A stretch of 64,000 nucleotides of DNA from a virus, in the IMG/VR virus record IMGVR_UViG_3300043438_002264, positions 60,541-124,540 of that record; one strand, written 5' to 3'. Below are positions 1-64,000 of the stretch, one piece after another (position 1 is the stretch's first letter; each line of letters starts with the position of its first letter). A program made the translations under genes and the position numbers. The notes beneath the pieces were generated by a model. The model was not told the DNA's origin. It was given only the letters and a program-made list of their open reading frames with translations, and made no database searches.

Positions 1-405
1 TGAATCAATATCTGTAACATCAATGTCTCTAATTACTGCAGTGTTCTTTTTAAGCTCTGAAGTTTTTGTAATTATGTTTTCTAATGCTTCTGAACCTTTG
101 CCACCCTGGACATCAGAGGCCGTCGTCATTAAGATTTCTTTTAAGCTGTCGTTTAGATACTGCCCCTGTAATTCTTCTAAGTGATGTTTTGTTGCACCTA
201 CATTATCTACAACAGAAAAATCTCTAAACTTTTCTACGACTAGGCTTGTAGGAGGAACTGTTCCATTAGCCTCAGCATATTTACGAATAAACTGCCAGAC
301 GTCGTTGTGTGTTCGCAAGATATTTTCTACGTTTGCTTGCAACAATACGTGAACCTGTTTGTCTTGCAACACTGCAGATATTAGTCTGGCCTCTGTGTTA
401 TTCAC
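1..405 (-). CDS. DnaB-like replicative helicase, N-terminal fragment (cut by window edge)
   Basis: The frame is open leftward from a GTG at 405 to the window edge and gives 135 codons. The start reads NNTEARLISAVLQDKQ and is followed by a helical stretch with LLQANVENILRTHNDVWQFI, the pattern of the all-helical N-terminal domain of DnaB-family helicases, which mediates hexamer assembly and primase contact. The ATPase core with its Walker motifs lies outside, so the family call rests on the N-terminus alone. The GTG overlaps the end of the preceding gene by 8 bases, which suggests translational coupling. It could also be another phage primase-helicase. Confidence 0.65.
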   Translation of the reverse strand, partial: MNNTEARLISAVLQDKQVHVLLQANVENILRTHNDVWQFIRKYAEANGTVPPTSLVVEKFRDFSVVDNVGATKHHLEELQGQYLNDSLKEILMTTASDVQGGKGSEALENIITKTSELKKNTAVIRDIDVTDIDS

Positions 406-706
406 TTAACCACTCTTTTGCTTTCTTTCGTCTTTCAGTTCGTTCTCTTAAATCTTGAATAAGCTGTTCCCTAGAATTAATAATGTTGTCTGCGTAATTT
501 GCAAAATACTTCCAGCTTGGATTTGGGCTAACATCAAAATAGTATTGTAGCATATCATAGCAAATGTCTAGGCCAAACGATTCAATGAGGGCATCAGCCG
601 CCCACTGCTCTACATTTAAATTAACTATTGGCTTTTCTTGATACTTTATCTTATGAAGTTTACTGTATCTGCTTAGCAAAGCCATTCGGTCTTTGCGGTC
701 TGCCAT
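398..706 (-). CDS. Small protein upstream of the helicase, function unknown
   Basis: A 102-residue, highly charged, mostly helical protein. The N-terminus is basic (RKDRMALLSRYSKLHKIKY) and the C-terminus is a charged helix (LIQDLRERTERRKKAKEWL). It sits directly upstream of the DnaB-like gene and overlaps both neighbours, by one base upstream and 8 bases downstream. A replication accessory role such as helicase loading would fit the position, but no motif supports it and that is inference only. Confidence 0.75.
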   Translation of the reverse strand: MADRKDRMALLSRYSKLHKIKYQEKPIVNLNVEQWAADALIESFGLDICYDMLQYYFDVSPNPSWKYFANYADNIINSREQLIQDLRERTERRKKAKEWLSE

Positions 707-915
707 TATCTACTTTCGATTTCGGCAGAAGCCTCTTTAACCTTTTCTGCTAGCTTGTTTTCAACAAACTCATAAACTCGCTCGAAAGCCTCGTTTGTAG
801 TTTCGGCTTCACGCTTATTGTCAGAAACCTCTAGATCGATTCTTAGTGACTGAAAGTTGCCAAGATTCAATGTGTATCCTAGTGCTACCTTGACTTTAGT
901 GTTTTCGTTTTCCAT
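706..915 (-). CDS. Small conserved phage protein, function unknown
   Basis: A 69-residue acidic protein with an N-terminal beta-strand part (VKVALGYTLNLGNFQSLRID) and a C-terminal helix rich in Glu and Lys. I recall similar short proteins with an LNLGxFxSLRI pattern next to replication genes in other phages, but know no function. Its stop overlaps the next start by one base (706), so it belongs to the same translationally coupled replication cluster. Confidence 0.75.
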   Translation of the reverse strand: MENENTKVKVALGYTLNLGNFQSLRIDLEVSDNKREAETTNEAFERVYEFVENKLAEKVKEASAEIESR

Positions 916-930
916 ACCCGTATCTTTCTA

Positions 931-1473
931 TTAAATAGATTCAGACCAAACTGGAATGAATCGCCCATCTTCTGTTTTAGTATAAGTAAGTATACCATCT
1001 CCCATACGCCTTGTCAACTCTTGACGTGTTGGCGTAATATCGTTGGTTATCAGCTTATCCAATCTTGGTCTACCCATGTGGTAGGTAGCAAGTATATCAC
1101 GAATTTCTCTTACCTGTGATTCTGAATAATATGATCTAACTTGCCATGCAGTTTCTCCACCTTTTTGAGATCCTGTAGGAAGGGGAATTACCCCTCTTTT
1201 CATTAGACTAGGCATATACTTTTTATGACGATTAACCAAAGAGGCTGTTTCACCAACTGTATAAGCTCTCTCTCTGTTCTTTTTAAAGTCTGAGATTAGG
1301 CAGCTTTCTATTTGATCTTTAATAATATTATAAACAGACATGATTCCGTTTGACTTATTCAAGTGATGAACTCTTACAAGGTGCCCGTTTAAAAACCAAA
1401 CTTTTTTGTTTCCTGGAATTGCTGGGGCAGAATTATATTCTGACATATCCATTGGACCATGTTTTTTGCCCAT
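931..1473 (-). CDS. MerR-like helix-turn-helix DNA-binding protein
   Basis: A 180-residue protein. Residues about 70-130 read YTVGETASLVNRHKKYMPSL, then a loop with TGSQKGGETAWQVRSYYSES and QVREIRDILA. This is the layout of a MerR-type winged helix: recognition helix, wing ending in the aromatic RSYY, then the next helix. The N-terminal 60 residues and C-terminal tail (PRLDKLITNDITPTRQEL) are specific to this protein. It lies between the last tail gene and the replication genes, so it could regulate the switch or act in replication. There is no ligand-binding domain. Confidence 0.65.
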   Translation of the reverse strand: MGKKHGPMDMSEYNSAPAIPGNKKVWFLNGHLVRVHHLNKSNGIMSVYNIIKDQIESCLISDFKKNRERAYTVGETASLVNRHKKYMPSLMKRGVIPLPTGSQKGGETAWQVRSYYSESQVREIRDILATYHMGRPRLDKLITNDITPTRQELTRRMGDGILTYTKTEDGRFIPVWSESI

Positions 1474-1477
1474 TATA

Positions 1478-1921
1478 TTAGTCTGGAATACCTATTGCAA
1501 TGATGTGAACTTTAAGGGCCAAAGACCCTCCTGTATTAAAGCGAACAATGCCGTTAACAGATGAGTTGGTAACGCTTTGAATAATAACTGACACGTTTTG
1601 GCCAGAAGAAGTTCCTTCAATTAAAACTGGAGTAATCGTTACAATTGGCGGGTACCTGTATTCTCCCTTAAAAGAGTAAGAAAAAGACTGTGTGGTTTCG
1701 GCTGTCACATTTGTAAGGGTGGGATAGATTACTTTTTCTCCAGCGACTACCTTGGTGTCTGTAAGCAAGGTGCTTTCATTTCCACTTGTAGTATCAATAG
1801 ATGCGTACTTATATCTTGCTGAAGATATTTGTGACGAAAGGTCATTAATTGCTTCTACAATTTGATAAACATATGATACGTCTAGAGGCTGTCCTCTATC
1901 TGGAGTTGGTATTTTGGCCAT
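1478..1921 (-). CDS. Tail-associated beta-rich protein
   Basis: A 147-residue protein. The N-terminal helix (TPDRGQPLDVSYVYQIVEAI) is followed by a beta domain with FKGEYRYPPIVTITPVLIEG and RFNTGGSLALKVHIIAIGI. This resembles small receptor-binding or fibre-tip domains at the end of tail operons. The start ATG (1921) lies 5 bases after a TATAAT box (1927-1932) in a TGTGTTATAAT context and has no Shine-Dalgarno sequence, so its mRNA may be leaderless. No specific receptor can be inferred. Confidence 0.6.
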   Translation of the reverse strand: MAKIPTPDRGQPLDVSYVYQIVEAINDLSSQISSARYKYASIDTTSGNESTLLTDTKVVAGEKVIYPTLTNVTAETTQSFSYSFKGEYRYPPIVTITPVLIEGTSSGQNVSVIIQSVTNSSVNGIVRFNTGGSLALKVHIIAIGIPD

Positions 1922-1926
1922 AGCTA

Positions 1927-1932
1927 ATTATA
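1927..1932 (-). promoter_or_regulatory. Extended -10 promoter of the 1921 gene
   Basis: On the minus strand the sequence TGTGTTATAAT stands 5 bases before the ATG. The same TGTGTTATAAT string occurs before the 47627 gene. No -35 hexamer is evident. Confidence 0.55.
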
Positions 1933-1963
1933 ACACAAACCTGGCAAAATAGCTATCTACTTG

Positions 1964-2413
1964 CTATCTTGATGTTGCCTCTAGGCTGCAGATTGTCAAG
2001 ACGTTGTTTACAACCTTTTCAATCCCAGCAAGTTGAATTTTTACACGGATATCCGTGTGAACCTCTTGCTTTAAAAATGAGTATGTGTGTATTGGAGAAG
2101 ACCCGTGATAGAAATATTCTTGCCAAGCAATTGTACTAGTTCCTGGATTATAGATACCAAAACTTACAAAAATATCATATAATGATTTAAGGTTTGTGTC
2201 TCCCCAGATCGCCGTCACACCAGAGGCACTATTTATTTGTAAGTCTCCAGAAACTTGCTCTATAAACGGTGTGGCATCTAATTTATAAACTGGGGACCAG
2301 TGAGAGGTTCTGTTTTTGTCTTCTGAAATAATTCTATATCTTAGCAAGTATTCACCATCAGGAGATAATGGTGGAAAATCTTTTTTTTCAATAGTTACTT
2401 TTTTAACTGACAA
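1964..2413 (-). CDS. Minor tail/baseplate protein
   Basis: A 149-residue beta-rich protein. The N-terminal half reads like a fibronectin or Ig-type module (GEYLLRYRIISEDKNRTSHW, then SPVYKLDATP), a common decoration domain of phage baseplates. It overlaps the 3' end of the upstream gene by 11 bases, as expected for a coupled tail operon. No catalytic motif is visible. Confidence 0.6.
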   Translation of the reverse strand: MSVKKVTIEKKDFPPLSPDGEYLLRYRIISEDKNRTSHWSPVYKLDATPFIEQVSGDLQINSASGVTAIWGDTNLKSLYDIFVSFGIYNPGTSTIAWQEYFYHGSSPIHTYSFLKQEVHTDIRVKIQLAGIEKVVNNVLTICSLEATSR

Positions 2414-3572
2414 CGTCTATCCCCAAGTCAACATCTAAAGCAAAACGAAATTCTACTAGGTTTGCAGTATTAGGAATTTTAACAATTGGCAAAGCATCTT
2501 GAGATTTTACTACAGAATATCCCGTTAATCCGTAAAGAGGATTGACAGATGTAGTGTTTTCTAGCCTCAAAGCATCTAAGGCAACGTAGTAATCGTCTGT
2601 TGGATTTCCTACAGAGTCTAATACTGATGCCCAAATTTTAACAACAGTCACAGAGTTCCAAGTAAAGGTTGAACTTTTAACTAAATCTTTTAGTGGTTTT
2701 GTGACTACGACATATCTATTATTCTCAAAGTCTTGTTGACCAGACCCAGTTCCGTTTTGAATATCTACCTGAAGCTGAGCATAGTTTGTTGCAGAGTCGC
2801 TATCTGATGAAGCAAACTCCACCAAAACCTTTACTCTGCTTGGCTCTACACTATCATATGCATTTTTGTTAACTACAGAAAAAGCAAACCTTAACTCATC
2901 AGAAGCAGAATTTCTATTAAAATCAATACTTGCTCCAGTTAAATGTATATGATTTGAACCCACTGCTGGAACCATTCTTGAACCACTTAGAGACAAAGTT
3001 GATTCTCCGCCAGCCATTAAAATAATATTGTTTAAATACCTACAAGATTCATACCTTGTTATCCTAGACTCATTAAGCAGTGTTCTGTTGTCTGCATTAG
3101 TTTGAAAAACTGGTGATGTCTGAATAATATCGTCTGGGTCTGCTTCTGTTCCTAGCGGCTGAGTAATTGTTGGAATTGTGACGGCAGCTGTATCAGTATG
3201 ATATTCCCAATTTTCGGTTCTAGTAAAAGAGTAAATTGGTTTGCTGTCATAGGCTCCTGCAGTTGGATTTGATCCTGAAGAGTAAACTCCAATCTCAGTA
3301 ATTTCATATCTTTCAATAGTTGGAAGCTCTGCAGTTAAAACAATTTTTGATATTCCATTTTCATTGACATACCCTCTTGAAGTAATGGGCACACGAAACA
3401 TTTCAAAGTCTAGCTGCTTTTTATCTAATATATCTTGAATATCATTACCCGTAAAGGCATAATCTATAGCCTTTGGAGTTGCCCCACATCCTAAAGCAAT
3501 GTGCGATGCATAGGCTGGAGCCTGGCCAATTAAATATTTGGCTAATATGTTTTTTCCAACATTAGTAATCAT
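2403..3572 (-). CDS. Baseplate/tail-fibre-attachment protein
   Basis: A 389-residue protein. The first 130 residues (MITNVGKNILAKYLIGQAPA, then ASHIALGCGATP and YEITEIGVYSSGSN) follow a pattern common in N-terminal domains of phage baseplate and fibre-adaptor proteins, with an N-terminal helix, a GxG(A)TP turn and an E(I/L)GVY strand. The rest is beta-rich and probably a jelly-roll-like carbohydrate or structural domain. It overlaps its upstream neighbour by 4 bases. The role as an outer baseplate part is inferred from order. Confidence 0.6.
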   Translation of the reverse strand: MITNVGKNILAKYLIGQAPAYASHIALGCGATPKAIDYAFTGNDIQDILDKKQLDFEMFRVPITSRGYVNENGISKIVLTAELPTIERYEITEIGVYSSGSNPTAGAYDSKPIYSFTRTENWEYHTDTAAVTIPTITQPLGTEADPDDIIQTSPVFQTNADNRTLLNESRITRYESCRYLNNIILMAGGESTLSLSGSRMVPAVGSNHIHLTGASIDFNRNSASDELRFAFSVVNKNAYDSVEPSRVKVLVEFASSDSDSATNYAQLQVDIQNGTGSGQQDFENNRYVVVTKPLKDLVKSSTFTWNSVTVVKIWASVLDSVGNPTDDYYVALDALRLENTTSVNPLYGLTGYSVVKSQDALPIVKIPNTANLVEFRFALDVDLGIDVVS

Positions 3573-4345
3573 GAGACATCCTCTTCATATATTGTATCAT
3601 TAAAAATTTGGCCAGAAGCCATCATCTGGACCTCTATCTCATAGTCTGCTTTTAAATTTACAGTTTCAATAACTATATTTCCATTAACAGAATCAATATA
3701 AACAGATTCTGGGGGTGTTTCATTTGTATCCTGTACAATATGATTTTCCATCTTTATGGCAAAATTCTTAAAGTATATCTCTGCAGTATCTGGAATATTT
3801 ATAATGTTTTGTGGATTATAGCTAATTGCTATATCTGAAATATTTTTAACTGGCTGATAAACTATGTTCTGTCCATTAACAGTATCATGTCTTACAAGGC
3901 TTATTAATTCCTGTGCCCCAATTTTTTCTAAAGTTAATTTTAAGATTAAGTCTATTGGTAAATCGTTTTGATCAACAAGAATTATATCTGGAGATGCTGA
4001 TTTTATAGACTTATCTTCTGTTACTGGAACTGGTTGCGGAACGGCTGGGACTGCGGGTACTGAAGCTACCACTGGACTAGACGGTACAAACGCTCCGCCT
4101 GGATCCATGTTTGCTGGAGAATAAAGCCTTACATTATCTAAAGGTGTAGATGATGGGGTTGATATGCTCACACCTTTTCCAAGTTTTACATTTTCTCCAG
4201 AGTCAAAAGCAGCCCCTCTTTTTTGATTGTTAAGCTCCAGTATTTGATCTGCTAAAGCTCTTTGCTGCTTAGCTGTACCGTCTGGCAATGCTTGTTTAGC
4301 AAGACCAATTGCTTTTATTGGCTGTACTACTTTTGTTTTTGCCAT
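3569..4345 (-). CDS. Tail protein with Pro/Val-rich linker
   Basis: A 258-residue protein with a basic helical N-terminus (KTKVVQPIKAIGLAKQALPD). A flexible middle contains a run of PAVPAVPQPVPV-type residues around 100-112, and the C-terminus is beta-rich. It overlaps the large 1,545-residue gene by one base. The linker suggests that a structural head group is joined to a second domain. The family is not recognised. Confidence 0.6.
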   Translation of the reverse strand: MAKTKVVQPIKAIGLAKQALPDGTAKQQRALADQILELNNQKRGAAFDSGENVKLGKGVSISTPSSTPLDNVRLYSPANMDPGGAFVPSSPVVASVPAVPAVPQPVPVTEDKSIKSASPDIILVDQNDLPIDLILKLTLEKIGAQELISLVRHDTVNGQNIVYQPVKNISDIAISYNPQNIINIPDTAEIYFKNFAIKMENHIVQDTNETPPESVYIDSVNGNIVIETVNLKADYEIEVQMMASGQIFNDTIYEEDVS

Positions 4346-7300
4346 TATATAACCTCACTTAAATAAATAGTCATGCCTGGACCAGAAACATCTTTTTGAT
4401 GCTCAATACTGTACACAACAAACCTTTGCTGAGGATCAAGGACATACCCCGTATCTGTTTCTGAATAATCAATTGTTACAATATCACCAAGCTGAATTGT
4501 CGGTGTTGCGAATATTCTTACACCAACAGACTTTCTGGGCTTCATAGTTTTAGAAATAATCCACTCCATAATTTTTGTAGCTTCATCTTTGCTTTGTATG
4601 TATAAAGAATCTAACGAAAACTCATTACGTCCGTAGGTTATGCGACTATTTTTTACATCATTATATAGCTCTTTTTGCTTTACTGGAGATAAAATAGTCA
4701 TGTCTTCTTTTGTTTGTGGATTTGAAAAATCCGAAGTTTTACTAAAATAATCATCTACTGTTAGTTCGCTTTTTGAGTCTTGGGTAAAAGTGATTCCCTG
4801 AATTCTTAAGTAGTTCCCAACCATTTCATCAAAACGTAAGAATGTGTCTGTGGCATTAAAGATTAAGAACTCTGCTCCGTATGCCCCAGCAAAAAATCCA
4901 GATACGGTATAGCCACGAATCTTGTTAAAGGTTGGAGAAATTGTTGCGTATAAGGCTGGGTAGGCTTTATCATATTTTACATTAAAGTAAGCAACCTCTC
5001 TCATGATAGTTCCGAACTCATCATAAAAAATATTATACTTTGGTGGTTCAGAGGGGCTAATCCCAGAAAGATATGTTGGCTGAATAATTCCACTAATTGC
5101 ATACTTTCTAAAAGATTCATTGGCAGAAATATCAATTTTATTAGTAAATATAGAATTTGCCACTGAGTCTAAAGTAAAGCTAGTGTTTTGACTATAGTTG
5201 TTTGCTAGGGCATAAATGTTTTCAAACATACACTGAGACCCTCCACGAACAAAAAGAGCCATATTGTTTGAATTAACTATTGGCAATGGCTTTGTGTCAT
5301 CTACAGTTGCAACTTGGGTATCATTTATATAGAGGTAGAATCTTCTAAAGGAGCCAAAGTCTTGATACTCTAGAGCAAGATCGTACACGTTTGTGTTTTC
5401 TTCTGCAACAACTCTAGCCTGTCCAGCAAAATTTCCATCATCAACAATTATTGTAGTCAAGCCGCTCCAAAGCTTAACTGGAATTCCAGCCTCATCTCTT
5501 GTTAGCAACCACTTTTCAGTTGATGAGCCAACAGCCGTTACTTTGTAATATCCGTCGTTGTCCGCAATCGTTTGGTTAGTTAAACGAATTCTTTCTCCTA
5601 CAGATACAGCAGATCCTCCAATAGTCAGTGCCCCATTTGTTTGTGCGGTTAGAGTTGTTGTAGTAGAGGCCCCTGGAAGATTTGTTGAAGATGTTTTGTC
5701 ATAGCTTTGATTTTCAACTATTTTATAAAAGAAAACATTTGCAACACCATCAGTTGGAGCATACTTATCAACATTGCTTTCTGATAAAGCTGCTATTTCA
5801 AAATAATAACCGTTATTTGTTTGAGGATTAAGAAGTGCAACAATTCCTCCGCTGCCTCCGCTAACAGCTAAGTTTTGCTCTGGGGTAGTTGTTGGAACAT
5901 TGTAATAAGTCGTAGCTCCCGCAGCTGTTTGAACAGAGGTTTCATTATTTTCAACTTTTCCAACTATTCTCATTCTTGTTCCAAAATGCTTAAAAGAATC
6001 ATTTAAAGGTTTGTTTATATATGAAATAAAATCAATTGAATTTTCTTGTGCAGAAAATGATGGACCCTTCATAACAAGGGCTGAAGACTGAACAGTTTCT
6101 GATGTTGCAGATAGCTTGTTCTTTCTAGAAACTTCTTCATTATATGAGTAAGACAAATAATTTTTTATCAAACTAGATCTTGATGATTTAGTGGCAAGAG
6201 ATTTGTTGATACCAGCCTTGCCAGTGCCTGTGGTTTTTTCAAAAACAGAATTTCCAAATAAATATTTAGAGTCCATGGAGCATCCAAAAACATTATCGTT
6301 ACTTGTCCAGTATTGATTAAGCCCAGCAGAGTGTTCTGTAATTTTAGTTCCAAACTGCTCTCTTCCGTGCTTGGAGACTGGGCCATTTGACATCTTAGTC
6401 ACTCCAGCTTGAGTCTCATAGTTTGGCTCGGCATATATCCTTACACGGCCTGTTGGATAAATTTTTCCATTAAAGGAAAGTTTTGAGAAATAGTTTTCGT
6501 ACTCCTCTGCATTTGTTATCCAAACGTTACCGCCAACAAACCCAGAATTAAGAACGCTAGAGGGCAATACGGATACGTTATACTCTACAGCATCATACTT
6601 TATGACTTCCCCATTAGAATAAAAGTATCCATTGTACTGACCTATATATAAAATTCCATCGCCAAAATCAATAATGTTATTGACAATTTCATGATTAACG
6701 ACTTCTGGAATTTGACTGCTTAAGTCTGAATTCAAAGGAATGGCTGACAAAGCATACTTATTTCCAGTTGCTGCCTGACCGTTTGTCGGTGTCATGTTTT
6801 CTGTTCCCGAAACTTCCCAAAGAAGAGATGGCTTGTATATCCAAGTAATGTCTTTATCTGCAACATAAGCTTGCTTAATAGAGCCCATTGTTTTTTGAAT
6901 ATATCTAGTTATATAACTAATCTTTCCATCGTTGTATGCATTATTGTCTTGAGAGCTTATATCTATAATATTTGCAATTGATGGTATTATTGGATTAGTC
7001 AAATTTTCTACAATGCCCTGCTTAATTTGATCTTTTGAACCTACAAGAACAAGATCAGATTCTCTGTCAGTCCTAGAAGGCAAAATATAATTTTTGCTCA
7101 TCATTATAAAATTATTATACTCATCAAAGAACATTGCCGTTTGAGTTGATCTTGCCAAATCTTGCAGTACTTCAGCAATGCTTTTGTCTGGAGCAACAAA
7201 GAAAAATGGAATTATAGGGTCTGGTTCGCCTGGAATTCTTTTAAAAGAGTAGTTGCTAAAACCAATACTGTCGAATATAGTGGCTATGGCATAGGACAGA

Positions 7301-8982
7301 GAGGTGTTAGGAATTAAAATTTCTGGAGCAGTTTGTGATTCAAAATAAAAAAACAAATCTCTTAGCTCAATGCTCAGCTCTCTTGTTTTTGGATTTGAGG
7401 CTGGAAAAAATTCAGAGTACATAGTTTTTAATGGAACATAAAAAGTTTTTTTAATTATGTTATTATCTATGTCAGTAATCTCTATATCTGAAATAATTTC
7501 ATAAAACTTTATCTGAATATTTTTATTTATATATTGAGCAATAACGCTTCCAGTTTGAGAATCTGGGTTCCAGGTATTGTTAGGGTTAAAGGATTGGTCA
7601 TAATCAAATAAAGCTAAGCTGCCTGTAGAAGCCAGCAACTGACCTACTGGCAAACCACTAATGCCAAGGTCTGAGGCATTCTTCTTTAAATTATAAGCAA
7701 TTGTTTTGCCAGTTAAGTCTACTGCTAATCTGGGGGAAAGTTCAATTAGGTCAAAGGTTGCACCAAACTTATTCATTGTATCTACAACTATTCTAATTCC
7801 AGATATAAAAGTAAATTCTTCATAATCTAAAATACCGTTTTGGTTTGAACCATACTTTTGTGGAGTTGTGGTATCAGTTAAAAAGTTTGTAAGCTGATCA
7901 ACATTTTCGTCAGCAACGTACCAGCCATACTGTGGGATAAAGGTTTTGTACTCTCCAGAATTCCAAATATAGAAAACTCCTACGTCAGAGCTGTTTGCTT
8001 TAACTAGATATGCCTGACCCTCTTCATTTTCGTCTGGCAAGACAGTAGTTGAAGCTAGAATGCCGTTATTAATAAAACTTTTTCTAAATTTTTCTGGGAC
8101 GATTAAGCCATAACCAAGCTCTAGATATCCATCTGTTCCAAATATAGAATCTCCGTTTGACCGTACAGAATTTTTGTCAAAAGAAATTGCATCTATCCAA
8201 ATATTATTTTTTAGGTATTGAACCTTCCATTTGGTTGGAACGGTCTTATTCTGTTCTCCAAAAAATGGATCTGCAAAGGTTCCAGCTGGGCCAGAGAATG
8301 GCCCTAAGTTTATGTCTCCAACGTTTGTCTGTGTCTTTATAATAATTCTGTTAACTGGAATTTCTTCCTTATAAACAATATAAGGGGCTGCATCTTGTAT
8401 AAAATAGTCAAGCCCTTCCTGGCTAAGCTCTTCAAAGCCAATTCCAGTCAGTGAGTTTGTTTCAAAGGCAATCCCATACTCTTGTCCATTTTCAGTTCTA
8501 TACGATGTCCAGTATTTAAATTTATCATTTTTATCTGGCATATAGTATCTGGGACGATTAAACATTTCAGTATTGCTGTGATGTAAGTAATTACCTGTAA
8601 TGCCATACCTAAGTTTGTTAATTCCAGATCTTGGTCTAAACTTTCCAAAGCATTCTTCTAAAGAAAATAAAAGCTTTTCTTTTTCTTTTTTAGGTTTAAA
8701 CAACACAGGAGTCTGACCGTCTTCTTCAAAACCGCCGTCAACAACTATGTCTGCATCTGTTGCATCAGTATAAAAATTACCTGTATCTCTAGGATCATAA
8801 AAATTTATTAATGATCTATACTTTTCATCTTCAACAGAAGAAGAGTATGGCCTATATCTGTAGTTTCCAATATCAGCAATATTGTCAGAAAAGTTCATAT
8901 TCCATTCTGCAATTACTGCTGTCTGAGATTTAATTGTAGAAGAATTTTTTAAGTGGTCGTTTAGCTCTTTGCTCTCAAACAT
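4345..8982 (-). CDS. Large baseplate/tail-tip protein (1,545 aa)
   Basis: It sits third downstream of the tape measure and directly after the distal-tail-like protein, the place of the tail hub or tip protein (Tal/gp18 position) in siphoviruses. The protein is beta-rich throughout, with a stretch around residues 1000-1250 (GYYFEIAALSES, then FRRFYLYINDTQVATV and NNMALFVRGGSQCMFENIYA) that looks like a concanavalin-A-like jelly roll. The C-terminus (TIQLGDIVTIDYSETD, then RFVVYSIEHQKD) resembles the beta-barrel end of hub proteins. No peptidase motif was found by eye. It probably contacts or penetrates the cell surface. Confidence 0.7.
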   Translation of the reverse strand: MFESKELNDHLKNSSTIKSQTAVIAEWNMNFSDNIADIGNYRYRPYSSSVEDEKYRSLINFYDPRDTGNFYTDATDADIVVDGGFEEDGQTPVLFKPKKEKEKLLFSLEECFGKFRPRSGINKLRYGITGNYLHHSNTEMFNRPRYYMPDKNDKFKYWTSYRTENGQEYGIAFETNSLTGIGFEELSQEGLDYFIQDAAPYIVYKEEIPVNRIIIKTQTNVGDINLGPFSGPAGTFADPFFGEQNKTVPTKWKVQYLKNNIWIDAISFDKNSVRSNGDSIFGTDGYLELGYGLIVPEKFRKSFINNGILASTTVLPDENEEGQAYLVKANSSDVGVFYIWNSGEYKTFIPQYGWYVADENVDQLTNFLTDTTTPQKYGSNQNGILDYEEFTFISGIRIVVDTMNKFGATFDLIELSPRLAVDLTGKTIAYNLKKNASDLGISGLPVGQLLASTGSLALFDYDQSFNPNNTWNPDSQTGSVIAQYINKNIQIKFYEIISDIEITDIDNNIIKKTFYVPLKTMYSEFFPASNPKTRELSIELRDLFFYFESQTAPEILIPNTSLSYAIATIFDSIGFSNYSFKRIPGEPDPIIPFFFVAPDKSIAEVLQDLARSTQTAMFFDEYNNFIMMSKNYILPSRTDRESDLVLVGSKDQIKQGIVENLTNPIIPSIANIIDISSQDNNAYNDGKISYITRYIQKTMGSIKQAYVADKDITWIYKPSLLWEVSGTENMTPTNGQAATGNKYALSAIPLNSDLSSQIPEVVNHEIVNNIIDFGDGILYIGQYNGYFYSNGEVIKYDAVEYNVSVLPSSVLNSGFVGGNVWITNAEEYENYFSKLSFNGKIYPTGRVRIYAEPNYETQAGVTKMSNGPVSKHGREQFGTKITEHSAGLNQYWTSNDNVFGCSMDSKYLFGNSVFEKTTGTGKAGINKSLATKSSRSSLIKNYLSYSYNEEVSRKNKLSATSETVQSSALVMKGPSFSAQENSIDFISYINKPLNDSFKHFGTRMRIVGKVENNETSVQTAAGATTYYNVPTTTPEQNLAVSGGSGGIVALLNPQTNNGYYFEIAALSESNVDKYAPTDGVANVFFYKIVENQSYDKTSSTNLPGASTTTTLTAQTNGALTIGGSAVSVGERIRLTNQTIADNDGYYKVTAVGSSTEKWLLTRDEAGIPVKLWSGLTTIIVDDGNFAGQARVVAEENTNVYDLALEYQDFGSFRRFYLYINDTQVATVDDTKPLPIVNSNNMALFVRGGSQCMFENIYALANNYSQNTSFTLDSVANSIFTNKIDISANESFRKYAISGIIQPTYLSGISPSEPPKYNIFYDEFGTIMREVAYFNVKYDKAYPALYATISPTFNKIRGYTVSGFFAGAYGAEFLIFNATDTFLRFDEMVGNYLRIQGITFTQDSKSELTVDDYFSKTSDFSNPQTKEDMTILSPVKQKELYNDVKNSRITYGRNEFSLDSLYIQSKDEATKIMEWIISKTMKPRKSVGVRIFATPTIQLGDIVTIDYSETDTGYVLDPQQRFVVYSIEHQKDVSGPGMTIYLSEVI

Positions 8983-9684
8983 TTAAACCTCTTCTAGAGT
9001 TACAGAAATATTCCAGAAATCATAATTTGATCCACCACGTTTTTCAACAGAGTAACTAAAATCAGAGATATACATTTCTATGATTTGGTTATACTGTCCA
9101 AGTTTTTTATATCTATTTACATCGTCTTCGCTAAAGTTAGTATACTTATCGTAAGCTAAATACACCCAAAAAGAATCCTGATGGCTGTTATACCAATCTA
9201 AAATTTCTACCCCGCCAGCTCCGCCATCAGTTGTATACTGCTCTGAAGCTGTAGTTGCATTCGGAAGAATTTTAAAAGATCCATCTGTTCCAGGACTACG
9301 AACTCCAGAAACTATCAGGTCTGGATCTGCTATTTCAGAATCAAAATTCGGGTATTCTGAAAATGACCTAGATGGAAGCATATTCCAAGATGTTGAAATA
9401 GTAAGCTTATCTGCAATGTGATAAGACCTCATTCTTCCGTTAATCATTCTTTCTCTGCGTTCCAACCTAAAGGGCTGAAACTGTAATGGCTGACGATTAT
9501 CATCAGACAACACAATAAATTCATTTAAAAGGTCTCCAGACTCAGTCTGTGAAATATCTTGACCAACCTCAAAGCCGTTAGGTATGTAAAGGCCAGATGA
9601 AAGAGTCCCTGGATTATTTGCCCATAGCATTGCCTGAGGCCTTTGGTACTTTTTCCTACTGGTCATATATACGTTAGTAGCCAT
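8983..9684 (-). CDS. Distal tail (Dit-like) / minor tail protein
   Basis: A 233-residue protein encoded between the tape measure and the tail-tip gene, where Dit proteins are normally found. It contains WANNPGTLSSGLYIPNG and LERRERMINGRMRSYHIADK followed by TISTSWNMLPSRSF, and a C-terminal strand pattern (YISDFSYSVEKRG, then FWNISVTLEEV). This is typical of phage minor tail proteins that adapt the tube to the tip. Its start overlaps the tape measure stop by one base. The function is inferred from order and length. Confidence 0.65.
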   Translation of the reverse strand: MATNVYMTSRKKYQRPQAMLWANNPGTLSSGLYIPNGFEVGQDISQTESGDLLNEFIVLSDDNRQPLQFQPFRLERRERMINGRMRSYHIADKLTISTSWNMLPSRSFSEYPNFDSEIADPDLIVSGVRSPGTDGSFKILPNATTASEQYTTDGGAGGVEILDWYNSHQDSFWVYLAYDKYTNFSEDDVNRYKKLGQYNQIIEMYISDFSYSVEKRGGSNYDFWNISVTLEEV

Positions 9685-12600
9685 TAGAACCTGTTGCTCC
9701 TTATTCTTTGAGAATCGATTCTACGAATCTGCCCCATAACTGTTTGTGCAATAGCATTTGGATCTGATACAGAAGACACATTTACACTCAAGTTATAATT
9801 ATACACTGAACTGTTGTCTGATATCGAAGGTACATTAATGTTTACTGGAGCAGAGTCAACTCCATAGTTGCCAGTTGTACCCTTAAAGCTTGGATTATTA
9901 AAAGATGGAATCATTCCATTATTAAGTTGTTCAAAGAACTTTGGTCCAAATTTTCTAACTGCTGGTCGTCTTATTACAAACTCTCCAGGAGTCAGCATTG
10001 CGGGGACGATATCTGATCCTAGAGGAGACCCTCCATTTGAGTAGTTAGCCATAATCTTGCCACCCATGGCCCTCTTAACCCACTGGACTCCATTCCAAAT
10101 AAACTGTCCTCCAGGCCCTACCTGACCAGGCTTATCTCCAGGCTTTTCTGGTCCAGGTCTTGTATTGCCAGGAGTTGGTTTAAATTCTGGATTAGGAGTT
10201 AAGATATTCTTTCCTGTTTCGCTACCTATCTTTACCCAAGACTTTCCATCCCAGACAAAGTTGCCCTGAGGACCAAGCTGTCCAACAAAAGACCCATCTT
10301 TTTCTGGTCCAGGTCTTGAACCTTCAAATCCTCCTGATCCTCCTGGCAACTGCATTCCCGCCATCTGCTGCAAGGTAGCCAAAGCTTCTTTAAGACTATC
10401 CGCATACTCTTTAGTAGAAAACTTTGCACTGTTAATCTTATTAACAAGATCATCATACTTTAGGCTTTGCAGCTTCAAGCTTGCCAAAGCCGTTTCTCTT
10501 TCAACCTCTATAAGCCTTACTCTTTCCCTTGCTGGCTCAAGCCTATCTTCTTCAATCGCAAATATTTCTTTTTCTTTTTTAAGAATATCTTCTTCAAGCT
10601 GCAACCTTGACTTGCCCTTTGAAGAACGTACAAAGCCTAGCTCTTTTTCTCTTGCTGACTCAAGAGCAGAAGACTGTCTTTCAAAAGCTTGCTCAGCCTG
10701 AGTTTCTCTTATATTTTGAACTGCTTGAGCCGCAGCTGAAAGGTCTCCTCTAGTGATAGCTTCTGCAAGTGATAGCTGTCCTTTTTGCTGATCAGAAATA
10801 TCAGAGTTTATGCGTCTTACTTTATCTAGAGCTTCTGCTCGTTTATCATACTTATCATTGATAGCATCTTCTTTCCAGCTTATCTCCTGAAGTCCTGCTT
10901 GGAAGTCATCTATTTGGAATTGTAAAGCAGCAATATCAGATTCAGCTGAACGTATTGCCGTCATGTCTCCAGATACTGCAAACTCAAAATTAATCTCAAC
11001 TCTTTCTGTTGCAGAGTCTATGCTTTCTTTTAAGAAGCTAGCAAGGCTTTCTGGGCTTATCTCCCTTATTGCTTTTTCTGCTTCTTTTGCAGAGTTAACG
11101 ATAGTCTTTAATTCTTCCCTGCCTTTTTTACCAAGTTTCATTGTTGCAATACCAGCAGCAAAGGCAGCATCCTCCACTGCACTGTAAGCATCTGAGGCAG
11201 CCATTCCAGCAGAGATTAGTCTTTCAGCCGCTATCTTTTGGTTTTTTGAATTTGCAATAGCTCTTTGCTGATCTATAACAAAACCACCGATAGAAATTTC
11301 ATTAAAGGTTTTTTGCAAAGCCTTTCCTTCATTGGTTAGCTTTGCTACACCCTTGCTAATTTTAAATAGCTTATTTTGTTCTGATTTATCTAAGCCTGAT
11401 ATAAAGCTTTGAAACTCTTCTGTTGTTCCTCCAGCTACAAGGGCGTTCATAGTGCCCTTAAAAGGCCTCATGTCTTTAGCCTTGCCCAACCACTTAGTTA
11501 GCTCCTTAAGGCCTCCTGTGGCCTTCACAGCGTCTTGGCGGAGCTCTTTAAGATCTGTTAGGACATTCTTGTAAGGGCTTTCTTTTTTAGTTCCACCTGT
11601 AGGGGTTTTCTCGGTGTCAATTTCACCAGTAGGATCTTTTGCTAGGTTTCCTGTAACATATTGCTCTGCATCTTCTCCCGCAATAATTGAAGCAACTTGC
11701 TCATCTGTAAGTTTGCTTTCAAAAGCTGGCTTTTGTGTATTTCTCCAGGCTTGAATCATATCAGGAGCTTTCAAAACTGTTTCATATTGAGTAGCATATA
11801 CCTGTGTGTAAACAACCTTTTGATCTGGTGGAAGATCTTTGTAGAAGTCGTCGAACTGTGCACCCTGCTCTGCAGTAATAATTTTTTGTTCTATAAGACT
11901 TTCTACATTGAGCATTCCTTTATTCTCTAGGTCTTTTAGCTTGTTAAATTTTTCCGTTAGCTCTGTTAGTTTATTTAAATTTTCTCCATAAAATTTCAAA
12001 ACAACTTCTGGCTCAATTGCATTGCCATCAAATGTTGCTATTTGGGTTAAGGTATCTACTGTATCTTTTGCCTGCTTTTCGCTTTTTCTATTGATGCTTA
12101 ATGAAATTTGATAAGCAACCTCTGGATCTTTTAATATTGCAAAAACTGTTTCAAGCTGGCCCAAAGACTGAGGCCCAACCTTTGTGCTTATGTCTGCTAA
12201 AACTGATAAAGTAGCCTGCCCCTTACCAGTAGTTGGATCAAACATTTTCATTAACCCATTAAAAGTTTCGGAATCTATGTTTCCTGCTGTAAGCTCTCCC
12301 AAAATTTGAAGCTTAACCTCTTGAAAGGCTGCCTCTTTTGCAATATTTTCTGCTCCAGTTAATCTGCCACCACCAGTAGCTCTAAGAGTCTTTGTAGAAA
12401 CATCTTGGCCAAATGCATTTTTGGCCACTACAGCTGAAGAGCCTTGTAACTTTCTAGCAGCTTCACCAACCTTTGGGTCTAAGCCTATTGCAGTGTTTGC
12501 TAGTTGTGATAAAATTCCTTGTTGGTTTGCAAAATCCGCTGCCGAAAAGTCTTTTTGCAACTTATAAATTTCTGATGTATAAGTCTCTATAAGTCCAGCT

Positions 12601-15600
12601 CTTTCAATTTGATACTTTTCTTCTAAAGCAAGAGCTTCATCGTATTTTCCTTCAGCATAAAGCTTATCAATATTTTTTAGATTTTCTACATCAAAAGCAT
12701 CAACTAGTTGTTGGTTTTCATCATAGAAATTAGCAACTATTCCAGCTGCTTCTCCTTCTAATTTTGCAACTCGTTCAGTATCCATCCACCAGAGTGGGCC
12801 AGCTTTATCTGTAAAGTCTTTTGACTGAAGAATTCCTCCTGCTCCAGCGATGCCAGAGGTTGACCCTTTGACAAACTCTGTGTAAATCTTTATAGTGTTT
12901 CCTTCTAACAACTTTCCGTCTGGTCCAATAATTGATTGAATTGACGCATTTATGTTTGCAGTTACATTGTAGTCGTTTAGCTTTTGCCCTAAAGAATTTG
13001 CTATGCTCTTTGCTTGCTCTGGACTTAATACTCCTGTGGCTACGGCTGTGGTTAGTTTTTTCTGTAAAGATTCTATAGCCTTAGATCGTCCAAATTTTTC
13101 TGTTTGATTTTCAAATTCAGAAAGCATTCCTTGGCCAGCTTCTGATTGAACAAACGACTGGCCAAAAGTTGTCTTTCCTGTCTGTACAGTAAATGGAGAA
13201 AATTGCTGTTGCCTTCTTTTTTCCATAAATTCAGATGGCGTTACTGTTCCTGCAGCTTCAGCAAACCTTGACATTGCATCTTTACCAGAACTTAGCGATC
13301 TAGTTGCATCGAACGATTCTTTTCTAATGTTTTGTAAAGCTATTTGAACAGCTACAAAACCGCCAACAACGGCTGCAAGAGCAGCAACAACTAGTCCGAC
13401 TTTGCTTGCTAGCATTGGAGCTATCATAGAAAGCATCATCACTGGCATCATTAGCTGATTTGCAATTTCTCCAATTTGTCCACCAACCATGGATCCGCCA
13501 ATTACACCAACCATTGCAGCTGCTCCTACCCCGCCAGCAACTTTTCCTCCCATACCTCGCATCTTAGATTGACGAGCTAACCGCTTTTCTTCTTTAGTCG
13601 CTAGGCGTGTCTTTTCTTCTGCAACTTTTTGTTCGTCAACAAGTCTAGCTTTTGTCTCAGCCACTCTTCTTTGTTTTTCTGCAGCTTCATTCTTTTTTCT
13701 TTGTGCCCGAAGTTTTGCCTGCTCATCCTTTGTAGCCTTATCCCAGTCTTTTGAGGACATCCCATAAGCTTGACTAATGCCAGAAGATCTTCTATCTGGA
13801 GTTTGCCCCTCTGGAAAACCATCCGCAAATCCTGGAAGTCTTGGGAAATTACTTGACCCTAATGTAGCAAGCCTTCCTATTCCAGGAAGCATAACTCCCC
13901 TACCCCGCATTAACTCTCTGTTTGTTTTTTTAGTTAGAATTGTTTCCCCAGGAGTTACTGCAGCCATTCGTGTATCTGATGCTGAGCCACCAGATACCCT
14001 AGCCCCAGCTGGAACCTTTTCATCTGATCCACCGATAGTTTGAGACTGCCTCCTTTTGTCCTCAATAACGTTTTCGCCTATAAGTTGAGAATAAGTCCTT
14101 AGACCTCTATCGTAAAGGTTGCGTTCAAATCTTCGATCTAAAAGCTTTCTGGTTAGTATGGCCTGATATTTTCCTTCTCTAACCTTACTGTTTCTGCTGT
14201 TTTTTGACCATACCTTTTCATCAAATGTTGTAATTGCTTTAAGGGTTGCAGCTGCAGCTTTGGTTTTTGGATGATCACCAGACACTAGTTTTTCAAGCTC
14301 TTTTCGATCTTTAATTTTTAATCGTCTTAGCTGTCCATCACTTAAAGACATTAGGTGTTTTCCTAGGTTTCCGCTTACTCTATTTAGGTAATTATTTAGA
14401 CCACCAACGTCTGGACCTATCTTAGATATATCTTTCCAGTCTTTAATGCCGTCGCCTTTTGCCGCAAAGTGTGATGCATCAATTTTTGTAAATCTTGCAA
14501 GCTGGCTGTTAGAAATACCTAGCTTTTTAGCCTCAGCTTCTAAAAATTTTATTTCGTCATTAAAGAGTCCTGATTTAATAACACTACCAGTTAAAGTTCC
14601 AACTCCCGAACCTGAACCTCCAGAAATTGTGTATTCGTGTCTTTTTCCACTTGAGGTAGCAGTATTGTTAACTCTAGAAGGAGTTAAAATTTGTTCTCTG
14701 TCAGAAAGATCTGTTAGCCTTCTTAAAATGCTCTCATCTGGTCTTCCGCTTACTCGCATTGCTTCAATAGTCTCTGGAAGTTTTTTAGCATTTCTTTCAG
14801 CAAATCTACCTCTAGTTTTAAATCTTTTGCCCAAGAATTCAACCCAATGTTCTCCATCGGTACTGCCACTAATTGCTTTTGATCCTTGACTATACCCAGG
14901 AACACCCATCTTTTTAAATAGTCTTGCAACAAAGCCAGATCCAACAACACGAACTGACCCCATGCCTGCAGCCCTTAACTCTTGTTTTAGCTGTTTTGCA
15001 ATGGCTGGGTCACGAGCAATAATTTTGTCAATTTCTTTAAATGCAAATCCGCCAGGAGTATAGGTCTCTATGTATGGTGGTTTTGGATTAGTTGTAAAGC
15101 TGTTTCCACCAGTTGGGATATTTCCAAATGGCTGTCCAAATCTTCCAAATTGAGCTGCTTGTGACTGACTTCTTGTTGCCCCACGCATTGGTGCTGGAGA
15201 ACTTGATAAGTTTCTGTTTCTAGAATAATCTAAAAGAATATCTCCAGCATAAGCAGATGATCTTTTGGCTACAGATCCCTTTGTTATTAAGGAAAGATCT
15301 CCGTATCTATCTAGCTTAGATGATCTTGGGTTCATTGCTCCTGAAGCTCTTGCTCCAGTTTTTCCAAAAAGAAGTGTGTTTAAAATTGTTTGAAGAGGTG
15401 ATGATGAAGCAAACCCATATGTTGGACGTTGACCTGCTGAGGTAGAGCCTGGCAGGCCAAAAACATCTTGCTCTAATTTAGTTCTTAATTGCTTTTGCTT
15501 AGGCTTCTTTAGTCCATATTTACTTAAGAAGTCGTCTCCAGTTCCTGTAGCAAAACCACTTTGATACTTTTTGTTTCCAGATGCTAGTGCCTGAGAAAAA

Positions 15601-17816
15601 GCCTGAGATTGCATCCTAACGCCAACATTTGATCTTCCAAGCATTGAAGCAAATGGATTTCTACCAATTCTAAATCCAGGAACGTTGTCTGAAATAAGAG
15701 AAGAAATAATTCCGCTGTATTTCTTTGATTGCTTAGCTGGAATAACTGCTTCTCCTGGGGAAAGCATTGCTGGAACAACATCTCCAGCCCCCTTTGGTCC
15801 AGGAACAGACAGAACTCCAGAGGCATACTTTTTAGGAGCTCTTGTCCTTCCAATTACACCACCACTCATGGCTGTTTGAGCTGCCAAGGATCTTCTGTAT
15901 GCAGCTGTCAAGGCATCTACGGCACCAGCTTCTGAGGTAAAAGTCTGCCTTAGTGTTTGGTGTACCTGGTTCAAGGATGAGGCTACTGCAGCAGCTTCAA
16001 GCTGTTGCTGAGTCATATACTCTGTTTGTAATCCTAGCTGTGTGCTAGAGCTTGCTGCTTTATTCATTGCAGTTTTAAAGAATACAAATCCTTTTATTAC
16101 GTTTGCAACACCGTTAGCAATAAGACCAAAGCCCATTAAGAATACTGGACCAATTACTCCAGCAATTGCTGTTAAGCCCACAACAAACTGTTTAGCTCCA
16201 GCATCCAGTTCATTAAACTTTTCAAGAATCTTTGTTCCAAATTCTAGAACTGGAGTTACAGCCTTTAAGAATGCCTCTCCAAGAGGAACAAGTGTGACCT
16301 TGATATCTTCAACAGCTTTTTGGAACTTAAACATTGGAGAGTCTTCAACTTTTTTCAACTCTCGCTCAGAAAGGATTGCTAGCTCTTCAGTAGTTGCATT
16401 TGCTAGCTTTAAAACACGACTAGCTTGGTTACCTTCTTTAATAACGTTTTGGAACAATGTAGATAGACGTGCAAACTGGAACTTACCAAATAGCTGTTCA
16501 ATTGCCTGTGCACGATTTAGCGGGTCTAAGGTATCTAAAGCCTTAGCAAAATCTATTACAATTCCTTTAACGTTCCCCTTGTTTGCTTCAACAATACCCT
16601 TAAGATTAATCCCAAATCCTTGAAGCATTTCTGCAGCTTTACCAGTTGGGTTAATCATGGATGCAAGACCAGACTTTAGTGCGTTTGCACCTTCTGAAGC
16701 ATTAATGCCTCCCTCACGCATGGCGGTGAGGAAGAAGGTCAGGTCTTGAACATCTCCACCAAGCTGCTGAACTACTGGACCAGCTTTTGGAATAGCAATT
16801 GTAAGATCTTCAATAGAAGTAACCGTTTGGTTTTCAACAGCGTTTAGGAAGTCAATCTTACCTGCTAGATCTTCTGCAGAAACTCCAAATGCGTCTGTTA
16901 ATGATATTGTAGCTTTAAGGGCTTCTGCTTGCTCTACCCCACCCAAAACAGCAAGGCGTGTAGATTCTGCAACTTGAGCAGTTAGGTCTGCACCCATTTT
17001 ACCAGTAGCAGCAATGTCAGCAGCTAGCTCCATGGTTTTTGATACAGCTATGCCATACCTTGTAAACTCATTAGCAAGGTCTTTTATTTCTGCTAAAGCT
17101 TTGTTTGTTTGTTCTGTTGTAGTAAACAACTCTCCATAAACACGTTTAAACCTAATAGCCTGTTTTTCCATGTCCATGAATGTTTTTGATGCAACGCTAC
17201 CAAACATTACTAGAGGAATTGTAAAACCAACCATAAGCTGACGTCCAGCCCACTGGGTATTCTTACCAAAGTTTAGAAGATTGGTTGAGCCTTGCTTTAA
17301 CATTTGGTTTAGCAAAGCTTGACGTTGAGCAGCAATCTGAGTTTTTGTTCCCAGACTTTCCATATCTAAAGCAAGCGGTCTAACTGCAATTGCTTTTATT
17401 GCACCGTTTGCATCACGGCCCATTCTAATGTACTGGGTCTGAAGGTCTTTGACACGTTCACGTGCGACCTTGTTTATTGTATCAAATTCAGTTCTAAAGA
17501 ATCTACCAAAAGTTTTTGTTGCAGCACCAGAGTATCTAAAATACTCTCGCATAGAAAGCTTATTTTTTTCTAATGCGTTTGTAAAGGACTCTGTGGTAGA
17601 TTTTACATTTTTTATAGTTGCAGAGAATTGGCCAGTTCTGTTTATACTATTAAGCAGTCCCTGCTGCAAATTCATGGAGGTGGCAGCGGCAGCTGCACCA
17701 CCCTTGGCCATATTAGTATGGAAGGCTGAAATCTGCCGTTGAAGATTCTTGATACTTGCCAATGCGGCAGCGGTATCAATATCAACTCTTATATTGGCAT
17801 TGGCGTCTTCAGCCAT
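9684..17816 (-). CDS. Tail tape measure protein (2,710 aa)
   Basis: It sets tail length and is probably ejected into the host envelope. Residues about 205-470 match the TP901-type tape measure core (MDMEKQAIRFKRVYGELF; AADIAATGKMGADLTAQVA; GGINASEGANALKSGLASM). Hydrophobic segments lie near 545-580 and 1430-1490, and a coiled-coil region lies at 2210-2420. Three copies of a VPAMLTPGEFVI-like motif occur near residues 684, 1287 and 2609. Two repeats ending in GNFVWDGKSWVKI and GQFIWNGVQWVKR occur near 2470-2580. At about 1.5 angstrom per residue the length implies a tail near 400 nm. It follows the two chaperone genes. Confidence 0.95.
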   Translation of the reverse strand: MAEDANANIRVDIDTAAALASIKNLQRQISAFHTNMAKGGAAAAATSMNLQQGLLNSINRTGQFSATIKNVKSTTESFTNALEKNKLSMREYFRYSGAATKTFGRFFRTEFDTINKVARERVKDLQTQYIRMGRDANGAIKAIAVRPLALDMESLGTKTQIAAQRQALLNQMLKQGSTNLLNFGKNTQWAGRQLMVGFTIPLVMFGSVASKTFMDMEKQAIRFKRVYGELFTTTEQTNKALAEIKDLANEFTRYGIAVSKTMELAADIAATGKMGADLTAQVAESTRLAVLGGVEQAEALKATISLTDAFGVSAEDLAGKIDFLNAVENQTVTSIEDLTIAIPKAGPVVQQLGGDVQDLTFFLTAMREGGINASEGANALKSGLASMINPTGKAAEMLQGFGINLKGIVEANKGNVKGIVIDFAKALDTLDPLNRAQAIEQLFGKFQFARLSTLFQNVIKEGNQASRVLKLANATTEELAILSERELKKVEDSPMFKFQKAVEDIKVTLVPLGEAFLKAVTPVLEFGTKILEKFNELDAGAKQFVVGLTAIAGVIGPVFLMGFGLIANGVANVIKGFVFFKTAMNKAASSSTQLGLQTEYMTQQQLEAAAVASSLNQVHQTLRQTFTSEAGAVDALTAAYRRSLAAQTAMSGGVIGRTRAPKKYASGVLSVPGPKGAGDVVPAMLSPGEAVIPAKQSKKYSGIISSLISDNVPGFRIGRNPFASMLGRSNVGVRMQSQAFSQALASGNKKYQSGFATGTGDDFLSKYGLKKPKQKQLRTKLEQDVFGLPGSTSAGQRPTYGFASSSPLQTILNTLLFGKTGARASGAMNPRSSKLDRYGDLSLITKGSVAKRSSAYAGDILLDYSRNRNLSSSPAPMRGATRSQSQAAQFGRFGQPFGNIPTGGNSFTTNPKPPYIETYTPGGFAFKEIDKIIARDPAIAKQLKQELRAAGMGSVRVVGSGFVARLFKKMGVPGYSQGSKAISGSTDGEHWVEFLGKRFKTRGRFAERNAKKLPETIEAMRVSGRPDESILRRLTDLSDREQILTPSRVNNTATSSGKRHEYTISGGSGSGVGTLTGSVIKSGLFNDEIKFLEAEAKKLGISNSQLARFTKIDASHFAAKGDGIKDWKDISKIGPDVGGLNNYLNRVSGNLGKHLMSLSDGQLRRLKIKDRKELEKLVSGDHPKTKAAAATLKAITTFDEKVWSKNSRNSKVREGKYQAILTRKLLDRRFERNLYDRGLRTYSQLIGENVIEDKRRQSQTIGGSDEKVPAGARVSGGSASDTRMAAVTPGETILTKKTNRELMRGRGVMLPGIGRLATLGSSNFPRLPGFADGFPEGQTPDRRSSGISQAYGMSSKDWDKATKDEQAKLRAQRKKNEAAEKQRRVAETKARLVDEQKVAEEKTRLATKEEKRLARQSKMRGMGGKVAGGVGAAAMVGVIGGSMVGGQIGEIANQLMMPVMMLSMIAPMLASKVGLVVAALAAVVGGFVAVQIALQNIRKESFDATRSLSSGKDAMSRFAEAAGTVTPSEFMEKRRQQQFSPFTVQTGKTTFGQSFVQSEAGQGMLSEFENQTEKFGRSKAIESLQKKLTTAVATGVLSPEQAKSIANSLGQKLNDYNVTANINASIQSIIGPDGKLLEGNTIKIYTEFVKGSTSGIAGAGGILQSKDFTDKAGPLWWMDTERVAKLEGEAAGIVANFYDENQQLVDAFDVENLKNIDKLYAEGKYDEALALEEKYQIERAGLIETYTSEIYKLQKDFSAADFANQQGILSQLANTAIGLDPKVGEAARKLQGSSAVVAKNAFGQDVSTKTLRATGGGRLTGAENIAKEAAFQEVKLQILGELTAGNIDSETFNGLMKMFDPTTGKGQATLSVLADISTKVGPQSLGQLETVFAILKDPEVAYQISLSINRKSEKQAKDTVDTLTQIATFDGNAIEPEVVLKFYGENLNKLTELTEKFNKLKDLENKGMLNVESLIEQKIITAEQGAQFDDFYKDLPPDQKVVYTQVYATQYETVLKAPDMIQAWRNTQKPAFESKLTDEQVASIIAGEDAEQYVTGNLAKDPTGEIDTEKTPTGGTKKESPYKNVLTDLKELRQDAVKATGGLKELTKWLGKAKDMRPFKGTMNALVAGGTTEEFQSFISGLDKSEQNKLFKISKGVAKLTNEGKALQKTFNEISIGGFVIDQQRAIANSKNQKIAAERLISAGMAASDAYSAVEDAAFAAGIATMKLGKKGREELKTIVNSAKEAEKAIREISPESLASFLKESIDSATERVEINFEFAVSGDMTAIRSAESDIAALQFQIDDFQAGLQEISWKEDAINDKYDKRAEALDKVRRINSDISDQQKGQLSLAEAITRGDLSAAAQAVQNIRETQAEQAFERQSSALESAREKELGFVRSSKGKSRLQLEEDILKKEKEIFAIEEDRLEPARERVRLIEVERETALASLKLQSLKYDDLVNKINSAKFSTKEYADSLKEALATLQQMAGMQLPGGSGGFEGSRPGPEKDGSFVGQLGPQGNFVWDGKSWVKIGSETGKNILTPNPEFKPTPGNTRPGPEKPGDKPGQVGPGGQFIWNGVQWVKRAMGGKIMANYSNGGSPLGSDIVPAMLTPGEFVIRRPAVRKFGPKFFEQLNNGMIPSFNNPSFKGTTGNYGVDSAPVNINVPSISDNSSVYNYNLSVNVSSVSDPNAIAQTVMGQIRRIDSQRIRSNRF

Positions 17817-17834
17817 CCATTAACACCTCTTTAT

Positions 17835-18158
17835 TTAGTTGCTAACAAGACCGTTAAGAGAAACTTCTCCAAGCTTAACGCCTGATGCTTCCTCAACAAT
17901 CTTGTAAACTGTAGGGAGATCTAGAATCTCCTCTAAAGCCTTTAAATCTTCAGCCAGTTCTGGCTTGTACTGCTTCATTGCGATTTGAACACAGTCCATC
18001 AAAATACTCATTGACTTGTCGTTATCCTCTGCAACTTCTGCAATACCCTCAAACTTCTTCATAAAAGGACGAAGCAAAGAAATCTTCAAGGGACGAACCT
18101 TGATCTCTGTTCCGTCAATTAGCTTAATTGTCTTTTCTTCGTATACTTCTGTGCTCAT
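17835..18158 (-). CDS. Tail assembly chaperone, short (G-like)
   Basis: A 107-residue protein immediately upstream of the tape measure. It is homologous along its length to the N-terminal half of the next gene: both have (K/N)xIxLIDGTEx, PLKI, the IAM(K/R)QY motif and LPT(V/I)YKI. It therefore corresponds to the short chaperone (G) that coats the tape measure, while the neighbour corresponds to the long GT form. In most siphoviruses both come from one gene by ribosomal frameshifting, whereas here they are separate genes. The Shine-Dalgarno GGAAGGAC lies 10 bases before the ATG, and a TATAAT box is at 18193-18198. Confidence 0.8.
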   Translation of the reverse strand: MSTEVYEEKTIKLIDGTEIKVRPLKISLLRPFMKKFEGIAEVAEDNDKSMSILMDCVQIAMKQYKPELAEDLKALEEILDLPTVYKIVEEASGVKLGEVSLNGLVSN

Positions 18159-18192
18159 ATTATTTTAGTCCTTCCGCTATGAGGCTTTACCT

Positions 18193-18198
18193 ATTATA
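18193..18198 (-). promoter_or_regulatory. -10 box before the short chaperone gene
   Basis: Minus-strand TATAAT preceded by ATGT, with about 28 bases of leader carrying the GGAAGGAC ribosome-binding site. It could raise expression of the short chaperone over the long one. Confidence 0.5.
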
Positions 18199-18211
18199 AC
18201 ATAAAAGGCTT

Positions 18212-18913
18212 TTAATTTATAGGCTTTTTGGTTAAATCTTCGTATCCAAGGCCCATCCCAATACCAAATCCTGCCTTTTGAGCATTAACCCCCTGTAGGG
18301 CAAGAACATCGTTTGCATTGGCAGCTTTACCACCACTAAAGACTTTGGCCTTCATTTCTTCCCATTTATTACCAGAACTATTCCCATTATTTTTATCTAA
18401 ATCTACCCCTTGCATTGCTGCAAGAAACTTTTTTTCCTGATAGTCTAAGTCTCTTTTAGATTCAAGAGTTAGCATTAGTTCTGGCATAGATAAAGATATC
18501 TCAAGCTCTTCATAATCTTTCCAAATACCAAGCAAAAATAGCTCAGCTTCAAGCTTTGCCAAATCTAGTTTTTCCCAAGAAGATCCGCTGTCTTCTGCCT
18601 GCTGCTTTACTGGATTTTCAGATTTTCCATCAATTTTTATTCCAGCAGCAATGTCTAAAATTTTATAGATTGTTGGCAAATTAACGCTGTCTTCTAGTTC
18701 TGATATAGTTGATATTTTAGGATAGTATTGCCTCATTGCTATTGCTGCACAATTTGACAAAAAGATAATAGCTTCTTCATCATTGTCAGCTGTTTTTACA
18801 AGCTCAAAAGCCTCCATAAACTGTCTTAAATATTTTATTTTTAGCGGTACCAGAGTTAGTTCTGTGCCATCTATAAGAGTAATGTTTTTTGATTCATATG
18901 CTTCTGTTGCCAT
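18212..18913 (-). CDS. Tail assembly chaperone, long (GT-like)
   Basis: A 233-residue protein from the ATG at 18913. I chose this over the upstream ATG at 18937 because it lies exactly 6 bases after TATACT (18920-18925). Residues 1-105 are paralogous to the short chaperone. The rest adds a T-like domain (SWEKLDLAKLEAELFLLG, then MPELMLTLESKRDLDYQEKK) and a flexible tail with ANANDVLALQGVNAQKAG. G-domain plus T-domain in one open frame equals the frameshift product GT of other phages. It probably recruits the major tail protein to the tape measure. Confidence 0.8.
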   Translation of the reverse strand: MATEAYESKNITLIDGTELTLVPLKIKYLRQFMEAFELVKTADNDEEAIIFLSNCAAIAMRQYYPKISTISELEDSVNLPTIYKILDIAAGIKIDGKSENPVKQQAEDSGSSWEKLDLAKLEAELFLLGIWKDYEELEISLSMPELMLTLESKRDLDYQEKKFLAAMQGVDLDKNNGNSSGNKWEEMKAKVFSGGKAANANDVLALQGVNAQKAGFGIGMGLGYEDLTKKPIN

Positions 18914-18928
18914 ATTATAAGTATACCG

Positions 18929-18965
18929 CAAAAACAAAACTGCCCAGCCTAAAAAGACTGGACAG
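18929..18965 (-). terminator. Rho-independent terminator after the major tail gene
   Basis: Minus strand: stem CTGTCCAG / CTGGGCAG (one G-U pair) with a 10-base loop, followed by TTTTGTTTTTGC. It separates the highly expressed major tail gene from the chaperones. Confidence 0.85.
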
Positions 18966-18992
18966 CTTCGTGTTATTAAGTTATATATTAAA

Positions 18993-19661
18993 TTATGATA
19001 CTGCTGGGATAGTGCGGTCTACGATCTTACCGTATGATGCATCATCGTTTGGTAGCAAACGGAATGAAACTTCGTACATTGTAGGCTCGTCACGCTTTGC
19101 AGATACTGTAACACTCTCAATTGAAAGTGCACGGTATGCTACATAGATACGCTCAATCTGCTCGTCTGGGTTACAGTCACCTGTACCTGGACCAACAGCT
19201 ACGAGTCCACGCTCTACTGGACACTCACCAATGTCACCTGCTGTTAGGTTTAGGGTTGGAGATCCAGCCTTAATACCTGTAGCACCTGCACTTGCGGTTA
19301 GGTCATCGTCCTTACCAGCTAGTGAGAATAGCAAGTTCTCTAGTGTTGCCTCAGCAAAAGCAGTGTTCAGGTTAACCTGCATACCCTGCTTGTATAGCTT
19401 TGCAACGTCAAGAACCTGGTCAACCTGTACCTCACCGAAGTCAGGCTGGAACTGTAGCTCTAGACCATTCATTGTGTAACCTACGTTACGGTAGTCTGCG
19501 TCATTTGCTAAAGTCTCACGGTAAGTTCCTGTTGTGTTTCCAACAGTTCCTTCAGCCTGGTAGGCTGGAAGATCTGCATCCGTCAATACACCTGCTTCGT
19601 ATGTAAACAAAGCGGCTGCACCAACGATAATGTTGGTACTTGTACCTCTTGTATATGCCAT
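18993..19661 (-). CDS. Major tail protein
   Basis: A 222-residue protein, the expected size and place (between tail terminator and chaperones) for the tail tube subunit. It contains GTSTNIIVGAAALFTYEAG at the N-terminus and NVGYTMNGLELQFQPDFGEV with QVDQVLDVAKLYKQGMQVNL, the pattern of beta-barrel tail tube proteins of actinophages. It has its own promoter (a TGGTATACT box) and the ribosome site AAAGAGGTGA before the ATG at 19661, and is followed by a strong terminator. Its codons are richer in C and G at the third position than its neighbours, as expected of a highly expressed gene. Confidence 0.85.
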   Translation of the reverse strand: MAYTRGTSTNIIVGAAALFTYEAGVLTDADLPAYQAEGTVGNTTGTYRETLANDADYRNVGYTMNGLELQFQPDFGEVQVDQVLDVAKLYKQGMQVNLNTAFAEATLENLLFSLAGKDDDLTASAGATGIKAGSPTLNLTAGDIGECPVERGLVAVGPGTGDCNPDEQIERIYVAYRALSIESVTVSAKRDEPTMYEVSFRLLPNDDASYGKIVDRTIPAVS

Positions 19662-19727
19662 GTAATTCACCTCTTTTTCTTAGAAATAGGGGGCTTGTTT
19701 CCTCAAAATTAAGTATACCAGTCTATT

Positions 19728-20312
19728 TTAAATAATTTGTTTTGTTGCTAGTTTACGCTCTGGAGTCCAGTCTGAGCCAGTGAGTTCTGGCATTGCGTGG
19801 TAGTCATACTCTATAATAATCTTATTTCCACCATAAGTTCTGGCGGTTCCAAAGTCAATAATATCTCTGGATTCTTCTAGCTGGTATACCTTAAAATCAT
19901 GAAAGAAAAACATGTTATCTATTAGGTCTGGAGACTGAGATGTCCCTAGGTTTACCTGACGGTTCATGGCCCAGTTATTAATTTCTTCTGCTGTTTCATT
20001 GCCACGGTCCATTAGCCTCAAAACTTGCTCTTGAATTTGAACCATTTTTTCTATGGGGTTGTCACCAGTTGCGTAAAAGTAATACATAATCTGCTCACAT
20101 TTTATGTGTGGAAAGCTTTTCTTGTTCATTTTAATAAGTCTATCCCAAGTAGCCATGGTTCCGCCTGTTGGAAAATATTGAGTTAAGTCATTAATAGTTG
20201 CTGGCAAAGTTGGAAAAAATGGAGTATCCAAACCAGTACTATTAAGAATTTTGCTTTGAAGATATTTGTTTATCCAAAGAATTGGTGTGTTTAATAATGT
20301 ATCGTTAGCCAA
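19728..20312 (-). CDS. Tail terminator / head-tail joining protein
   Basis: A 194-residue protein directly before the major tail protein. It reads MANDTLLNTPILWINKYLQS at the start and contains IKCEQIMYYFYATGDNPIEK. Tail terminators cap the tube and join it to the neck. The assignment rests on gene order (connector, stopper, completion, terminator, tube) and length. It overlaps the upstream gene by 8 bases. Confidence 0.6.
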   Translation of the reverse strand: MANDTLLNTPILWINKYLQSKILNSTGLDTPFFPTLPATINDLTQYFPTGGTMATWDRLIKMNKKSFPHIKCEQIMYYFYATGDNPIEKMVQIQEQVLRLMDRGNETAEEINNWAMNRQVNLGTSQSPDLIDNMFFFHDFKVYQLEESRDIIDFGTARTYGGNKIIIEYDYHAMPELTGSDWTPERKLATKQII

Positions 20313-20982
20313 CCTTAATCACCCCTGCATTTGCTATCCATCGATATCCAGTTGACAACCCTTTTGAACGGCCAGCACGTTTACCAGCTGCTAAATTATT
20401 CTTATAAGCAACAGGGTTTTCAAGATATGAAGCCATTCCGCTAACCCTTAAGAATGCCTGTGTAAAGTATTTATTAAAGAAGCTGTCAAATGCTTGCTCA
20501 AATCTTCCTTGTACATTTCCTCCTGGGTTTTGAACAGTTACTTCTGACTTTGTAAAAACTTCTTCTCCATCTTGAATAAACCTTAAGGCCTGGGCCTGCT
20601 TTGGCCTAATCTTTACTGGAATGCCCTCTTCCATAATCTTAGCCTTATTATAGAACGGGGTATTAGATCCGTCCTGAATACTATTTGACTGCCTAAATGA
20701 AGACCTAAAAGAAAGCCCTAAATTGCTAATTGAATAGTCAATGTCGTATAGCCTAGCTGCTGGGCTTCCCGTCTGGTTCCACTCGTATACGTGATGAAGT
20801 ATTGATGGGTTGGTTTTTGCATTAGCATCTATGTAGCTTTTTAAAACTTCTATTGTTTGTACTCCTATAGAGTGCATTAATTGCTGCTTTCCCATCTGAA
20901 TACCGTCCAAAAATCCAGCAGAGTAATCCATTATGTTTTTCATATCTTTTGCAAACTGTCTTCCATCAAAGCGAACTCTCAT
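20305..20982 (-). CDS. Neck / tail-completion protein (HK97 gp10-like position)
   Basis: A 225-residue protein starting MRVRFDGRQFAKDMKNIMDY, a common opening for gp10-type neck proteins. A basic C-terminus follows (NNLAAGKRAGRSKGLSTGYR). It lies between the head-closure and terminator genes and overlaps both. The structural role is inferred from order, and the family match is by appearance only. Confidence 0.6.
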   Translation of the reverse strand: MRVRFDGRQFAKDMKNIMDYSAGFLDGIQMGKQQLMHSIGVQTIEVLKSYIDANAKTNPSILHHVYEWNQTGSPAARLYDIDYSISNLGLSFRSSFRQSNSIQDGSNTPFYNKAKIMEEGIPVKIRPKQAQALRFIQDGEEVFTKSEVTVQNPGGNVQGRFEQAFDSFFNKYFTQAFLRVSGMASYLENPVAYKNNLAAGKRAGRSKGLSTGYRWIANAGVIKVG

Positions 20983-21428
20983 AGGTCTACCGCCTGATTC
21001 TCGGACCTGCGTACAACAACCTTGTAATATTCTGGAGACCCAAAAGGTCCCACAAAAGGCTCAACAGTAGCAACCTCAAATAAGGTTGACTTGCCAGCTC
21101 TTGGGCCAGAGGTTTCTAGGTAAACCTCATTAAGATTTCTATCTTTAATATTTGTCACAATTATATTGGTAATTGAGTTTTTATTTTCTGTACTAGAAAA
21201 ACGAATATCTGATTTTACACGGCCTAGCATAACACTATCCTGTGTAATATTAGCATTTGGCTTTACGTCTTCTTTCCAGGCTGTTCCAGCTGAATTAAAG
21301 TTACAAGCAATTGTCTTGTCATGTATCCAAGTTTTTTGAACATTTCCGTACGCTCCTTGATCTACAATTGGATAGTAAATATCTGCAAGCATTGGAAATA
21401 TAAAAGAGGTCTCTTCGCAGGTAGCCAT
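20979..21428 (-). CDS. Head closure (stopper) protein
   Basis: A 149-residue beta-rich protein located just after the head-tail connector, where the stopper that seals the portal vestibule is normally encoded. It contains FIFPMLADIYYPIVDQGAYG and a long central beta domain (VMLGRVKSDIRFSSTE). It is linked by one- and four-base overlaps to its neighbours. No enzymatic motif is visible. Confidence 0.6.
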   Translation of the reverse strand: MATCEETSFIFPMLADIYYPIVDQGAYGNVQKTWIHDKTIACNFNSAGTAWKEDVKPNANITQDSVMLGRVKSDIRFSSTENKNSITNIIVTNIKDRNLNEVYLETSGPRAGKSTLFEVATVEPFVGPFGSPEYYKVVVRRSENQAVDL

Positions 21429-22324
21429 TATAGCACCCCAAGTCTAGTAATAGATTTAGCATACTTTGACAGTATCTTATCTACAACAATGTTTCCTGTT
21501 CCCTCAAACATTCTCTTGTCAAACTGAAGCCTAAACTGGTCAGTATTGTAAGACGTAATGTACCTCTGGTAGTAATCAATTCTTCCACACTTGATATCAT
21601 CAATTAGCAAAGTCGCAGCTCTTGCAATATCTGATGGAACAGCTGGGTATCCTGATTCTAAAATAAACTTGTAGTCGTATCCGTTAGGGAATCCTTTAAG
21701 TGGTGGTAGGTTTGCGTCAACAATATCAGAGCTTGCAAGTGGAATAATTAGAGGGGCCTGCTCGTTTCTATTTACTCCGTCAACAACTGTTTCTGTAATT
21801 GCTGTTTTGTCTTGTGTTATTTCAAATGTGCGGTCTGTTACCAAAACGTTATTTTCGTATACCGCCAAAATCTTTTTTGCATCCATCCACAATGGGATAT
21901 AGTCTGCCCCTAGGCCTACAGTATCTAAGACCTTCTTTTTGTAGTAAAAACCTTCTGGAATTACTGAGTCAATAACCGCTCTAGCAATTTCTTCAAACCT
22001 AGTGTATTCTGCAATTTGTGAGGCAGTCTCACCCAATGTTGATGGATTAACATATGGCCTTACAATGCTAAAAACATCATCAAATAAGGTCTCTGTGTCT
22101 TCTAAGTCTACTGTAATAATAACCTGATAGTCTGTATCATACTTTGAGTTTAATGGGTACTGAATAGTATCCCCAGACATTGCTAAATAAGAAAAGGTAT
22201 CTTGAACTGAAAGGTCGGCCAAATCAATTACGGTTACTGTTATGTCTGAATCCAGAGTAACTATGCTTGGAATTTCAAAACTAATCGTAAGGTTAGAGTA
22301 TGGCTGAGCTCTCAGGATTTCCAT
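21428..22324 (-). CDS. Head-tail connector/adaptor with N-terminal Ig-like domain
   Basis: A 298-residue protein. The first 95 residues form a beta sandwich (YSNLTISFEIPSIVTLDSDI, then YQVIITVDLEDTETL). Residues 110-298 look like an adaptor domain (YTRFEEIARAVIDSVI ... PSDIARAATLLIDDI ... FRLQFDKRMFEGTGN). It follows the capsid gene and precedes the stopper, so it should dock on the portal. The Ig-like front part may decorate the neck. It overlaps its upstream neighbour by one base. Confidence 0.65.
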   Translation of the reverse strand: MEILRAQPYSNLTISFEIPSIVTLDSDITVTVIDLADLSVQDTFSYLAMSGDTIQYPLNSKYDTDYQVIITVDLEDTETLFDDVFSIVRPYVNPSTLGETASQIAEYTRFEEIARAVIDSVIPEGFYYKKKVLDTVGLGADYIPLWMDAKKILAVYENNVLVTDRTFEITQDKTAITETVVDGVNRNEQAPLIIPLASSDIVDANLPPLKGFPNGYDYKFILESGYPAVPSDIARAATLLIDDIKCGRIDYYQRYITSYNTDQFRLQFDKRMFEGTGNIVVDKILSKYAKSITRLGVL

Positions 22325-22629
22325 TACTTACCAAATTCCCTGGCAACTTCTTCTGGGGTTGCAATTCGAACATGGTTACGCTCTAGCCACTTTTTAGAAT
22401 TTCCCTTAGTTACAATATTGTAACCTTTTAAAACTTTTCCTACACCTGGCCAAGAAACATTCTTTGTAGAATGAATGGCTACCGTCTCTTTTTCATCGGT
22501 TTCTGGGGTGTTGCCAGTATCTGTTTTTCTTATTGAATTAGAGCCAATTACATCATTGCTGTCAGAAACAACTGATACATTTTTATTGGCTACTGGATCA
22601 GCAGAAGTAACGACATTATTTTCTTGCAT
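22324..22629 (-). CDS. Small protein after the capsid gene, function unknown
   Basis: A 101-residue protein. Residues 1-50 are low-complexity and polar. Residues 55-101 are a compact segment (NVSWPGVGKVLKGYNIVTKG, then SKKWLERNHVRIATPEEVA) that I recall from other actinophages near the capsid gene, without known function. It has a new promoter (TATAAT at 22651-22656) and a strong ribosome site (AGGAGG). A head-neck role is possible. Confidence 0.7.
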   Translation of the reverse strand: MQENNVVTSADPVANKNVSVVSDSNDVIGSNSIRKTDTGNTPETDEKETVAIHSTKNVSWPGVGKVLKGYNIVTKGNSKKWLERNHVRIATPEEVAREFGK

Positions 22630-22650
22630 TTAATAGCCTCCTAGGCTTAT

Positions 22651-22656
22651 ATTATA
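22651..22656 (-). promoter_or_regulatory. -10 box restarting transcription after the capsid terminator
   Basis: Minus strand GTTATAAT lies directly downstream of the capsid terminator, followed by a short leader with AGGAGG 9 bases before the ATG. Confidence 0.6.
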
Positions 22657-22670
22657 ACAGATATTAAAAG

Positions 22671-22702
22671 AGGGCAGGAGCCGAAACTCCTGCCCCCTCT
22701 AA
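22671..22702 (-). terminator. Rho-independent terminator after the major capsid gene
   Basis: Minus strand: a near-perfect stem pairing GAGGGGGCAGGAG with CTCCTGCCCTC around a TTTCGG loop, followed by TTTTAAT. It insulates the abundant capsid mRNA. Confidence 0.9.
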
Positions 22703-22716
22703 AGGTTAGCTAAGAC

Positions 22717-23829
22717 TTAGGAGTCTGAGCCATCTGCGTCAGCGAACGCAATGGCGTCCTCTTCCTCCCACTGAATACCGAAACGTACGAATACGGTGTA
22801 CTCAATGGTGTCCTTCTTTGGTACGTACTGACGGTTTACAGTGATGTCTCTCTGGAAACCCCATACACGGTTCTGAGGGAATGTAAGGTCTACATAACCT
22901 GCAGGGTAGTAAGGAACTTCCTGAACATCAATGCCTAGAACACGAGTTGTACGTGCTCCACCGAATGTCTGGCCCTGTCCATCAAGGTAAGCCTGGGTGT
23001 TAGCCTGGGTGTTACCGTTCTTTCCAAGTGCCTCAGCAATTGCATCTGACAAGGTTCCGTTATTCTTAACGATTCCCTGGAATGCATCTGTACCAGCGTA
23101 GAACTTAAGGTTTGCCTTAAGTGCACGGTACTTACGTGGCAATGCAGTAATAATCTTCTGCATAACCTCTGGTGTCCATGCGTTGTCAGCTACTGTTACA
23201 ACAGCTTCGTGTGCATCTCCATTGGTCTTGACCTTGTTAACAAATCCATTCATAATAGATGTGAATGGGTTGCTTCCAGTGCCAGTACCGTTGATTGCTA
23301 GATCCTCAATGTCATTCGCAAAAGCGTTTGTCATCAAACGAACTAGGTGATCTTCAAGAGCACCACCTTCAACGTTGTCTTCTAGTGCTTCAGATGAAAC
23401 TTCCCAGTCCAGACGAATCTTCTTTGTAGTAAGTTCGACCTTTGAGAATGTTGCACCTGTGTTTGTGTACTCTGCGTTAGCCTGGGCTGCTGCACGAATA
23501 ACACGCTCTCCTACGTTAACTTTCTCAAGTTCCATAGAGTTAGCTCTCATCGTTACACGACGACCATCCTTGGCGAGAACTGTAGCATCCCATACGTAGT
23601 CAATAAAACGACGTGCCTGTTCAGGGCGTAGGATACCACTTGCCGCATCACCCGAAGGATTTACGGCGTTTGGACCAGTTGTTAGACCAAGTTCGGCAGT
23701 TGGAATGTTACCTAGTGTATTAGGACCAGGGTTGCTCACATTTCCAACACCTCCAGACGCAAATGCACCTTCGCCATTAACTTCGTTAGCACCAGCACCT
23801 GGGTAGTTTTTAATAATCTCTTCCGACAT
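22717..23829 (-). CDS. Major capsid protein (HK97 fold)
   Basis: A 370-residue protein from the ATG at 23829, preceded by AGGAGGTGAC at ideal spacing. An upstream ATG at 23838 lies inside that ribosome site. The 80-residue flexible, Gly/Asn-rich N-terminus is followed by ARRFIDYVWDATVLAKDGRR, then VELTTKKIRLDWEVSSEALE and DIEDLAINGTGTG, the E-loop/spine-helix order of HK97-type capsids, and an LKFYAGTDAFQ axial-domain segment. It follows the protease-scaffold gene and is closed by a strong terminator. The GC-richer codons suggest very high expression. Confidence 0.92.
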   Translation of the reverse strand: MSEEIIKNYPGAGANEVNGEGAFASGGVGNVSNPGPNTLGNIPTAELGLTTGPNAVNPSGDAASGILRPEQARRFIDYVWDATVLAKDGRRVTMRANSMELEKVNVGERVIRAAAQANAEYTNTGATFSKVELTTKKIRLDWEVSSEALEDNVEGGALEDHLVRLMTNAFANDIEDLAINGTGTGSNPFTSIMNGFVNKVKTNGDAHEAVVTVADNAWTPEVMQKIITALPRKYRALKANLKFYAGTDAFQGIVKNNGTLSDAIAEALGKNGNTQANTQAYLDGQGQTFGGARTTRVLGIDVQEVPYYPAGYVDLTFPQNRVWGFQRDITVNRQYVPKKDTIEYTVFVRFGIQWEEEDAIAFADADGSDS

Positions 23830-23854
23830 AATTGTCACCTCCTAGTGATTTTGT

Positions 23855-25174
23855 TTATCTAAATAGATCGGCAGTTTTGAGGAAACGTCCGCCCCATAGG
23901 GATTTCTCAATCTGTTCTGATTGAGCTTCCTGTACGATCTCGCCTAGATCGCCAGACTTGCGGAAAGCGGTGTCAGCCTCAACAGCGTCCACTCTCTTTC
24001 CAAACTCGTTAAACTGTCCCTTGGCTTCTGTTACCTCTGTTTTTACAGAATCAATTGACTTGCTTAGTGCAGATACCTGCTCGTGTAGAGCTTTTACAGT
24101 ATTTGCTAGATCGCTAAAGGCTGATGTTAGAGTACCCTGAATCTCAGTAACTGCATCTGCAATTACCTGATTCGACTTAGATACCTCATCCACCTCTGGT
24201 GCAGCTTCTGCCTTCATTTCATCCTCAGACTTCATTTCTTCGTCTTCGTCCATGTCGTCAGACTTCTTATCTGGATCCATAGACTTCTCTACGTCATCAG
24301 AAGAAGCTTCTGCTGCATCTTCGGTTGGGGCATCTGCCTCTGGAGCGACCTGTGACTCTTCTACTACCTCATCAGACTTCTCAACGATGTCTGCTGTGAT
24401 TGTTTCTTCATTCATAGGACTTGCCTCCTTCTTAATCTCAATTGTATTAATGCCTTTAGCACTATCAACTAAGAACTTTATCATATCTGTTTTTTCGTTA
24501 TCGTTCTTTTCAACGAAACCTATATTTTGCATTGGAGCATTTGATGTAGGGCTTACCTCAGAATCATTTTCTGACAACATGACTATGCCAGACTCTGCAT
24601 CCCAGAAAACATTTTCAATGGGGGTATCTAAGCTTTCGCCCTTAATCATATCTACTCCGTCAACTTTTTCGACAGACAATACATTCGCAAACTGATTTGC
24701 TGGATTATCTACTAGAGACAATTCTACCAGATCATAGTCTTTAATAATGCGAATTTTTGAATCAATTTTTTCATCATATCCGTCATCCCATTTGTTCATC
24801 TTTCCACCGATAGAAAAGCCAGACAGAGTTCCGTCTAGAACTTTCTCCCAAGTGTTCTGTGCACCCTTTGAGATGTATGTTGAAACATAGACTCCAGAAT
24901 AAAACTTTTTAGCTTCTGGATCAAAATATTTATCTTCTTTAAAAGAAATCATTTTTCCAACTGCTGTTGGCTGATGCATTTCTCTTATGTTCCCACGAAA
25001 TTTAGCAAAAGCCTTTAGGCTTGCATCTGTGGTGACTATGTCAGCTTGCTTGTCTACGTTATCAAGTGTAGCAAATCCAGAGACAACACGTCTCTCCTTA
25101 TCCACTTTAGTGAACGGCATTGATAGGCGAACGTTGTCGCCCTCTGTGTCCCAATGGGCCTTTTGCATAGTCAT
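23855..25174 (-). CDS. Prohead protease fused to scaffold domain
   Basis: A 439-residue protein. Residues 10-190 resemble phage prohead proteases (S78/XkdF-like): VVSGFATLDNVDKQADIV, a candidate catalytic His67 in REMHQP, a Ser in GTLSGFSIGGK (118-121), and DLVELSLVDNPAN. Residues 230-330 are very acidic (Glu, Asp, Ser, Ala), and 335-420 form a coiled coil, as in scaffolding proteins. The protease-scaffold fusion precedes the capsid gene as usual. A TATAAT box (25184-25189) lies 9 bases before the ATG, so the leader is very short. Confidence 0.8.
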   Translation of the reverse strand: MTMQKAHWDTEGDNVRLSMPFTKVDKERRVVSGFATLDNVDKQADIVTTDASLKAFAKFRGNIREMHQPTAVGKMISFKEDKYFDPEAKKFYSGVYVSTYISKGAQNTWEKVLDGTLSGFSIGGKMNKWDDGYDEKIDSKIRIIKDYDLVELSLVDNPANQFANVLSVEKVDGVDMIKGESLDTPIENVFWDAESGIVMLSENDSEVSPTSNAPMQNIGFVEKNDNEKTDMIKFLVDSAKGINTIEIKKEASPMNEETITADIVEKSDEVVEESQVAPEADAPTEDAAEASSDDVEKSMDPDKKSDDMDEDEEMKSEDEMKAEAAPEVDEVSKSNQVIADAVTEIQGTLTSAFSDLANTVKALHEQVSALSKSIDSVKTEVTEAKGQFNEFGKRVDAVEADTAFRKSGDLGEIVQEAQSEQIEKSLWGGRFLKTADLFR

Positions 25175-25183
25175 GTTATCTCA

Positions 25184-25189
25184 ATTATA
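25184..25189 (-). promoter_or_regulatory. -10 box before the protease-scaffold gene
   Basis: Minus-strand CTTATAAT lies 9 bases before the ATG at 25174. No Shine-Dalgarno sequence is present, so the transcript should have a leader of only about 3 bases. Confidence 0.5.
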
Positions 25190-25222
25190 AGGGCTTTTTA
25201 CAAAAAAGTTACAAAAATGTTA

Positions 25223-26854
25223 CTAATTTGAAGACCTGCCCTCGCCTGCTGGATTTCTTCCAGATATTGTGGCGGGGCTATCTGAAGAGTTATTTGCTCT
25301 TTCAGAGTCTCTTGATCTATTCTGAGAAGTATTAGCTCTTGTATCGGCAGACTGTCTTGGGGACATTTCAAATGGTTCGTCCCCGTCTGGACGCTGAGGA
25401 AGACCCAGCTTTTCACGTGCCTCATTTGGAACCATAATCTGAGTCTTTACGTAACGCTCCAAAATCTGGGACTGAGCAATTTCATCTGTAAGGGTTAGCT
25501 CATTAAACTTAAAGTCTAGAATATCTGTCTTTTCTTTAACAATCTTGCTAATAATTTTTTCTAGATTTGCCTGGGCTGGTCTTGCAACCTGCTCTTTGAA
25601 CGTACGGTCTTGAGCAAGTGCTGCGGCAATCTGAGAAGAATCTCCTCCACCAATCTTGGATAGAGGAACCTGATGTGCAACAAGAATATCATCACGGTTT
25701 CTAAGGCGGTAGTCATTAAACGATGCCTCCTGAACTCCTGCTTCAATTGGTTCCATCTTAAACTCTACCTTGTTTGTATCTGTGTCAGCTGGAAGCGGGA
25801 TGTACAGTGTTCTGTGAGATTGTCCCTTTAGGCTAGTCTGTAAGAATCTAAACATCTTATCTTCTGCGTCGGAAGATAGCTTTGCACCCTTTAGCGTTAC
25901 AATGTATCTAGGAACACCCTTATTTCCAAAGTAGTCAATGTTGTATTGAGAAGCTAGCTGATCTCCATGCAAAGAAGAGATGGCAGACATGATATCTGGC
26001 ACCCCATAAAAAGTATTTAATGGTGAGTATTCTTTGTAATGAATAATCTCATTTGGTCTTGGGTCTCCAGTAATTGGATTTGGATTCTTTGCCCCGAAAT
26101 TTCTAAAGTATACAACCTTTTGTCCAATAATCTGAACATAGCCGTCACGCAATCTACGCACACGCATAGTGGTTGCTGGGATGTGTCCGATATATCCAAT
26201 TTCTCCAGCAACTGTTCTTCCAATTTCAAGATAACCATTTCCAGTAGCCTGCACATCAGTATAGAACTTTGTCATTACATTTGTGAATGAATCATCACTA
26301 TTAAGACTCTCTAGCCATTCCTTTAGTTCTACCTTAGCTCTTTCAATACGCTTTCTTGCTTTCTCAACCGCAGAATCGCTACTAGATGCCTCTAGCTGCA
26401 TAAGAGTTCTCTTAGAAACATGGAAGTCATAACCTAAACCAACAATGTTTTCTACCTTAGCATCAATTGCTGCGTGGTTAGCAAATGAGGTATCGTAGTA
26501 GTTTGCAAGCTCGTAAAGATTCCATGGTGGGGTAATAACATCAAACATTCCGTAGCCGTTGTGGAAAACGGAACCTGGGTTTATCTCTTTAGATGTTGAT
26601 CCATTTATTCCAGTGTTTCTTGCTAGAGCACTATTTTGATACCCCTGATTTGTGGTATCTATTCCAGTAAAGTCTAGGCTTTCGTAGGACTTGGCAATGC
26701 GATCAGAGCGTCTCTTAAAGTTCTTTTCTAAGCCAGAAAGGGTTTTTAAGTCTTCCCACTTCTTCGCAAATGGATCTTGCTTTTTAAAAACATTTTCTTC
26801 TTGCTCTAACTCTGGAGCAAAAATTTGAATTGGGTACTGATAATCGTCTGACAT
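25223..26854 (-). CDS. Portal protein
   Basis: A 543-residue protein at the start of the head module. It has the signature of PBSX/SPP1-like phage portals: HAAIDAKVENIVGLGYDF, NEIIHYKEYSPLNTFYGVPD, GDQLASQYNIDYFGNKGVP and LRNRDDILVAHQVPLSKIG. The C-terminal 50 residues are Ser/Arg/Asn-rich and disordered. The start overlaps the upstream stop by one base. It forms the dodecameric DNA channel. Unusually, the upstream neighbours are tail-fibre-type genes rather than terminase genes. Confidence 0.92.
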   Translation of the reverse strand: MSDDYQYPIQIFAPELEQEENVFKKQDPFAKKWEDLKTLSGLEKNFKRRSDRIAKSYESLDFTGIDTTNQGYQNSALARNTGINGSTSKEINPGSVFHNGYGMFDVITPPWNLYELANYYDTSFANHAAIDAKVENIVGLGYDFHVSKRTLMQLEASSSDSAVEKARKRIERAKVELKEWLESLNSDDSFTNVMTKFYTDVQATGNGYLEIGRTVAGEIGYIGHIPATTMRVRRLRDGYVQIIGQKVVYFRNFGAKNPNPITGDPRPNEIIHYKEYSPLNTFYGVPDIMSAISSLHGDQLASQYNIDYFGNKGVPRYIVTLKGAKLSSDAEDKMFRFLQTSLKGQSHRTLYIPLPADTDTNKVEFKMEPIEAGVQEASFNDYRLRNRDDILVAHQVPLSKIGGGDSSQIAAALAQDRTFKEQVARPAQANLEKIISKIVKEKTDILDFKFNELTLTDEIAQSQILERYVKTQIMVPNEAREKLGLPQRPDGDEPFEMSPRQSADTRANTSQNRSRDSERANNSSDSPATISGRNPAGEGRSSN

Positions 26855-27225
26855 TAGCCTTCATCTCCGTAAGCTTCTATGGTTTTCTTTGCAGCCATAA
26901 CCGCACCAATATCATTTAGTGATGGGATTAGGCCCTGTTTCATGCGATCAATCTGTTCGCTATATTCTTCATCGCTGATTCGAGCTGAGCCAGGAAAGAA
27001 TACTGGAGAACCGTTTGGCTCTCCGTGATAGGCTGCTGCCTGTTTTAGCTTGGCTATTTGGTTTTCATCACCTTTGTTTGCTGGAATGTTTAGAATATTT
27101 CCGCTGCCGTCAGTAAACCATTTACCGTTAGCTTTTTTCCAGACATAAACTCCCCAGGCATACCCTGTTTGCTCAACTAATGTTAGCTTTGCTTTACCAA
27201 GTGCTTCTGCAAATTTGTCTTCCAT
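26854..27225 (-). CDS. Small protein upstream of portal, function unknown
   Basis: A 123-residue protein from the ATG at 27225. A GTG lies 6 bases upstream, but the ATG has GGTGG before it and sits 7 bases after a TATACT box. It contains AYHGEPNGSPVFFPGSARIS and a WGVYVWKKANGKWFTDGSGN segment, with a helical C-terminus. Similar short proteins are encoded next to portals in other actinophages as far as I recall, without known function. Confidence 0.65.
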   Translation of the reverse strand: MEDKFAEALGKAKLTLVEQTGYAWGVYVWKKANGKWFTDGSGNILNIPANKGDENQIAKLKQAAAYHGEPNGSPVFFPGSARISDEEYSEQIDRMKQGLIPSLNDIGAVMAAKKTIEAYGDEG

Positions 27226-27243
27226 AACCACCAGTATACCATA

Positions 27244-30200
27244 TTATACAGCAGAAACAACCCTGTTTTGCCATCCAATGTTCTGATAGTTTGTGTATTC
27301 ATAGTTATTAATCTTTAATGGGGTATCGTCATCAATAATTATCTTATTTGTTCCAGTATAAGTTTTATAAATGTCTGCTGGGTTTACCCCAAAATATGTA
27401 GATGAAGAGAAGACCAATACGCCGTTCCAGGTATAGTCTTCATTCCAGAAATCCCAGTCATAAACGTCTATATTATCAAACTTAGCGGTATACCAAGACC
27501 TAAGAGTTTGTCGCTGAATTTCTTGTAAATTAGTAGACTGATACTGAGAGATGTTGTTAATTAAAACTGATCCAGTTACCCTAAATCCTCCAACATAGGA
27601 GCTAAAATCTAGCACATTTGAAAAAGATATACCTAACACACCCCAGTCATTAAGAGTAATTACTGGCTCTCTAACAATCCTTCCATTCCAATAAAATGCA
27701 ATTCCGTTTTCAAATCTACCAGTTTTAGCATTAATTCCATAAATTCTTGCACGGCTTCCAGAGGTGTCATTAGCAACTATAAAGAATTTTATGTAAGTAT
27801 CTTTGCTTTCAATTTCAAAGATTTGCTCTGGAGTTGTTGGGAATCTTGCTTGACCATATCTAATAAATGCTTGAAGAGCAATTACTTTATAATTTTCTGC
27901 TAAGTTTTGATTAATAGGAATTGAAAGCCCACGGTTTACTAATGGGTCATAATTTCCAACTTTCTCAATGCCGCTGCGTTTTGTGAGATATAAGTATGGA
28001 GTGCTTCCTTTATAGATTCTAAATGGGTTTTTAGATTTATAGTCAAAGTAAGAGCCGTACTTTAAGTATGGAAATATAGATGTTCCAAATCTTGTTCCGA
28101 CGGGATTAGAAGTTCTTTCATTAAAGGCTTGTGAAGCATACTGCATTTTCTTTACAACTAATGGGTTGGAAATAATGCCATCAATACTCCACTCTAAGTG
28201 TGTAACAATAGAGACATCTGCTAACTTAATATTTTTTGGTGGATAGATTATTGTTCCATCTACAACCTCATACTTGGTAGTTAACCATTCATCTCCAGGA
28301 CTTACTACGTTATTCTTGGGGGCAAGAGCTTTAGTAAAATAAGAGTTTTTTGCAGATGTATTAGTTTTTAAATATTGAAATGAAACATATGATTTAACAA
28401 GGCTGCTGTCAGTATTATAATAATTACCAGTAAAGTTTTCTAATGCTGGATAATCTAAGTTAAACTGAATAAAGTCAAGATCGTAATACTTCTTATCAAA
28501 AACATCTGAAACATATTGTGCAAAATATGTTAATGGCAAGTAATCTTCCCAGTATCCATCTATGGCAATGTCCATAAACATCGACTCAAAACTTATCTTT
28601 GGAATGAGTGTGTAGCTACCAATAAAGCTATCTATAAGGTCAAAGCTAAGTTGGCTGGCAAATGAGGTTGGAGAACCGCCATCAAGCTCTTCAGTATATG
28701 CTGGGCTATTGCTAAAATATTCACTTCCCGCATCGTAAGCTATTTCTGCTGGATAATCTTCAAATACATCCTCATAATTATAATACGTAAGCAAGCCTGA
28801 ATTATCAAATAAAGCTGAAATTTTTTCTAAATTTGTCTGTGTACAAAATCCAAATTTATAAATTTTTCCAGAAAATGTATTTTCAAAAGTTGCATCTCCT
28901 CCGATTGTTAAAGATAGGTTTTGCTTATTATTAAAAAATGAGGTAGCAGATTGTCCAAAGTATTTAGAGAACTTATCTATGTCAACTCCAACGGCAAGGC
29001 TTTCGTTTGCTAAAACCATTGACTCTGAATATATCGCCGAAATAGTTCCTGCAAAACTAAGGCTGTAATATAAAACATTGTTCTGAATATAGCATTCTAA
29101 ATATGTGTCTTTCCTAGTTTTATCGTTTATTTTAAACAATATTTGTTTTGATGAGCTAAGGGATCCTGGCTTAAATACCCCAAAAAACCCTTTTAGATTT
29201 TCTTTAATAATGTTTATATCTTCAAATAAAAGATATCCATCTTTTCCAGTAAGCCCAATAAAAGAATCTCCCAGCTGATCGTCGTATAACTCCTCATACC
29301 AGACTTTTTGAGTCGTACCATCTTCAAATATTACCTTTGGTAGTTTATATTCTGGAACTGAGAGTGCCTCATCTTTTACTAACAGGTTTTCTACAATTGC
29401 TTGATTCCAACGGCCAATGTCTGGGTAGCTATAGTTGCTTGTATAGTCAGCAAAAGCATAGTCTATAAGAACAGAGGTTCCTCCATATGCACTGTTTGCA
29501 TTTTCTGGGTATTCTACCGCCTGGCCATAAGCAAAGCGTCTTTTGGCAACAATAGCTGGAACCAAGTATGGGTATATTGCAACACAATCAATATCTAAAA
29601 ATGGAACATTCTCAGATGCATAAAATCCTAGCCAATCATTGCTTTTTGTTGTTCCGCTTTGAATAATTGTTTCTGATGCTAAAGCAACATCTGAAGTAGA
29701 AAAAGAAACTTCTATTGCCTGTTCTCCATTTATCAATAATGAAGCAGTATTTTCAGAAATTTTAAAGTCTAAAAGCATTGGCCTGTACCACTCTGTAATC
29801 GGGTGTGCACCAACAGAATCTCCAACCTTAATCTTTATAAATGGACCATCTACGTAAATTCCATCGGCTGAGCCAATTGGCCCAAAGATCCTAGTTGGAG
29901 AAGTTGCCTTTGAGTCAATCCTTGCCCACATCTCAGCAGTGTATTCCCTATATCTTCCAGCCTCATTTAAAAATCCTTGTCCAGGAATTATCACCGATGG
30001 ATCTGATCCATTTGGTAAAATTCTTGTAACGTTTGATGAACCATAAACAATTGGTACCCCAGAATTTTTTGCAGTCAAATATCCGTTATTAATAAAGTAA
30101 TACCCGTCTAAATCTTGTAAGCCATATGATTTTGCAGGGATTGACAAGTAGCTAAATGGAACATTGGATGGTAGGGTTTCTCCAAAAAGTCCAGGGGATG

Positions 30201-30804
30201 TTGCTAAAAATTCTTCTGACCACTGTCCAAAAGTAACTCCATTAACATAAAACTTATACTCATCTGGCAGGCCACCATTATTAACATGATTAATTTTTAT
30301 TACCATCTTTATAGGATTTATAGTTTGGGGGATGCTAAAGGTTTCTGAAATTAAGCTCCACCTATTGCTAATTTGAGAATCAAATTTTCTAAGAACTGGA
30401 CTGGCTAACCCATCATAGGTATAGCCAATTTCATAAGAAAGCACAAATGGATTTGCAGCAAACATATAGGCACTAACAGAAAAAGTCTCTAAGTCTGCAT
30501 TCATCAAAGCTGGGCTAATAATTGCAGAGCTAGTTAAAGTTATTTGATTAGTCTGCTCTAGCCCAATAACTGCTTTTACAGTGGTGGTTGAGGTAGTTGA
30601 TAGTGGTTCATTCAGTATGGCCAGGTTTTGTTCTTTTGTACCGTTGGAAATTGTCCAAGCATTGGCATCTGGAGAAGATCTATAGATATCTCTTTTTGCA
30701 TCAGAAATCAGGGAAATATAGTCAGCTTGATCATCTAACGCCCACATCGCAATAGGATGCTCGCTAAAAATCTTTTCTGCGTACAGGTTTGAAGGATTGG
30801 GCAT
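27244..30804 (-). CDS. Very large structural/adhesin protein (1,186 aa)
   Basis: A beta-rich protein with several stretches that read like concanavalin-A/LamG-like domains: YREYTAEMWARIDSKA, KISENTASLLINGEQAIEVS and SLAVGVDIDKFSKYFGQSAT. Such domains bind carbohydrate or decorate fibres. It is encoded at the end of the receptor-binding module and before the portal. The ATG is 6 bases after a TAAAAT box (30811-30816), with no ribosome site. An exact virion position cannot be given. Confidence 0.65.
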   Translation of the reverse strand: MPNPSNLYAEKIFSEHPIAMWALDDQADYISLISDAKRDIYRSSPDANAWTISNGTKEQNLAILNEPLSTTSTTTVKAVIGLEQTNQITLTSSAIISPALMNADLETFSVSAYMFAANPFVLSYEIGYTYDGLASPVLRKFDSQISNRWSLISETFSIPQTINPIKMVIKINHVNNGGLPDEYKFYVNGVTFGQWSEEFLATSPGLFGETLPSNVPFSYLSIPAKSYGLQDLDGYYFINNGYLTAKNSGVPIVYGSSNVTRILPNGSDPSVIIPGQGFLNEAGRYREYTAEMWARIDSKATSPTRIFGPIGSADGIYVDGPFIKIKVGDSVGAHPITEWYRPMLLDFKISENTASLLINGEQAIEVSFSTSDVALASETIIQSGTTKSNDWLGFYASENVPFLDIDCVAIYPYLVPAIVAKRRFAYGQAVEYPENANSAYGGTSVLIDYAFADYTSNYSYPDIGRWNQAIVENLLVKDEALSVPEYKLPKVIFEDGTTQKVWYEELYDDQLGDSFIGLTGKDGYLLFEDINIIKENLKGFFGVFKPGSLSSSKQILFKINDKTRKDTYLECYIQNNVLYYSLSFAGTISAIYSESMVLANESLAVGVDIDKFSKYFGQSATSFFNNKQNLSLTIGGDATFENTFSGKIYKFGFCTQTNLEKISALFDNSGLLTYYNYEDVFEDYPAEIAYDAGSEYFSNSPAYTEELDGGSPTSFASQLSFDLIDSFIGSYTLIPKISFESMFMDIAIDGYWEDYLPLTYFAQYVSDVFDKKYYDLDFIQFNLDYPALENFTGNYYNTDSSLVKSYVSFQYLKTNTSAKNSYFTKALAPKNNVVSPGDEWLTTKYEVVDGTIIYPPKNIKLADVSIVTHLEWSIDGIISNPLVVKKMQYASQAFNERTSNPVGTRFGTSIFPYLKYGSYFDYKSKNPFRIYKGSTPYLYLTKRSGIEKVGNYDPLVNRGLSIPINQNLAENYKVIALQAFIRYGQARFPTTPEQIFEIESKDTYIKFFIVANDTSGSRARIYGINAKTGRFENGIAFYWNGRIVREPVITLNDWGVLGISFSNVLDFSSYVGGFRVTGSVLINNISQYQSTNLQEIQRQTLRSWYTAKFDNIDVYDWDFWNEDYTWNGVLVFSSSTYFGVNPADIYKTYTGTNKIIIDDDTPLKINNYEYTNYQNIGWQNRVVSAV

Positions 30805-30810
30805 ATGTCT

Positions 30811-30816
30811 ATTTTA
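30811..30816 (-). promoter_or_regulatory. Late promoter before the 1,186-aa gene
   Basis: Minus strand TAATGTGTTAAAATAG, with TAAAAT 6 bases before the ATG. The same string precedes the 32191 gene. Confidence 0.6.
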
Positions 30817-30872
30817 ACACATTAGAAGATTGTTTTTATTAACATGGATTGCTTTTATCAGAGAGCTAAAGA

Positions 30873-31328
30873 TTAGCATCTGACGCATTCCGCCCACATG
30901 CCACAGCTTCCGTCTGCATAGGTAGTACAAATAAACCCTCCAGTACATGAAGGCTGCTGATATAAGATGGTGTATAAAGATGGGCAGGGTGCAGGTGCAA
31001 AGCTGAATGGTGCAAAAGAAAATGTTGTTGTTATTTGAACAGAATACGGAGACCAATCTCCTAAGCCAACTGCATTTTGTGCACGTACACGATATTTCTG
31101 GCCAGTTCCAGCTTCTTGCGATACAATAGCAGATGTGCTTACCGTTGTTCCACTCTTGCCGTCATCACTTTCCCAATAATAAAGTAAAATTGGGCTTCCT
31201 CCATTATTTGGAGCAACCCAGCTAATGTTATCTTGGTTAGCATTTGGTGAGGATACAGATGGGGCAGATGGGGCGGCTGGGACCGTTAGACCCAATGATC
31301 CAACAAGCCCGCCTAAAATTCCGCCCAT
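30873..31328 (-). CDS. FN3 protein with FSFAPF motif and Cys-rich tail
   Basis: A 151-residue protein. Residues 18-105 are a fibronectin type III-like domain (SSPNANQDNISWVAPNNGGS), paralogous to the FN3 part of the Hint-domain protein at 33667-35022. It is followed by TTTFSFAPFSFAPAPC and a 35-residue tail with seven Cys (ending AECVRC), which may form disulphides or bind metal. It looks like a short version of the larger paralogue in which the Cys-rich tail replaces the Hint domain. Likely a small fibre or adhesin component. Confidence 0.65.
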   Translation of the reverse strand: MGGILGGLVGSLGLTVPAAPSAPSVSSPNANQDNISWVAPNNGGSPILLYYWESDDGKSGTTVSTSAIVSQEAGTGQKYRVRAQNAVGLGDWSPYSVQITTTFSFAPFSFAPAPCPSLYTILYQQPSCTGGFICTTYADGSCGMWAECVRC

Positions 31329-32191
31329 TAGGTTAGTCCACTACCAGAAACTATCCACGTAGTTGATTCTACTTTTACAGCTGTTGCTAGTCCGTATGCG
31401 GCAAGAGACCTAGTTCCTGTAAGGGAACTTCCAGCAAGCCTAAGGGTGTCAGTTGTAATTGCAATAGAGCTGGTTACGTTTCCATTTATAATAACAATAG
31501 CTGTTCCAATTTCAAACGGTACTGAAGAGTTAGCTGGGATTGTAATAGTTTGTGAAGAACCAGTTACATAAATATGTTCACCTGCGTGAGCTTTACTTAA
31601 GGTTAATCCGCCAGAAGCAAGAATATTTTGTGGCATTCCAATATAACCAACTGATGATGCCGTGTTGGTGTTTGCAGATGGTTCAGCTGTCAAAAGACCA
31701 GACTTTGCATTTAACTGAGTTTGAATTGCAGAGGTTACGCCATCTACATAGTTAAGCTCTGTTGCTGTTGCACTAAGGGCTACATCCTCATTAATCTTTG
31801 GCGAGGTAAGTGTTTTGTTGGTAAAAGTCTCTGTTTTAGATGCAGTTGATTTATCATTTAACTGAGTCTGTATTGAAGATGTTACCCCGTCCAAATACCC
31901 AATTTCAGTATCGGATACGTTGGTAACTTTGTCTTGCTTTGTTGATAGATCTACAGTTGCCCAGCTAGCAGCTGTTCCATCAGTAGTTAAAAACTTGCCA
32001 GAATTGCTTGTTTGAGTTGGGAGTGCTTGTTCAGAAATTGATTTTAAGGAATTCCAGGCGGTAGCCCCATCGCCTATCTTAAAAATCTTTGTATCATAAG
32101 CAAATCCAATTTCGCCAGCAGCTAAAACGGTATTTGCGGTAGACCATTGGCTGGCAGTACCACGTCTTTGAAGCATTCTGTATAGGGTCAT
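31328..32191 (-). CDS. Tail fibre protein with Mtd-like N-terminal domain
   Basis: A 287-residue protein. The N-terminus reads MLQRRGTASQWSTANTVLAA followed by GEIGFAYDTKIFKIGDGATA, the pattern of the N-terminal domain of phage tropism determinants and hyaluronidase-like fibres. The middle has two copies of (E/D)x(N/G)Y(V/L)DGVTS(A/S)IQTQLN, a trimeric fibre repeat. The C-terminal 90 residues (HIYVTGSSQTITIPANSSVP) recur in two other genes of this window. The ATG lies 6 bases after TAAAAT. Confidence 0.75.
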   Translation of the reverse strand: MTLYRMLQRRGTASQWSTANTVLAAGEIGFAYDTKIFKIGDGATAWNSLKSISEQALPTQTSNSGKFLTTDGTAASWATVDLSTKQDKVTNVSDTEIGYLDGVTSSIQTQLNDKSTASKTETFTNKTLTSPKINEDVALSATATELNYVDGVTSAIQTQLNAKSGLLTAEPSANTNTASSVGYIGMPQNILASGGLTLSKAHAGEHIYVTGSSQTITIPANSSVPFEIGTAIVIINGNVTSSIAITTDTLRLAGSSLTGTRSLAAYGLATAVKVESTTWIVSGSGLT

Positions 32192-32197
32192 GTTACT

Positions 32198-32203
32198 ATT
32201 TTA
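32198..32203 (-). promoter_or_regulatory. Late promoter before the Mtd-like fibre gene
   Basis: Minus strand TAATGTGTTAAAATAG, with the -10 TAAAAT 6 bases before the ATG. It is near-identical to the promoter at 30811. Confidence 0.6.
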
Positions 32204-32216
32204 ACACATTAAAAGA

Positions 32217-32816
32217 TTAAAATCCTTTTATTTCCCAGTCATCCCAATTTGTGGCTTCGTAGTCTACCCCAGGCATCCAGGCTTTTCCAACCTTACCTAC
32301 CCAGGCTTCCGAAAGAAATAGGGGGCTATCTTCAATTGTGTTAATTCTATATCTATTTTCTTCATTTTCAACAAAAAAGATTAAGTCGCCTGATTCTAAA
32401 TTAAAAGTTTTATCCCATCCTGGAAAGCTAATAGATCCTCCATTAAAGTCATCGTTCCAATAAATGTAGGATTTATAGGTTCCTTCTGGCTTTTCTGGGT
32501 CAAACTGTGGGCCTAGGCAAGTGCCTGGCTTATACCTTGCAATATAGTGTTTTGAAAACATTGGGGGATGGTATTCATCATTTTCTATACTCTGAACGTT
32601 CTCGTAATATCCCTTAGAGTATTTTGAAAAAATTTCTAATATATCATCTGGCATTTCTCCACGAGTATGCAAATCAAAAACAGCATTGTTTTTTTCAAAA
32701 AGCTCATTGTGAAGCGGTACGTGATCTTCTTTTGTATTAAACTTAATTGACTTAATGTAATCCTGAACAATTTTTACATCTTCTGGAGATATAAACTGTT
32801 TTACTAAATGTATCAT
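32217..32816 (-). CDS. 2-oxoglutarate/Fe(II) oxygenase-like protein, iron ligands apparently lost
   Basis: A 199-residue protein with the prolyl-4-hydroxylase-type core: YKPGTCLGPQFDPE, then YKSYIYWNDDFNGGSISFPG and LESGDLIFFVENEE. In active enzymes the first motif is HxD and a second His follows the Gly-Asp-Leu-Ile-Phe-Phe strand. Here the HxD position is Gln104-Phe-Asp106, and the distal region reads ENRYRINTIED with no His. The fold is probably kept while iron binding is lost, so it may serve as a binding or structural protein. It follows the hidden Cys-rich gene with a 4-base overlap. Confidence 0.65.
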   Translation of the reverse strand: MIHLVKQFISPEDVKIVQDYIKSIKFNTKEDHVPLHNELFEKNNAVFDLHTRGEMPDDILEIFSKYSKGYYENVQSIENDEYHPPMFSKHYIARYKPGTCLGPQFDPEKPEGTYKSYIYWNDDFNGGSISFPGWDKTFNLESGDLIFFVENEENRYRINTIEDSPLFLSEAWVGKVGKAWMPGVDYEATNWDDWEIKGF

Positions 32817-32962
32817 TTAAAGCTCATTCTGCTGCCATGAGAACGATTGTCTGGGCCGCAGGAGGTACAGGAAGAAAGCTTAGCCCCTGTAACGGGACAA
32901 GATTCAACAACTTTTTTATGATTAAACAAAAAACATTTTAAATTTTTAATAAAATTATGCAA
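32813..32962 (-). CDS. Hidden small Cys-rich (zinc-ribbon-like) protein
   Basis: A 49-residue frame from a TTG at 32962 that overlaps the stop of the upstream oxygenase gene. Its stop overlaps the next ATG by 4 bases. The protein holds KKVVESCPVTGAKLSSCTSC, a CP-T-G-K-L/CxxC layout typical of small zinc ribbons, plus an upstream Cys10. Tight coupling on both sides and the protein-like composition support a real gene despite the non-ATG start. Function unknown. Confidence 0.55.
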   Translation of the reverse strand: MHNFIKNLKCFLFNHKKVVESCPVTGAKLSSCTSCGPDNRSHGSRMSFK

Positions 32963-33608
32963 GAGGTATCCAATGCTGTTCTTGTGTCATGCCAATTTCA
33001 TTTTGAAGTCCCCTAAGAGGTAAGACATCGTAGGCAACGCTTATTCTTGGACCTTCCCAATCCCAATCGCCCATTGCGTGTGGATGCCCCATTTCTGATA
33101 AAATTGCACGATTATTTTTATTATGATTTTCTATTTTTTTATCAAAAGTGACGTAATGGGTGACAGATGGCTCTGCCGAAACACAGTAATATCCATGAAA
33201 AAATGGAGCACCCTCTGCTCCGTGATCGTGCCAATCAAGTTTTCCTTTATGAGCTTCATTAATATTAAACCAGCCCTGAAGCATAAATTGCTGTTTCTCA
33301 AAGTCTATATCGTAGTAATCGCAGGCTTCGTGAACCATCGTAGATATTCCATCATAAAGTTTTCTAATTCCATCAATATGAAATTGAAAAACATTATACT
33401 CTCTCCACTTAATTGTAGAAAGGCTATTAGACTCTAGCCAAAGTTCTTGGTCATGAATTTTTGTGACTCCAGGAACTTCGATTTTTTTTATTTGCATATA
33501 TCGGTCTACAAGCTCTCCTGAAAGTTGCTCTAAATCATTTTCTAAAAATATATCAAAAAATTTATGTGGTTGTGTAGATTTGCTTACGCTTTTAATTTCA
33601 TTATCCAT
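32955..33608 (-). CDS. 2-oxoglutarate/Fe(II)-dependent oxygenase-like protein
   Basis: A 217-residue protein. Candidate iron ligands are in LDWHDHGAEGAPFFHGYY (His127/His129), followed by EPSVTHYVTF, and a distal SEMGHPHAMGDW (His175/His177) with Arg188 in GPRISVAYDV, the usual 2-oxoglutarate anchor position. Similar oxygenases occur in tail-fibre regions of large phages, with proposed roles in modifying fibre or host proteins; substrate unknown. It has its own promoter (TATAAT at 33646-33651) and a ribosome site AGAAGGG. Confidence 0.65.
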   Translation of the reverse strand: MDNEIKSVSKSTQPHKFFDIFLENDLEQLSGELVDRYMQIKKIEVPGVTKIHDQELWLESNSLSTIKWREYNVFQFHIDGIRKLYDGISTMVHEACDYYDIDFEKQQFMLQGWFNINEAHKGKLDWHDHGAEGAPFFHGYYCVSAEPSVTHYVTFDKKIENHNKNNRAILSEMGHPHAMGDWDWEGPRISVAYDVLPLRGLQNEIGMTQEQHWIPLA

Positions 33609-33645
33609 ATTTCATGCCCTTCTTTTACGATAATTTTGTATAATA

Positions 33646-33651
33646 ATTATA
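33646..33651 (-). promoter_or_regulatory. -10 box before the oxygenase gene
   Basis: Minus strand AGTGTATAAT with a leader of about 30 bases carrying AGAAGGG. The surrounding GTATAATAATTATAC is a perfect palindrome and may double as a terminator or operator. Confidence 0.5.
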
Positions 33652-33666
33652 CACTATAAAGTTTTA

Positions 33667-35022
33667 TTAGCAAGCAATTATGTCGCCAGCTATAAAGGTA
33701 TTGTCTCCGTCTGGCGTAATTAAATAAACAGTTTCCTCAATATTATCAAGAATTTGAACATCTTCAATAAGTACCTCTTCGAATTCTTCTTCCAAAGGGT
33801 TGTACTGCATAACTATATCTCCAGCAGCAATTGTGCCAGTTATTTCCCAAGCAAAAGTTTCAGTACCCTGTTTTTTTGCAAGAATGGGCTGAAGTTTTGA
33901 AAAGTGCTTTTTTGCATCAGAATTAAAAATTATTGTGTCTGTTACAACTTTAGAGGAAATGTCTTTTACATAAGCAAAATTGTGTTTAAGACTAGTTATC
34001 TGCTTATAAAAAACTTTTTCATGTTGATAGTCTAAATAGTCGTCGACATCAAACTCTTCCCAAATAGGACAGATTAGTTTATCTCCAATTTTAAGGTCTT
34101 CAGCTGCAACAAGAACAACCTCAAGGTAGTCATTTATTGTAGATATTTTAGTTTTTGATGCAATGCAGCTTGGAGCAAATCCAAAAGCCCTAAATGGGGC
34201 AAATCCAAAAGCATTAAAAGGATAGAAGTAAAATGGAGAAAAACTAAAAGCCATAAAAGGAGAAAAACCAAAAGCATTAAACGGTGAAAAGCCAAAAGCC
34301 ATAAAAGGAGAGAAACCAAAAGCACTAAACGGTGAAAAGCCAAAGGCTCCAAAAGGAGAAAAGCCAAAAGCTCCGAATGGAGCAAAAGAAAATGTAGTTG
34401 TAATAGAATTGGATGCTGCAGAAGCTAGAGAGTTTCCATTTGCATTAATAGCATAAACGGTATAAGTTTGTGCTGTAGCTGCTTCTTGGTTTACAGTAAC
34501 AGAAAGGTTAGCTGTTGGTCCACCTCCTGGAGTACCTCCAGCAAGGTTTGTCTTGCCATCAGAGGCTGTCCAAATATATCCTGTAATAGTTTTTCCGCCA
34601 GTATTTGGTGCAAGCCAGACAACTACGTCTTGGTTTGCATTTGGAGAAGACGCTGTTGGAGCTGCTGGAGTCGCTGGAACGGTAGTGATTAGTGTAGCTG
34701 TGGATGGATCACTGGGGGCACCTTCATCGCCTTCGCTATTAAATCCTGTTACAGTAAAAGTATATAAAATATTTGACTTAAGACCTGTAATAATTATTGG
34801 AGAAGAAGCTCCAGTGGCAGTTACGGTAGTTTCTCCAGCACTTGCCGCATAAATTTTATAGGAAACAGCTAGGTCTACAGAACTAAATTCAACAACTGCA
34901 GAACCATTGTCAAAAGGTCTATCTGTTCCTACATCATTTGCTGTTGGTGGACCTGGTGGTAGTGGAATTAGGAAATCATTTGCCGCTAGGGACTTTCTAC
35001 CAGTTCTTTTACTTACCGCCAT
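33667..35022 (-). CDS. FN3 - FSPF-repeat - Hint-domain tail protein
   Basis: A 451-residue protein with four parts. Residues 1-20 are a basic N-terminus. Residues 25-205 hold two FN3 domains. Residues 207-285 contain about eight repeats of FGFSPF(x)A. Residues 286-451 are a Hedgehog/intein (Hint) domain starting CIASKTKIS at Cys286, with a block-B-like stretch ending in His373 and a last strand YLITPDGDNTFIAGDI. The frame stops directly after AC. Inteins normally end in His-Asn before the next residue. Without Asn and without a downstream extein, splicing is not expected, but N-terminal thioester cleavage or ligation is possible. It probably sits on the fibre. Confidence 0.75.
   Translation of the reverse strand: MAVSKRTGRKSLAANDFLIPLPPGPPTANDVGTDRPFDNGSAVVEFSSVDLAVSYKIYAASAGETTVTATGASSPIIITGLKSNILYTFTVTGFNSEGDEGAPSDPSTATLITTVPATPAAPTASSPNANQDVVVWLAPNTGGKTITGYIWTASDGKTNLAGGTPGGGPTANLSVTVNQEAATAQTYTVYAINANGNSLASAASNSITTTFSFAPFGAFGFSPFGAFGFSPFSAFGFSPFMAFGFSPFNAFGFSPFMAFSFSPFYFYPFNAFGFAPFRAFGFAPSCIASKTKISTINDYLEVVLVAAEDLKIGDKLICPIWEEFDVDDYLDYQHEKVFYKQITSLKHNFAYVKDISSKVVTDTIIFNSDAKKHFSKLQPILAKKQGTETFAWEITGTIAAGDIVMQYNPLEEEFEEVLIEDVQILDNIEETVYLITPDGDNTFIAGDIIAC
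34170..34400 (-). repeat. In-gene tandem repeat encoding FSPF units
   Basis: Degenerate 21-24 base units (variants of GGCTTTTGGCTTTTCTCC on the minus strand) in tandem, in frame throughout, encoding the FGFSPF repeats of the Hint-domain protein. Copy number could change by slippage without breaking the frame. Confidence 0.75.
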
Positions 35023-35037
35023 CAGTTTTTCTCTCTA

Positions 35038-35724
35038 CTAAGCTTCTAGGTCTCCGAATAGCACCCAGCTATTTCTAGACCTCTTAAATATTGTACCAGA
35101 TGACCACTTAGTTCGTAGCTTATTTCCTGGAGTAAAAGCTAATCCAACCTTAAAAGTTAGTGTACCAGAAACTTGATCAGAAAACGGAGTATCTACTGTT
35201 ACTTCTGTTCCATTTGTACTAACTACTAAAGTTCCTGGAACAATTCCAGTACCAGAAATTCCCTGTCCAGCTTCAACGTTTAAGTTTTGTGCTGAAAGAG
35301 TAACGGTTATTCCACTAGATGATCCTCCAGAACCATAAGTGGAGGTTGTAATTGGACTTGAGGTGACAGTAACTTGTCCAGAATTAGCTTGTAGAACATC
35401 TAAAGATGAACCTATTGGAAAATCTACTTCCTGGTCTGTTGGAATAGTTAGAACAATTGGCAAAGTGCTGTTCATCTCAATCAGACAATCTCTTTCATTA
35501 AGACTTGATAATGTATATGCAGATGTTTTTCTAATTATAGTAGTTCTAGATACAACGCCCTCTTTTGTCTGAAATCCGTCAGTAAATTTAATACCATCGC
35601 TTGGCAAAACTGGTGGATTGGTAAAAACAGGATTAGCAGTAGATGCCTTAGAGGTTAGGTCTGCAATAAGGTTGAGAACCTTCTCTTGACTAATCTCGCT
35701 TACTTTAGCTTTGTTAATTGGCAT
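35038..35724 (-). CDS. Tail fibre-associated protein with WVLFGDL-type C-terminal domain
   Basis: A 228-residue protein. The N-terminal helical part (INKAKVSEISQEKVLNLIAD) is followed by a beta domain ending in FKRSRNSWVLFGDLEA. The last 110 residues are paralogous to the C-terminus of the 44699-45334 gene (TNTWVLVGDLTA). This domain is frequent at the ends of fibre proteins. It lies between the Hint-domain gene and a 1,008-residue structural gene. Confidence 0.65.
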   Translation of the reverse strand: MPINKAKVSEISQEKVLNLIADLTSKASTANPVFTNPPVLPSDGIKFTDGFQTKEGVVSRTTIIRKTSAYTLSSLNERDCLIEMNSTLPIVLTIPTDQEVDFPIGSSLDVLQANSGQVTVTSSPITTSTYGSGGSSSGITVTLSAQNLNVEAGQGISGTGIVPGTLVVSTNGTEVTVDTPFSDQVSGTLTFKVGLAFTPGNKLRTKWSSGTIFKRSRNSWVLFGDLEA

Positions 35725-35741
35725 CTACATACCCTTCCTAA

Positions 35742-38700
35742 TTAAGCCTGAGCTTCAGTCCAGGATAATCTTCCAAGAATGTCGATGGAGGATCCTCCAG
35801 CTGTGTTTAGGTTTGTAACCACAATCGTAAGAGTGTCTGGTCCATCTGGGTAAAGCTGGGTAGCTGAAGATGTACTTCCTCCACCAAGAATTGAGTTTCC
35901 AAGATCTCTCAACTGAGTTAAATCAATCGAATCAGTTCCTTGAGACAAGAAACCACCAGTAATTTCTCCACCAGTAACGGTCACGTTAGATGCACTTGGA
36001 TAAACTGCAATTTGTGAGAGAGATGAGTTTGCAATTCCTGCTGCACCTTCTGTTGGGGTTGTCCAAGTTGCAGCTGATGATGGTGTTGCATTAAGGAATG
36101 CTCTAACCAAGTAGTTGGAGCTAGATGTTCTTGTAGAAACACCAAGAGTATTTAGCTTTAGCTGCATTCTGTTAATTAGATCACGCTGACCAAATGCTGC
36201 TGCAATACCATTATCTGCTGATGGAGCTACACGAATTGCAAATAGTGCACGAGAAGCTTGTGCTGGAATTACGGTTGGAGTTGTCATTCCGTAGGTAAAG
36301 ATAAGAGACTTATCGTCATCAAATCCTCCATCCATAATTACTGAGGTACCCCAGTGAGAAAGGCTTGGTCCATAAGATGGAAAAGCTAATTCTACAGATG
36401 TTGGAGCAGTAACCGAATAAGCAAATGTCTCAGCAGCTGAAGCTCCCATAGGGGAAATCAAAACATCTGTTGGGTTTGCTCCTGTAGCAGCATTGCTTAG
36501 TCTAACAGAGTTATTAGATACATTAATATTTGTGATATAAGTTCCTTCTGGAATTGATGCAGAGTGAACTCTCATACCGACCTGAAGAGCACTGACGCTT
36601 GTTAAAGTTCCTGAGTTTGACCCAGCAGCAATCGTCATAGTTGCGGCTGTTGTAATTCCAGCTTTAGCTCTTGTTAAGTTAAGGAATGAGTCTGCATCAC
36701 GTGAAGAATAGTTCACATATTCTGTGGTCGATCCATTTTTAATAAGCAAAGTTCCTACATTGGGGAATCCTGCAGTGCTTACAACAGAAAGGCTTGTGTC
36801 TAGTGCACCTATAAGTGCTGTTGTTTGAGTGATAGGCTGTAAGGCAGAAGATTCATATCTTGCTGGCAAGTTACCAGAACGCATGTAGGCTTCTTGATTA
36901 ATGTTATTGTTTTCCATCTTGTGGACGTAGGTAACTTCTCCGTTAATTCCTCTTACACCCCAACGAACATATCCAGCACCGTACCATGAGTAGTCGATGT
37001 AGAACATCTGCATTTTAGTTAGGTCTATGTTAAATCCAGAAGGTCCAGTTCCATCAATCTTGTCAATGTTAAACTGTGATTGGGGGATTCTAGTTTCTAC
37101 TGTTTTTGATGCAACAACATGTGTAGCAGTTGCTCCACGGTATGTAGGGGATATTGACAATGATGTGTCCGAAGCAATTCCTTCTATCTTGTAAGACTGT
37201 CCACGAAGAACGATATAATCTCCGATTGATAACTGCTTAGCAAATGATGTTGGGAATGATGCATCTGTCTGAGATACAGTAGAAGATCCATTTGTGACAG
37301 TTACACGGCCAGAAATCTGGAACGTAGAGTTTCTACGAACTGCCGATAATACCTGACCATCAAATTCCCAGAAAAGTCCATTTTGCTGGTCAAAGCTTCC
37401 TAGTCTATTTACTGCTCCATACCAGCCATTAATTGCTGCATAGTATGGGCCAGTTCCTACGGTTCCAACTGGTTCTGATAGCATTGTATACTGGAATGTA
37501 TTAAAACCAGTTACAGAAGTAATTTCAAAGGTTCCGTTGTAAGCTGCATCAAGACATCCAGCGATTGTTACGCTAGTTCCTGGCTGAATGTTGTGTCTTT
37601 CTTTTGTCAATACCGTTGCAACTAGTCCAGATGATGTAATTGAATCTAGCTGTAGGTTTGGCTTTAGAATAGTTCCAGAGGAAATCTGAATACCCTTACC
37701 AGACTGGTAGCGGAAATAACGTCTAGTCTGACGAATTAGCTGCTCTCCATTAGAACTTGAGTTTGATGAAAAGATTACTCCTCCATCGAATGGACGGTGC
37801 AGTACCTGTCCCTGTGGAACAACATAGATAAGTACGCTAGTTGCGGCCAGAGTTCCAGTTGGAGCTGCGTTAACATAGTATTTAAAAACTGTTGGGCTAA
37901 TTACTGTTGAAACAATCTGAGTTCCATTTGGAGCATTAGTAGATGCTGTTGCACCAATTACTGCAATTTCATTTCCAATAGAAAGACCGTGTGGAACAGT
38001 TGTTGTTACTGTAATCTCACGACCAGAGTAAGTCATTGTTGGTGCTCCACCAATTCTTGCTGATGAATAAACGTTTCCTTCATAAACAGCTGTCTTATTT
38101 GGATCAAGAATATTTGTAATTGATGTAGTGTTTGTGGCTCTAGCAGTATAAGTAATTTCTCCAGTTCCACCACCTGACTCAATAATAAAGTTACCGTTTG
38201 CAATTGTTAAAAATGCGTCCTGAACATAAATTGCAGAACCGTTAGCTGGGAAGTTTCCAGAAGATCTAGTAACTGTCACTGTTCTTGAGCCATTGCTCAT
38301 TGTCATTGCAGAGATGGAAGTTACTGCGTTTGCACTTGGAAATGCAAATGGTCTATTGTTAACCATGGCGAGGTTTTCCCACTTGGTTTGCTGAGCACCG
38401 TACTCGAAGTCTGTATCAATAAGTGCTTGTGCCTGAGAAACACGGAATTTGTTTACTGGGTCTTTAAGATTTTCGGCTGGAGCCATAGTCTCGTCTACCT
38501 GGTCAACAATAAACTGAAGCTTGTCAGTAGATAGCATTGCTGCTGTATTAAAGTTTAAGGTAATAGTGGTAGTTCCAGTTGCACCAGAAATAGAAGTTGT
38601 ATAGGCTGTTGCTTTTAGTGAAGGATCAGAGAAGTTATAAATTACCTGTCCCGCAGTTACGTTAGTAATAAGAATAAGCTGTTCTTGCTTAATAATTCCT

Positions 38701-38768
38701 GGGTATGTGATAACCCTAGTAGATGGATTAAGGGTATATCCTTTTAGATCCAAAATTCTTCTTGCCAT
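35742..38768 (-). CDS. Large structural protein of the fibre/baseplate module (1,008 aa)
   Basis: A beta-rich protein starting ARRILDLKGYTLNPSTRVI, with repeated SYTTSISG/TTITLNF-like strands. Several short modules have the pattern (S/T)V(I/T)SPTVF(K/Q)Y (for example VISPTVFKYYVN and VTGFNTFQYTML), suggesting internally repeated Ig-like or bead-like domains around residues 240-420. A ribosome site AGGAGG precedes the ATG. It probably forms a stalk or plate between fibres. No enzymatic motif is seen. Confidence 0.65.
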   Translation of the reverse strand: MARRILDLKGYTLNPSTRVITYPGIIKQEQLILITNVTAGQVIYNFSDPSLKATAYTTSISGATGTTTITLNFNTAAMLSTDKLQFIVDQVDETMAPAENLKDPVNKFRVSQAQALIDTDFEYGAQQTKWENLAMVNNRPFAFPSANAVTSISAMTMSNGSRTVTVTRSSGNFPANGSAIYVQDAFLTIANGNFIIESGGGTGEITYTARATNTTSITNILDPNKTAVYEGNVYSSARIGGAPTMTYSGREITVTTTVPHGLSIGNEIAVIGATASTNAPNGTQIVSTVISPTVFKYYVNAAPTGTLAATSVLIYVVPQGQVLHRPFDGGVIFSSNSSSNGEQLIRQTRRYFRYQSGKGIQISSGTILKPNLQLDSITSSGLVATVLTKERHNIQPGTSVTIAGCLDAAYNGTFEITSVTGFNTFQYTMLSEPVGTVGTGPYYAAINGWYGAVNRLGSFDQQNGLFWEFDGQVLSAVRRNSTFQISGRVTVTNGSSTVSQTDASFPTSFAKQLSIGDYIVLRGQSYKIEGIASDTSLSISPTYRGATATHVVASKTVETRIPQSQFNIDKIDGTGPSGFNIDLTKMQMFYIDYSWYGAGYVRWGVRGINGEVTYVHKMENNNINQEAYMRSGNLPARYESSALQPITQTTALIGALDTSLSVVSTAGFPNVGTLLIKNGSTTEYVNYSSRDADSFLNLTRAKAGITTAATMTIAAGSNSGTLTSVSALQVGMRVHSASIPEGTYITNINVSNNSVRLSNAATGANPTDVLISPMGASAAETFAYSVTAPTSVELAFPSYGPSLSHWGTSVIMDGGFDDDKSLIFTYGMTTPTVIPAQASRALFAIRVAPSADNGIAAAFGQRDLINRMQLKLNTLGVSTRTSSSNYLVRAFLNATPSSAATWTTPTEGAAGIANSSLSQIAVYPSASNVTVTGGEITGGFLSQGTDSIDLTQLRDLGNSILGGGSTSSATQLYPDGPDTLTIVVTNLNTAGGSSIDILGRLSWTEAQA

Positions 38769-38769
38769 A

Positions 38770-40116
38770 TTAATATCCTCCTAAGACAATATCCATTGCT
38801 TTAAATGGATAAACCTTTGTTTGTGTAGTTGTTGCCGACCCTACTAAAACTCTTGCATCAAAGCTAGATCCTACTGGAATTGCTTCTGGGAAAGCTATGT
38901 AGCCGTCGTTGTCTATCCTAAAACCTACCCTTGGCATAACAGATTGCCAGACATAATCTGGAGAACCTACTGATTGTATTATACCATCAATTGTTAGTAA
39001 AAGGTTGAAAGGATTTTGAAGTGTTACTGGAAATCCCTGATAGGTGGGTAGAAATCGACTATTGTAGCCATTAAAATAGTTAGATAAATCGTCTATTGTT
39101 GTAATTTCTACAGATGACTGATTTAGTAGATTATCTACATAGTCTTTTGTTGTTGCATGAGAAGACAGGGTCGGTGCTGGCACAGAAATTTCTGCCTCAA
39201 ATAAAGCGTTTCCTGAAAAAGTAGAAACTCCGCTAACATCAAAATCCCCTGAAAAAACAGAGTTTCCGCTAACACCAAGGTTTTCTGTGACATTAAGGTC
39301 CGTTGTGACATCAAGGTTCCCTAGGACATTAAGGTCCATTGTGATTTCAAGGTTTCCTGTGATATCAAGGTCCCCCACGAAAGATAGAGTTTCCCCTTCT
39401 GGGGCTGAAATATCGCCTGCAACTTGTAAACTTCCATCAAGATATAAGTTCTCTCCAAAATCTGCACTTCCAGTAACATTTAGACTTTCTAGAGTTCCAA
39501 CACTTGTTAAGCTAGATCCTAAAATATCCCCACTTAAATTTTTAACATTAAACTCATCAACAGCAATTGTTGCTACAAAGTCCTGATCAACTTCAAGCAG
39601 ATTGTTTTCAATAAGAAGACCAGTTCCAGGTTTTGTTGGTCCCAAAAGATTAAAGGTTAATGGCTGAGTGCCAACCACAATGGTATTACTAGATAATGAC
39701 CAATAACTTTCTCCATTTACAGAACCAGACCTAACATAAATCTGGTCTCCAGTTCTTATTTGATCATTAGCATTATAATCTAAAGCTCTTGTCGCTGGTC
39801 CAGAAGAATTTACAACATAAATACCATTTTGAGAGGCAGTTGTTTGATTTTTAATTAAAATTCTTGTGTTGGCTTCAAGCGTGATTCCGTCTATAATATC
39901 TCCAACAATAGTATCTGTTGAAATATTTATATTAGCTGTTGTTGCACATCCAACTGGGTCAATAACAAATCCAAGAATAGCGGCATCTACATAACCCTTA
40001 CTAGCTGCATGATCAGCAGCAGTGGGTTCGCCAATTTCGATTGCCTGGCCAAAGGTTGCTCCGCCAGAAACGGCTAAGCCATGCTTGACTTTAAAGTCTT
40101 TATTTGTTGTAGTCAA
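38770..40116 (-). CDS. Tail fibre protein with beta-helix-like repeats
   Basis: A 448-residue protein from a TTG at 40116. A GTG at 40122 lies on top of the ribosome site AGGAG, so the TTG with 5-base spacing is preferred. The N-terminus (NKDFKVKHGLAVSGGATFG) is paralogous to that of the 40225-41931 gene. Shared features are AASKGYVDAAI and a domain with LIKNQTTASQNGIYVV. Residues 225-320 are degenerate repeats of the type GNLDVTTDLNV, GDFDVSGVSTF, likely a beta-helix. It has its own promoter after the upstream gene's terminator. Confidence 0.75.
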   Translation of the reverse strand: MTTTNKDFKVKHGLAVSGGATFGQAIEIGEPTAADHAASKGYVDAAILGFVIDPVGCATTANINISTDTIVGDIIDGITLEANTRILIKNQTTASQNGIYVVNSSGPATRALDYNANDQIRTGDQIYVRSGSVNGESYWSLSSNTIVVGTQPLTFNLLGPTKPGTGLLIENNLLEVDQDFVATIAVDEFNVKNLSGDILGSSLTSVGTLESLNVTGSADFGENLYLDGSLQVAGDISAPEGETLSFVGDLDITGNLEITMDLNVLGNLDVTTDLNVTENLGVSGNSVFSGDFDVSGVSTFSGNALFEAEISVPAPTLSSHATTKDYVDNLLNQSSVEITTIDDLSNYFNGYNSRFLPTYQGFPVTLQNPFNLLLTIDGIIQSVGSPDYVWQSVMPRVGFRIDNDGYIAFPEAIPVGSSFDARVLVGSATTTQTKVYPFKAMDIVLGGY

Positions 40117-40140
40117 TAGCACTCCTATTACTATAAGATA

Positions 40141-40146
40141 ATTATA
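40141..40146 (-). promoter_or_regulatory. -10 box before the TTG-start fibre gene
   Basis: Minus strand GACTATAATTATC, with a leader of about 20 bases carrying AGGAG. It lies just downstream of the terminator at 40176-40211. Confidence 0.5.
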
Positions 40147-40175
40147 GTCTACCCCAATTTTACCATATATTATAA

Positions 40176-40211
40176 AAATAAAGCCTTTCCCTGGCTAAAG
40201 AGAAAGGCCTT
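40176..40211 (-). terminator. Rho-independent terminator after the 568-aa fibre gene
   Basis: Minus strand: stem AAGGCCTTTC / GAAAGGCTTT with a loop of about 12 bases, followed by ATTTTTATAAT. Confidence 0.85.
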
Positions 40212-40224
40212 ATCTTTTTTTAAA

Positions 40225-41931
40225 TTAAACTAGTAATGTTCCCATTACTGTAACTGTTGAGCTAGCATTAACTGGAGTTACACGTAGTCTTACGTTAGTT
40301 CCATCAATATCAGCAGAAATTGCAGAAGAAGATCCGTTGGTTCCTACAACTGCATATTCAGTTATTGCAATGTTATCGCTTGTGTCTAGAGTTAGTAGCA
40401 CCTCTGAAATTTCAGTGTGAGTGCTGTAAGCAACTTTGACTAAGAACTTTGCTGAGCGATAAGATGCCTTAGCAAACGCATAAGCGGTTACTGCGGATCC
40501 TGCTGTTGGAGCAGAAACTGTAGCTGCAACCTGTCTTGCTATATTGTTTACCTCTACCGCTGTAAAGTCAGGGACGACTGCCTGAAGTGCATCTACTGCT
40601 CTTTGGTCTGTGAAGAATAGCTTGGTTCCTTCAGCAACATCAGTTGTACTAAACTCTGTGAAGTCTAGAGCAAGAGTAAGGGAGTTACCATTGTCATTAT
40701 AAGTTTTGCTAATTCCTGTACCGCCAACAAGTAAGCCATCAACACGATCGTCAACACGCTCGTCTGTGTAGTACTTGTTAGTTCCTTCTGGAAGAGTTGA
40801 TGTGTCTACCTCGGAAAGGTCAAGAACAAACTCTGTACCATTTAGGTCAAGACCAATTCCAGCAGTAAATGTTCCAGCTCCAGAGAACTGAGTAAACTGA
40901 AGTGGATCTGTTCCAATTGTAGCTGGCTTAAGAGTTTGAACCCAACCAGTGTTTGCATAGGTTCCTTCACTTACGAAAACAAAGTCTCCGCTATCAACTT
41001 CTGTTGCAGTGTCAAAGTCTGTTGCACGAAGTGCCTGACCAGAAACCTGAACAACATAAATACCATTTTCAGCAGCGTTTGTCTGATCCTTAAGAAGAAC
41101 ACGGTTTCCTGTGGCAAGTGTTACTCCACCAGCAGTGTCTCCATTTTCAAGACCATTAGCAATTGAAATGTTTCCATTTACTGCTACTCTGGCTGCCTCA
41201 TGAACGTGCAGTCCCTCAACAGCAGCATCTACATAAGCTTTTGTTGCTGCGTCGGTTGATTCGGTTGGTGCACCAAGATTAACAATCTTGTATGTTGCTG
41301 CATCTAAGTTAGCACCAAGATCTACGTTAGTGCTAAGAATCTTGTTGGTTAGTGTCTGCTGGTCTGTTAGCGTTGCTACTGTAGAGTCAATGTCTACTTT
41401 TACCTTGTTGTTGCTAACTGTAGATGTGATTCCAGTTCCACCCTCAAAAGTCAGGGTATCTGTTAGAAGTGAAACTGTGTCAGTTCCAGTATCTCCAGCA
41501 ATTCCTAGACCTGTAGAAATTGTGTTTGTAGTAACGTTTGTTACTCTACCTTTACCGTCTACTGTAATAGATGGAATCGCAGTAGTGCTTCCGTATGTTC
41601 CAACAGCTGTGTTTACTGTGTCTAGGGTAACGTTAATTGTAGTATCTCCAAGGTTTGTCATTGTGGCATTACCATCAACGTCACCTGCGATAGTGATTAC
41701 TGGATCACTAACATTAAAATCAATTTTTCCGTTAGCATCGTCATATGTTACTGAAATACCGCTTTCAGTATTCGTTGATACCATTCCACCAACAATGTCT
41801 TGAACAAGCTCTAGGGGGTTACCTGAACCGATGTTTGCTTCTGTAAGGATTGGGGAACCATTAATAGTTCCTGTAGTTCCTTCAACTACTAAACCAGATT
41901 TAATTCTAAAATCTTTAGTTACTGTTGCCAT
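40225..41931 (-). CDS. Tail fibre protein (568 aa)
   Basis: It starts MATVTKDFRIKSGLVVEG, paralogous to the neighbouring fibre. It contains AATKAYVDAAVEGLHVHE followed by RVLLKDQTNAAENGIYVVQ, a domain very common in phage fibres, and two KYYTDERV/KLFFTDQRA motifs that mark trimeric fibre segments. The C-terminal 110 residues share a domain with the 41949-42395 protein. The Shine-Dalgarno AAGGAG lies just before the ATG, and a terminator follows. The codons are GC-richer than the neighbours, so it is probably abundant in the virion. Confidence 0.8.
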   Translation of the reverse strand: MATVTKDFRIKSGLVVEGTTGTINGSPILTEANIGSGNPLELVQDIVGGMVSTNTESGISVTYDDANGKIDFNVSDPVITIAGDVDGNATMTNLGDTTINVTLDTVNTAVGTYGSTTAIPSITVDGKGRVTNVTTNTISTGLGIAGDTGTDTVSLLTDTLTFEGGTGITSTVSNNKVKVDIDSTVATLTDQQTLTNKILSTNVDLGANLDAATYKIVNLGAPTESTDAATKAYVDAAVEGLHVHEAARVAVNGNISIANGLENGDTAGGVTLATGNRVLLKDQTNAAENGIYVVQVSGQALRATDFDTATEVDSGDFVFVSEGTYANTGWVQTLKPATIGTDPLQFTQFSGAGTFTAGIGLDLNGTEFVLDLSEVDTSTLPEGTNKYYTDERVDDRVDGLLVGGTGISKTYNDNGNSLTLALDFTEFSTTDVAEGTKLFFTDQRAVDALQAVVPDFTAVEVNNIARQVAATVSAPTAGSAVTAYAFAKASYRSAKFLVKVAYSTHTEISEVLLTLDTSDNIAITEYAVVGTNGSSSAISADIDGTNVRLRVTPVNASSTVTVMGTLLV

Positions 41932-41948
41932 GGGTTTATCTCCTTATT

Positions 41949-42395
41949 TTATGCCTTAAGTCCAACACGAGCGAATCGTGCTGTGACTGGCTTAACTGCA
42001 GGGTTTGGAATAATACTTAATACTAAGTTTGCTCCTACCCTTGAGACATCAACGGTTCCTATATCCCCATCATTGTCTATAATTCCATATTGACTGACAT
42101 TAATGTTTGTTCCGTCAATCAGTATGGTAAATTCTGTTGCGTAAAATTTATTAGCTCCGTCTGTCGTCTTTGACAAAGAAACCATATACTTTACAAGTCT
42201 CCAGGTTGCCACTGGAATACTTTCTAAAACTGTTGTGTTTTCAATACCCGAAACAACGCTTTCGTTATTTCCGTTCGTTCCAAGATCTGTAGATGCAGCA
42301 GCAAGAGTATCGATAAGATCAGTAAAATCTTGCTGGCTTGGACGGTCTCCAGATTCAAAACGTGTTTTTAGGTAGGACATCTCAACTTTAGCCAT
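41949..42395 (-). CDS. Fibre tip or capping protein
   Basis: A 148-residue protein. The N-terminal helix has the SGDRPSQQDFTDLIDTL motif common in fibre-associated proteins. The C-terminal domain (FTILIDGTNINVSQYGII ... ARFARVGLKA) is homologous to the end of the 568-residue fibre encoded next, so it could form the same tip as a separate polypeptide. The ATG lies 6 bases after TATAAT (42402-42407), with no ribosome site. Confidence 0.65.
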   Translation of the reverse strand: MAKVEMSYLKTRFESGDRPSQQDFTDLIDTLAAASTDLGTNGNNESVVSGIENTTVLESIPVATWRLVKYMVSLSKTTDGANKFYATEFTILIDGTNINVSQYGIIDNDGDIGTVDVSRVGANLVLSIIPNPAVKPVTARFARVGLKA

Positions 42396-42401
42396 ATTAT
42401 G

Positions 42402-42407
42402 ATTATA
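42402..42407 (-). promoter_or_regulatory. Leaderless late promoter of the 42395 gene
   Basis: Minus strand AATGATATAATCATAATATG: TATAAT is followed by 6 bases and then the ATG. Confidence 0.6.
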
Positions 42408-42415
42408 TCATTATA

Positions 42416-42643
42416 TTAGAGAATATAGTTGTTTATGCCAATAACAGCGATACCGATTGGTGGTGGATTGTTTACGTCATACCCCTGAATTTGAATATTG
42501 GTAAATTGAACTCTAAAAGGTAAAATCTGAGAAGCTTGAATTTTTGAGTATTTTACCTGAGTAAGAGTAGCCTTTGGATATTTTAGAGATACTACAGAAC
42601 CTACTTTTCTGTCAGACAGATAAGTAATTGTTGCTGTTGCCAT
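42416..42643 (-). CDS. Small structural-module protein, unknown
   Basis: A 75-residue beta-rich protein (TATITYLSDRKVGSVVSLKY, then GYDVNNPPPIGIAVIGINNY). It overlaps the upstream RGDT-domain gene by one base. It looks like a small plug or cap in the baseplate region. No family was recognised. Confidence 0.65.
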   Translation of the reverse strand: MATATITYLSDRKVGSVVSLKYPKATLTQVKYSKIQASQILPFRVQFTNIQIQGYDVNNPPPIGIAVIGINNYIL

Positions 42644-43053
42644 TATACAGTAACGTCCTCAATAACAGATAAAGAGCCTCTTGCAACGGTCCAGACTTGA
42701 CCATAGCCAATAGATTGTGTGTTAGTGCTTGTGTTTGTCATCTGAATATCAAATATATCTCCAGTTTGAAGTAAATTAGATTGTACAGAAGTTATCTTTA
42801 CTAAAAATTCTCCAGGAATTGGCTCACTATCAATTGGGTCTAAAATCGCAGTTGGAGATAAGGTAATTACAACAAGATCATTACGTCTTACTTCTAGCTT
42901 AGTGGTCCAGTCTGGAACATGCAAAGCTGCCAAAGTGTCATCGGTTACATAAACCTTAAAAGATGCGGTATCTCCACGGACAACAGTCCAAACTATTTCT
43001 GGGGGAGCAGAACCAATAAGATAGGATCCAGAAGATCCTCTAAGCGTAGCCAT
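42643..43053 (-). CDS. RGDT beta-sandwich baseplate protein (BppU-like), copy 1
   Basis: A 136-residue protein. The core IVWTVVRGDTASFKVYVTDD followed by TKLEVRRNDLVVITL has the layout of the N-terminal domain of baseplate upper proteins (RGDT, then two strands of a beta sandwich). Two paralogues are encoded at 46763-47158 and 47247-47627. The ATG lies 6 bases after TATAAT (43060-43065). It probably adapts fibres to the baseplate. Confidence 0.65.
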   Translation of the reverse strand: MATLRGSSGSYLIGSAPPEIVWTVVRGDTASFKVYVTDDTLAALHVPDWTTKLEVRRNDLVVITLSPTAILDPIDSEPIPGEFLVKITSVQSNLLQTGDIFDIQMTNTSTNTQSIGYGQVWTVARGSLSVIEDVTV

Positions 43054-43059
43054 GTCTAA

Positions 43060-43065
43060 ATTATA
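43060..43065 (-). promoter_or_regulatory. Leaderless late promoter of the 43053 gene
   Basis: Minus strand TATGATATAATTTAGACATG: -10 TATAAT, 6 bases, ATG. Confidence 0.6.
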
Positions 43066-43087
43066 TCATAATATATTGATTTAGTCT

Positions 43088-43306
43088 TTAGCTTACATCT
43101 GCTTTCCAGTGTAAATAAGATTTTATATATACTGCTGCATATGCGATAGCTGAAACAATAAAGCCATATTGCTCAGTAACAATAGCATAAGCAATCCAGA
43201 TTACTTCATTAAAAAGTAATACAAACCATCCCCAAAGAGTTTTTCTACCAACAAAGTAAATTCCTGCAACACCAATAGCGGCAAGTACCCATGACCAATA
43301 TTCCAT
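43088..43306 (-). CDS. Small three-helix membrane protein
   Basis: A 72-residue protein that is almost wholly hydrophobic, with helices at about 5-20 (WVLAAIGVAGIYFVG), 25-45 (LWGWFVLLFNEVIWIAYAI) and 48-65 (YGFIVSAIAYAAVYI). It could be a holin, an anti-holin or another membrane factor. Its place among structural genes and near the other membrane protein (47883-48134) makes a lysis role possible but unproven. Confidence 0.7.
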   Translation of the reverse strand: MEYWSWVLAAIGVAGIYFVGRKTLWGWFVLLFNEVIWIAYAIVTEQYGFIVSAIAYAAVYIKSYLHWKADVS

Positions 43307-43315
43307 TTGTGATTA

Positions 43316-43555
43316 CTACCAATTTCCAACAGGGCACTCAGCATGCTTTAGTTTTGTTTTTAGGTGCATAATACATCCACACTTTTGACATTGCCCAGTT
43401 GCTTTAATTAAAAATGGACAAGCCTTGCAAATATCCATTCGCTTATCAGATTCTTCTTTTTCAACATATTCAGTATTGGGATTAAGCATGTCCCAGGGTC
43501 TTGTGGTTCCTAGGTTCTTTTTCCATTGCTGATATGGGGTAAGTTTTTCTTCCAT
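43316..43555 (-). CDS. Small zinc-binding protein (CxxC-CxxCxC), late-arm copy
   Basis: A 79-residue protein. The C-terminal 40 residues hold CKACPF, CQKCGCIMHLKTKLKHAECP and end in GNW, with six Cys in the spacing of a zinc ribbon. It is clearly paralogous to the plus-strand gene at 49234-49431, with the same motif and the same P(V/I)G(N/K)W end, although the N-termini differ. Likely binds DNA, RNA or a protein partner; function unknown. Confidence 0.75.
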   Translation of the reverse strand: MEEKLTPYQQWKKNLGTTRPWDMLNPNTEYVEKEESDKRMDICKACPFLIKATGQCQKCGCIMHLKTKLKHAECPVGNW

Positions 43556-43557
43556 AA

Positions 43558-43803
43558 TTACCCCTCAGAAATTGGCGGGATAAAGGAATCTCCTTCTTGA
43601 GTCCAGCCAAAATCAATCTCTTCATGATTTAAATCGGTAATATCTATAATTTTTGGGTTAGATTGTAGCCCATAGATTAAAGCAGCAAGGTATGCGTTGT
43701 CGTAATTTTCTTCAACATGCCACTTATGAAAAACTTCATTATCTGCAGTTAAAGCAAAAATTCTTTCTGGTTTTTTTGTTTCTATTTCTTCATTTTTATT
43801 CAT
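43558..43803 (-). CDS. Small protein, unknown
   Basis: An 81-residue acidic protein from the ATG at 43803. That start is exactly 6 bases after TATAAT (43810-43815), which makes it preferable to the frame start upstream. Contains RIFALTADNEVFHKWHVEEN and LIYGLQSNPKIIDITDL. Function not recognised. Confidence 0.65.
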   Translation of the reverse strand: MNKNEEIETKKPERIFALTADNEVFHKWHVEENYDNAYLAALIYGLQSNPKIIDITDLNHEEIDFGWTQEGDSFIPPISEG

Positions 43804-43809
43804 AAAAAA

Positions 43810-43815
43810 ATTATA
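43810..43815 (-). promoter_or_regulatory. Leaderless late promoter of the 43803 gene
   Basis: Minus strand TGCTATAATTTTTTTATG: -10 TATAAT, six T, ATG. Confidence 0.6.
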
Positions 43816-43827
43816 GCATACTTGCAA

Positions 43828-44685
43828 CTAGCATGCCACTGAGGATGAAGAGCTTGATTGACTACAATCTGAGCTTGTTGTTGTTGTAGTACAAGTTTTT
43901 CTAAAAGGCTTGGTTTTTGAACAAGAAGTACAGCTCGTGGTACTTCTTGGGGTACAAGTTATTGTGGTTGTAGTATAAGTAGAGCAATCAGCCCTTCTAT
44001 AATAACAAGTTTTAGAAGACCCTCCAGACACTGCTACTGGAGCATCACAAAACCTTAATCCAGCAGTACAGCAATTCTCAGTTTCGGTAGTTCGTGTCTC
44101 ATTACAATAGATGTCCCTGCTACCAACAGTTCTTGTCCTAGTTCCTCCGCTACAAGCACTCCATGGAACAACTACAAAATAATTATCTGCTGTGTTTATG
44201 CATGCAGCAACAGGTGCCTTAACATAGCCACATAGTCCATCTACAAATTCTGATCCGCCTCCGCCGTAAGTGTCTGCACAAGCTTCATGATGAGAAAAAA
44301 CACCATCATAAAAAACTTCTCGTTGACGCTGATATGTATATGATGGGTAATTATATTTTTTATCAGCTGCACAAGACCCTCCTGTACTTTGAGTATTATA
44401 GGTAAAACAATTACCATAAGTTACTGTTGGAACGTATGGGGGAACGTAGTATTCGTAGTTATAAGAAATGCTTGTTTCATAGTTTACTAAAGAGTTTGCT
44501 GCAATAGACTGGGTATTTATCTTTTCATTTCTTGCATTATTTGAAGTGGGGGAGCTTGTTCTTGTAGACCTAAAAAGGCCAGCAAGCGATAGTGTGGAAT
44601 CTGCCTGCTCCATTGTTAACCCGTCAAGGTTTGGAACTCTTACCATTCCTTTGGAGGAACCAAATCTAGTTATAAAGCCTAGCAT
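43828..44685 (-). CDS. PASTA-domain, Cys/Thr-rich surface protein
   Basis: A 285-residue protein. Residues 15-78 form a PASTA-like domain (VRVPNLDGLTMEQADSTLSL, ending with the paired YETSISYNYEYYV strand). The remaining 200 residues are aromatic and Cys-rich (about 26 Cys) with Thr/Ser runs (TTTTITCTP, TSCTSCSKTK), ending in Cys. PASTA domains bind peptidoglycan stems in bacterial kinases and PBPs, so this could be a cell-wall-binding adhesin stabilised by disulphides or metal. It belongs to the fibre module. Confidence 0.65.
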   Translation of the reverse strand: MLGFITRFGSSKGMVRVPNLDGLTMEQADSTLSLAGLFRSTRTSSPTSNNARNEKINTQSIAANSLVNYETSISYNYEYYVPPYVPTVTYGNCFTYNTQSTGGSCAADKKYNYPSYTYQRQREVFYDGVFSHHEACADTYGGGGSEFVDGLCGYVKAPVAACINTADNYFVVVPWSACSGGTRTRTVGSRDIYCNETRTTETENCCTAGLRFCDAPVAVSGGSSKTCYYRRADCSTYTTTTITCTPRSTTSCTSCSKTKPFRKTCTTTTTSSDCSQSSSSSSVAC

Positions 44686-44698
44686 AAGATGTTTCCTC

Positions 44699-45334
44699 CT
44701 ACGCCGTCAAATCTCCAACTAAAACCCAGGTATTAGTGTCTTTTTTGATTAATGTGGCTGGGGAATATCTAGAAGAAATTTTTCTATTAGAGTTTTTACT
44801 TAAAATAATAACTGTAACTGCATCTGATGGAGAAAAAACAGTTTGCCCAGCTCCCGTTTGGATAAAGGCTATCTGTGTACCAATTAAAAATGGAACAGCT
44901 GCGTTTGTTGGAATTGTTATGGTGTTTGTAGTCGCAACATCTATATCCAAAGTTCTTCCAGCATCTGCTAGTTCAAGAGTGTGGTTAGATGTCTTTGTTA
45001 CTAAGTTTGCATTTTCACCATAAACTCTCCAAGCACCATTAAAGTAATATTGAATTTGGTTAATAACTGCCCCAGCATTTGTTTGTCTAACAAAAACAAC
45101 AATTCCATTTGTTGGAGAGGTTATAGCTAAATCTCTAGCTGCGGCATCTAAAAAATTGTTAATACCAGCTTTTGCATTTAAGACAGAATTAAAGTTTACT
45201 GTATTAGAGAAATTGTGAGCTCCAGACCAGGCAAAAGCCTCTGTGGTATTGGTGTATCCAGCGACTGGATGCCAAGTATCATTTGGCTGATCATAAACGT
45301 ACGCAACTTTTCCAACATTACTAATAGTAGACAT
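44699..45334 (-). CDS. Fibre-associated protein with WVLVGDL-type C-terminal domain
   Basis: A 211-residue protein from the ATG at 45334 (TAATG overlap with the upstream stop, AGGAG 4 bases before). The N-terminus has VAYVYDQPNDTWHPVAG, a variant of the repeat found in the upstream gene. The C-terminal 110 residues (TITIPTNAAVPFLIGTQIAF ... TNTWVLVGDLTA) are paralogous to the 35038 and 31328 gene ends. Likely a small fibre or receptor-binding subunit. Confidence 0.7.
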   Translation of the reverse strand: MSTISNVGKVAYVYDQPNDTWHPVAGYTNTTEAFAWSGAHNFSNTVNFNSVLNAKAGINNFLDAAARDLAITSPTNGIVVFVRQTNAGAVINQIQYYFNGAWRVYGENANLVTKTSNHTLELADAGRTLDIDVATTNTITIPTNAAVPFLIGTQIAFIQTGAGQTVFSPSDAVTVIILSKNSNRKISSRYSPATLIKKDTNTWVLVGDLTA

Positions 45335-45930
45335 TATACTCCTAGAGGTCTCCATCCAACTGATGAATCATAAACGTACATCATTAATGGCGATGAATCT
45401 TTATCTACCCACAAAGACCCCTCAACAATATTTCCAGTAGGAGCACTAATCTGATATTTAGCAATCTGATTAGATCTTATCCATGAAGTAGTGCCTAGGT
45501 CATAAACATACATTGTTAAAAAGGCATCATCTTTATCTACCCACTGCATTCCATCTTTAAGATTTGTTGTTGGCTGTGAATTTTGATATTTTGCAACAGA
45601 TGGAACAGAAACAACTGTTTCATCAAAAATCGGGGCAGCTGAATCAGCATCTACCCACATATATCCATTGACTGCAGTTGTTGGCTCATTTGTCTGATAG
45701 CTAGCTCCAACCCCTAAATTTTCTACTACTTGAACTCTGTTAGAAAGTGTATTAAGATGTCCTGCAACTGATTTTGAGGTTACGCTAGCTAAGTTTGCTG
45801 GTGGAGTTTTAGAACCATAATGATAGATTCTAAGAGCTTCTTGAATATCGGCATTGTCTGCCAGTCCTGGAATAGAAGTGTTGTATGGCCCAGTGCCGCC
45901 TGTAGTACCATCAATGTTTTCAATTGCCAT
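45334..45930 (-). CDS. Tail protein with WVDxD repeats
   Basis: A 198-residue protein. After an N-terminal domain (NTSIPGLADNADIQEALRIY) there are three repeats of about 40 residues with the pattern PTT/PTG...G..WVDKD....MYVYD....W (MWVDADSAAP, QWVDKDDAFLTMYVYD, LWVDKDSSPLMMYVYD). These repeats resemble short beta modules seen in fibre stalks. The Shine-Dalgarno GAGGTGA lies before the ATG, and an upstream TGATAAAAT box could be its promoter. Confidence 0.7.
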   Translation of the reverse strand: MAIENIDGTTGGTGPYNTSIPGLADNADIQEALRIYHYGSKTPPANLASVTSKSVAGHLNTLSNRVQVVENLGVGASYQTNEPTTAVNGYMWVDADSAAPIFDETVVSVPSVAKYQNSQPTTNLKDGMQWVDKDDAFLTMYVYDLGTTSWIRSNQIAKYQISAPTGNIVEGSLWVDKDSSPLMMYVYDSSVGWRPLGV

Positions 45931-45965
45931 TATCTATTCACCTCATTAAATTTTATCATAATATA

Positions 45966-46763
45966 CTAAATTTCTATTGTTCCAATATTTGCAGTAACAA
46001 CAAAGCTCAAAGTCTTAATGCCAGTTATCTTTTCCCAAGTCAAAAGATCAGATTCAGTCTGCGATGCCTTAATAAATACTGGTAAGTACACTTTGCTTCC
46101 AATCTCAGTCAATTCCCCAAGCGTAAGCCCCGAAGCAATCGGAGTTTCATTAAGAATTACATACTGAATATTAAAATTTTCTGAGCTTAAAGTTCCTAGC
46201 TCAGAGAATGTAAAATAATCTCCAATTGGAAAAGAAAGTCCAGGAATAACAGTTCCTAGTTTTACCCAGCTAGAAAGTAGGCTAACATAAATCTTAAGCT
46301 CTAGCGGAGACAAAGAAAGGTCTAGCCAGAGCATCCCGTTGGTAGGGGAGCTTGGGGCTGTAGGGCTAGGAATAATTGTTGTAAGGTCTATATCTTCTGG
46401 GCCAGCTGGGGCTCCTGGCTCTGCAATAAAAGTAACAGCCTCTCCGTTGTAAAAAATTACGGGAATATTTGCAAGTGCGGTATTCGGAATAAGCCTAAGA
46501 ACTCTGGACCAAGTTAAGACTCCATTAACGCTTCCATATTGATACAAGAAAAGATACTCAAGATCTGATGGCTTTAAGTTTATGTAAAGATCATATGGCT
46601 TAATTTCTTGAGAAAAATCTACGTCTGGATCAGTAGGCTTTCCATTTCCAGTAAAAATATAGCTTCCACGAATACCCTGAGCACCAATGTCAACATTTAA
46701 ATCAATGCTTGCTGGTCCACCAAAAACCGATAGCTCATCTGAAGATAAAAGAATATCTACCAT
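45966..46763 (-). CDS. Tail/baseplate protein with NGMLWLDLS repeat unit
   Basis: A 265-residue protein. The first 30 residues (SSDELSVFGGPASIDLNVDI, then GAQGIRG) form a strand plus a short collagen-like turn. The middle has SPTAPSSPTNGMLWLDLSLS, which resembles the WVDxD repeat of the next gene. The C-terminus is beta-rich (FFTFSELGTLSSENFNIQYV-type). It overlaps the upstream RGDT gene by one base. Structural role inferred from the neighbourhood. Confidence 0.65.
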   Translation of the reverse strand: MVDILLSSDELSVFGGPASIDLNVDIGAQGIRGSYIFTGNGKPTDPDVDFSQEIKPYDLYINLKPSDLEYLFLYQYGSVNGVLTWSRVLRLIPNTALANIPVIFYNGEAVTFIAEPGAPAGPEDIDLTTIIPSPTAPSSPTNGMLWLDLSLSPLELKIYVSLLSSWVKLGTVIPGLSFPIGDYFTFSELGTLSSENFNIQYVILNETPIASGLTLGELTEIGSKVYLPVFIKASQTESDLLTWEKITGIKTLSFVVTANIGTIEI

Positions 46764-47158
46764 TAGCTCACCAAATCTTCGGCCTCAATAGCTCCAGAAA
46801 CTTGGTCAGTAACAGAGATTCCTCCAGTTAGCAAAGTTCTAACAATATTATAAGGAGTTCCAGCTTTATTTATTTCTACGTCATAAACATAGTTAAAAGT
46901 TGGTGTAAGCAAATTTCCGTTTTCGGGACGAATGGCACAGGTAATGTGGGTTCTGTCTGCAGATATAGCAGCATAACCTTCAATTTGATCATCTATTCCA
47001 GCATTTCCACGATCGCTTGAGATTGTAAACTTAACGCCTTCAGAAAGATCGTATCCTTCTAGCGGGAATGCAGCACCACTGGCATCTTTAGGATAAATCT
47101 TAAACTCATAGGTGTCTCCCCTATAGTATGAAATATTATATGTACCTGGAAATGCCAT
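46763..47158 (-). CDS. RGDT beta-sandwich baseplate protein (BppU-like), copy 2
   Basis: A 131-residue protein: YNISYYRGDTYEFKIYPKDA, then LSEGVKFTISSDRGN and FNYVYDVEINKAGTPYNIVR. The layout matches the N-terminal module of baseplate upper proteins and the two paralogues in this operon (42643-43053, 47247-47627). Its ATG follows the 26-codon gene by 8 bases. Confidence 0.7.
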   Translation of the reverse strand: MAFPGTYNISYYRGDTYEFKIYPKDASGAAFPLEGYDLSEGVKFTISSDRGNAGIDDQIEGYAAISADRTHITCAIRPENGNLLTPTFNYVYDVEINKAGTPYNIVRTLLTGGISVTDQVSGAIEAEDLVS

Positions 47159-47166
47159 GATTCTCC

Positions 47167-47247
47167 TTAAACCTTGTAAGCCTTGTTTTTTATTTTAATT
47201 ACTGGTGGAAGCTGGCTTTTTACCGTTGAAATTTTAACAACTGGCAT
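47167..47247 (-). CDS. Hidden 26-residue basic peptide gene
   Basis: Twenty-six codons (MPVVKISTVKSQLPPVIKIK and six more residues, seven Lys in all) with a strong AGGAGG ribosome site. Its ATG overlaps the upstream stop as TAATG, and it ends 8 bases before the next gene. The coupling and ribosome site argue for translation. It could be a structural peptide or just a re-initiation spacer. Confidence 0.5.
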   Translation of the reverse strand: MPVVKISTVKSQLPPVIKIKNKAYKV

Positions 47248-47627
47248 TATAGACTTCCTCCTGTAACATCAGCAGAAACCTTTATTGTTCCTAGGACTGG
47301 TGTCCAAATTATACCGTTAATCTCTACCTGTAAATCAAATGCAAGTTCCGCAACTGTAGAGTTATAGCCAGTACCCCACAAAGAAGTTATGCTAGCTGGA
47401 GCAATAATGTTTACATATCCAGATCCAGACTCAACGGTCAGATTGTCTAGAACATCTCCAAATGAATCATAGGTAGTTGAAGCAAAAGTCCAACCAGTTG
47501 TGCTAAATGCTGTTACTTCATCATTTTGAAGAAAATCAACACGTAGCCTAGCAGTATCCCCACGAACAATATTCCATTTAATAATTGCTGGGGTATTGCC
47601 AAAGGCTTCAGGAATGGACATAGTCAT
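47247..47627 (-). CDS. RGDT beta-sandwich baseplate protein (BppU-like), copy 3
   Basis: A 126-residue protein from the ATG at 47627. That start lies exactly 6 bases after TATAAT (47634-47639), so upstream codons in the same frame are rejected. The core IIKWNIVRGDTARLRVDFLQ and AELAFDLQVEINGIIWTPVL match the two paralogues. It is the second gene of the leftward late module and probably forms part of the baseplate. Confidence 0.7.
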   Translation of the reverse strand: MTMSIPEAFGNTPAIIKWNIVRGDTARLRVDFLQNDEVTAFSTTGWTFASTTYDSFGDVLDNLTVESGSGYVNIIAPASITSLWGTGYNSTVAELAFDLQVEINGIIWTPVLGTIKVSADVTGGSL

Positions 47628-47633
47628 AAGACG

Positions 47634-47639
47634 ATTATA
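47634..47639 (-). promoter_or_regulatory. Leaderless late promoter of the fibre module
   Basis: Minus strand TATGTGTTATAATCGTCTT followed by ATG: extended TGTGT plus TATAAT, 6-base spacing. Confidence 0.65.
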
Positions 47640-47664
47640 ACACATAAACCTACAAAAATGACTA

Positions 47665-47702
47665 ATACCCAGGCAAGTGGGTATGAGAGACAAACCTGGG
47701 TA
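47665..47702 (-). terminator. Possible terminator or attenuator with two competing hairpins
   Basis: TACCCAGG (47666-47673) pairs with CCTGGGTA (47695-47702). Alternatively ATACCC (47665-47670) pairs with GGGTAT (47679-47684). On the minus strand the larger stem is followed by ATTAGTCATTTTTG. It lies between the membrane-protein gene and the next promoter. The rest of 47640-47882 is very AT-rich with no gene seen. Confidence 0.45.
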
Positions 47703-47882
47703 CTAGTCTTTAAAATTATAGCATACTTGTAGTTTATAAAATCGTTATAGAATCGTTATACGAAATACGGGAATAAAATTTGAAAAAGTATGTTATATTA
47801 TTATAATTAGGTTTTAGAAAAACTATATAGAGTATATAAATATATAAATATATAATATAGCTTTATATATTATATATAATAA

Positions 47883-48134
47883 TCAGTCTTTCTTTTTAAC
47901 AACCTTGGTCGGTTTTGTTTGTCCTAGCAAAATATCATATATTTTATCAACTTTTAAATCCAACTTTTCATGTTGTTTTTCTAGTCGGTTAACCTGATCT
48001 TTTATAGAAGATCCTCCATTAGGCTTTAATTCTGCAAAGTAGTGTTTTATTAGATGTCTAATTACAAACACCAGGGAACCCAGGATGGATATGATACCTA
48101 CGGTAACAGCTACTAGGGATTCAAGCATAGTCAT
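47883..48134 (-). CDS. Holin-like membrane protein with coiled-coil tail
   Basis: An 83-residue protein from the ATG at 48134. One hydrophobic helix (SLVAVTVGIISILGSLVFVI) is followed by a charged segment and a coiled coil (IKDQVNRLEKQHEKLDLKVD) with a Lys-rich end. A single N-terminal membrane helix plus a coiled coil is a common small-holin layout in actinophages. It is the first leftward gene, with TATAAT 9 bases upstream and no ribosome site. Holin activity is inferred. Confidence 0.6.
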   Translation of the reverse strand: MTMLESLVAVTVGIISILGSLVFVIRHLIKHYFAELKPNGGSSIKDQVNRLEKQHEKLDLKVDKIYDILLGQTKPTKVVKKKD

Positions 48135-48143
48135 GATTATATA

Positions 48144-48149
48144 ATTATA
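48144..48149 (-). promoter_or_regulatory. -10 box before the holin-like gene
   Basis: Minus strand GTTATAAT lies 9 bases before the ATG at 48134. The divergent plus-strand promoter for the SGNH gene lies 130 bases to the right. Confidence 0.5.
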
Positions 48150-48286
48150 ACGGAGTTTATGAAATATAAGAGTTCGTCGCAAAAAAGTTTTTGAAATCGG
48201 CGGTTTTAAACACGGCGATAATAGAGCTTTATAAACAGATACACACAAGATATGCACTAAAAGTGCACTATGTAGGACTTCTGTGG

Positions 48287-48298
48287 TAAACTAATAAA
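48287..48298 (+). promoter_or_regulatory. Leaderless promoter of the SGNH hydrolase gene
   Basis: TGTGGTAAACT then AATAAA then ATG. The upstream element ACTATGTAGGAC is repeated before the 49234 gene, so these two promoters share a regulatory sequence beyond the -10. Confidence 0.55.
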
Positions 48299-49165
48299 AT
48301 GAAAAAGTATGGAAAATATTATTATTTAAATAATCGGCAAATCAACCTTTTTAAAAATAATTTATCTTTTAATCTTAAAAATTATCCTAATTTTACTGAT
48401 GAGTCTCAAGGAATCACCTATACTTTTAATAATCTTGGATACAGATCTGACGATTTTTCTAAAGAAGCAGCTTCTGATAATTTTCTCTTTGCTGGCTGTT
48501 CTTTTACTTTTGGGACTGGAGTTCCTTATGAAAATAGCTGGGGATATGAATTAAATAAACAGCTTAACGGAAATCATTTTTATAATATTTCTGAAGCTGG
48601 AAGAAATGCTCAAGTAATTGTTAATGAAATTTATCAATATATTAAATTATTTGGAAAACCTAAAAAGGTTTTTGCAATGTTTCCTAACATGGATAGAGAT
48701 TATTCTATTAGTTTTAATAATGATGATCTTTATGGATTACATTATAAGATAGAGCCTGTTGGTCTATTAAATCCTGGCGGAAAAAGTTTTAAAACAGATG
48801 ATGACTTTTACACGATTTTTAATTATATAAAAATTGAAACATTGTTTTATGATTTTTATCATGCAGTATCTCAATTAGAAGATTACCTAGAGTTATTAGG
48901 AGTCCCGTTTTTATGGACAACCTGGAATGAAAATTTAGCTGAATCTTTAAGGGGCGAGCCAATATTCAAAAATTATTTTGAGCTTGATTTTAATGGTTTT
49001 GGAGAATATCGAAAAGAAAATTTTTATCCGCCAAAAAGTCTCGGCAAAAATAGAAAGTTTTGGCTAGAGGGGGCTGATAAGCCTGGCCCACATCCAGGTA
49101 TTTTAGAGCATAAATATTTTGCTTTTCAATTTTTAAAAAAGCTCGACGAAATAGAGAATACCTAA
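48299..49165 (+). CDS. SGNH/GDSL-like hydrolase
   Basis: A 288-residue protein. Block I is FLFAGCSFTFGTGVPYENSW (Ser68), block II ISEAGRNAQVIVNEI (Gly and Asn), and block III FAMFPNMDRDY. A C-terminal DKPGPHPGILEH gives Asp260 and His265, the usual DxxH pair. These enzymes remove acyl or acetyl groups from lipids, glycans or peptidoglycan. No signal peptide is present. The codon usage is very AT-rich, more than the neighbours, which may signal separate acquisition. The ATG is 6 bases after TAAACT. Confidence 0.75.
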   Translation: MKKYGKYYYLNNRQINLFKNNLSFNLKNYPNFTDESQGITYTFNNLGYRSDDFSKEAASDNFLFAGCSFTFGTGVPYENSWGYELNKQLNGNHFYNISEAGRNAQVIVNEIYQYIKLFGKPKKVFAMFPNMDRDYSISFNNDDLYGLHYKIEPVGLLNPGGKSFKTDDDFYTIFNYIKIETLFYDFYHAVSQLEDYLELLGVPFLWTTWNENLAESLRGEPIFKNYFELDFNGFGEYRKENFYPPKSLGKNRKFWLEGADKPGPHPGILEHKYFAFQFLKKLDEIENT

Positions 49166-49221
49166 ACACCCTACCTACAACCTCTGCATGACACATGCAA
49201 CTATGTAGGACCTTGGTGTGG

Positions 49222-49227
49222 TATAAT
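49222..49227 (+). promoter_or_regulatory. Leaderless promoter of the small zinc protein
   Basis: ACTATGTAGGAC ... TGTGGTATAAT, then six T, then ATG at 49234. The 12-base upstream element is identical to the one before the SGNH gene. Confidence 0.6.
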
Positions 49228-49233
49228 TTTTTT

Positions 49234-49431
49234 ATGGGAGACGTAACATTCTTTGATCTATTTGATCCTAACAAGCCTAGAAGCGACAAAGAGCTTATTG
49301 AGCAAAGGCTGGCAATTTGCAATACTTGCCCAGCTTTTAGACCTAAAACACAACGCTGCAGTAAATGTGGCTGTTTTATGCAATTAAAAAGCACTCTCCT
49401 ACAAGCTAAATGTCCGATTGGAAAATGGTAA
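49234..49431 (+). CDS. Small zinc-binding protein (CxxC-CxxCxC), right-arm copy
   Basis: A 65-residue protein from the ATG at 49234. CNTCPAF, CSKCGCFMQLKSTLLQAKCP and the end IGKW match the late-arm paralogue at 43316-43555. The N-terminus (GDVTFFDLFDPNKPRSDKEL) is different. Six Cys are spaced for a zinc ribbon. It overlaps the start of the methyltransferase gene, which suggests coupled translation. Confidence 0.75.
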   Translation: MGDVTFFDLFDPNKPRSDKELIEQRLAICNTCPAFRPKTQRCSKCGCFMQLKSTLLQAKCPIGKW

Positions 49432-50327
49432 AAATGTTAAATGAAAGATACTACACTAAAGACGCCTCAGAGCCTTTCCTAGCCCCTGAAAGCATAGACC
49501 TGTTCGTAACCCACCCACCATACTTTAATCTCAACAGTGAGGCGTATGGCAACCCTGAGGGGCAATTGCAGAACACTGGTGACAGAGAAGTTTTTGTAAA
49601 TAAGATTATTGGTGTTATTAAGCATATGGAAATGGCGTTAAAGCCTACTGGAACCATTCTTATTGGATTTCCAACAGACCCAAATATCTATAAAATAATT
49701 GAAAAAATTAACCAAGAAACAAAATTACAATATGGTCCAATGTTTTATTGGGATTTTACGGGAAGTGGTCACTTGGGTGGCAAAGTTGTCGGGGTAGAGA
49801 ATAATATCTTTTTAAACCTTCATAAGGGAGAACAATACGTAAGTCCAGACTATAAGCTAGATAGCTATACTTTGGTTCATCATTGGCTTATTCCAGATGA
49901 GCTAGTGAAAAAAAGCTATGTGGCCTTTGTTAATGATTCGGCACCAAAGATAGTTTATGAGAGGTTAATTGGCAGACATTCTAAGCCAGGAGATGTAGTT
50001 GCTGATCTTATGGCTGGCACTGGAATGGTTTTAAGTGTGGCCAAGGAAATGGGCAGAGAAGTAGTGTATAATGATATATCCACAGAGCAACTAAAACTAG
50101 CAAAAATGATAATAGACAATGAAGAGGAGACACAAGTGGAGTTAAAAAGAAAAGAAGTAATTGAGCTTATGACCAAAGAGCTTATAGATATGAATTTGGC
50201 TATGGCGACTAGTCAGTCAATTCCAAATGAGCAAATTCAAGAATATATAAAGCATGCTACTTTTGAGTTTAATAGGGTTAATGCGATTTTATTTGATATG
50301 CTCGTTCAGCGTGGGGTTATCCGATGA
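49410..50327 (+). CDS. DNA methyltransferase, beta-class order
   Basis: Up to 305 residues. The target motif IV-like THPPYF (residues 34-39) comes before the S-adenosylmethionine motif ADLMAGTG (198-205) and the acidic YND (220-222), the order of beta-class N6-adenine or N4-cytosine methyltransferases. Usually motif IV is (D/N/S)PP(Y/F/W). His at the first position here is unusual and could lower activity or alter the target. No restriction enzyme is adjacent, so protection of phage DNA or gene regulation is more likely. ATGs at 49410, 49425 and 49434 are all possible starts. Confidence 0.75.
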   Translation: MSDWKMVKMLNERYYTKDASEPFLAPESIDLFVTHPPYFNLNSEAYGNPEGQLQNTGDREVFVNKIIGVIKHMEMALKPTGTILIGFPTDPNIYKIIEKINQETKLQYGPMFYWDFTGSGHLGGKVVGVENNIFLNLHKGEQYVSPDYKLDSYTLVHHWLIPDELVKKSYVAFVNDSAPKIVYERLIGRHSKPGDVVADLMAGTGMVLSVAKEMGREVVYNDISTEQLKLAKMIIDNEEETQVELKRKEVIELMTKELIDMNLAMATSQSIPNEQIQEYIKHATFEFNRVNAILFDMLVQRGVIR

Positions 50328-50441
50328 ATACCCCGAAAAATATAAAAATCTAAAACTAGTTAGATTCAGGCTGTGGAGTATTTTGTCCACAAGTACAGTT
50401 ACCGTTACACATAAAATAATTATATCACCATAGGAGACAAA

Positions 50442-50618
50442 ATGGAAAAGAAGCCTTATATTAAGTATTATGAGGATAAGGATTGGTTGCAGAATGAATA
50501 CAATACCCTGCAAAAATCATCAAGAGAGATTGGCAATGATTTGCATGTGTCATATAAGCTAATTGAGATTTGGCTAAGAAAATTTGATATCCCTGTTAGA
50601 CAGCCTATTTATTCTTAG
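50442..50618 (+). CDS. Small helix-turn-helix protein
   Basis: Fifty-eight residues with a good ribosome site (TAGGAG, 6 bases before the ATG). Residues 14-52 (DWLQNEYNTLQKSSREIGND, then LHVSYKLIEIWLRKFDIPVR) have the helix-turn-helix pattern often attached to homing endonucleases or acting alone as a DNA-binding unit. It follows the methyltransferase. A regulator or a fragment of a former HNH protein are both possible. Confidence 0.6.
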   Translation: MEKKPYIKYYEDKDWLQNEYNTLQKSSREIGNDLHVSYKLIEIWLRKFDIPVRQPIYS

Positions 50619-50713
50619 GCTTTTGGCTGCACTTATTACAAAATTGATCCAGGAATAGCTTTAGTGTCCATGAGCATGATGGCTTCTTCATGGATCTATT
50701 GTATACCCCGATT

Positions 50714-50754
50714 TTACCAAAATCTGAAAAAATTTAAATTTACCAAAATCTGAA
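50714..50754. repeat. Direct repeat TTACCAAAATCTGAA (two copies)
   Basis: Identical 15-base copies at 50714-50728 and 50740-50754, 26 bases apart. The first is embedded in the inverted repeat GATTTTACCAAAATC. It lies in a non-coding stretch (50619-50826) and is a possible operator. Confidence 0.6.
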
Positions 50755-50826
50755 TATTTCTAGCAAGTGTATGATGCATCATTGGAACAAAAACGCAAAC
50801 GGTTATTAGTGAGCACACCGCTTACG

Positions 50827-50889
50827 CTATTGCCATACTAAGAATAACAGTAGTGCTACCACTAAAATAATGAACACCTCTGCCACCAT
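50827..50889 (-). CDS. Possible 20-residue membrane microprotein
   Basis: MVAEVFIILVVALLLFLVWQ: almost entirely one membrane helix. It starts 4 bases after the stop of the preceding minus-strand gene, but no clear ribosome site is present. Similar single-helix micro-frames occur at 54213 and 61609, which raises the odds that it is real. Confidence 0.35.
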   Translation of the reverse strand: MVAEVFIILVVALLLFLVWQ

Positions 50890-50893
50890 TTTT

Positions 50894-51094
50894 CTACTTG
50901 ATAATACTTAGGCTTGCCAAAGCATCTTCCGCATTGTCAAACATTTTGATAAAAGCATTTTGTGCTTTCTTGTCTTTACAGAATTGTAAAGTGTGAACGC
51001 TGTCCCAAGCCTTCTTCATCTTGTAATAAGTTCCAACCTGTGAAACTTTGTATTCGCAACCCTTACAAGTCCAAGTTCTTCCAGCTGTTGTCAT
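50894..51094 (-). CDS. Small zinc-ribbon-like protein
   Basis: A 66-residue protein with TWTCKGCEYKVSQVGTYYKM and a later Cys in LQFCKDKKAQNAF, so at most three Cys; metal binding is uncertain. It is the fourth gene of a minus-strand mini-operon (51540 leftward). The start overlaps the upstream stop as TAATG. A Shine-Dalgarno-like AAAGGAAAA lies upstream. Confidence 0.6.
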   Translation of the reverse strand: MTTAGRTWTCKGCEYKVSQVGTYYKMKKAWDSVHTLQFCKDKKAQNAFIKMFDNAEDALASLSIIK

Positions 51095-51192
51095 TAGTTA
51101 TTTTCCTTTTCTGTTAGTGCGATTGTTAGTGTTGTAATGTTGCTAATTGCTTGGTCGTATTCTTCCCAAGTGTCAAAGGTTAGGGTTATCAA
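51094..51192 (-). CDS. Hidden 32-residue protein, paralogue of the 52042 gene
   Basis: From a TTG at 51192 overlapping the upstream stop: ITLTFDTWEEYDQAISNITT followed by LTIALTEKENN. The plus-strand gene at 52042-52137 encodes ITLTFETWEEFDNAIAGIVS. This shows that a conserved peptide is coded in both operons on opposite strands. Both ends are coupled to neighbours by overlaps. Function unknown. Confidence 0.6.
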   Translation of the reverse strand: MITLTFDTWEEYDQAISNITTLTIALTEKENN

Positions 51193-51347
51193 ACTTTACC
51201 CCCAAAACTTTTGACCAGCTTAGTTAGTCTAAGTAGTTCGTTATAGAAACTATCGTCAAGTTCTACATTAGCGTTCATACTTGATTCTGCTATTGCTTTT
51301 AGCTTGTCGTATTCCTTTTGGTAATCGGAAACTTTTTTTATTCGCAT
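51189..51347 (-). CDS. Small helical protein, unknown
   Basis: A 52-residue protein from the ATG at 51347, directly after the upstream stop: RIKKVSDYQKEYDKLKAIAE, then DDSFYNELLRLTKLVKSFGG. Predicted as two amphipathic helices. A longer frame exists upstream but would run through the Cys-rich gene. Confidence 0.55.
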   Translation of the reverse strand: MRIKKVSDYQKEYDKLKAIAESSMNANVELDDSFYNELLRLTKLVKSFGGKV

Positions 51348-51348
51348 A

Positions 51349-51540
51349 CTATTCACCACTTCCGCAAACAATACCCTTATCGCAAGACTCCCAATAGGCG
51401 AAGCTTGAGCAAAAGGCACAACCTTGGAACTTATCGTGTGAAACACAATACTCTCTATCTTGGTATTCTTCGCAACAGCGGAATAAGTCATCACCCTCAA
51501 TGGTGTAGTAAGTTTTTTCTCTATTTATCATTTTGTTCAT
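51349..51540 (-). CDS. Cys-rich small protein
   Basis: A 63-residue protein from the ATG at 51540, with GAAAGGAAAT before it. Contains RCCEEYQDREYCVSHDKFQG followed by CAFCSSFAYWESCDKGIVCG, eight Cys and one His, enough for two zinc sites. It is the first gene of the minus-strand mini-operon driven by the box-containing promoter at 51566-51588. Confidence 0.6.
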   Translation of the reverse strand: MNKMINREKTYYTIEGDDLFRCCEEYQDREYCVSHDKFQGCAFCSSFAYWESCDKGIVCGSGE

Positions 51541-51565
51541 TTTTATTTCCTTTCTTTCTACAATT

Positions 51566-51588
51566 AGCCTATCACGAGCTACCGACAA
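51566..51588 (-). promoter_or_regulatory. Box promoter 1 (minus strand): TTGTCGGTAGC + 17-base phase + TAGGCT
   Basis: On the minus strand TTGTCGGTAGCTCGTGA is followed directly by the -10 TAGGCT. It has the same phase as the eleven plus-strand copies and drives the four-gene leftward mini-operon. Confidence 0.7.
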
Positions 51589-51665
51589 TTGTGCCACCTT
51601 TACAAGCCTTTTGACTACAAACTTTTACCTTCTTTTTTGTAGGGTATCTACAACAATAATTAGAG

Positions 51666-51797
51666 TTATCCACAGATTTAGAGTAGTTATCCACAGGTTT
51701 GTTATCAAATCGTTATAATTATTTTTATTTTATCGGCGTGTCGGTTTGACAATTCTAAAAAAATCGGCTAGCCAACTGTGGATAACTTTGTGTATAA
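51666..51797. other. DnaA-box cluster A, candidate origin
   Basis: TTATCCACA at 51666-51674 and 51687-51695, TGTGGATAA (its complement) at 51777-51785, and the one-mismatch TGTGTATAA at 51789-51797. The region between is AT-rich. The cluster lies between divergent box promoters, a layout typical of replication origins. Confidence 0.6.
51766..51773. repeat. GGCTAGCC element 1
   Basis: First of eight copies of this 8-base palindrome in the right arm. It is followed by two DnaA boxes and box promoter 2. Confidence 0.7.
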
Positions 51798-51842
51798 CTC
51801 TGTTATGATATCGTTATGAAACACCCCGAATTACCTCCCCAA

Positions 51843-51865
51843 ATGTCGGTGGTTTGTGATAGGGT
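51843..51865 (+). promoter_or_regulatory. Box promoter 2: ATGTCGGTGG + TAGGGT
   Basis: ATGTCGGTGGTTTGTGA (17 bases) directly before TAGGGT, preceded by CTCCCCAA. It drives the 51894-52516 cassette. Confidence 0.7.
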
Positions 51866-51893
51866 TTTAGTAAGGCAAAAGAAAGGAAACTAA

Positions 51894-52034
51894 ATGGACA
51901 AAATGTGTGTTTACTGCGAGAGTGTTTTTACTTCAGACACTATCGTCTGCCACAACTGTAATGAGTATGATGGTATGATGCCATTGGAACAGGCTATCGA
52001 CTACCTCAACCTTGACCCCAACGACTTTATTTAG
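51894..52034 (+). CDS. Small zinc-finger-like protein
   Basis: A 46-residue protein with GAAAGGAAACTAA before the ATG. MCVYCESVFTSDTIVCHNCN gives two CxxC pairs, a classic small zinc ribbon, followed by an acidic helix (EQAIDYLNLDPNDFI). It is the first gene of a five-gene cassette. Confidence 0.65.
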   Translation: MDKMCVYCESVFTSDTIVCHNCNEYDGMMPLEQAIDYLNLDPNDFI

Positions 52035-52041
52035 GAGAAAA

Positions 52042-52137
52042 ATGATAACACTAACATTCGAAACTTGGGAAGAGTTTGACAACGCTATCGCTGGGATAGT
52101 ATCATTGGAAACAGAGCTAACTAAGGAGAGCAAGTAA
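52042..52137 (+). CDS. 31-residue protein, paralogue of the 51094-51192 gene
   Basis: ITLTFETWEEFDNAIAGIVS followed by LETELTKESK. It shares the TLTF(E/D)TWEE core with the minus-strand copy. The ribosome site AGGAG is near-ideal, and the stop overlaps the next ATG (TAATG). Confidence 0.6.
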   Translation: MITLTFETWEEFDNAIAGIVSLETELTKESK

Positions 52138-52295
52138 TGACTGAAGAAATGTTTGATGAAATGCTTGATGAGATTTACCCTGTTGTGATAATGGGTGAAC
52201 TAACTTTTTACCCTTCACAAATACTAAAGAATTGCGACCCTATCGCATACAGAATTGCGATGTCAGAAATGGAAGAAGATGAAGATGACAATTGA
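52137..52295 (+). CDS. Small acidic protein, unknown
   Basis: Fifty-two residues with 17 Asp/Glu: TEEMFDEMLDEIYPVVIMGE, then SEMEEDEDDN. The high acidity recalls DNA-mimic or protein-inhibitor peptides, but that is only a guess. It is overlapped by 11 bases by the next gene. Confidence 0.55.
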   Translation: MTEEMFDEMLDEIYPVVIMGELTFYPSQILKNCDPIAYRIAMSEMEEDEDDN

Positions 52296-52380
52296 AGAAT
52301 TAGAAACTTTGATTTATCAAATTGACCTAATGCTGTCAGAGGATACTGCTACACTATTTACAACACCAGAGGAGAAATAA
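52285..52380 (+). CDS. 31-residue protein, unknown
   Basis: MTIEELETLIYQIDLMLSED plus TATLFTTPEEK: one amphipathic helix and an acidic tail. It is coupled to both neighbours (11-base overlap upstream, 1-base gap downstream). Confidence 0.5.
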   Translation: MTIEELETLIYQIDLMLSEDTATLFTTPEEK

Positions 52381-52381
52381 A

Positions 52382-52516
52382 ATGGAACTGTTTTTGATTT
52401 TAGTAGTTGTTGGCGTTTCAGTTTTTGTTGGAACTTCGCTTGCCGCTATTTTGTTTTTGCTACAAGAAAATAACAGACTTGGCGAAGAGTTAGAAAAGAA
52501 CGAGCCACCGTTTTGA
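52382..52516 (+). CDS. Single-helix membrane protein
   Basis: Forty-four residues: a hydrophobic helix at 2-28 (LFLILVVVGVSVFVGTSLAA), then a charged tail (QENNRLGEELEKNEPPF). The ribosome site GAGGAG lies upstream. It ends the cassette before the CCGCA-GAAA-TGCGG hairpin. Confidence 0.6.
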   Translation: MELFLILVVVGVSVFVGTSLAAILFLLQENNRLGEELEKNEPPF

Positions 52517-52526
52517 TTTGACAAAA

Positions 52527-52540
52527 CCGCAGAAATGCGG
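52527..52540 (+). terminator. Hairpin ending cassette 51894-52516
   Basis: CCGCA-GAAA-TGCGG with a GNRA tetraloop. It lacks a long T-tract (followed by CTAGCCATTTTC) and overlaps GGCTAGCC element 2. Confidence 0.6.
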
Positions 52541-52546
52541 CTAGCC
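52539..52546. repeat. GGCTAGCC element 2
   Basis: It overlaps the 3' arm of the preceding hairpin and is followed by TTTTTTACGAAG and box promoter 3. Confidence 0.7.
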
Positions 52547-52600
52547 ATTTTCTTAGATCGATCTAATGTTTTTTACGAAGAAGTTTAAGAACCCCCCAAA

Positions 52601-52623
52601 ATGTCTTAGGGTCGTGGTAAGTT
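52601..52623 (+). promoter_or_regulatory. Box promoter 3: ATGTCTTAGGG + TAAGTT
   Basis: ATGTCTTAGGGTCGTGG (17 bases) followed by TAAGTT, preceded by CCCCCCAAA. It drives the 52649 gene. Confidence 0.65.
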
Positions 52624-52648
52624 TATCTTATCAACGAAAGGAAACCCT

Positions 52649-53167
52649 ATGGACTACGCTGCAATTTATTCAGGAATCGTAAAGAACGCTACCTTTGGTC
52701 AGGTAGAGCAAGCAAGTAAGTGGTATGTTGACGCAGAGCGTATTGCAGAAAAGGTTGCAGAGAATCTAAACACTACCCTTGAGGTTGGTGCAAGTGTTGT
52801 ATCTGCATTCTCTCCACGTGAACGATGGAGTATAAACGTTGCAAGAGCTATTGCATTCTCACTTGGCCAAGAAGTCACCTGCCTAAAGAATAACATAGTC
52901 ATGGCTAACAATGCCTTGACACTTGGCTTTAGTGCTCTAAACGGATTGAAGACTAATGCATTTGCTAAAGCTATTGCAGGTGACGAGCAAGCCGTTGTGA
53001 TTGATGTTTGGATGTTGAGAGCTGTTGGAATTGAAAAGAAGACACCAGGACAGGGGTTGTATCATGAGTTATCGGAAGCTGTAAAGAAAACTGCTTTTGA
53101 TTTTGGGATGACTCCAAGAGCTATGCAGGCTTTGATTTGGATTGTTGTTAGAGGTGCAGCAGAGTAA
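52649..53167 (+). CDS. Conserved helical actinophage protein (possible HhH-type DNA-acting fold)
   Basis: A 172-residue protein with GAAAGGAAACCCT before the ATG. The segments ASVVSAFSPRERWSINVARA, ALNGLKTNAFAKAIAGDE and VVIDVWMLRAVGIEKKTP resemble a conserved family in actinophages. The helical pattern with DVWMLRAVG recalls helix-hairpin-helix glycosylases, but no catalytic Asp/Lys pair can be assigned. It stands alone between box promoter 3 and a terminator. Confidence 0.7.
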   Translation: MDYAAIYSGIVKNATFGQVEQASKWYVDAERIAEKVAENLNTTLEVGASVVSAFSPRERWSINVARAIAFSLGQEVTCLKNNIVMANNALTLGFSALNGLKTNAFAKAIAGDEQAVVIDVWMLRAVGIEKKTPGQGLYHELSEAVKKTAFDFGMTPRAMQALIWIVVRGAAE

Positions 53168-53175
53168 GCTTGACA

Positions 53176-53196
53176 GCTACCCCGAAAGGGGCTAGC
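53176..53196 (+). terminator. Hairpin with GAAA loop overlapping GGCTAGCC element 3
   Basis: GCTACCCC-GAAA-GGGGCTAGC: 8-base stem with one bulged C. The palindrome forms the 3' arm. An identical copy lies at 54276-54296. Confidence 0.65.
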
Positions 53197-53197
53197 C
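53190..53197. repeat. GGCTAGCC element 3
   Basis: Third copy, within the hairpin after the 52649 gene. Confidence 0.7.
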
Positions 53198-53249
53198 GTT
53201 ATCAGATCGTTATAAAACGATTTATGAAGATGTGTGTTTTTCCCCCAAA

Positions 53250-53272
53250 ATGTCTGAGGGTAATGCTAAGAT
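53250..53272 (+). promoter_or_regulatory. Box promoter 4: ATGTCTGAGGG + TAAGAT, leaderless
   Basis: ATGTCTGAGGGTAATGC followed by TAAGAT, then AAAACT and the ATG at 53279. Preceded by TTTTTCCCCCAAA. Confidence 0.7.
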
Positions 53273-53278
53273 AAAACT

Positions 53279-53431
53279 ATGATGAACAAGAACAATGAGG
53301 CAAGACGAAGGGCAGAGTCTAAAGAGTTATTTAGGCTAATGCTAAAGTCGCCACACCTTGTTGAGCTACCTAAGAAATACAAAGGAAGCCGTCAGTCTAA
53401 TAAGGCTAAGGCAATAAAGGAGAGCGAATGA
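53279..53431 (+). CDS. Small basic protein, unknown
   Basis: Fifty residues, strongly basic: NKNNEARRRAESKELFRLML, then PKKYKGSRQSNKAKAIKESE. Its ATG is 6 bases after the -10, so it is leaderless. Probably nucleic-acid-binding by charge. It overlaps the next gene by 4 bases. Confidence 0.6.
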   Translation: MMNKNNEARRRAESKELFRLMLKSPHLVELPKKYKGSRQSNKAKAIKESE

Positions 53432-53577
53432 TTCTACAAGGCTTGATTCACTATGTTTGCGAAGATTGTAATAGGTTTGTTCACTCTAATACAGTCTATG
53501 GCTATGACCTCAAGAATGTCTGTGGCAGATGTTATGCTATTCACGCAGGACACCCCTCAACAAGAAAGGTAAAGTAA
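53428..53577 (+). CDS. Small zinc-ribbon protein
   Basis: Forty-nine residues with VCEDCNRFVHS and VCGRCYAIHAGHP: two CxxC pairs 27 residues apart. It overlaps both neighbours (4 bases upstream, TAATG downstream). Confidence 0.65.
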   Translation: MILQGLIHYVCEDCNRFVHSNTVYGYDLKNVCGRCYAIHAGHPSTRKVK

Positions 53578-53771
53578 TGTCAAAGTATGCCGTATCAGTT
53601 CAGCTATCAGGTAATGATGGAAATGCTTTTGCCGTAATGGGAGCCGTAAAGTCTGCCCTCAAAAAAGCTGGAGCAAGCAAGGAAGAAATTGAGCAATACC
53701 TAACAGACTCTATGTCTGGCGACTATGACAACTTATTGCGTGTAGCAATGGAATGGGTAAAGGTAAAGTAA
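53577..53771 (+). CDS. Small conserved phage protein, unknown
   Basis: Sixty-four residues: SKYAVSVQLSGNDGNAFAVM, then GAVKSALKKAGASKEEIEQY and SGDYDNLLRVAMEWV. The beta-alpha-alpha pattern is one I recall as widespread in actinophages with no known role. The ATG at 53577 is coupled to the upstream stop, which is why an earlier in-frame ATG is rejected. Confidence 0.7.
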   Translation: MSKYAVSVQLSGNDGNAFAVMGAVKSALKKAGASKEEIEQYLTDSMSGDYDNLLRVAMEWVKVK

Positions 53772-53896
53772 TGTTAGGACAACTAAGCATAAGCTTTTGC
53801 GATACCTGTAATGAGTTTGGTATGGTGTCGGTAGTAGATGGTAAACTAATGGTACAGTATTGTGATTGTGAAGTAGAAACCGTAGAAGGAGAATAG
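53771..53896 (+). CDS. Small zinc-ribbon protein
   Basis: Forty-one residues: FCDTCNEFGMVSVVDGKLMV then QYCDCE. The CxxC plus CxC pair is compatible with one zinc. The start overlaps the preceding stop (TAATG). Confidence 0.6.
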   Translation: MLGQLSISFCDTCNEFGMVSVVDGKLMVQYCDCEVETVEGE

Positions 53897-53898
53897 TA

Positions 53899-54213
53899 AT
53901 GGGATACGCAACAGCAGTTGGACTTACAGATACAGACCTAACCCTATCGGACCAAATTAGTATTCACTTTAGTAGCAATTGTTATCCGCCAATTCCGAAG
54001 ATAATGATTCCTGTAGCAGTAGCAGCTATTGACGCTTATTGGGAAGAGGACTACAACCGTCTAATTGAATTACCGTTTGATGGAGTAGACCGTAATGGAG
54101 AGCCTTTTCAGATTCGTTGGCGTGATGGTTCAACAAGTGTTTCTGCCTCAAAAGCAATTCAGTCTCTCAGACTTGACGCTTGGTGTGTAGATGACTATGA
54201 AGATGAGGACTGA
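53899..54213 (+). CDS. Conserved small phage protein, unknown
   Basis: A 104-residue protein: GYATAVGLTDTDLTLSDQIS, IPVAVAAIDAYWEEDYNRLI and EPFQIRWRDGSTSV. It has an acidic C-terminus (VDDYEDED) and a GGAG ribosome site. It looks like a compact alpha/beta protein; the family function is unknown. Confidence 0.65.
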   Translation: MGYATAVGLTDTDLTLSDQISIHFSSNCYPPIPKIMIPVAVAAIDAYWEEDYNRLIELPFDGVDRNGEPFQIRWRDGSTSVSASKAIQSLRLDAWCVDDYEDED

Positions 54214-54275
54214 TGCAGGGTATTCATATTCTAATGATAGCTTTTGTTCTCGCAATGTTGCTGATTAGAGAATAA
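54213..54275 (+). CDS. Possible 20-residue membrane microprotein
   Basis: MQGIHILMIAFVLAMLLIRE. Its ATG overlaps the preceding stop (TGATG), and it ends exactly at the terminator hairpin. A single membrane helix. Confidence 0.4.
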   Translation: MQGIHILMIAFVLAMLLIRE

Positions 54276-54296
54276 GCTACCCCGAAAGGGGCTAGC
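54276..54296 (+). terminator. Hairpin identical to the one at 53176
   Basis: GCTACCCC-GAAA-GGGGCTAGC, overlapping GGCTAGCC element 4. The exact reuse of this 21-base unit suggests a selected boundary element. Confidence 0.65.
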
Positions 54297-54297
54297 C
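54290..54297. repeat. GGCTAGCC element 4
   Basis: Fourth copy, in the hairpin after the 53279-54275 cassette. Confidence 0.7.
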
Positions 54298-54367
54298 TAT
54301 TTGGATCCAAAAGTCAAGCAAAAACAAATGTTACGATTGTGTAACGAATCCCCCCAAATACTATACA

Positions 54368-54390
54368 ATGTCGGTGGGTAATGCTACAAT
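54368..54390 (+). promoter_or_regulatory. Box promoter 5: ATGTCGGTGGG + TACAAT
   Basis: ATGTCGGTGGGTAATGC followed by TACAAT. It precedes the 54455 gene with a leader of about 60 bases. Confidence 0.7.
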
Positions 54391-54454
54391 AAAGCTATCA
54401 ACAAATGTTGGTAATAAATAGAAAAAGACCATCTTGGTCGGAAAGAAGCAAAAA

Positions 54455-54607
54455 ATGGAAAACACTCTAACTGTTGGCTCACAGTTCACCACCGCTAAGT
54501 CTGGAGTATCAGGCACAATTCAGGAAGTCGTAGCAAACAAGAACGGCACTTTCCGTGTTCGTCTTGATGTTGCTGGACAGCCTCGCTGGACTACTGTAAA
54601 GAAGTAG
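54455..54607 (+). CDS. 50-residue SH3-like small protein
   Basis: ENTLTVGSQFTTAKSGVSGT, IQEVVANKNGTFRVRLDV and GQPRWTTVKK: five or six short strands in the pattern of a small beta barrel, possibly nucleic-acid-binding. I recall similar proteins of about 50 residues in actinophage early regions, without assigned function. A GAAAGAAG ribosome site precedes the ATG. The GC-richer codons suggest high expression. Confidence 0.65.
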   Translation: MENTLTVGSQFTTAKSGVSGTIQEVVANKNGTFRVRLDVAGQPRWTTVKK

Positions 54608-54685
54608 TCTAATCTTTGTTGGTGGCGTTAGACTACATAAAAGGGTGAATCAGAGTCTATTTGAGAACCCCTGCCACTTTCACAA

Positions 54686-54708
54686 ATGTCGTAGGTATCC
54701 CCTATAAT
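54686..54708 (+). promoter_or_regulatory. Box promoter 6: ATGTCGTAGG + TATAAT
   Basis: ATGTCGTAGGTATCCCC followed by TATAAT. It precedes the 54745 gene. Confidence 0.7.
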
Positions 54709-54744
54709 GTAAACAACCCAATCAAGAAAAGGAAGTAATAAACT

Positions 54745-55188
54745 ATGGCAAGAACCCTGTCAGTAAAAATCCCAACCGCAAAACTAATCGCAGATGTAGA
54801 GCAGTCTATCGCAAAGATAGATGTTGCTATTGCTGAGTATGCTGAGAAGCGTAAGCAGTATGAAACAGAAATCAAGCAGTATGACAAAGACATTGTTGCT
54901 CACGCTATAAAGGCTATGTCAGACCCAGACAACATTGGAACAGAACACGGCTCATTAGTTCGTGTATCAAGAGGATACAACGGAAACATTTCTGTTGATT
55001 TTGATGTTGAGGCACTTGGCTTACCACCAAAGCCAGTAGAGCCACCAAGACCAAATGAGAAAACTTATTTTGGTCGTGAGTATGCTACACGCAAGGAAGT
55101 CTTAGAGCGTAATCTTCGTATTCTAAAGATGACAAGTCAAGAAGAGGTTTCAGCAAGTTCTTACTCTGCTGTTATTGACCTTATCTAA
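54745..55188 (+). CDS. Coiled-coil conserved phage protein, unknown
   Basis: A 147-residue protein. Residues 10-55 form a long helix (LIADVEQSIAKIDVAIAEYA, then KRKQYETEIKQYDKDIVAHA). The middle has GSLVRVSRGYNGNISVDFDV. A proline-rich linker (LGLPPKPVEPPRPNE) leads to a C-terminal helix. Probably an oligomeric accessory protein. AAAGGAAGTAAT precedes the ATG. Single-gene cassette. Confidence 0.65.
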   Translation: MARTLSVKIPTAKLIADVEQSIAKIDVAIAEYAEKRKQYETEIKQYDKDIVAHAIKAMSDPDNIGTEHGSLVRVSRGYNGNISVDFDVEALGLPPKPVEPPRPNEKTYFGREYATRKEVLERNLRILKMTSQEEVSASSYSAVIDLI

Positions 55189-55232
55189 ACTTAGGGAACA
55201 AGCCTTGCTTGACAAGGAAAACGCCCGAAGCA

Positions 55233-55260
55233 ACCTGAGTATGTTGTAAAACTGCTTCCC
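55233..55260 (+). repeat. 3' UTR element ACCTGAG...GTAAAACTGCTTCCC, copy 1
   Basis: A related sequence lies at 58001-58027 after the DUF932 gene (ACCTGAG, then GTGTAAAAACTGCTCCCTC). In both cases it stands between a stop codon and a GGCTAGCC element. No gene is seen in 55189-55377. Confidence 0.55.
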
Positions 55261-55316
55261 CTCCCCCTCTAAAGCTGAAGGACTTATGTCCACAAATACT
55301 GCGGGGGACTCAAGGG

Positions 55317-55324
55317 GGCTAGCC
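55317..55324. repeat. GGCTAGCC element 5
   Basis: Embedded in GGGGGCTAGCCC. It is followed by CTTTACGAACCC and box promoter 7. Confidence 0.7.
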
Positions 55325-55377
55325 CAAAATAACAAATTGATAACAACTTTAAGAAAAGCCTTTACGAACCCTTGAAA

Positions 55378-55400
55378 ATGTCGGTGGTATACCCTACAAT
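55378..55400 (+). promoter_or_regulatory. Box promoter 7: ATGTCGGTGG + TACAAT
   Basis: TTGAAA lies flush before ATGTCGGTGGTATACCC and TACAAT, so this copy also has a near -35 hexamer. Confidence 0.75.
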
Positions 55401-55425
55401 GGAAGCAAGCAACGAAAGGAAAACA

Positions 55426-55626
55426 ATGTCGTATGACGAAATTAGAAATGTAGGATACGTGTCCTATGATGGAAACTATGGAGCAGAGGCAGACTTGCTT
55501 GTGTTTGATAGCGATGTCCTGACCTTGCAGCAATGGGAAACTCTTGGTGAGGTAAGCGACAACGATAGGTATGAGTATGTTCAGGCTATCTTTGCTGGCA
55601 AAGACTTATCACTATGGGAGGGCTAA
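55426..55626 (+). CDS. Small acidic protein, unknown
   Basis: Sixty-six residues from the ATG at 55426 (GAAAGGAAAACA before it): SYDEIRNVGYVSYDGNYGAE, LTLQQWETLGEVSDNDRYEY. The sequence is acidic. The stop overlaps the next ATG (TAATG). Not recognised. Confidence 0.6.
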   Translation: MSYDEIRNVGYVSYDGNYGAEADLLVFDSDVLTLQQWETLGEVSDNDRYEYVQAIFAGKDLSLWEG

Positions 55627-55946
55627 TGTTAGACCTGATAGAGATGGATTACAGGATTGATGAGTATACCAATGAGGCTAAAGGTATTGCTTTCGATACC
55701 TGCCACAAAATCTACGTCCTAATGGATGAGGAGCAGGTTGCTCTTATGCGTGAGTATGGCTATGAAAAACTAATCACAAGTGATGAGATGAATGGTGATG
55801 AGCTAAGACGGCAAGTCATGGACTGGTATCACGAGTCTTGTGGACTTAGGTTTGTCAATGCCGTGTCAAGTGATAAAAGTTTTGGGGATGATGGTTGGGT
55901 CACCATTATTGGTCAGGGCGAGGATTCTGAAGACGAAGATGAATAA
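55626..55946 (+). CDS. Small acidic protein, unknown
   Basis: A 106-residue protein: LDLIEMDYRIDEYTNEAKGI, VYE-like helices (QVALMREYGYEKLITSDEMN), WYHESCGLRFVNAV, and an acidic end. It is coupled to the preceding gene. Its stop codon overlaps box promoter 8. Confidence 0.6.
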   Translation: MLDLIEMDYRIDEYTNEAKGIAFDTCHKIYVLMDEEQVALMREYGYEKLITSDEMNGDELRRQVMDWYHESCGLRFVNAVSSDKSFGDDGWVTIIGQGEDSEDEDE

Positions 55947-55968
55947 TGTCGGTGGGTGCTGATAAAGT
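55946..55968 (+). promoter_or_regulatory. Box promoter 8: ATGTCGGTGGG + TAAAGT
   Basis: ATGTCGGTGGGTGCTGA followed by TAAAGT. The box overlaps the stop of the upstream gene and drives the 55988 gene. Confidence 0.65.
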
Positions 55969-55987
55969 GGAAGAAAGAAAGGAAACT

Positions 55988-56158
55988 ATGAAAACTTGGC
56001 AAGTAGAATACAATGCCGCTTATTGGGTAGAAGCAGAGACAGAAGATGAGGCTATTGAATTAGCTATGGAGAAACACGCTGACCTACCAGACGGAGATTG
56101 GGAAGCTATGATTGACCCCTATGATAGCAACAACTTCAATACCCTTGGAGAAAAGTAA
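55988..56158 (+). CDS. Small protein with W-x-V-E-A-E-T repeat fold, paralogue of the 58525 gene
   Basis: Fifty-six residues from the ATG at 55988, with GAAAGGAAACT before it: KTWQVEYNAAYWVEAETEDE, AIELAMEKHADLPDG. The pattern (strand, VEA(E/D)T.(D/E)EA, helix, DLxD) recurs at 58525-58704. Earlier in-frame codons would include the promoter box and are rejected. Confidence 0.65.
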   Translation: MKTWQVEYNAAYWVEAETEDEAIELAMEKHADLPDGDWEAMIDPYDSNNFNTLGEK

Positions 56159-56180
56159 TGTCAGCGGGTAGCGTTATAAT
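56158..56180 (+). promoter_or_regulatory. Box promoter 9: ATGTCAGCGGG + TATAAT
   Basis: ATGTCAGCGGGTAGCGT followed by TATAAT. It overlaps the end of the 55988 gene and gives the 56259 gene its own start. Confidence 0.65.
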
Positions 56181-56277
56181 TATTGAGTGCCCAAGGCACG
56201 AAGGCAATTTCGATTGCACACCATTCTGCAACATATGTGAAGGAGAACAGGAGATAAAATGGGCACCAGGAATCTAA
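56158..56277 (+). CDS. Possible zinc-knuckle small protein overlapping a promoter
   Basis: A 39-residue frame whose ATG overlaps the upstream stop: SAGSVIIIECPRHEGNFDC, then TPFCNICEGEQEIKW. The CPxH...C...CxxC layout is protein-like and suits zinc binding. Its start coincides with box promoter 9, and it overlaps the next gene by 19 bases, so it is uncertain. Confidence 0.4.
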   Translation: MSAGSVIIIECPRHEGNFDCTPFCNICEGEQEIKWAPGI

Positions 56278-56762
56278 CAGTAGTAAAGAATTCGCAGGGT
56301 ACTACCAAAATTGCTCAATACGGACAATGGGACGGATACCCAAGCTATTCAGGTATTCAGGTCTTAGAGTTTTTGCGTGATGAGTATAACCAACAGCTGT
56401 TGGAAGCTAAGCTTGATGTTGTAGAGTTTATTACAGACGAAGAGCTTGACACTATCTATGAGCCTTTCAAGACTATGGATTTTGAGAATAAGGAATTCCT
56501 AAACGCCTACCCTGGCCTACACAGAGATACAGGTGTTGACATTTTGAAAGTTGTTGCCAACGCCAAGGGTATTATCAAGACTGTAGACAATTCAGACTTT
56601 AGGAATGATGAACTATTTTGCGAGGGCGTCTATGAAGTAGACTTCCAATCTAAAAAGTTTATCTCTACTTATAACGAAATCATCAAAGAGTTCTTTTTAG
56701 AAAACCTTCCGACTAATGAACACTACCTAACTGCAATGGGTGTGGAGCTGGAAACAGTATAA
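56259..56762 (+). CDS. Conserved phage protein of the MGTRNLTVVK type
   Basis: A 167-residue protein. The N-terminus GTRNLTVVKNSQGTTKIAQY, GQWDGYPSYSGIQVLEFL is a conserved hallmark of a protein family spread widely in large phages, function unknown. The C-terminal half is acidic and helical. The ribosome site CAGGAG lies before the ATG. The strict conservation of the GQWDGYP region suggests a binding or catalytic site. Confidence 0.75.
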   Translation: MGTRNLTVVKNSQGTTKIAQYGQWDGYPSYSGIQVLEFLRDEYNQQLLEAKLDVVEFITDEELDTIYEPFKTMDFENKEFLNAYPGLHRDTGVDILKVVANAKGIIKTVDNSDFRNDELFCEGVYEVDFQSKKFISTYNEIIKEFFLENLPTNEHYLTAMGVELETV

Positions 56763-56768
56763 GCATGT

Positions 56769-56801
56769 TGGCCTAACCTTACTTCCTTTCTGTTAGGTCA
56801 A
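56769..56801 (+). terminator. Hairpin after the 56259 gene
   Basis: TTGGCCTAAC / GTTAGGTCAA stem (one G-T pair) with a 13-base loop and no T-tract. GGCTAGCC element 6 follows 40 bases later. Confidence 0.5.
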
Positions 56802-56839
56802 CCGTCCTGGACACGACGTACAAACTGTCCACTCTTTTG

Positions 56840-56847
56840 GGCTAGCC
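56840..56847. repeat. GGCTAGCC element 6
   Basis: Within the 10-base palindrome GGGCTAGCCC. It is followed by two TTTACGAT motifs and box promoter 10. Confidence 0.7.
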
Positions 56848-56917
56848 CACTTGTGTCTAAATGTCAAGCCCTTTACGATCTGTTTACGATAACCTCGAAT
56901 CTTTTCCCAAATTAGTC

Positions 56918-56946
56918 TTGACTTTGTCGGTGGGTGGGTGTAAGAT
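56918..56946 (+). promoter_or_regulatory. Box promoter 10: TTGACT + TTGTCGGTGGG + TAAGAT
   Basis: A full promoter: -35 TTGACT flush with the box, exact 17-base spacer (TTGTCGGTGGGTGGGTG) and -10 TAAGAT. It drives the DUF932 gene. Confidence 0.8.
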
Positions 56947-56980
56947 AGTCTTATCTAAACACTAAAGAAAGGCAATACAA

Positions 56981-57991
56981 ATGGCACATTTGTTAGAATC
57001 AGTAAACGGAGAAACAGCATTTGCTTCTTTTCGTGAGCCAGCTTGGCACGGATTGGGAACTGTATTCACTGAGGAAGTTTCAACAGCTGAAATGCTAAAG
57101 AAAGCTAAACTAAACAACTGGGATGTTCGCTTGGAAGATGTAGAGATTCCTAACCAGTTTAGTTCCGACAAGAATTATTCTTTTGTCGTTAGAGATAACC
57201 CATTTACCTTGGGCAATAAGGATGTTCTTGGCATTGTCGGTGAGCGTTATGTTCCTCTTCAGAATGAGGAGCTATTTGATTTTGCTGACACACTATTAGA
57301 CAATGGTGGCAGATGGGAAACTGCTGGTTCCATCAAGGGCGGTAGAGTTGTATTTGGCTCACTTGCTCTTGAGCGTGAAACTGTTATTGACCCTAACGGA
57401 GTTGGAGATAAAGTAAACACCTATCTTCTTGTAAACACATCTCACGACGGCTCTATTGCTATTCAGGCAAGCATTACACCTGTCCGAGTTGTATGTGCTA
57501 ACACTCTAAACCTTGCTCTTGGTAATCGTGGGCGTAATGGTTCAGTAAAGCAGTCATTCAAGATTCGCCACACACAGACAGCAGAAGGTAAGATTCAGGT
57601 TGCTCGTGAGGCTCTTGGACTTGCTAACGCATACATTGATGAGTTTAGCCTAATGGCAAACAAGATGATTCAAGCTGAGGTTAGCAAAAAGAAGTTTGAT
57701 GAAATTGTTTTGGCATTGTATCCACAGCCAAAAGAAGAAGCAAAGAACGCCAACAGTCGTTGGGCAAAAAAGATTGACCTTATCAATGACATCTATGTTG
57801 GTGATTTCAACAACACAATTACTGGAACAGCTTGGGGTGTTGCTAATGCCCTAACTGAAAGATTAGACTGGTATAGAACAGGTCGCAAAGGCAAAACAGA
57901 ATCACTTCTTGTTGGTGCCTCTGGTCTTGACCCAGTCATCAATGCTGAGAAGAATAGAATCTTCAAGGCAGTTCAGTTGGCAACAGCCTAA
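56981..57991 (+). CDS. DUF932 (phage/plasmid-like TIGR03299-type) protein
   Basis: A 336-residue protein, the largest in the right arm. The N-terminus HLLESVNGETAFASFREPAW, HGLGTVFTEEVSTAEML and later YVPLQNEELFDFADTLLDNG and RVVCANTLNLAL are typical of DUF932 proteins found in actinophages and plasmids. The role is unknown; a DNA-metabolism link is often assumed. GC-rich codons and a strong promoter suggest heavy early expression. AAAGAAAGG precedes the ATG. Confidence 0.85.
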   Translation: MAHLLESVNGETAFASFREPAWHGLGTVFTEEVSTAEMLKKAKLNNWDVRLEDVEIPNQFSSDKNYSFVVRDNPFTLGNKDVLGIVGERYVPLQNEELFDFADTLLDNGGRWETAGSIKGGRVVFGSLALERETVIDPNGVGDKVNTYLLVNTSHDGSIAIQASITPVRVVCANTLNLALGNRGRNGSVKQSFKIRHTQTAEGKIQVAREALGLANAYIDEFSLMANKMIQAEVSKKKFDEIVLALYPQPKEEAKNANSRWAKKIDLINDIYVGDFNNTITGTAWGVANALTERLDWYRTGRKGKTESLLVGASGLDPVINAEKNRIFKAVQLATA

Positions 57992-58000
57992 CAGCAAAAC

Positions 58001-58027
58001 ACCTGAGCAAGTGTAAAAACTGCTCCC
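58001..58027 (+). repeat. 3' UTR element, copy 2
   Basis: ACCTGAGCAAGTGTAAAAACTGCTCCC, related to 55233-55260. It is followed by TTTTGGGGCTAGCC. No gene is seen from 57992 to 58145. Confidence 0.55.
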
Positions 58028-58035
58028 TCTTTTGG

Positions 58036-58043
58036 GGCTAGCC
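58036..58043. repeat. GGCTAGCC element 7
   Basis: Seventh copy. CTTTACGAACAATC and CCCCCGAAA follow before box promoter 11. Confidence 0.7.
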
Positions 58044-58110
58044 AACTTTACATAAAATAATTAACACCAAAAAATTCTTTACGAACAATCAAAAAAATCC
58101 CCCGAAATCG

Positions 58111-58139
58111 TTGACTTTGTCGGTGGGTATCAGTATAAT
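58111..58139 (+). promoter_or_regulatory. Box promoter 11: TTGACT + TTGTCGGTGGG + TATAAT, leaderless
   Basis: -35 TTGACT, 17-base spacer TTGTCGGTGGGTATCAG, -10 TATAAT, then ATACCT and the ATG at 58146. The best member of the family. Confidence 0.85.
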
Positions 58140-58145
58140 ATACCT

Positions 58146-58532
58146 ATGAACGTAAAAACCCTAAACCACATTGAAACTGCAAAAGTCCTTGGTCTCAAGA
58201 AGGGCGTTATTGTTTATCCTCATGCTGTTGTCAATACCCGCAAAGGTTTGGCAACTGTATCCTTTGAAGGTGTTGGATGGTTTGAAGACGAGTGCATGTA
58301 TCCAGTCCTTGTTGGAGACGAATACAACAGCTGGATGGCAAAGCTTACTAAGGAGCAACTGCTAAGCTTAGTAAGAGAAGAACCAGGAATGACCCTGCAT
58401 AAACTAATAGACCCAATCAACGATAGAACACGATCTAATCTGTGGATTTGGGAAAATCAAATCAAAGACTTTGACCAAAATGTCGTAGGGTCAGAGTATA
58501 ATGAACTGAAAAGAGAGGAAGCCCATGCCTGA
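58146..58532 (+). CDS. Small conserved-looking protein, unknown
   Basis: A 128-residue protein: NVKTLNHIETAKVLGLKKGV, VSFEGVGWFEDECMYPVLVG, AKLTKEQLLSLVREEPG. Leaderless ATG. Its C-terminal 20 codons contain box promoter 12, and it overlaps the next gene by 8 bases. No family recognised. Confidence 0.65.
   Translation: MNVKTLNHIETAKVLGLKKGVIVYPHAVVNTRKGLATVSFEGVGWFEDECMYPVLVGDEYNSWMAKLTKEQLLSLVREEPGMTLHKLIDPINDRTRSNLWIWENQIKDFDQNVVGSEYNELKREEAHA
58480..58502 (+). promoter_or_regulatory. Box promoter 12: ATGTCGTAGGG + TATAAT, inside a gene
   Basis: ATGTCGTAGGGTCAGAG followed by TATAAT, within the end of the 58146 gene. It gives the 58525 gene group a separate promoter. Confidence 0.65.
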
Positions 58533-58704
58533 ATTTAGAGTACAAAGAGAATACACCAACTGGGAAGAGATTACAGTTGAAGCAGATACACAAGAAGAGG
58601 CCTTAGACCTTGCTCAAGATGATGAGGACCTTTGGGAGTATGCAATTGATGCTACCACATACAACTACACAGGCGAGTATTGGGTAGGAGAAGACGATGA
58701 GTAA
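58525..58704 (+). CDS. Small acidic protein, paralogue of the 55988 gene
   Basis: Fifty-nine residues: PEFRVQREYTNWEEITVEAD, TQEEALDLAQDDEDLWEY. Same strand-VEADT-EEAL helix plan as the 55988 product. It has an AGAGAGGAAG ribosome site. It overlaps the next gene by 8 bases. Confidence 0.65.
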   Translation: MPEFRVQREYTNWEEITVEADTQEEALDLAQDDEDLWEYAIDATTYNYTGEYWVGEDDE

Positions 58705-58801
58705 GCACATTCATTACTATGCATACGGAGCCTGCACTCATTGTGGCAAGGTAGTAAACAAAGGATTAGGTGTTGACTTATACAAAGGCAAGAGAGTATA
58801 A
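58697..58801 (+). CDS. 34-residue protein with one CxxC
   Basis: SKHIHYYAYGACTHCGKVVN, KGLGVDLYKGKRV. One CxxC plus His residues near the N-terminus could bind one metal. Overlaps the upstream gene by 8 bases. Confidence 0.5.
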   Translation: MSKHIHYYAYGACTHCGKVVNKGLGVDLYKGKRV

Positions 58802-58820
58802 TGGAGAAAGGAGAAAATAA

Positions 58821-58964
58821 ATGACAATGGATGAACTAATGGAATACATTCTAAGAGAACTCCCTAATGCTGTATTTGGCGAGGAACACACTAACGGAGA
58901 AATCCTAATCGCAACTGGATTAGTAGAAGGCAAAAACGGAACCCTATCAGATTTGGATGACTAA
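58821..58964 (+). CDS. Small acidic protein, unknown
   Basis: Forty-seven residues: TMDELMEYILRELPNAVFGE, NGEILIATGLVEGKNGT. GGAGAAAGGAG upstream. The helix-beta-hairpin look and stop-start overlap (TAATG) with the next gene support it. Confidence 0.6.
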   Translation: MTMDELMEYILRELPNAVFGEEHTNGEILIATGLVEGKNGTLSDLDD

Positions 58965-59359
58965 TGGAGCCAACAGAATACAAAGGCTGGGATGAGTGGG
59001 CTAAAAAGTTCAAGCCTATTCAGAATCACTTTTACCCAGACCAACCAGAAACCACAATGTTTGAAACTTATGGTGAAGAAGTAGAGTTTGTCAATAACTA
59101 TGACCATAGGTATGTTTGGACTAATCTTACTGGAGACATGTCAGACCTTATTTGTGCTGGCTATCACTATGTAAATAGGATTGGTTATTACATTACTGAG
59201 GTACCGTGGGATAATGAGGATGACTATGCTTTACTATCAGTTGAGGTAGAGTGTGAATGCTACAACGAAGATGGCTATGAAAATGGCGAGTATGGAAAAG
59301 CAGACTGTAAAGAATGCGAAGGTTATGGAATGATAACGAGGTATCTCGATGAGGACTAA
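58964..59359 (+). CDS. Small protein with C-terminal CxC-CxxC zinc motif
   Basis: A 131-residue protein. The N-terminal part EPTEYKGWDEWAKKFKPIQN looks globular; the end VEVECECYNEDGYENGEYGK, ADCKECEGYG resembles one half of a DnaJ-type zinc repeat (CxC ... CxxCxGxG). The next gene overlaps its last 11 bases. Function unknown. Confidence 0.6.
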   Translation: MEPTEYKGWDEWAKKFKPIQNHFYPDQPETTMFETYGEEVEFVNNYDHRYVWTNLTGDMSDLICAGYHYVNRIGYYITEVPWDNEDDYALLSVEVECECYNEDGYENGEYGKADCKECEGYGMITRYLDED

Positions 59360-59684
59360 TAGTATTGATAAGACTAAGTTTATCTATGACCTAAACATCT
59401 ATCAGCTGGAGGAGCTGGACGCTGATGGTGAGTACAGGTATATGGGGCCATGGTATATCCATGTCTATGAATACACTGGTAACACGACGGAAGAGGTATC
59501 AGTTCCGATCGAGCTGACTCAAGATGAGTATAATAATATACTTAGAGATGACCCATACTATGATGAAAACGATGTCTGGTATGGCCTGGACGGATTCATG
59601 TTTGAAAAATGGAACAACCTGTCAGATAGACTCAAGTTTATCTTTGAGTCCCTACCTAAATACAAGGAAGAAGTTTTATTTTGA
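59349..59684 (+). CDS. Small acidic protein, unknown
   Basis: A 111-residue protein rich in Tyr and Asp: YDLNIYQLEELDADGEYRYM, WYIHVYEYTGNTTEEVSVPI, FMFEKWNNLSDRLKFIFESL. No motif. Last gene before a new promoter at 59688. Confidence 0.6.
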   Translation: MRTNSIDKTKFIYDLNIYQLEELDADGEYRYMGPWYIHVYEYTGNTTEEVSVPIELTQDEYNNILRDDPYYDENDVWYGLDGFMFEKWNNLSDRLKFIFESLPKYKEEVLF

Positions 59685-59687
59685 TAC

Positions 59688-59716
59688 TTGACAAACTAAT
59701 AGGATTCCTGTACAAT
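59688..59716 (+). promoter_or_regulatory. Consensus sigma-70-type promoter TTGACA-17-TACAAT
   Basis: TTGACA at 59688-59693, 17-base spacer, TACAAT at 59711-59716. No TGTCGGTGGG box here, so this promoter is probably not part of the box regulon. Confidence 0.8.
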
Positions 59717-59764
59717 GGAATAGCAATACAAAACAATAACCAACAACCCAATAGGAGTAATAAA

Positions 59765-59923
59765 ATGGCAAAGAAGAACAAGGCAAAAACCTATCCTTAT
59801 CTTGAGACTTGGGACACACGCTATGGTATGAGTCAGCGTGTGGTTCTACGCAAGGATGGTAAGTTCGTAGATAACATCTCACTTACCGCACTGAAGCAAG
59901 GGGTTAGGGTTTCCTCTCGCTAA
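59765..59923 (+). CDS. Small basic protein, unknown
   Basis: Fifty-two residues from the ATG at 59765 (AATAGGAGTAATAAA before it): AKKNKAKTYPYLETWDTRYG, MSQRVVLRKDGKFVDNISLT. A Lys-rich N-terminus and beta-strand pattern suggest nucleic-acid binding. Single-gene unit with a consensus promoter and terminator, so probably strongly expressed. Confidence 0.65.
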   Translation: MAKKNKAKTYPYLETWDTRYGMSQRVVLRKDGKFVDNISLTALKQGVRVSSR

Positions 59924-59936
59924 TCAGTAAATGAGA

Positions 59937-59972
59937 AAAGGGGGGCACAGGTTCAGGCTTGTGTCCCCTTTC
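59937..59972 (+). terminator. Terminator after the 59765 gene
   Basis: AAAGGGG ... CACAG / CTTGTGTCCCCTTT hairpin. The stem carries A and T at its base, so it can act on both strands. Confidence 0.75.
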
Positions 59973-59981
59973 CCGTTCTGG

Positions 59982-59987
59982 TATAAT
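59982..59987 (+). promoter_or_regulatory. -10 box before the 59998 gene
   Basis: TGGTATAAT, 10 bases before the ATG with GAGAGG between. Confidence 0.55.
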
Positions 59988-59997
59988 GAGAGGACCT

Positions 59998-60210
59998 ATG
60001 AGAAGAAGAATAAAAACAGAAGAAGAAAAAGCAGCATTGAAGTTAGCAACAATTGTTTCTGATGTGAGATTAGACTTAGATGAAGTTGGTATCTATCTTG
60101 GAAGATACGCACCAGCAGTTTCATACAACAGACTAATACTTGTAGCAGAATCAGCAGAGTTTGAGAAAGAGAGTATAGATGTCCGAAACACCCACGAACC
60201 ACTTTTTTAG
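59998..60210 (+). CDS. Small basic/helical protein, unknown
   Basis: Seventy residues from the ATG at 59998, chosen over an upstream in-frame ATG that lies inside the terminator: RRRIKTEEEKAALKLATIVS, DVRLDLDEVGIYLGRYAP. Helical; overlaps the next gene by 32 bases. Confidence 0.6.
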   Translation: MRRRIKTEEEKAALKLATIVSDVRLDLDEVGIYLGRYAPAVSYNRLILVAESAEFEKESIDVRNTHEPLF

Positions 60211-60460
60211 AAAGTGTGAGATTCTTGGAGAGCTTTGGCTCAACTATCGTAATGACGAACAGTTCCAAGACTTTATAGAATACAACGACTTGGGCTTGCC
60301 ACTTGCTTATGCGTTTGCTAATGAAATTGCCAAAGAGACAGAGCTGGCAGAAAGATATGTAAATGAAAGCTATGACCTACTCGCAGAATCTTTGGGGGTA
60401 TCAGGAACAGAACCATTTGATAGTCTTGAAGATATGTTAGAACAGTCAGTAGGAGAATAA
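60179..60460 (+). CDS. Small acidic protein, tandem paralogue 1
   Basis: Ninety-three residues: CEILGELWLNYRNDEQFQDF, IEYNDLGLPLAYAFANEI, AERYVNESYDLLAESLGV. The same plan occurs in the next gene (AQMWEEDRE...FEYGDIGFPLA...AEKYIEDLW...FGV), so the two arose by tandem duplication. All-helical. Function unknown. Confidence 0.65.
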   Translation: MSETPTNHFFRKCEILGELWLNYRNDEQFQDFIEYNDLGLPLAYAFANEIAKETELAERYVNESYDLLAESLGVSGTEPFDSLEDMLEQSVGE

Positions 60461-60786
60461 TGCCAGAGACACTACATTCAGATAAGAGAGCTATCCTTGC
60501 TCAAATGTGGGAAGAGGACAGAGAGAATCTGGCTCTTCAGAAATTGTTTGAGTATGGAGATATTGGATTTCCACTCGCAAGCTCTATAGAGAATGATATT
60601 GTTGCCAGCACCTTAGTAGCAGAAAAATACATTGAGGATTTGTGGAATGTAATGCTTCAGTATTTTGGTGTTGAGGATACAGGAGAGTATGACCACTGGA
60701 CGGACATCGCAGATGCGGCTGGTTGGGAGTGGGTAGAAAACTCAGAAGTTCCAGCGTATCTTGAAAAGTTAGAAAAAGAAAACTAA
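60460..60786 (+). CDS. Small acidic protein, tandem paralogue 2
   Basis: A 108-residue protein, related to the preceding gene over 70 residues with an added C-terminus (HWTDIADAAGWEWVENSEVP). The ATG overlaps the upstream stop (TAATG). It ends the last large plus-strand cassette. Confidence 0.65.
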   Translation: MPETLHSDKRAILAQMWEEDRENLALQKLFEYGDIGFPLASSIENDIVASTLVAEKYIEDLWNVMLQYFGVEDTGEYDHWTDIADAAGWEWVENSEVPAYLEKLEKEN

Positions 60787-60788
60787 TA

Positions 60789-60820
60789 GACTTGCCCTCA
60801 CTTAAGGTGGGGGTAAAGTC
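60789..60820 (+). terminator. Hairpin after the 60460 gene
   Basis: GACTT-CCC-CAC / GGTG-GGG-AAGTC stem with TTAA loop and small bulges, immediately followed by GGCTAGCC element 8. Confidence 0.6.
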
Positions 60821-60828
60821 GGCTAGCC
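60821..60828. repeat. GGCTAGCC element 8
   Basis: Last copy noticed. It lies next to the iteron region. Confidence 0.7.
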
Positions 60829-60862
60829 CTATCAAATTGAGATATCCAAATAGCCAAATACC

Positions 60863-60987
60863 ATTACGAACGCTATCATATTTTTCCCAAATTGTCAAAT
60901 ACTATTTTCCCAAATAGGATTACGATCCTAATATGTTTTTCCCCAAAATGGGATTACGATCCATAGGATCTTTTTCCCAAATAGGGG
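60863..60987. repeat. Iteron array 1: three ATTACGA(A/T)C + TTTTTCCCCAAAT units
   Basis: Units begin at 60863 (ATTACGAACG), 60917 (GGATTACGATCC) and 60951 (GGATTACGATCC). Each is followed by TTTTTCCC(C)AAA within about 20 bases. Non-coding, AT-rich, directly upstream of the leaderless 61000 gene. Confidence 0.7.
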
Positions 60988-60993
60988 TATAAT
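60988..60993 (+). promoter_or_regulatory. Leaderless promoter of the 61000 gene
   Basis: TATAAT, TGGTAT, then ATG at 61000. The box sits at the end of the last iteron. Confidence 0.6.
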
Positions 60994-60999
60994 TGGTAT

Positions 61000-61218
61000 A
61001 TGAGCCCAAGAAGATATTTCACACACTTCACAAATATGTATGTTCCCATAGATGATAATGTTAACTATGGTACTAACCTATGGTTTACCTTTACTGCTAT
61101 TACAGGTATATCTAAGCTCTTCACATATACCCCCGATTTTTTGCAGGGGCAGGAGCAGCAGCCGCAGGCTGCAGATTCCCAGGGTATTGAAGACACCTTG
61201 GATAACAAATCCCTCTAG
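61000..61218 (+). CDS. Small protein beside the iterons, unknown
   Basis: Seventy-two residues: SPRRYFTHFTNMYVPIDDNV, TNLWFTFTAITGISKLFTYT, and a Gln-rich end (GQEQQPQAADSQG). Leaderless ATG at 6 bases from TATAAT. The position between iteron groups would suit an initiator or regulator, but no DNA-binding motif is seen. Confidence 0.5.
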   Translation: MSPRRYFTHFTNMYVPIDDNVNYGTNLWFTFTAITGISKLFTYTPDFLQGQEQQPQAADSQGIEDTLDNKSL

Positions 61219-61608
61219 TATAATATACATTACGAACCCTTTGGATTTTTCCCCAAATATGGGATATGTTTCTTAAAATAACATTACGATTATCAAATAT
61301 TTTATCCCAAATTGGGGATATTATTGTATGTTTTATATGCGGATATTTGGCATACAAGGATACAGTATTTGGTATTTGATATACAGTATTTGGTACTTGA
61401 CAAATGAGGGAAAGTGTGATAGGCAATTTGGGCCTTACGAACCCTCAATCAGAAATGCCCCATTACCCATATCTCTCCACAACCATCCACAAATAGCCAA
61501 ATAGATTTATCCACAGTAAGATGTATATGTGGATAACTTGTGAATAACTTATCAAATATGTGTATAAGTTTTTAAAATTTGGGGGTATTTAGATCTTCGG
61601 ATGGGCGG
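61219..61608. other. Non-coding candidate origin with iterons and DnaA-box cluster B
   Basis: Two more iteron units (CATTACGAACCC at 61229; CATTACGAT at 61282) each with TTTTNCCC(C)AAAT. Direct repeat ATACAGTATTTGGTA near 61360-61398. Then DnaA boxes TTATCCACA 61507-61515, TGTGGATAA 61528-61536, and near-matches TGTGAATAA 61539-61547 and TGTGTATAA 61559-61567. No convincing gene. Confidence 0.6.
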
Positions 61609-61692
61609 CTATCGTTTATTCAAATATGCCAATATGAGAGCACAAACGCCAAATAGGATTGTCAGGCATATGATGATTTGGTCATTTGTCAT
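61609..61692 (-). CDS. 27-residue membrane microprotein, leaderless
   Basis: MTNDQIIICLTILFGVCALI followed by LAYLNKR: one membrane helix with a basic end. TATACT (61699-61704) lies exactly 6 bases before the ATG, as in other leaderless genes here. That makes this tiny frame credible. Confidence 0.5.
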   Translation of the reverse strand: MTNDQIIICLTILFGVCALILAYLNKR

Positions 61693-61718
61693 GTATCCAG
61701 TATAGCAAGATTTCTGGA

Positions 61719-61790
61719 TTATTTCTTCAATGTTATTAATGAGCATATGAGGGTTATTGCTATCATCCAAACCATCACGTTATCCAACAT
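61719..61790 (-). CDS. 23-residue membrane microprotein
   Basis: MLDNVMVWMIAITLICSLIT plus LKK. AAGGA lies 8 bases upstream. It is in tandem with the 27-residue membrane gene, the same plan (short polar start, helix, basic end). Confidence 0.4.
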   Translation of the reverse strand: MLDNVMVWMIAITLICSLITLKK

Positions 61791-61847
61791 AGGTTATTCC
61801 TTATACTAGGGATTACGAAGGCTCGTTTTAATACCCCCGAAATTATC

Positions 61848-61923
61848 TGGTGCCCTCAGTTGGACTCGAACCAACACTGAATAGATTTTAAGTCTACTTC
61901 CTCTGCCATTGGGATATGAGGGC
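61848..61923 (-). tRNA. tRNA with anticodon UAA (Leu, UUA codons)
   Basis: Seventy-six bases that fold canonically: acceptor GCCCTCA / TGAGGGC, D stem TCC/GGA with loop G18G19, anticodon stem GTAGA / TCTAT with loop CTTAAAA (anticodon UAA at 34-36), variable loop TCAGT, T stem GTTGG / CCAAC with loop TTCGAGT, discriminator A and encoded CCA. Leu tRNAs normally have a long variable arm; this one has only 5 bases. It should help read the UUA codons that are frequent in this AT-rich genome. Confidence 0.93.
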
Positions 61924-61929
61924 TAATGA

Positions 61930-62130
61930 CTATTTTCTACCCCAACTGACTTTAAGCCAAAACCTTTCATGGATGTAATACAATACAAAGTTAATAAGAT
62001 TTGATATCAAGGATAGGGATGCTGCAAACTCCCAGCTGTTGGTCATTACGAACCCAACTCCAAATGTCACGAATATTGCTATTAGTCTCCAGGTTATGGA
62101 CTTAGCTAGTGAACGTCTTTTACTGACCAT
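61930..62130 (-). CDS. DUF2061-like two-helix membrane protein
   Basis: Sixty-six residues: SKRRSLAKSITWRLIAIFVT, FGVGFVMTNSWEFAASLSLI, NFVLYYIHERFWLKVSWG. The RSLAKS(I/L)TWR...YY.HER.W pattern is that of DUF2061 membrane proteins, known from bacteria and phages, function unknown. Its 3' end lies 7 bases from the tRNA on the same strand. Confidence 0.8.
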   Translation of the reverse strand: MVSKRRSLAKSITWRLIAIFVTFGVGFVMTNSWEFAASLSLISNLINFVLYYIHERFWLKVSWGRK

Positions 62131-62335
62131 CTATTTCCCAGTCTTTGGCATATCCATAACATACCCCACCTGTGGTCATATCCCAAATAGCGATCTCTCC
62201 TAGCTGGAGATATTTGACCTGAGTTGGGGATGTGATATGGAACATCCATTTGCCTTCTGGAATAGCAAATTCAGTATCTGAGTCACTCATTCGATTGATA
62301 TGTGTGTCTCTCTTGGCTGTTGCAAATTGGCTCAT
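62120..62335 (-). CDS. Small protein, leaderless and operator-controlled
   Basis: Seventy-one residues: TEFAIPEGKWMFHITSPTQV, KYLQLGEIAIWDMTTGGVCY, GYAKDWEIDG. Beta-rich. The ATG is 6 bases after TATAAT of a perfect TTGACA-17-TATAAT promoter (62342-62370) whose -35 is overlapped by a palindromic operator. It overlaps the next gene by 11 bases. Confidence 0.7.
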   Translation of the reverse strand: MSQFATAKRDTHINRMSDSDTEFAIPEGKWMFHITSPTQVKYLQLGEIAIWDMTTGGVCYGYAKDWEIDGQ

Positions 62336-62341
62336 ATATAA

Positions 62342-62370
62342 ATTATACAGGGGACACTAGAGAATGTCAA
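62342..62370 (-). promoter_or_regulatory. Consensus promoter TTGACA-17-TATAAT, copy 1
   Basis: Minus strand -35 at 62365-62370, -10 at 62342-62347, ATG 6 bases later. It is related over about 60 bases to the promoter at 63604-63632. Confidence 0.85.
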
Positions 62371-62383
62371 GCACTTGTGCTTG
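62368..62383. promoter_or_regulatory. Palindromic operator CAAGCACTTGTGCTTG
   Basis: 16-base inverted repeat (7-base arms, TT centre) overlapping the -35 by three bases: a repressor site by position. The second copy is at 63630-63645. Confidence 0.7.
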
Positions 62384-62410
62384 CATTAATCTCTATTTAC
62401 CGCCGAACTT

Positions 62411-63169
62411 TTAGTTATTAGTTTCAATAATACGGGTGTATGTAATATCGCTATTGCCGTTGCCTTTAGCCCAGTTTTTTATCGAACGAACTTCAGTCCT
62501 GTCTCCTGGCTTACCCCCAGCGTGGATCATTTCGTCAGGGCCTATATAGATTCCGATGTGATAGGCACTACCATAACTTTGATAGTTAAAAGACACAAGG
62601 TCCCCAATCTTAGGAACAGTGACAATGGCTCCAGATAGTCTTTGCTTTGTTGCACTGTGCTCTAGATCAACACCCAGGTGAGCATATGTCCACATAACCA
62701 TTCCTGAGCAGTCCCAAGCTGATGGCGTGGATCCGCTAAAGACCCAAGGTGTTTTTCCAATTTGCTTTTTAACCAAGACTAAAGTTTCATTCAACTTCTT
62801 GGTATCGCTGGCAACTTTTTCCAGTCTGGCAATCTCTGCCTCTAGCTCATCTTGTTTTTTCTCAGCGTCGGACTTGAGCTTATCCTTTGCTGCCTTCTCC
62901 TGAGCCATCCAATCAACGGAACCAACAAGTGGTGCGTCTGAAGCCAGGACTGGCCCAACTGCCAACTCTAGAGCCTTCACTGGCCCTGAGAAGATAACTT
63001 CTGTTGTTACTGGAGAATCAATTACTGGTGTTGGCTTTGTTACTTGTGTTACTGGTTGTTCTATGTTTGATGACTCAGTTGACTCTATCATAGCTCCAAA
63101 AGCTACTCCAGTGCCACTTGTCAGTAGCAGTGCAATCATACCAATTGCTATGAACCTTTTTTCTTTCAT
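62411..63169 (-). CDS. Secreted NlpC/P60 peptidoglycan hydrolase with coiled coil
   Basis: A 252-residue protein. Signal peptide 1-26 (RFIAIGMIALLLTSGTGVAF). A Thr/Val/Pro linker follows to about residue 80, and a coiled coil at 88-136 (KLKSDAEKKQDELEAEIARL). The NlpC/P60 domain spans 137-252 with Cys154 (WDCSGMVMWTYAHLG), His204 (AYHIGIYIG) and His216 (MIHAGG). Such enzymes cut D-Glu-DAP type bonds. A signal peptide and lone location argue for a host-wall-active enzyme, possibly endolysin-like or expressed during infection to change the wall. The leader is about 110 bases long. Confidence 0.9.
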   Translation of the reverse strand: MKEKRFIAIGMIALLLTSGTGVAFGAMIESTESSNIEQPVTQVTKPTPVIDSPVTTEVIFSGPVKALELAVGPVLASDAPLVGSVDWMAQEKAAKDKLKSDAEKKQDELEAEIARLEKVASDTKKLNETLVLVKKQIGKTPWVFSGSTPSAWDCSGMVMWTYAHLGVDLEHSATKQRLSGAIVTVPKIGDLVSFNYQSYGSAYHIGIYIGPDEMIHAGGKPGDRTEVRSIKNWAKGNGNSDITYTRIIETNN

Positions 63170-63292
63170 TTAGCGACCTACCTTTCCTTGTTAGTTAGTA
63201 CTCGGTCGTTGAGCGTTAGTGGGTGGTTTACCCTATTAAGTTATAAACCCTTGAGACAGACACATCCATCTCAAAGGGGTACTACTATTTTA
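63170..63292 (-). promoter_or_regulatory. Structured leader of the NlpC/P60 gene
   Basis: Promoter with extended -10 TGGTAAAAT (63287-63292). The leader holds the inverted repeat CCTTTGAGA / TCTCAAGGG and a second pair CGACC / GGTCG that encloses the ribosome site AAGGAAAGG and ends 5 bases before the ATG, so it could hide the ribosome site. Confidence 0.5.
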
Positions 63293-63316
63293 CCATAAAT
63301 TAAGACAAAATACACA

Positions 63317-63571
63317 TTACTTAGTTTTATTTTTAGTTTTTAGCTTTAGGTTAGTGACCTTTTTTAGCCAAGGTTTCTCTGAATATCTGGCCCATTCATA
63401 GATAAAGATGCAGGCTGCAATAAGCAGTCCAAGGGAGGCTGACTGCACAATGTAGTAAGGGGTTGGATCAATTAGATAAGTTTCCCAAGGGAAGCTATAA
63501 GCCACCACTGGGAATGCAATGATGTTTCCAAACACTACGGCAACTACAATACTCTTGTAAACGTTTTTCAT
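63317..63571 (-). CDS. Two-helix membrane protein
   Basis: Eighty-four residues: helix 1 (SIVVAVVFGNIIAFPVVAYS), helix 2 (SASLGLLIAACIFIYEWA), then a Lys-rich end (KVTNLKLKTKNKTK). The ribosome site AAGGAG is ideal. It is controlled by the second operator-promoter. A holin, antiholin or superinfection-exclusion role is possible; no motif decides. Confidence 0.7.
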   Translation of the reverse strand: MKNVYKSIVVAVVFGNIIAFPVVAYSFPWETYLIDPTPYYIVQSASLGLLIAACIFIYEWARYSEKPWLKKVTNLKLKTKNKTK

Positions 63572-63603
63572 TTGTTCTCCTTGTTAGTTAAATCTTATGT
63601 ATC

Positions 63604-63632
63604 ATTATACAGGTGGTGCTAGAGGATGTCAA
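63604..63632 (-). promoter_or_regulatory. Consensus promoter TTGACA-17-TATAAT, copy 2
   Basis: Minus strand -35 at 63627-63632, -10 at 63604-63609. It drives the membrane-protein gene. Confidence 0.85.
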
Positions 63633-63645
63633 GTACTTGTACTTG
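63630..63645. promoter_or_regulatory. Palindromic operator CAAGTACTTGTACTTG
   Basis: Same position over the -35 as the copy at 62368; differs by symmetric C/T and G/A changes that keep the palindrome. Confidence 0.7.
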
Positions 63646-63661
63646 TATTAATCTCTATTTA

Positions 63662-64000
63662 TCAAAATCCCAGAAATGCGTACCTTATCGCCCTATCCAG
63701 TAGCTTGCTGTGATAGTAAATAGGATCAACTCTGTTAAGCCCTCCATGGATATTCCACTTAGCTCTGTTAAAACAGTTTGGACTATCTATCGGCCATGCG
63801 TTTAGCCCAACGTAAACGAAACGGTTTGCAGTTTCAGTAAAAATCCCAGCACCACTATCTCCATCACATCCTGCACCAGTTTTCTTACTGGTTTTTGTCC
63901 AACCCCATTTTTCATAGGGGTCAGTAAATGCAGGCCAATAATGTTTGTCAAGACGATTGTCCATTACAAGGTTGTAATGCTTCTCATCTACAAAGGGAAA
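63662..64000 (-). CDS. Trypsin-like serine protease, C-terminal part (cut by window edge)
   Basis: The frame is open from the window edge (64000) to a stop at 63662; the ATG at 63964 is only internal, because 12 codons upstream (FPFVDEKHYNLV) stay in frame. GWTKTSKKTGAGCDGDSGAG matches the catalytic-Ser region of chymotrypsin-fold proteases (GDSGG-like, here GDSGAG), followed by RFVYVGLNAWPIDSPNC. The His and Asp of the triad would lie in the missing part. Possibly secreted. Confidence 0.7.
   Translation of the reverse strand, partial: FPFVDEKHYNLVMDNRLDKHYWPAFTDPYEKWGWTKTSKKTGAGCDGDSGAGIFTETANRFVYVGLNAWPIDSPNCFNRAKWNIHGGLNRVDPIYYHSKLLDRAIRYAFLGF

What the first reader, a model, noticed from the sequence alone, without database searches (positions are those of the whole stretch)
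17835..18913. Tail chaperones G and GT encoded as duplicated genes instead of by frameshift
The short product (107 aa) and the first half of the long product (233 aa) are clear paralogues, and the long one contains the T-like extension in one open frame. In most siphoviruses both come from one gene by programmed -1 frameshifting. Separate promoters allow the ratio to be set by transcription.
Basis: partly seen in the sequence, partly recalled or inferred. Interest (0 to 1): 0.7.

Follow-up and report, generated by a model that had tools for sequence, protein, structure and literature searches.

The report
Duplicated tail-chaperone genes replace a frameshift
Most long-tailed phages make a common short and a rare long tail-assembly helper from one gene by a ribosome slip; this phage and a large group of environmental relatives instead carry a separate gene for each, and promoter, ribosome-binding-site and codon-usage signals all suggest the short one is made strongly and the long one weakly.

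Summary
A 233-aa GT-type protein (18913-18212, minus strand) and a 107-aa G-type protein (18158-17835) are paralogues (44% identity over 102 aa, E 5e-28), between the major tail protein and tape measure genes. T is fused in frame to the long copy; neither gene has a conserved slippery site.

The state is clade-wide: 124 distinct environmental loci have fused GT followed by separate G. Fifty-four distinct relatives (Streptomyces phages, a freshwater clade) have one G with T in the -1 frame at CCCAAAY or CCCGGAA. No intermediates were found. Short and long copies form two clades (one duplication); rooting on the frameshifting Rhodococcus phage Trina makes the two-gene state derived.

What replaces the frameshift looks readable. 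GT: terminator upstream (116/124), -10 box 6-9 nt before ATG, usually off consensus, no Shine-Dalgarno site (0/103), so probably leaderless. G: TGNTATAAT (98/103), strong Shine-Dalgarno (103/103), better-adapted codons than GT (103/103). Inferred: excess of G over GT is set by transcription and initiation.

Separate short and long chaperone genes are already reported for T4-like phages, so this is a new variant of a known kind. No expression was measured.

The parts
18212..18913 (-). Long tail assembly chaperone (GT type), 233 aa: G-like N-terminal part (about 1-95), linker, T-like part (about 110-225) in one open frame
17835..18158 (-). Short tail assembly chaperone (G type), 107 aa, paralogue of the N-terminal part of the long one
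18930..18965 (-). Intrinsic terminator after the major tail protein gene: hairpin CTGTCCAG-tctttttagg-CTGGGCAG (18965-18940) then TTTTGTTTTT (18939-18930)
   Evidence: sequence; conserved in 116/124 distinct loci against 0.8% of shuffles
18920..18925 (-). -10 box TATACT, 6 nt before the ATG of the long gene; no Shine-Dalgarno site, so probably leaderless mRNA (in the window itself the TG of an extended -10 is absent)
   Evidence: sequence; TANNNT 6-9 nt before ATG in 103/103 loci, with TG in 92/103 (shuffles 1.8)
18193..18201 (-). Extended -10 promoter element TGTTATAAT for the short gene, 34 nt before its ATG, in the 53-nt gap after the long gene
   Evidence: exact TGNTATAAT in 98/103 loci (shuffles 0.4)
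18169..18175 (-). Shine-Dalgarno GGAAGGA of the short gene
   Evidence: sequence; SD motif in 103/103 loci, median duplex energy -10.2 kcal/mol against -2.9 for the long gene
18993..19670 (-). Major tail protein gene, upstream neighbour
   Evidence: PHROG 885 major tail protein E 2.8e-4 and PHROG 2175 E 9.6e-31; synteny with Streptomyces phages
9684..17816 (-). Tape measure protein gene, 2710 aa, directly downstream of the short gene
   Evidence: Pfam PhageMin_Tail E 4e-24; synteny

Best explanation
These are the two tail assembly chaperones (lambda G and GT equivalents) of a large phage related to the Streptomyces phages of Stanwilliamsviridae. In its ancestor one gene gave both products by -1 frameshifting at a CCCAAAY-type site. 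On the stem of this environmental clade the G part was duplicated. The upstream copy became fused in frame to T and has no Shine-Dalgarno site; the downstream copy is G alone, with a consensus promoter and ribosome binding site. Transcription of the major tail protein gene stops at a terminator just before GT. GT is then made at low level from its own, probably leaderless promoter (plus read-through). G, and probably the tape measure protein behind it, is made from the strong TGNTATAAT promoter, G with a strong Shine-Dalgarno site. The excess of G over GT that frameshifting gives elsewhere is thus probably set by transcription and initiation rates. Shown: homology, fusion, loss of the slippery site, conserved upstream signals, codon bias, the phylogenetic pattern. 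Inferred: transcript starts, leaderless translation, the protein ratio, and the chaperone function.
For: Paralogy and T extension. Architecture: 253 GT-G loci (124 distinct) against 91 G/T frameshift loci (54 distinct), no intermediates. Slippery CCCAAAY or CCCGGAA in 54/54 frameshift loci; canonical heptamers at the fused junction in 9/103, at background rate. Terminator before long 116/124 (shuffles 0.8%), between long and short 0/124. Long: TANNNT 6-9 nt before ATG 103/103, SD motif 0/103; short: TGNTATAAT 98/103, SD 103/103. The -10 hexamer is consensus TATAAT in 15/103 for long, 98/103 for short. Codon adaptation to the major capsid gene: short 0.624, long 0.458, short higher in 103/103 pairs; MTP 0.703, MCP 0.713. 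Purifying selection on both: dN/dS 0.056 long, 0.040 short. G tree: short clade SH-aLRT 99, frameshift G 99, long 86. T tree rooted on Trina: fused plus freshwater frameshift clade 96, Streptomyces frameshift phages outside. Frameshift outgroup: Trina G 1.7e-9 and T 2.7e-19 in the -1 frame near GGGAAAA; Grayson annotated as joined. TANNNT about 12 bp upstream of the start marks leaderless genes, common in Actinobacteria (PMC3160421). Lambda needs about 30 G per GT (PMC5009743).
Against: No RNA-seq, ribosome profiling or proteomics was available for this phage. The Trina-rooted T tree uses 116 columns and a long outgroup branch; the MCP tree leaves the root weak (73/39). The long-G clade has only SH-aLRT 86. 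Eight of 124 loci failed the terminator test, though imperfect hairpins are visible by eye. The low dS of the short gene could reflect recombination as well as codon selection. PDB fold searches found nothing significant.
Confidence: 0.85

Rival explanations
1. Frameshifting is still used: the long gene yields a short product by slipping out of frame at the G/T junction, or the short gene slips into another frame, and the two genes only add to it.
For: A few long genes carry A-rich heptamers near the junction (9/103; one, L158, has CCCAAAT in frame).
Against: Heptamers are at or below background in both regions (0.0026 vs 0.0039 and 0.0020 vs 0.0029 per codon). The linker at the junction is among the most variable stretches of the long gene. 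No T-like frame follows the short gene; TMP starts 18 nt later.
Confidence: 0.04
2. The short copy has a different job (for example a TMP-specific chaperone), so the pair has diverged in function rather than kept the G/GT ratio system.
For: The copies are ancient (separate clades) and the short one evolves more slowly (mean path 0.59 vs 1.04). Short and TMP appear to share a transcript.
Against: The short product keeps length and C-terminal tail like the 0-frame product of frameshift relatives (KLxDxxLL..). G binding TMP is already the known G role, so this overlaps with the main explanation.
Confidence: 0.08
3. The two-gene state is ancestral and frameshifting arose from it by loss of one copy.
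For: The unrooted T tree splits fused and frameshift types by one branch, so direction rests on the root.
Against: Rooting on Trina nests the fused clade with freshwater frameshift phages, Streptomyces phages outside, support 96. Trina and Grayson are also frameshift type. Frameshifting is general in long-tailed phages (PMC5009743).
Confidence: 0.05

Closest known systems
Tail assembly chaperones of Stanwilliamsviridae (Streptomyces phages such as Circinus, Sham, Coruscant, Navo) and of Rhodococcus phage Trina
   Same: Homologous G and T domains, same place between major tail protein and tape measure; in the Streptomyces phages TGNTANNNT plus Shine-Dalgarno before G
   Different: One G gene, T in the -1 frame, slippery site; no second G copy, no leaderless GT
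Lambda gpG/gpGT
   Same: Short and long products sharing the N-terminal domain, genes between tail tube and tape measure
   Different: Lambda makes GT by -1 frameshift, about one per 30 G (PMC5009743); here each product has its own gene
T4-like phages with separate short and long chaperone genes (Vladimirov, Gautam and Davidson 2022, as described in PMC10885494)
   Same: One gene for the short form and one for a fused long form, no frameshift
   Different: Different phage group; homology to these proteins not tested here. Here sister lineages still frameshift and the upstream signals of each copy are conserved
Microbacterium cluster EA subclusters without evident frameshift (PMC7302621) and mycobacteriophage subcluster B4 (PMC8248883)
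   Same: Siphophages in which annotators find no frameshift in the chaperone genes
   Different: Those reports describe separate ORFs or a single gene; no duplicated G domain is reported in the passages read

Membership tests
Tail assembly chaperone pair (G/GT) | Genes lie between the major tail protein and the tape measure | tested here: met
Tail assembly chaperone pair (G/GT) | Two products that share an N-terminal domain, the long one with a T extension | tested here: met
   T part aligns with T of Stanwilliamsviridae
Tail assembly chaperone pair (G/GT) | Chaperone fold | tested here: inconclusive
   Short model matches a predicted tail assembly chaperone in BFVD, E 2.8e-7, TM 0.76/0.78, and N15 GT only weakly; no solved structure matches
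Tail assembly chaperone pair (G/GT) | Long product made by programmed frameshift | tested here: not met
   T fused in frame in all complete loci of the clade; no conserved slippery site. Not required for the class, since T4-like phages are reported to lack it
Tail assembly chaperone pair (G/GT) | G in large excess over GT, both absent from the virion | not testable with these tools
   Only indirect: promoters, SD sites and codon bias
Separate-gene chaperones as in T4-like phages | One gene for the short form and one for a fused long form, no frameshift | tested here: met
Separate-gene chaperones as in T4-like phages | Sequence or fold homology to the T4 proteins, contractile-tailed phage | not tested
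   The 2022 paper is not held
Leaderless (TA-led) bacterial genes (PMC3160421) | TANNNT about 12 bp upstream of the start codon and no Shine-Dalgarno signal | tested here: met
   Long gene 103/103 and 0/103; transcript start itself not measured
Stanwilliamsviridae | Membership by taxonomy criteria | not tested
   Related chaperone, MCP and portal at about 37-49% identity; the MCP tree puts the clade apart on a long stem

The most novel reading that the evidence does not exclude
By giving GT a leaderless messenger and G a Shine-Dalgarno-led one, the clade has turned a fixed ratio into one that can vary: the two classes of message may respond differently to ribosome state and promoter timing, so the G:GT ratio, and with it tail assembly, could be regulated during infection.
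Probability: 0.2. Interest if true: 0.75.

Novelty: new variant of a known kind. Interest (0 to 1): 0.6.

Why it matters
The G/GT frameshift is one of the most widely conserved recoding events in phages, and why it is kept is an open question. Here is a large natural group that gave it up, with frameshifting sister groups on the tree, so one can ask what is needed to replace it: two genes, a terminator, a weak leaderless start and a strong led start. Swapping the two solutions in one phage would test whether the ratio alone matters. It also warns annotators not to force a joined gene where there is none.

Tried and rejected
Searched for intermediates (GT plus frameshift, or fused GT alone) with six viral-contig scans and one genome-contig scan: none. 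GT-only, T-G and G-T-G cases are most simply explained by contig ends. Considered slippery-site remnants: at background. Pfam gave no chaperone family above its cut-off for either protein; weak hits such as DUF4778 and Rubis-subs-bind were rejected. PDB sequence and fold searches found nothing significant. The generic sigma-70 and terminator scan missed these sites because it demands a -35 box and a strict stem and loop; comparative counts were used instead. A first crude terminator test gave 71/103; an explicit stem-plus-U-tract test gave 116/124. The MCP tree could not fix the root, so the T domain was rooted on Trina.

Full report
What is there. On the minus strand the order is major tail protein (19670-18993), long gene (18913-18212, 233 aa), short gene (18158-17835, 107 aa), tape measure protein (17816-9684, 2710 aa). 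Long and short are paralogues: 45/102 identities, E 5e-28. The long protein goes on, in the same frame, into a second domain that matches PHROG 10474 and aligns with the T part of Streptomyces phage chaperones (SSWEKLDLAKLEAELFLLGIWK against STWEELDLAKLEAEVFLLGMWK). The window lies in an IMG/VR virus record of 124,540 bases.

How relatives do it. In the INPHARED collection all 127 matching records are Streptomyces phages with one match place each; the listed ones are about 120-136 kb and those read have a G gene followed by T in another frame, between major tail protein and tape measure; in Sham the T product is annotated as joined. Scans of IMG/VR brought in two further groups. The first, to which the window belongs, has fused GT followed by separate G: 253 loci, 124 distinct. 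The second, a freshwater-type group that includes a contig in a MAG labelled cyanobacterium (L271), is of the frameshift type; with the Streptomyces phages it makes 91 loci, 54 distinct. The few odd cases are most simply truncated contigs. The habitat label is my reading of the sample series, not a tool result. Loci were taken as the best 80 per scan, so these are samples, not a census, and some loci overlap on one contig.

The frameshift and its loss. All 54 distinct frameshift loci have an in-frame C CCA AAY or C CCG GAA at the 'ND-P' position just where the T frame is or becomes open. In the fused clade neither the junction nor the short gene's 3' end has more heptamers than the rest of the gene (9/103 and 6/103 loci), and the linker is poorly conserved. 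The short gene ends much like the 0-frame product of the frameshift type (KLxDxxLL...), and the long gene continues like the -1 product.

What seems to set the ratio now. Counted on 103-124 distinct loci: before the long gene an intrinsic terminator (116/124; 0.8% in shuffles), then a TANNNT box 6-9 nt before the ATG (103/103; with TG 92/103 against 1.8 in shuffles), and no Shine-Dalgarno motif (0/103; pairing energy no better than shuffled). Before the short gene TGNTATAAT (98/103; 0.4 in shuffles) and a strong Shine-Dalgarno site (103/103, about -10 kcal/mol). No terminator lies between the two genes. The box of the short gene is consensus TATAAT in 98/103, that of the long gene in 15/103. 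A TANNNT box about 12 bp upstream of the start is the mark of leaderless genes, frequent in Actinobacteria (PMC3160421); the window has about ten such starts. Codon usage agrees: scored against the major capsid gene, short 0.624, long 0.458, major tail protein 0.703; short exceeds long in 103 of 103 loci. In frameshift relatives G has the led type of start (strong SD pairing in 54/54, TGNTANNNT in 53/54, leaderless box in none), as the short gene has here.

History. The G domains fall into three groups: short (SH-aLRT 99), frameshift G (99), long (86), so one duplication preceded the radiation and the copies have not been homogenised. The major capsid tree also gives the two-gene phages as one clade (100/100). 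Rhodococcus phage Trina has homologous G (E 1.7e-9) and T (2.7e-19) in the -1 relation near GGGAAAA, and Grayson is annotated as joined. Rooting the T tree on Trina puts the fused clade with the freshwater frameshift clade (96), Streptomyces phages outside: the two-gene state is derived. Both genes are under strong purifying selection (dN/dS 0.056 long, 0.040 short), and the short G evolves more slowly. Whether the whole G-T unit was duplicated and T then lost from the second copy, or G alone was copied, is not resolved.

Function. The short model's best BFVD match is a predicted tail assembly chaperone (E 2.8e-7, TM 0.76/0.78); no solved structure matches. In lambda G coats the tape measure and T binds the tail tube protein, at about 30 G per GT (PMC5009743). 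The most likely mechanism is the same chaperone action with the excess of G produced by separate gene expression. Ratio, transcript starts and function are inferred.

Known or new. A short gene plus a fused long gene is reported for T4-like phages (Vladimirov et al. 2022, cited and described in PMC10885494; the paper itself is not held), and some actinophages are annotated without evident frameshift (PMC7302621; PMC8248883). New here, as far as the held literature shows, are the loss of a frameshift by duplication between sister lineages and the conserved division of upstream signals between the copies. Hence a new variant of a known kind.

Noticed in passing
window 1921(-), 27225(-), 30804(-), 32191(-), 42395(-), 43053(-), 43803(-), 47627(-), 48299(+), 49234(+): About ten further starts have TGNTANNNT 5-9 nt before an ATG: leaderless expression looks like a general habit of this phage.
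   Followed up: partly
short gene 17835-18158 and its relatives: Synonymous divergence of the short gene is about a third of that of the long gene in the same 98 pairs (dS 0.35 against 1.12): codon selection for high expression, or exchange between relatives.
   Followed up: partly
L271 (CAINGU010000031.1): A phage contig of about 110 kb sits in a MAG labelled cyanobacterium; its tail module is of the actinophage frameshift type, so it is probably mis-binned.
   Followed up: partly
Stanwilliamsviridae loci L161, L162, L246-L258: Sixteen of 54 distinct frameshift loci have an invariant CCCGGAA in place of a canonical X XXY YYZ site; slipping there would need a poor A-site match.
   Followed up: no
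freshwater frameshift loci L271-L349: After CCCAAAC there is a near-invariant stretch with a short inverted repeat CTAGTT-GGGACG-AACTAG that includes the G stop codon: a possible stimulatory hairpin (by eye).
   Followed up: no
L355 (Rhodococcus phage Trina), 8703-9514: Chaperone annotated as two separate genes, but T lies in the -1 frame near an in-frame GGGAAAA: probably a missed frameshift annotation.
   Followed up: partly
window 33667-35022 (-): Fibronectin III protein with repeated FGFSPFxAFGF units, then a C-terminal domain that by eye recalls a Hint or intein-like module; Pfam reports only fn3.
   Followed up: partly
window 62411-63169 (-), 49410-50327 (+), 61848-61923 (-): NlpC/P60 protein, DNA methylase (N6_N4_Mtase) and one tRNA-Leu (TAA).
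   Followed up: no

What the first reader, a model, noticed from the sequence alone, without database searches (positions are those of the whole stretch)
51566..58502. A twelve-member promoter family with a WTGTCGGTGGGT box at one fixed phase
Twelve promoters (eleven plus, one minus) carry WTGTCnnnGGg starting exactly 17 bases before a TAnnnT -10 box. TGTC is invariant in all twelve, while the spacer after the box and the -35 hexamer are not conserved (only two have TTGACT and one TTGAAA). The box covers about -29 to -19, close to where MotA boxes of T4 middle promoters sit, and its GGTGG and TGTC halves recall L5-type stoperators in a different order. A phage-coded activator, repressor or sigma subunit recognising this box would coordinate the whole right arm.
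Basis: seen in the sequence. Interest (0 to 1): 0.85.

Follow-up and report, generated by a model that had tools for sequence, protein, structure and literature searches.

The report
Phage promoters copying host damage promoters
A bacterial virus puts a dozen promoters in one genome arm that look like those its probable hosts use to switch on DNA-repair genes, so the host's own DNA-damage sensor probably turns these virus genes on.

Summary
In detail: WTGTCnnnGG-N7-TAnnnT occurs 13 times in the window (0.29 expected), 12 of them on the plus strand at 51843-58502. The box behaves like an activator's -26 element but is not phage-specific: it fits the published actinobacterial RecA-NDp consensus (tTGTCRgtg-8 nt-TannnT; 6 of 12 sites in full), the damage-inducible recA P1 promoter that needs PafBC. 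PafBC is a WYL-domain activator switched on by single-stranded DNA. The phage record shows no WYL or sigma-70 region-2 domain. Six of six bacterial genomes tested carry an adjacent WYL gene pair. A matrix made only from bacterial sites puts nine arm sites above all shuffles, four not. Among 45 related viral loci, 39 carry the element, in two forms, TGTCRGTGG and TGTCAGACCCC. Bacterial recA promoters show the same two forms at the same spacing: 23 of 29 genomes in one set (27 with any TGTC-N12-TAnnnT). In a set of mostly small genomes 7 of 15 had any. Best explanation: a group of actinophages known here from metagenomes drives an early arm through the host's PafBC. Binding and damage-dependence are untested; the host (Rhodoluna-like) is inferred from one gene.

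The parts
51566..51588 (-). RecA-NDp-like promoter, TTGTCGGTAGC-N6-TAGGCT; before a minus-strand ATG at 51540
   Evidence: (bacterial-matrix score 21.8)
51843..51865 (+). RecA-NDp-like promoter (TGTCGGTGG) before the ORF at 51894
   Evidence: (score 26.8, best in the phage sequence scanned)
52601..52623 (+). RecA-NDp-like promoter (TGTCTTAGG) before the DUF7178 gene at 52649
   Evidence: (9.9, within the shuffle range)
53250..53272 (+). RecA-NDp-like promoter (TGTCTGAGG); predicted start of transcription at the ATG 53279 (leaderless)
   Evidence: (10.8, within the shuffle range)
53516..53538 (+). probable extra site (TGTCTGTGG) inside a small ORF, before the ORF at 53577
   Evidence: (21.2)
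54368..54390 (+). RecA-NDp-like promoter (TGTCGGTGGGT)
   Evidence: (21.1)
54686..54708 (+). RecA-NDp-like promoter (TGTCGTAGG) before the ORF at 54745
   Evidence: (13.1, within the shuffle range)
55378..55400 (+). RecA-NDp-like promoter (TGTCGGTGG) with -35 TTGAAA
   Evidence: (22.9)
55946..55968 (+). RecA-NDp-like promoter (TGTCGGTGGGT), inside the terminal repeat
   Evidence: (24.2)
56158..56180 (+). RecA-NDp-like promoter (TGTCAGCGGG), inside the terminal repeat
   Evidence: (14.8)
56924..56946 (+). RecA-NDp-like promoter (TGTCGGTGGGT) with -35 TTGACT before the DUF932 gene, inside the terminal repeat
   Evidence: (21.4)
58117..58139 (+). RecA-NDp-like promoter (TGTCGGTGGGT) with -35 TTGACT; predicted leaderless start at 58146, inside the terminal repeat
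   Evidence: (19.9)
58480..58502 (+). RecA-NDp-like promoter (TGTCGTAGGG) before the ORF at 58525, inside the terminal repeat
   Evidence: (11.5, within the shuffle range)
55484..64000 (.). 8,517-base exact direct repeat of bases 1-8517 of the record; doubles five of the promoters
52649..53167 (+). DUF7178 protein gene
   Evidence: PF23802, 5.9e-32
56981..57991 (+). DUF932 protein gene, used to find the relatives
   Evidence: PF06067, 5.5e-49

Best explanation
The sites are RecA-NDp promoters: a -10 hexamer with a TGTCRGTGG-type box whose TGTC ends 12 bases before it. The host's own PafBC, a WYL-domain activator, would read the box through the PafB helix-turn-helix while PafC holds sigma-A region 4, so that RNA polymerase starts without a good -35. 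PafBC is switched on by single-stranded DNA, which infection would supply through incoming ends, nuclease trimming or replication, so the phage arm would come on as part of the host damage response. About a quarter of the sites in the group also carry a -35, the DUF932 promoter among them, and could give basal expression. Shown here: the motif, its phase, its clustering, its likeness to bacterial recA and repair promoters, PafBC genes in bacteria with the nearest ribonucleotide reductase, and no phage WYL domain. Inferred: PafBC binding, the ssDNA trigger, timing, and host identity.
For: Fit to the published consensus tTGTCRgtg-8 nt-TannnT: of the 12 plus sites, 6 match RGTG in full and 9 have R. 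Phase: of 476 TGTCnnnGG cores in 45 relatives, TAnnnT lies at offset 16 for 255 and at any other offset for at most 25. AATGTC-N12-TAnnnT, with no demand on the right half, occurs 383 times in 40 of the 45 relatives plus the window, against 405 summed over 17 other spacings. A matrix from 50 bacterial sites puts 9 listed sites at 14.8-26.8; the top scores of 5 first-order shuffles of the window reach 13.7. In G006, 18 bacterial sites against 0 reversed controls; by my reading 9 of the 18 precede recA, uvrB, ruvA, rarA, ftsK, clpX, rmuC or two gyrase-type genes. The GG form is in 71 of 80 genomes of the Rhodoluna family, 4 control matches, and in 282 of 394 of the class, 22 control matches by my count. 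recA upstream regions have TGTC-N12-TAnnnT in 27 of 29 genomes, 23 of them GG or CC. Adjacent WYL pairs in 6 of 6 genomes; the Rhodoluna pair matches PafBC 6sj9 at 1.6e-36 and 2.2e-22. Two Rhodoluna genomes have TTGACAAAATGTCGGTGGGT before a LysM gene, in the one examined beside lexA. No WYL or sigma-70 r2 in the phage.
Against: No experiment. The host is inferred from one gene, NrdE, 78% to Rhodoluna. The two Rhodoluna recA genes show no such box, and only 7 of the 15 recA loci read do. G004 and G005 have no GG-form match, G001, G002 and G003 one each, and G001 has one control match too. Four listed sites (52601, 53250, 54686, 58480), all with A before GG, score within the shuffle range, although one bacterial recA site has TGTCAGAGG. 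The bacterial matrix was made from sites picked by the same kind of pattern. PafBC needs ssDNA, so very early firing is not obvious. Only 40 phage proteins were scanned with Pfam. ClgR has also been reported to recognise this promoter. The five most distant relatives (L054-L058) lack the GG form, and L054-L057 the CC form. In the third viral scan only 9 of 63 loci are dense in sites.
Confidence: 0.8

Rival explanations
1. A phage-coded activator or sigma-like protein of unrecognised fold has the same box specificity as PafBC and switches the arm on, so host PafBC is not needed.
For: Eight of ten arm proteins scanned have no Pfam match, so an unknown regulator could hide among them.
Against: No WYL or sigma-70 r2 domain. 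The box follows the host's element in both of its forms and in its spacing to the -10.
Confidence: 0.08
2. Another host regulator of the same element (ClgR, or a different WYL sigma adaptor such as a SiwR-like protein) recognises the box.
For: ClgR was reported to recognise the P1 promoter in Mycobacterium smegmatis (told in PMC5656591); SiwR also acts at -26.
Against: P1 induction was completely blocked in a M. smegmatis pafBC deletion; the SiwR site is a 19-bp imperfect palindrome with a GGA triplet, unlike this box.
Confidence: 0.08
3. Ordinary sigma-A promoters of a repeated cassette: the box is a remnant copied with each cassette and has no regulator.
For: 77 of 311 distinct boxed sites have a -35 at 5 or 6 of 6, against 7.4 expected.
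Against: Without any demand on the right half, 311 of 383 AATGTC-N12-TAnnnT sites have GG or CC there, the same two pairs as in bacterial recA promoters, while some of the bases between the box and the -10 vary freely.
Confidence: 0.04

Closest known systems
RecA-NDp / recA P1 promoters of Actinobacteria, activated by PafBC
   Same: TGTC, R or near it, GTG-type half, 8-base gap, TAnnnT; -35 mostly absent; position about -29 to -19
   Different: On a phage genome, twelve plus-strand copies in 6.7 kb, in front of phage genes that are mostly of unknown function; 4 of 12 have AGG where the consensus has GTGG
T4 middle promoters (MotA/AsiA; recalled)
   Same: Works like it: a box in the -30 region stands in for the -35 contact of sigma region 4
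   Different: The activator would be the host's, and the trigger would be single-stranded DNA
LexA-controlled phage operons (recalled)
   Same: Phage genes tied to the host DNA-damage response
   Different: Positive control by an activator instead of relief of repression; many promoters instead of one switch
L5 stoperators (recalled)
   Same: GGTGG and TGTC letters occur in both
   Different: Here the order is reversed, the sites are locked to a -10 box, and they are confined to one arm

Membership tests
RecA-NDp promoter | tTGTCRgtg, 8 bases, TannnT | tested here: met
   12 plus sites: TGTC and TAnnnT in all by the search itself; R in 9; RGTG in full in 6 (51843, 54368, 55378, 55946, 56924, 58117); one base off in 2 (53516, 56158); AGG in place of GTGG in 4
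RecA-NDp promoter | A matrix from bacterial sites recognises the sites | tested here: met
   9 of the 13 listed sites score above the tops of 5 shuffles; 4 do not
RecA-NDp promoter | PafBC present in the host | tested here: inconclusive
   Adjacent WYL pair in 6 of 6 genomes of candidate lineages (one pair checked against PDB); host not established
RecA-NDp promoter | Damage-inducible, PafBC-dependent transcription | not testable with these tools
   needs reporters or RNA from infected cells
T4 MotA middle promoter | Phage-coded MotA and AsiA | not tested
   no MotA or AsiA search was run
L5-type stoperator (features recalled) | Sites spread over the genome and not locked to a promoter | tested here: not met
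   one arm and its repeat copy only, one phase

The most novel reading that the evidence does not exclude
A whole group of actinophages has made the host's single-stranded-DNA sensor its early-gene activator, copying both natural forms of the host element (TGTCRGTGG and TGTCAGACCCC). The virus would then use its own exposed DNA as the signal that infection has begun, pafBC would be a host factor for infection, and the mix of box forms would report the PafBC specificity of the host.
Probability: 0.4. Interest if true: 0.88.

Novelty: new variant of a known kind. Interest (0 to 1): 0.75.

Why it matters
Phages that answer to host LexA are known (recalled). A phage gene arm driven by an activating WYL sigma adaptor did not appear in the listings of the searches made here (subscription journals are mostly not held). 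It would explain how these phages could time a gene arm without a recognisable sigma factor of their own, would give a natural panel of PafBC promoters in two forms, and would predict that hosts can change phage sensitivity through pafBC.

Tried and rejected
Phage-coded activator: no WYL, no sigma-70 r2. A strict host-class switch between the GG and CC forms: many bacterial genomes carry both (for example G103 22 and 4, G282 21 and 9, G352 35 and 13, G295 2 and 12), and so do many phage loci, so the forms are not exclusive. Close isolates: blastn of 51550-58700 hit 46 records, all Streptomyces phages, at 60-80% identity, the best place covering 6% of the query; one 1,185-residue window protein had no tblastn match in 50,697 phage records. 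Streptomyces phages as users of the same box: in five terminal arms TGTC is followed by TAGAnT at offset 16 in 19 cases and at any other offset from 6 to 44 in at most 3, out of 957 TGTC, but only 8 of 46 distinct GnTAGA[CG]T promoters have it, and the GG half is mostly missing; left open. The CCC letters in print: 128 papers hold one of three strings; the 20 listed are animal or medical by title, the other 108 were not seen, so whether the CCC form is known is open. PMC8635444, the first PafBC sigma-adaptation paper, is not held. One search gave 1,096 papers, 12 listed, none of those 12 with PafBC: no use. DUF932 promoters: of 37 distinct upstream regions 15 have GG, 5 CC, 1 other and 16 none under strict TAnnnT; several of the 16 keep the box with GATAAT or CATAAT (by eye). 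In the first recA set (16 genomes) L338 is cut off at a contig end and was not read.
Full report
What is there. The window is bases 60541-124540 of a 124,540-base virus record. Its last 8,517 bases are identical to the record's first 8,517, either a long terminal repeat or an assembly overlap. The pattern WTGTCNNNGG-N7-TANNNT occurs 13 times in the window against 0.29 expected, and 12 of the 13 lie on the plus strand between 51843 and 58502. With start codons chosen by hand, the 12 plus sites end 7-79 bases before a start; two, 53250 and 58117, would make leaderless messages; 6 of 12 have TGn before the -10 box.

What the box is. PMC5656591 (passages read) quotes the consensus of the LexA/RecA-independent damage promoters of Mycobacterium tuberculosis as tTGTCRgtg - 8 nt - TannnT and says that induction of P1-driven recA transcription was completely blocked without PafBC in M. 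smegmatis. PMC11804915 (passages read) says that single-stranded DNA bound at the WYL domains activates PafBC, that PafB engages a -26 motif and that PafC meets SigA domain 4. The phage box has this core, gap and position: of 12 plus sites 6 have RGTG in full, 2 are one base off and 4 have AGG instead.

Test with bacterial sites. In six bacterial genomes reached through relatives of the phage ribonucleotide reductase, WTGTCRGTGG-N7-TANNNT has 18 matches in G006 against 0 reversed controls, one each in G001 (with one control match), G002 and G003, and none in G004 and G005. By my reading of the translated ORFs, 9 of the 18 G006 sites precede recA, uvrB, ruvA, rarA, ftsK, clpX, rmuC and two gyrase-type genes. 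In two Rhodoluna genomes the one site precedes a LysM gene; in the one examined, L259, lexA (TIGR00498) lies on the other side and the LysM protein has a YneA match below the cut-off, 51.2 against 60 bits. Of 80 genomes of the same family 71 have a match, with 4 control matches in all. A matrix from 50 such sites, 18 of them from G006, gives nine listed phage sites 14.8 to 26.8; five first-order shuffles of the window peak at 13.7. Outside the listed sites the highest scores are 53825 in the arm (13.8) and then 12.6. Four listed sites (52601, 53250, 54686, 58480) fall inside the shuffle range. The sites behind the matrix were found by a pattern, so its fixed columns are fixed by choice.

Relatives. 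The DUF932 gene found 45 related viral loci. In them 255 of 476 TGTCnnnGG cores have TAnnnT at offset 16 and no other offset exceeds 25; 32 of the 45 loci have at least one WTGTCnnnGG-N7-TAnnnT site. Of the 13 without, seven (L029, L031, L048-L051, L053) carry another box at the same spacing, typically AATGTCAGACCCC, so 39 of 45 have one form or the other; L052 and L054-L058 have neither. Counting AATGTC-N12-TAnnnT without any demand on the right half gives 383 sites in 40 of the 45 relatives (L014-L053) plus the window, with GG in 206 and CC in 105; 17 other spacings together give 405. Scans of IMG/VR found at least 119 stretches with TTGTCGGTGG and TATAAT, at least 120 with ATGTCAGACCCC and TATAAT, and 67 with TTGTCGGTGG and TAGNCT. 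In the 80, 77 and 63 loci held for these, GG and CC sites number 262 and 117, 184 and 312, 103 and 11, against reversed controls of 2 and 4, 2 and 5, 0 and 2. Loci with three or more sites are 60 of 80, 69 of 77 and 9 of 63. These loci were chosen for at least one match, so only the excess over that one counts; sites lie mostly, not always, on one strand per locus.

Both forms are bacterial. WTGTCRGMCCC-N6-TANNNT occurs in 195 of 394 genomes of the class, with 6 control matches by my count, and the GG form in 282 of the same 394, with 22. Among 30 CCC loci, by my reading, one precedes recA (L375), one dnaE1 (L369, 191 bases away), one radA (L371) and one holA (L352); the other 26 I did not assign to repair. 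Of 30 genomes chosen at steps, 29 gave recA; TGTC-N12-TAnnnT lies upstream in 27 of 29: 14 GG, 9 CC, 4 other. Twenty-three other offsets averaged 0.09. In an earlier set of mostly small genomes 7 of 15 recA loci read had one, and the two Rhodoluna recA genes did not.

The regulator. At E <= 0.001 the phage record has no WYL and no sigma-70 region 2. All six bacterial genomes carry an adjacent pair of WYL genes on one strand. The Rhodoluna pair matches PafBC of 6sj9 at 1.6e-36 and 2.2e-22.

How it likely works. PafBC, made active by single-stranded DNA, would bridge the box and sigma-A and start transcription of the arm. PMC10986025 (abstract and passages read) reports that Rhodococcus erythropolis turned up SOS repair genes, a RecA homologue among the enriched set, five minutes after infection by phage WC1, so an early damage signal in actinophage infection is plausible. 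A quarter of the boxed sites (77 of 311; 7.4 expected) also have a -35, as do 17 of the 21 distinct DUF932 upstream regions with a strict box; this suggests two classes, basal plus induced and induced only.

Host. Among the best 80 of 568 relatives of the phage's NrdE, the closest, at 78%, are two Rhodoluna metagenome genomes. That Rhodoluna is a freshwater genus of Microbacteriaceae is recalled. One gene is weak evidence; other Actinomycetia remain possible.

Novelty. Searches for PafBC with phage (24 papers, 20 listed), RecA-NDp (6 papers), and related terms (15, 1 and 1 papers) listed no paper whose title or abstract start speaks of phage promoters of this kind. Of the papers in these listings I read passages of eight (PMC6789036, PMC11804915, PMC10693628, PMC8223512, PMC5087735, PMC2897130, PMC3968373, PMC10986025). 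Most subscription journals are not held, so this does not prove absence.

Noticed in passing
window 53175-53197, 54275-54297, 58021-58043: Transcription units in the arm end with a shared hairpin, AGCTACCCCGAAAGGGGCTAGCC or similar, with a constant GGGGCTAGCC end and no clear run of T.
   Followed up: partly
window 52570-52600, 55350-55377, and DUF932 upstream regions of L014-L047: TTTACGAA or TTAAGAA words, often with a C-run followed by AA, recur within about 60 bases before the box (by eye); possibly another regulator's site.
   Followed up: no
L012, L013, L343, L344, L345: Streptomyces Stanwilliamsviridae arms have TGTC at the same offset 16 before TAGAnT (19 cases, at most 3 at other offsets), mostly without the GG half.
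   Followed up: partly
L336, L346-L375, L376-L404: Bacterial recA promoters come in two forms of the element, TGTCRGTGG and TGTCGGACCC, where the consensus quoted in PMC5656591 gives only the first.
   Followed up: partly
L059, L061, L062, L066, L068, L079, L098, L101, L115, L122, L137: In other viral contigs boxes often come in pairs 385-399 or 209-220 bases apart (positions).
   Followed up: no
L009-L011: The record also encodes NrdE and NrdF, DnaE, a RecA-like protein, a primase-like protein, glycosyltransferases and a carbamoyltransferase, and tRNAs.
   Followed up: no
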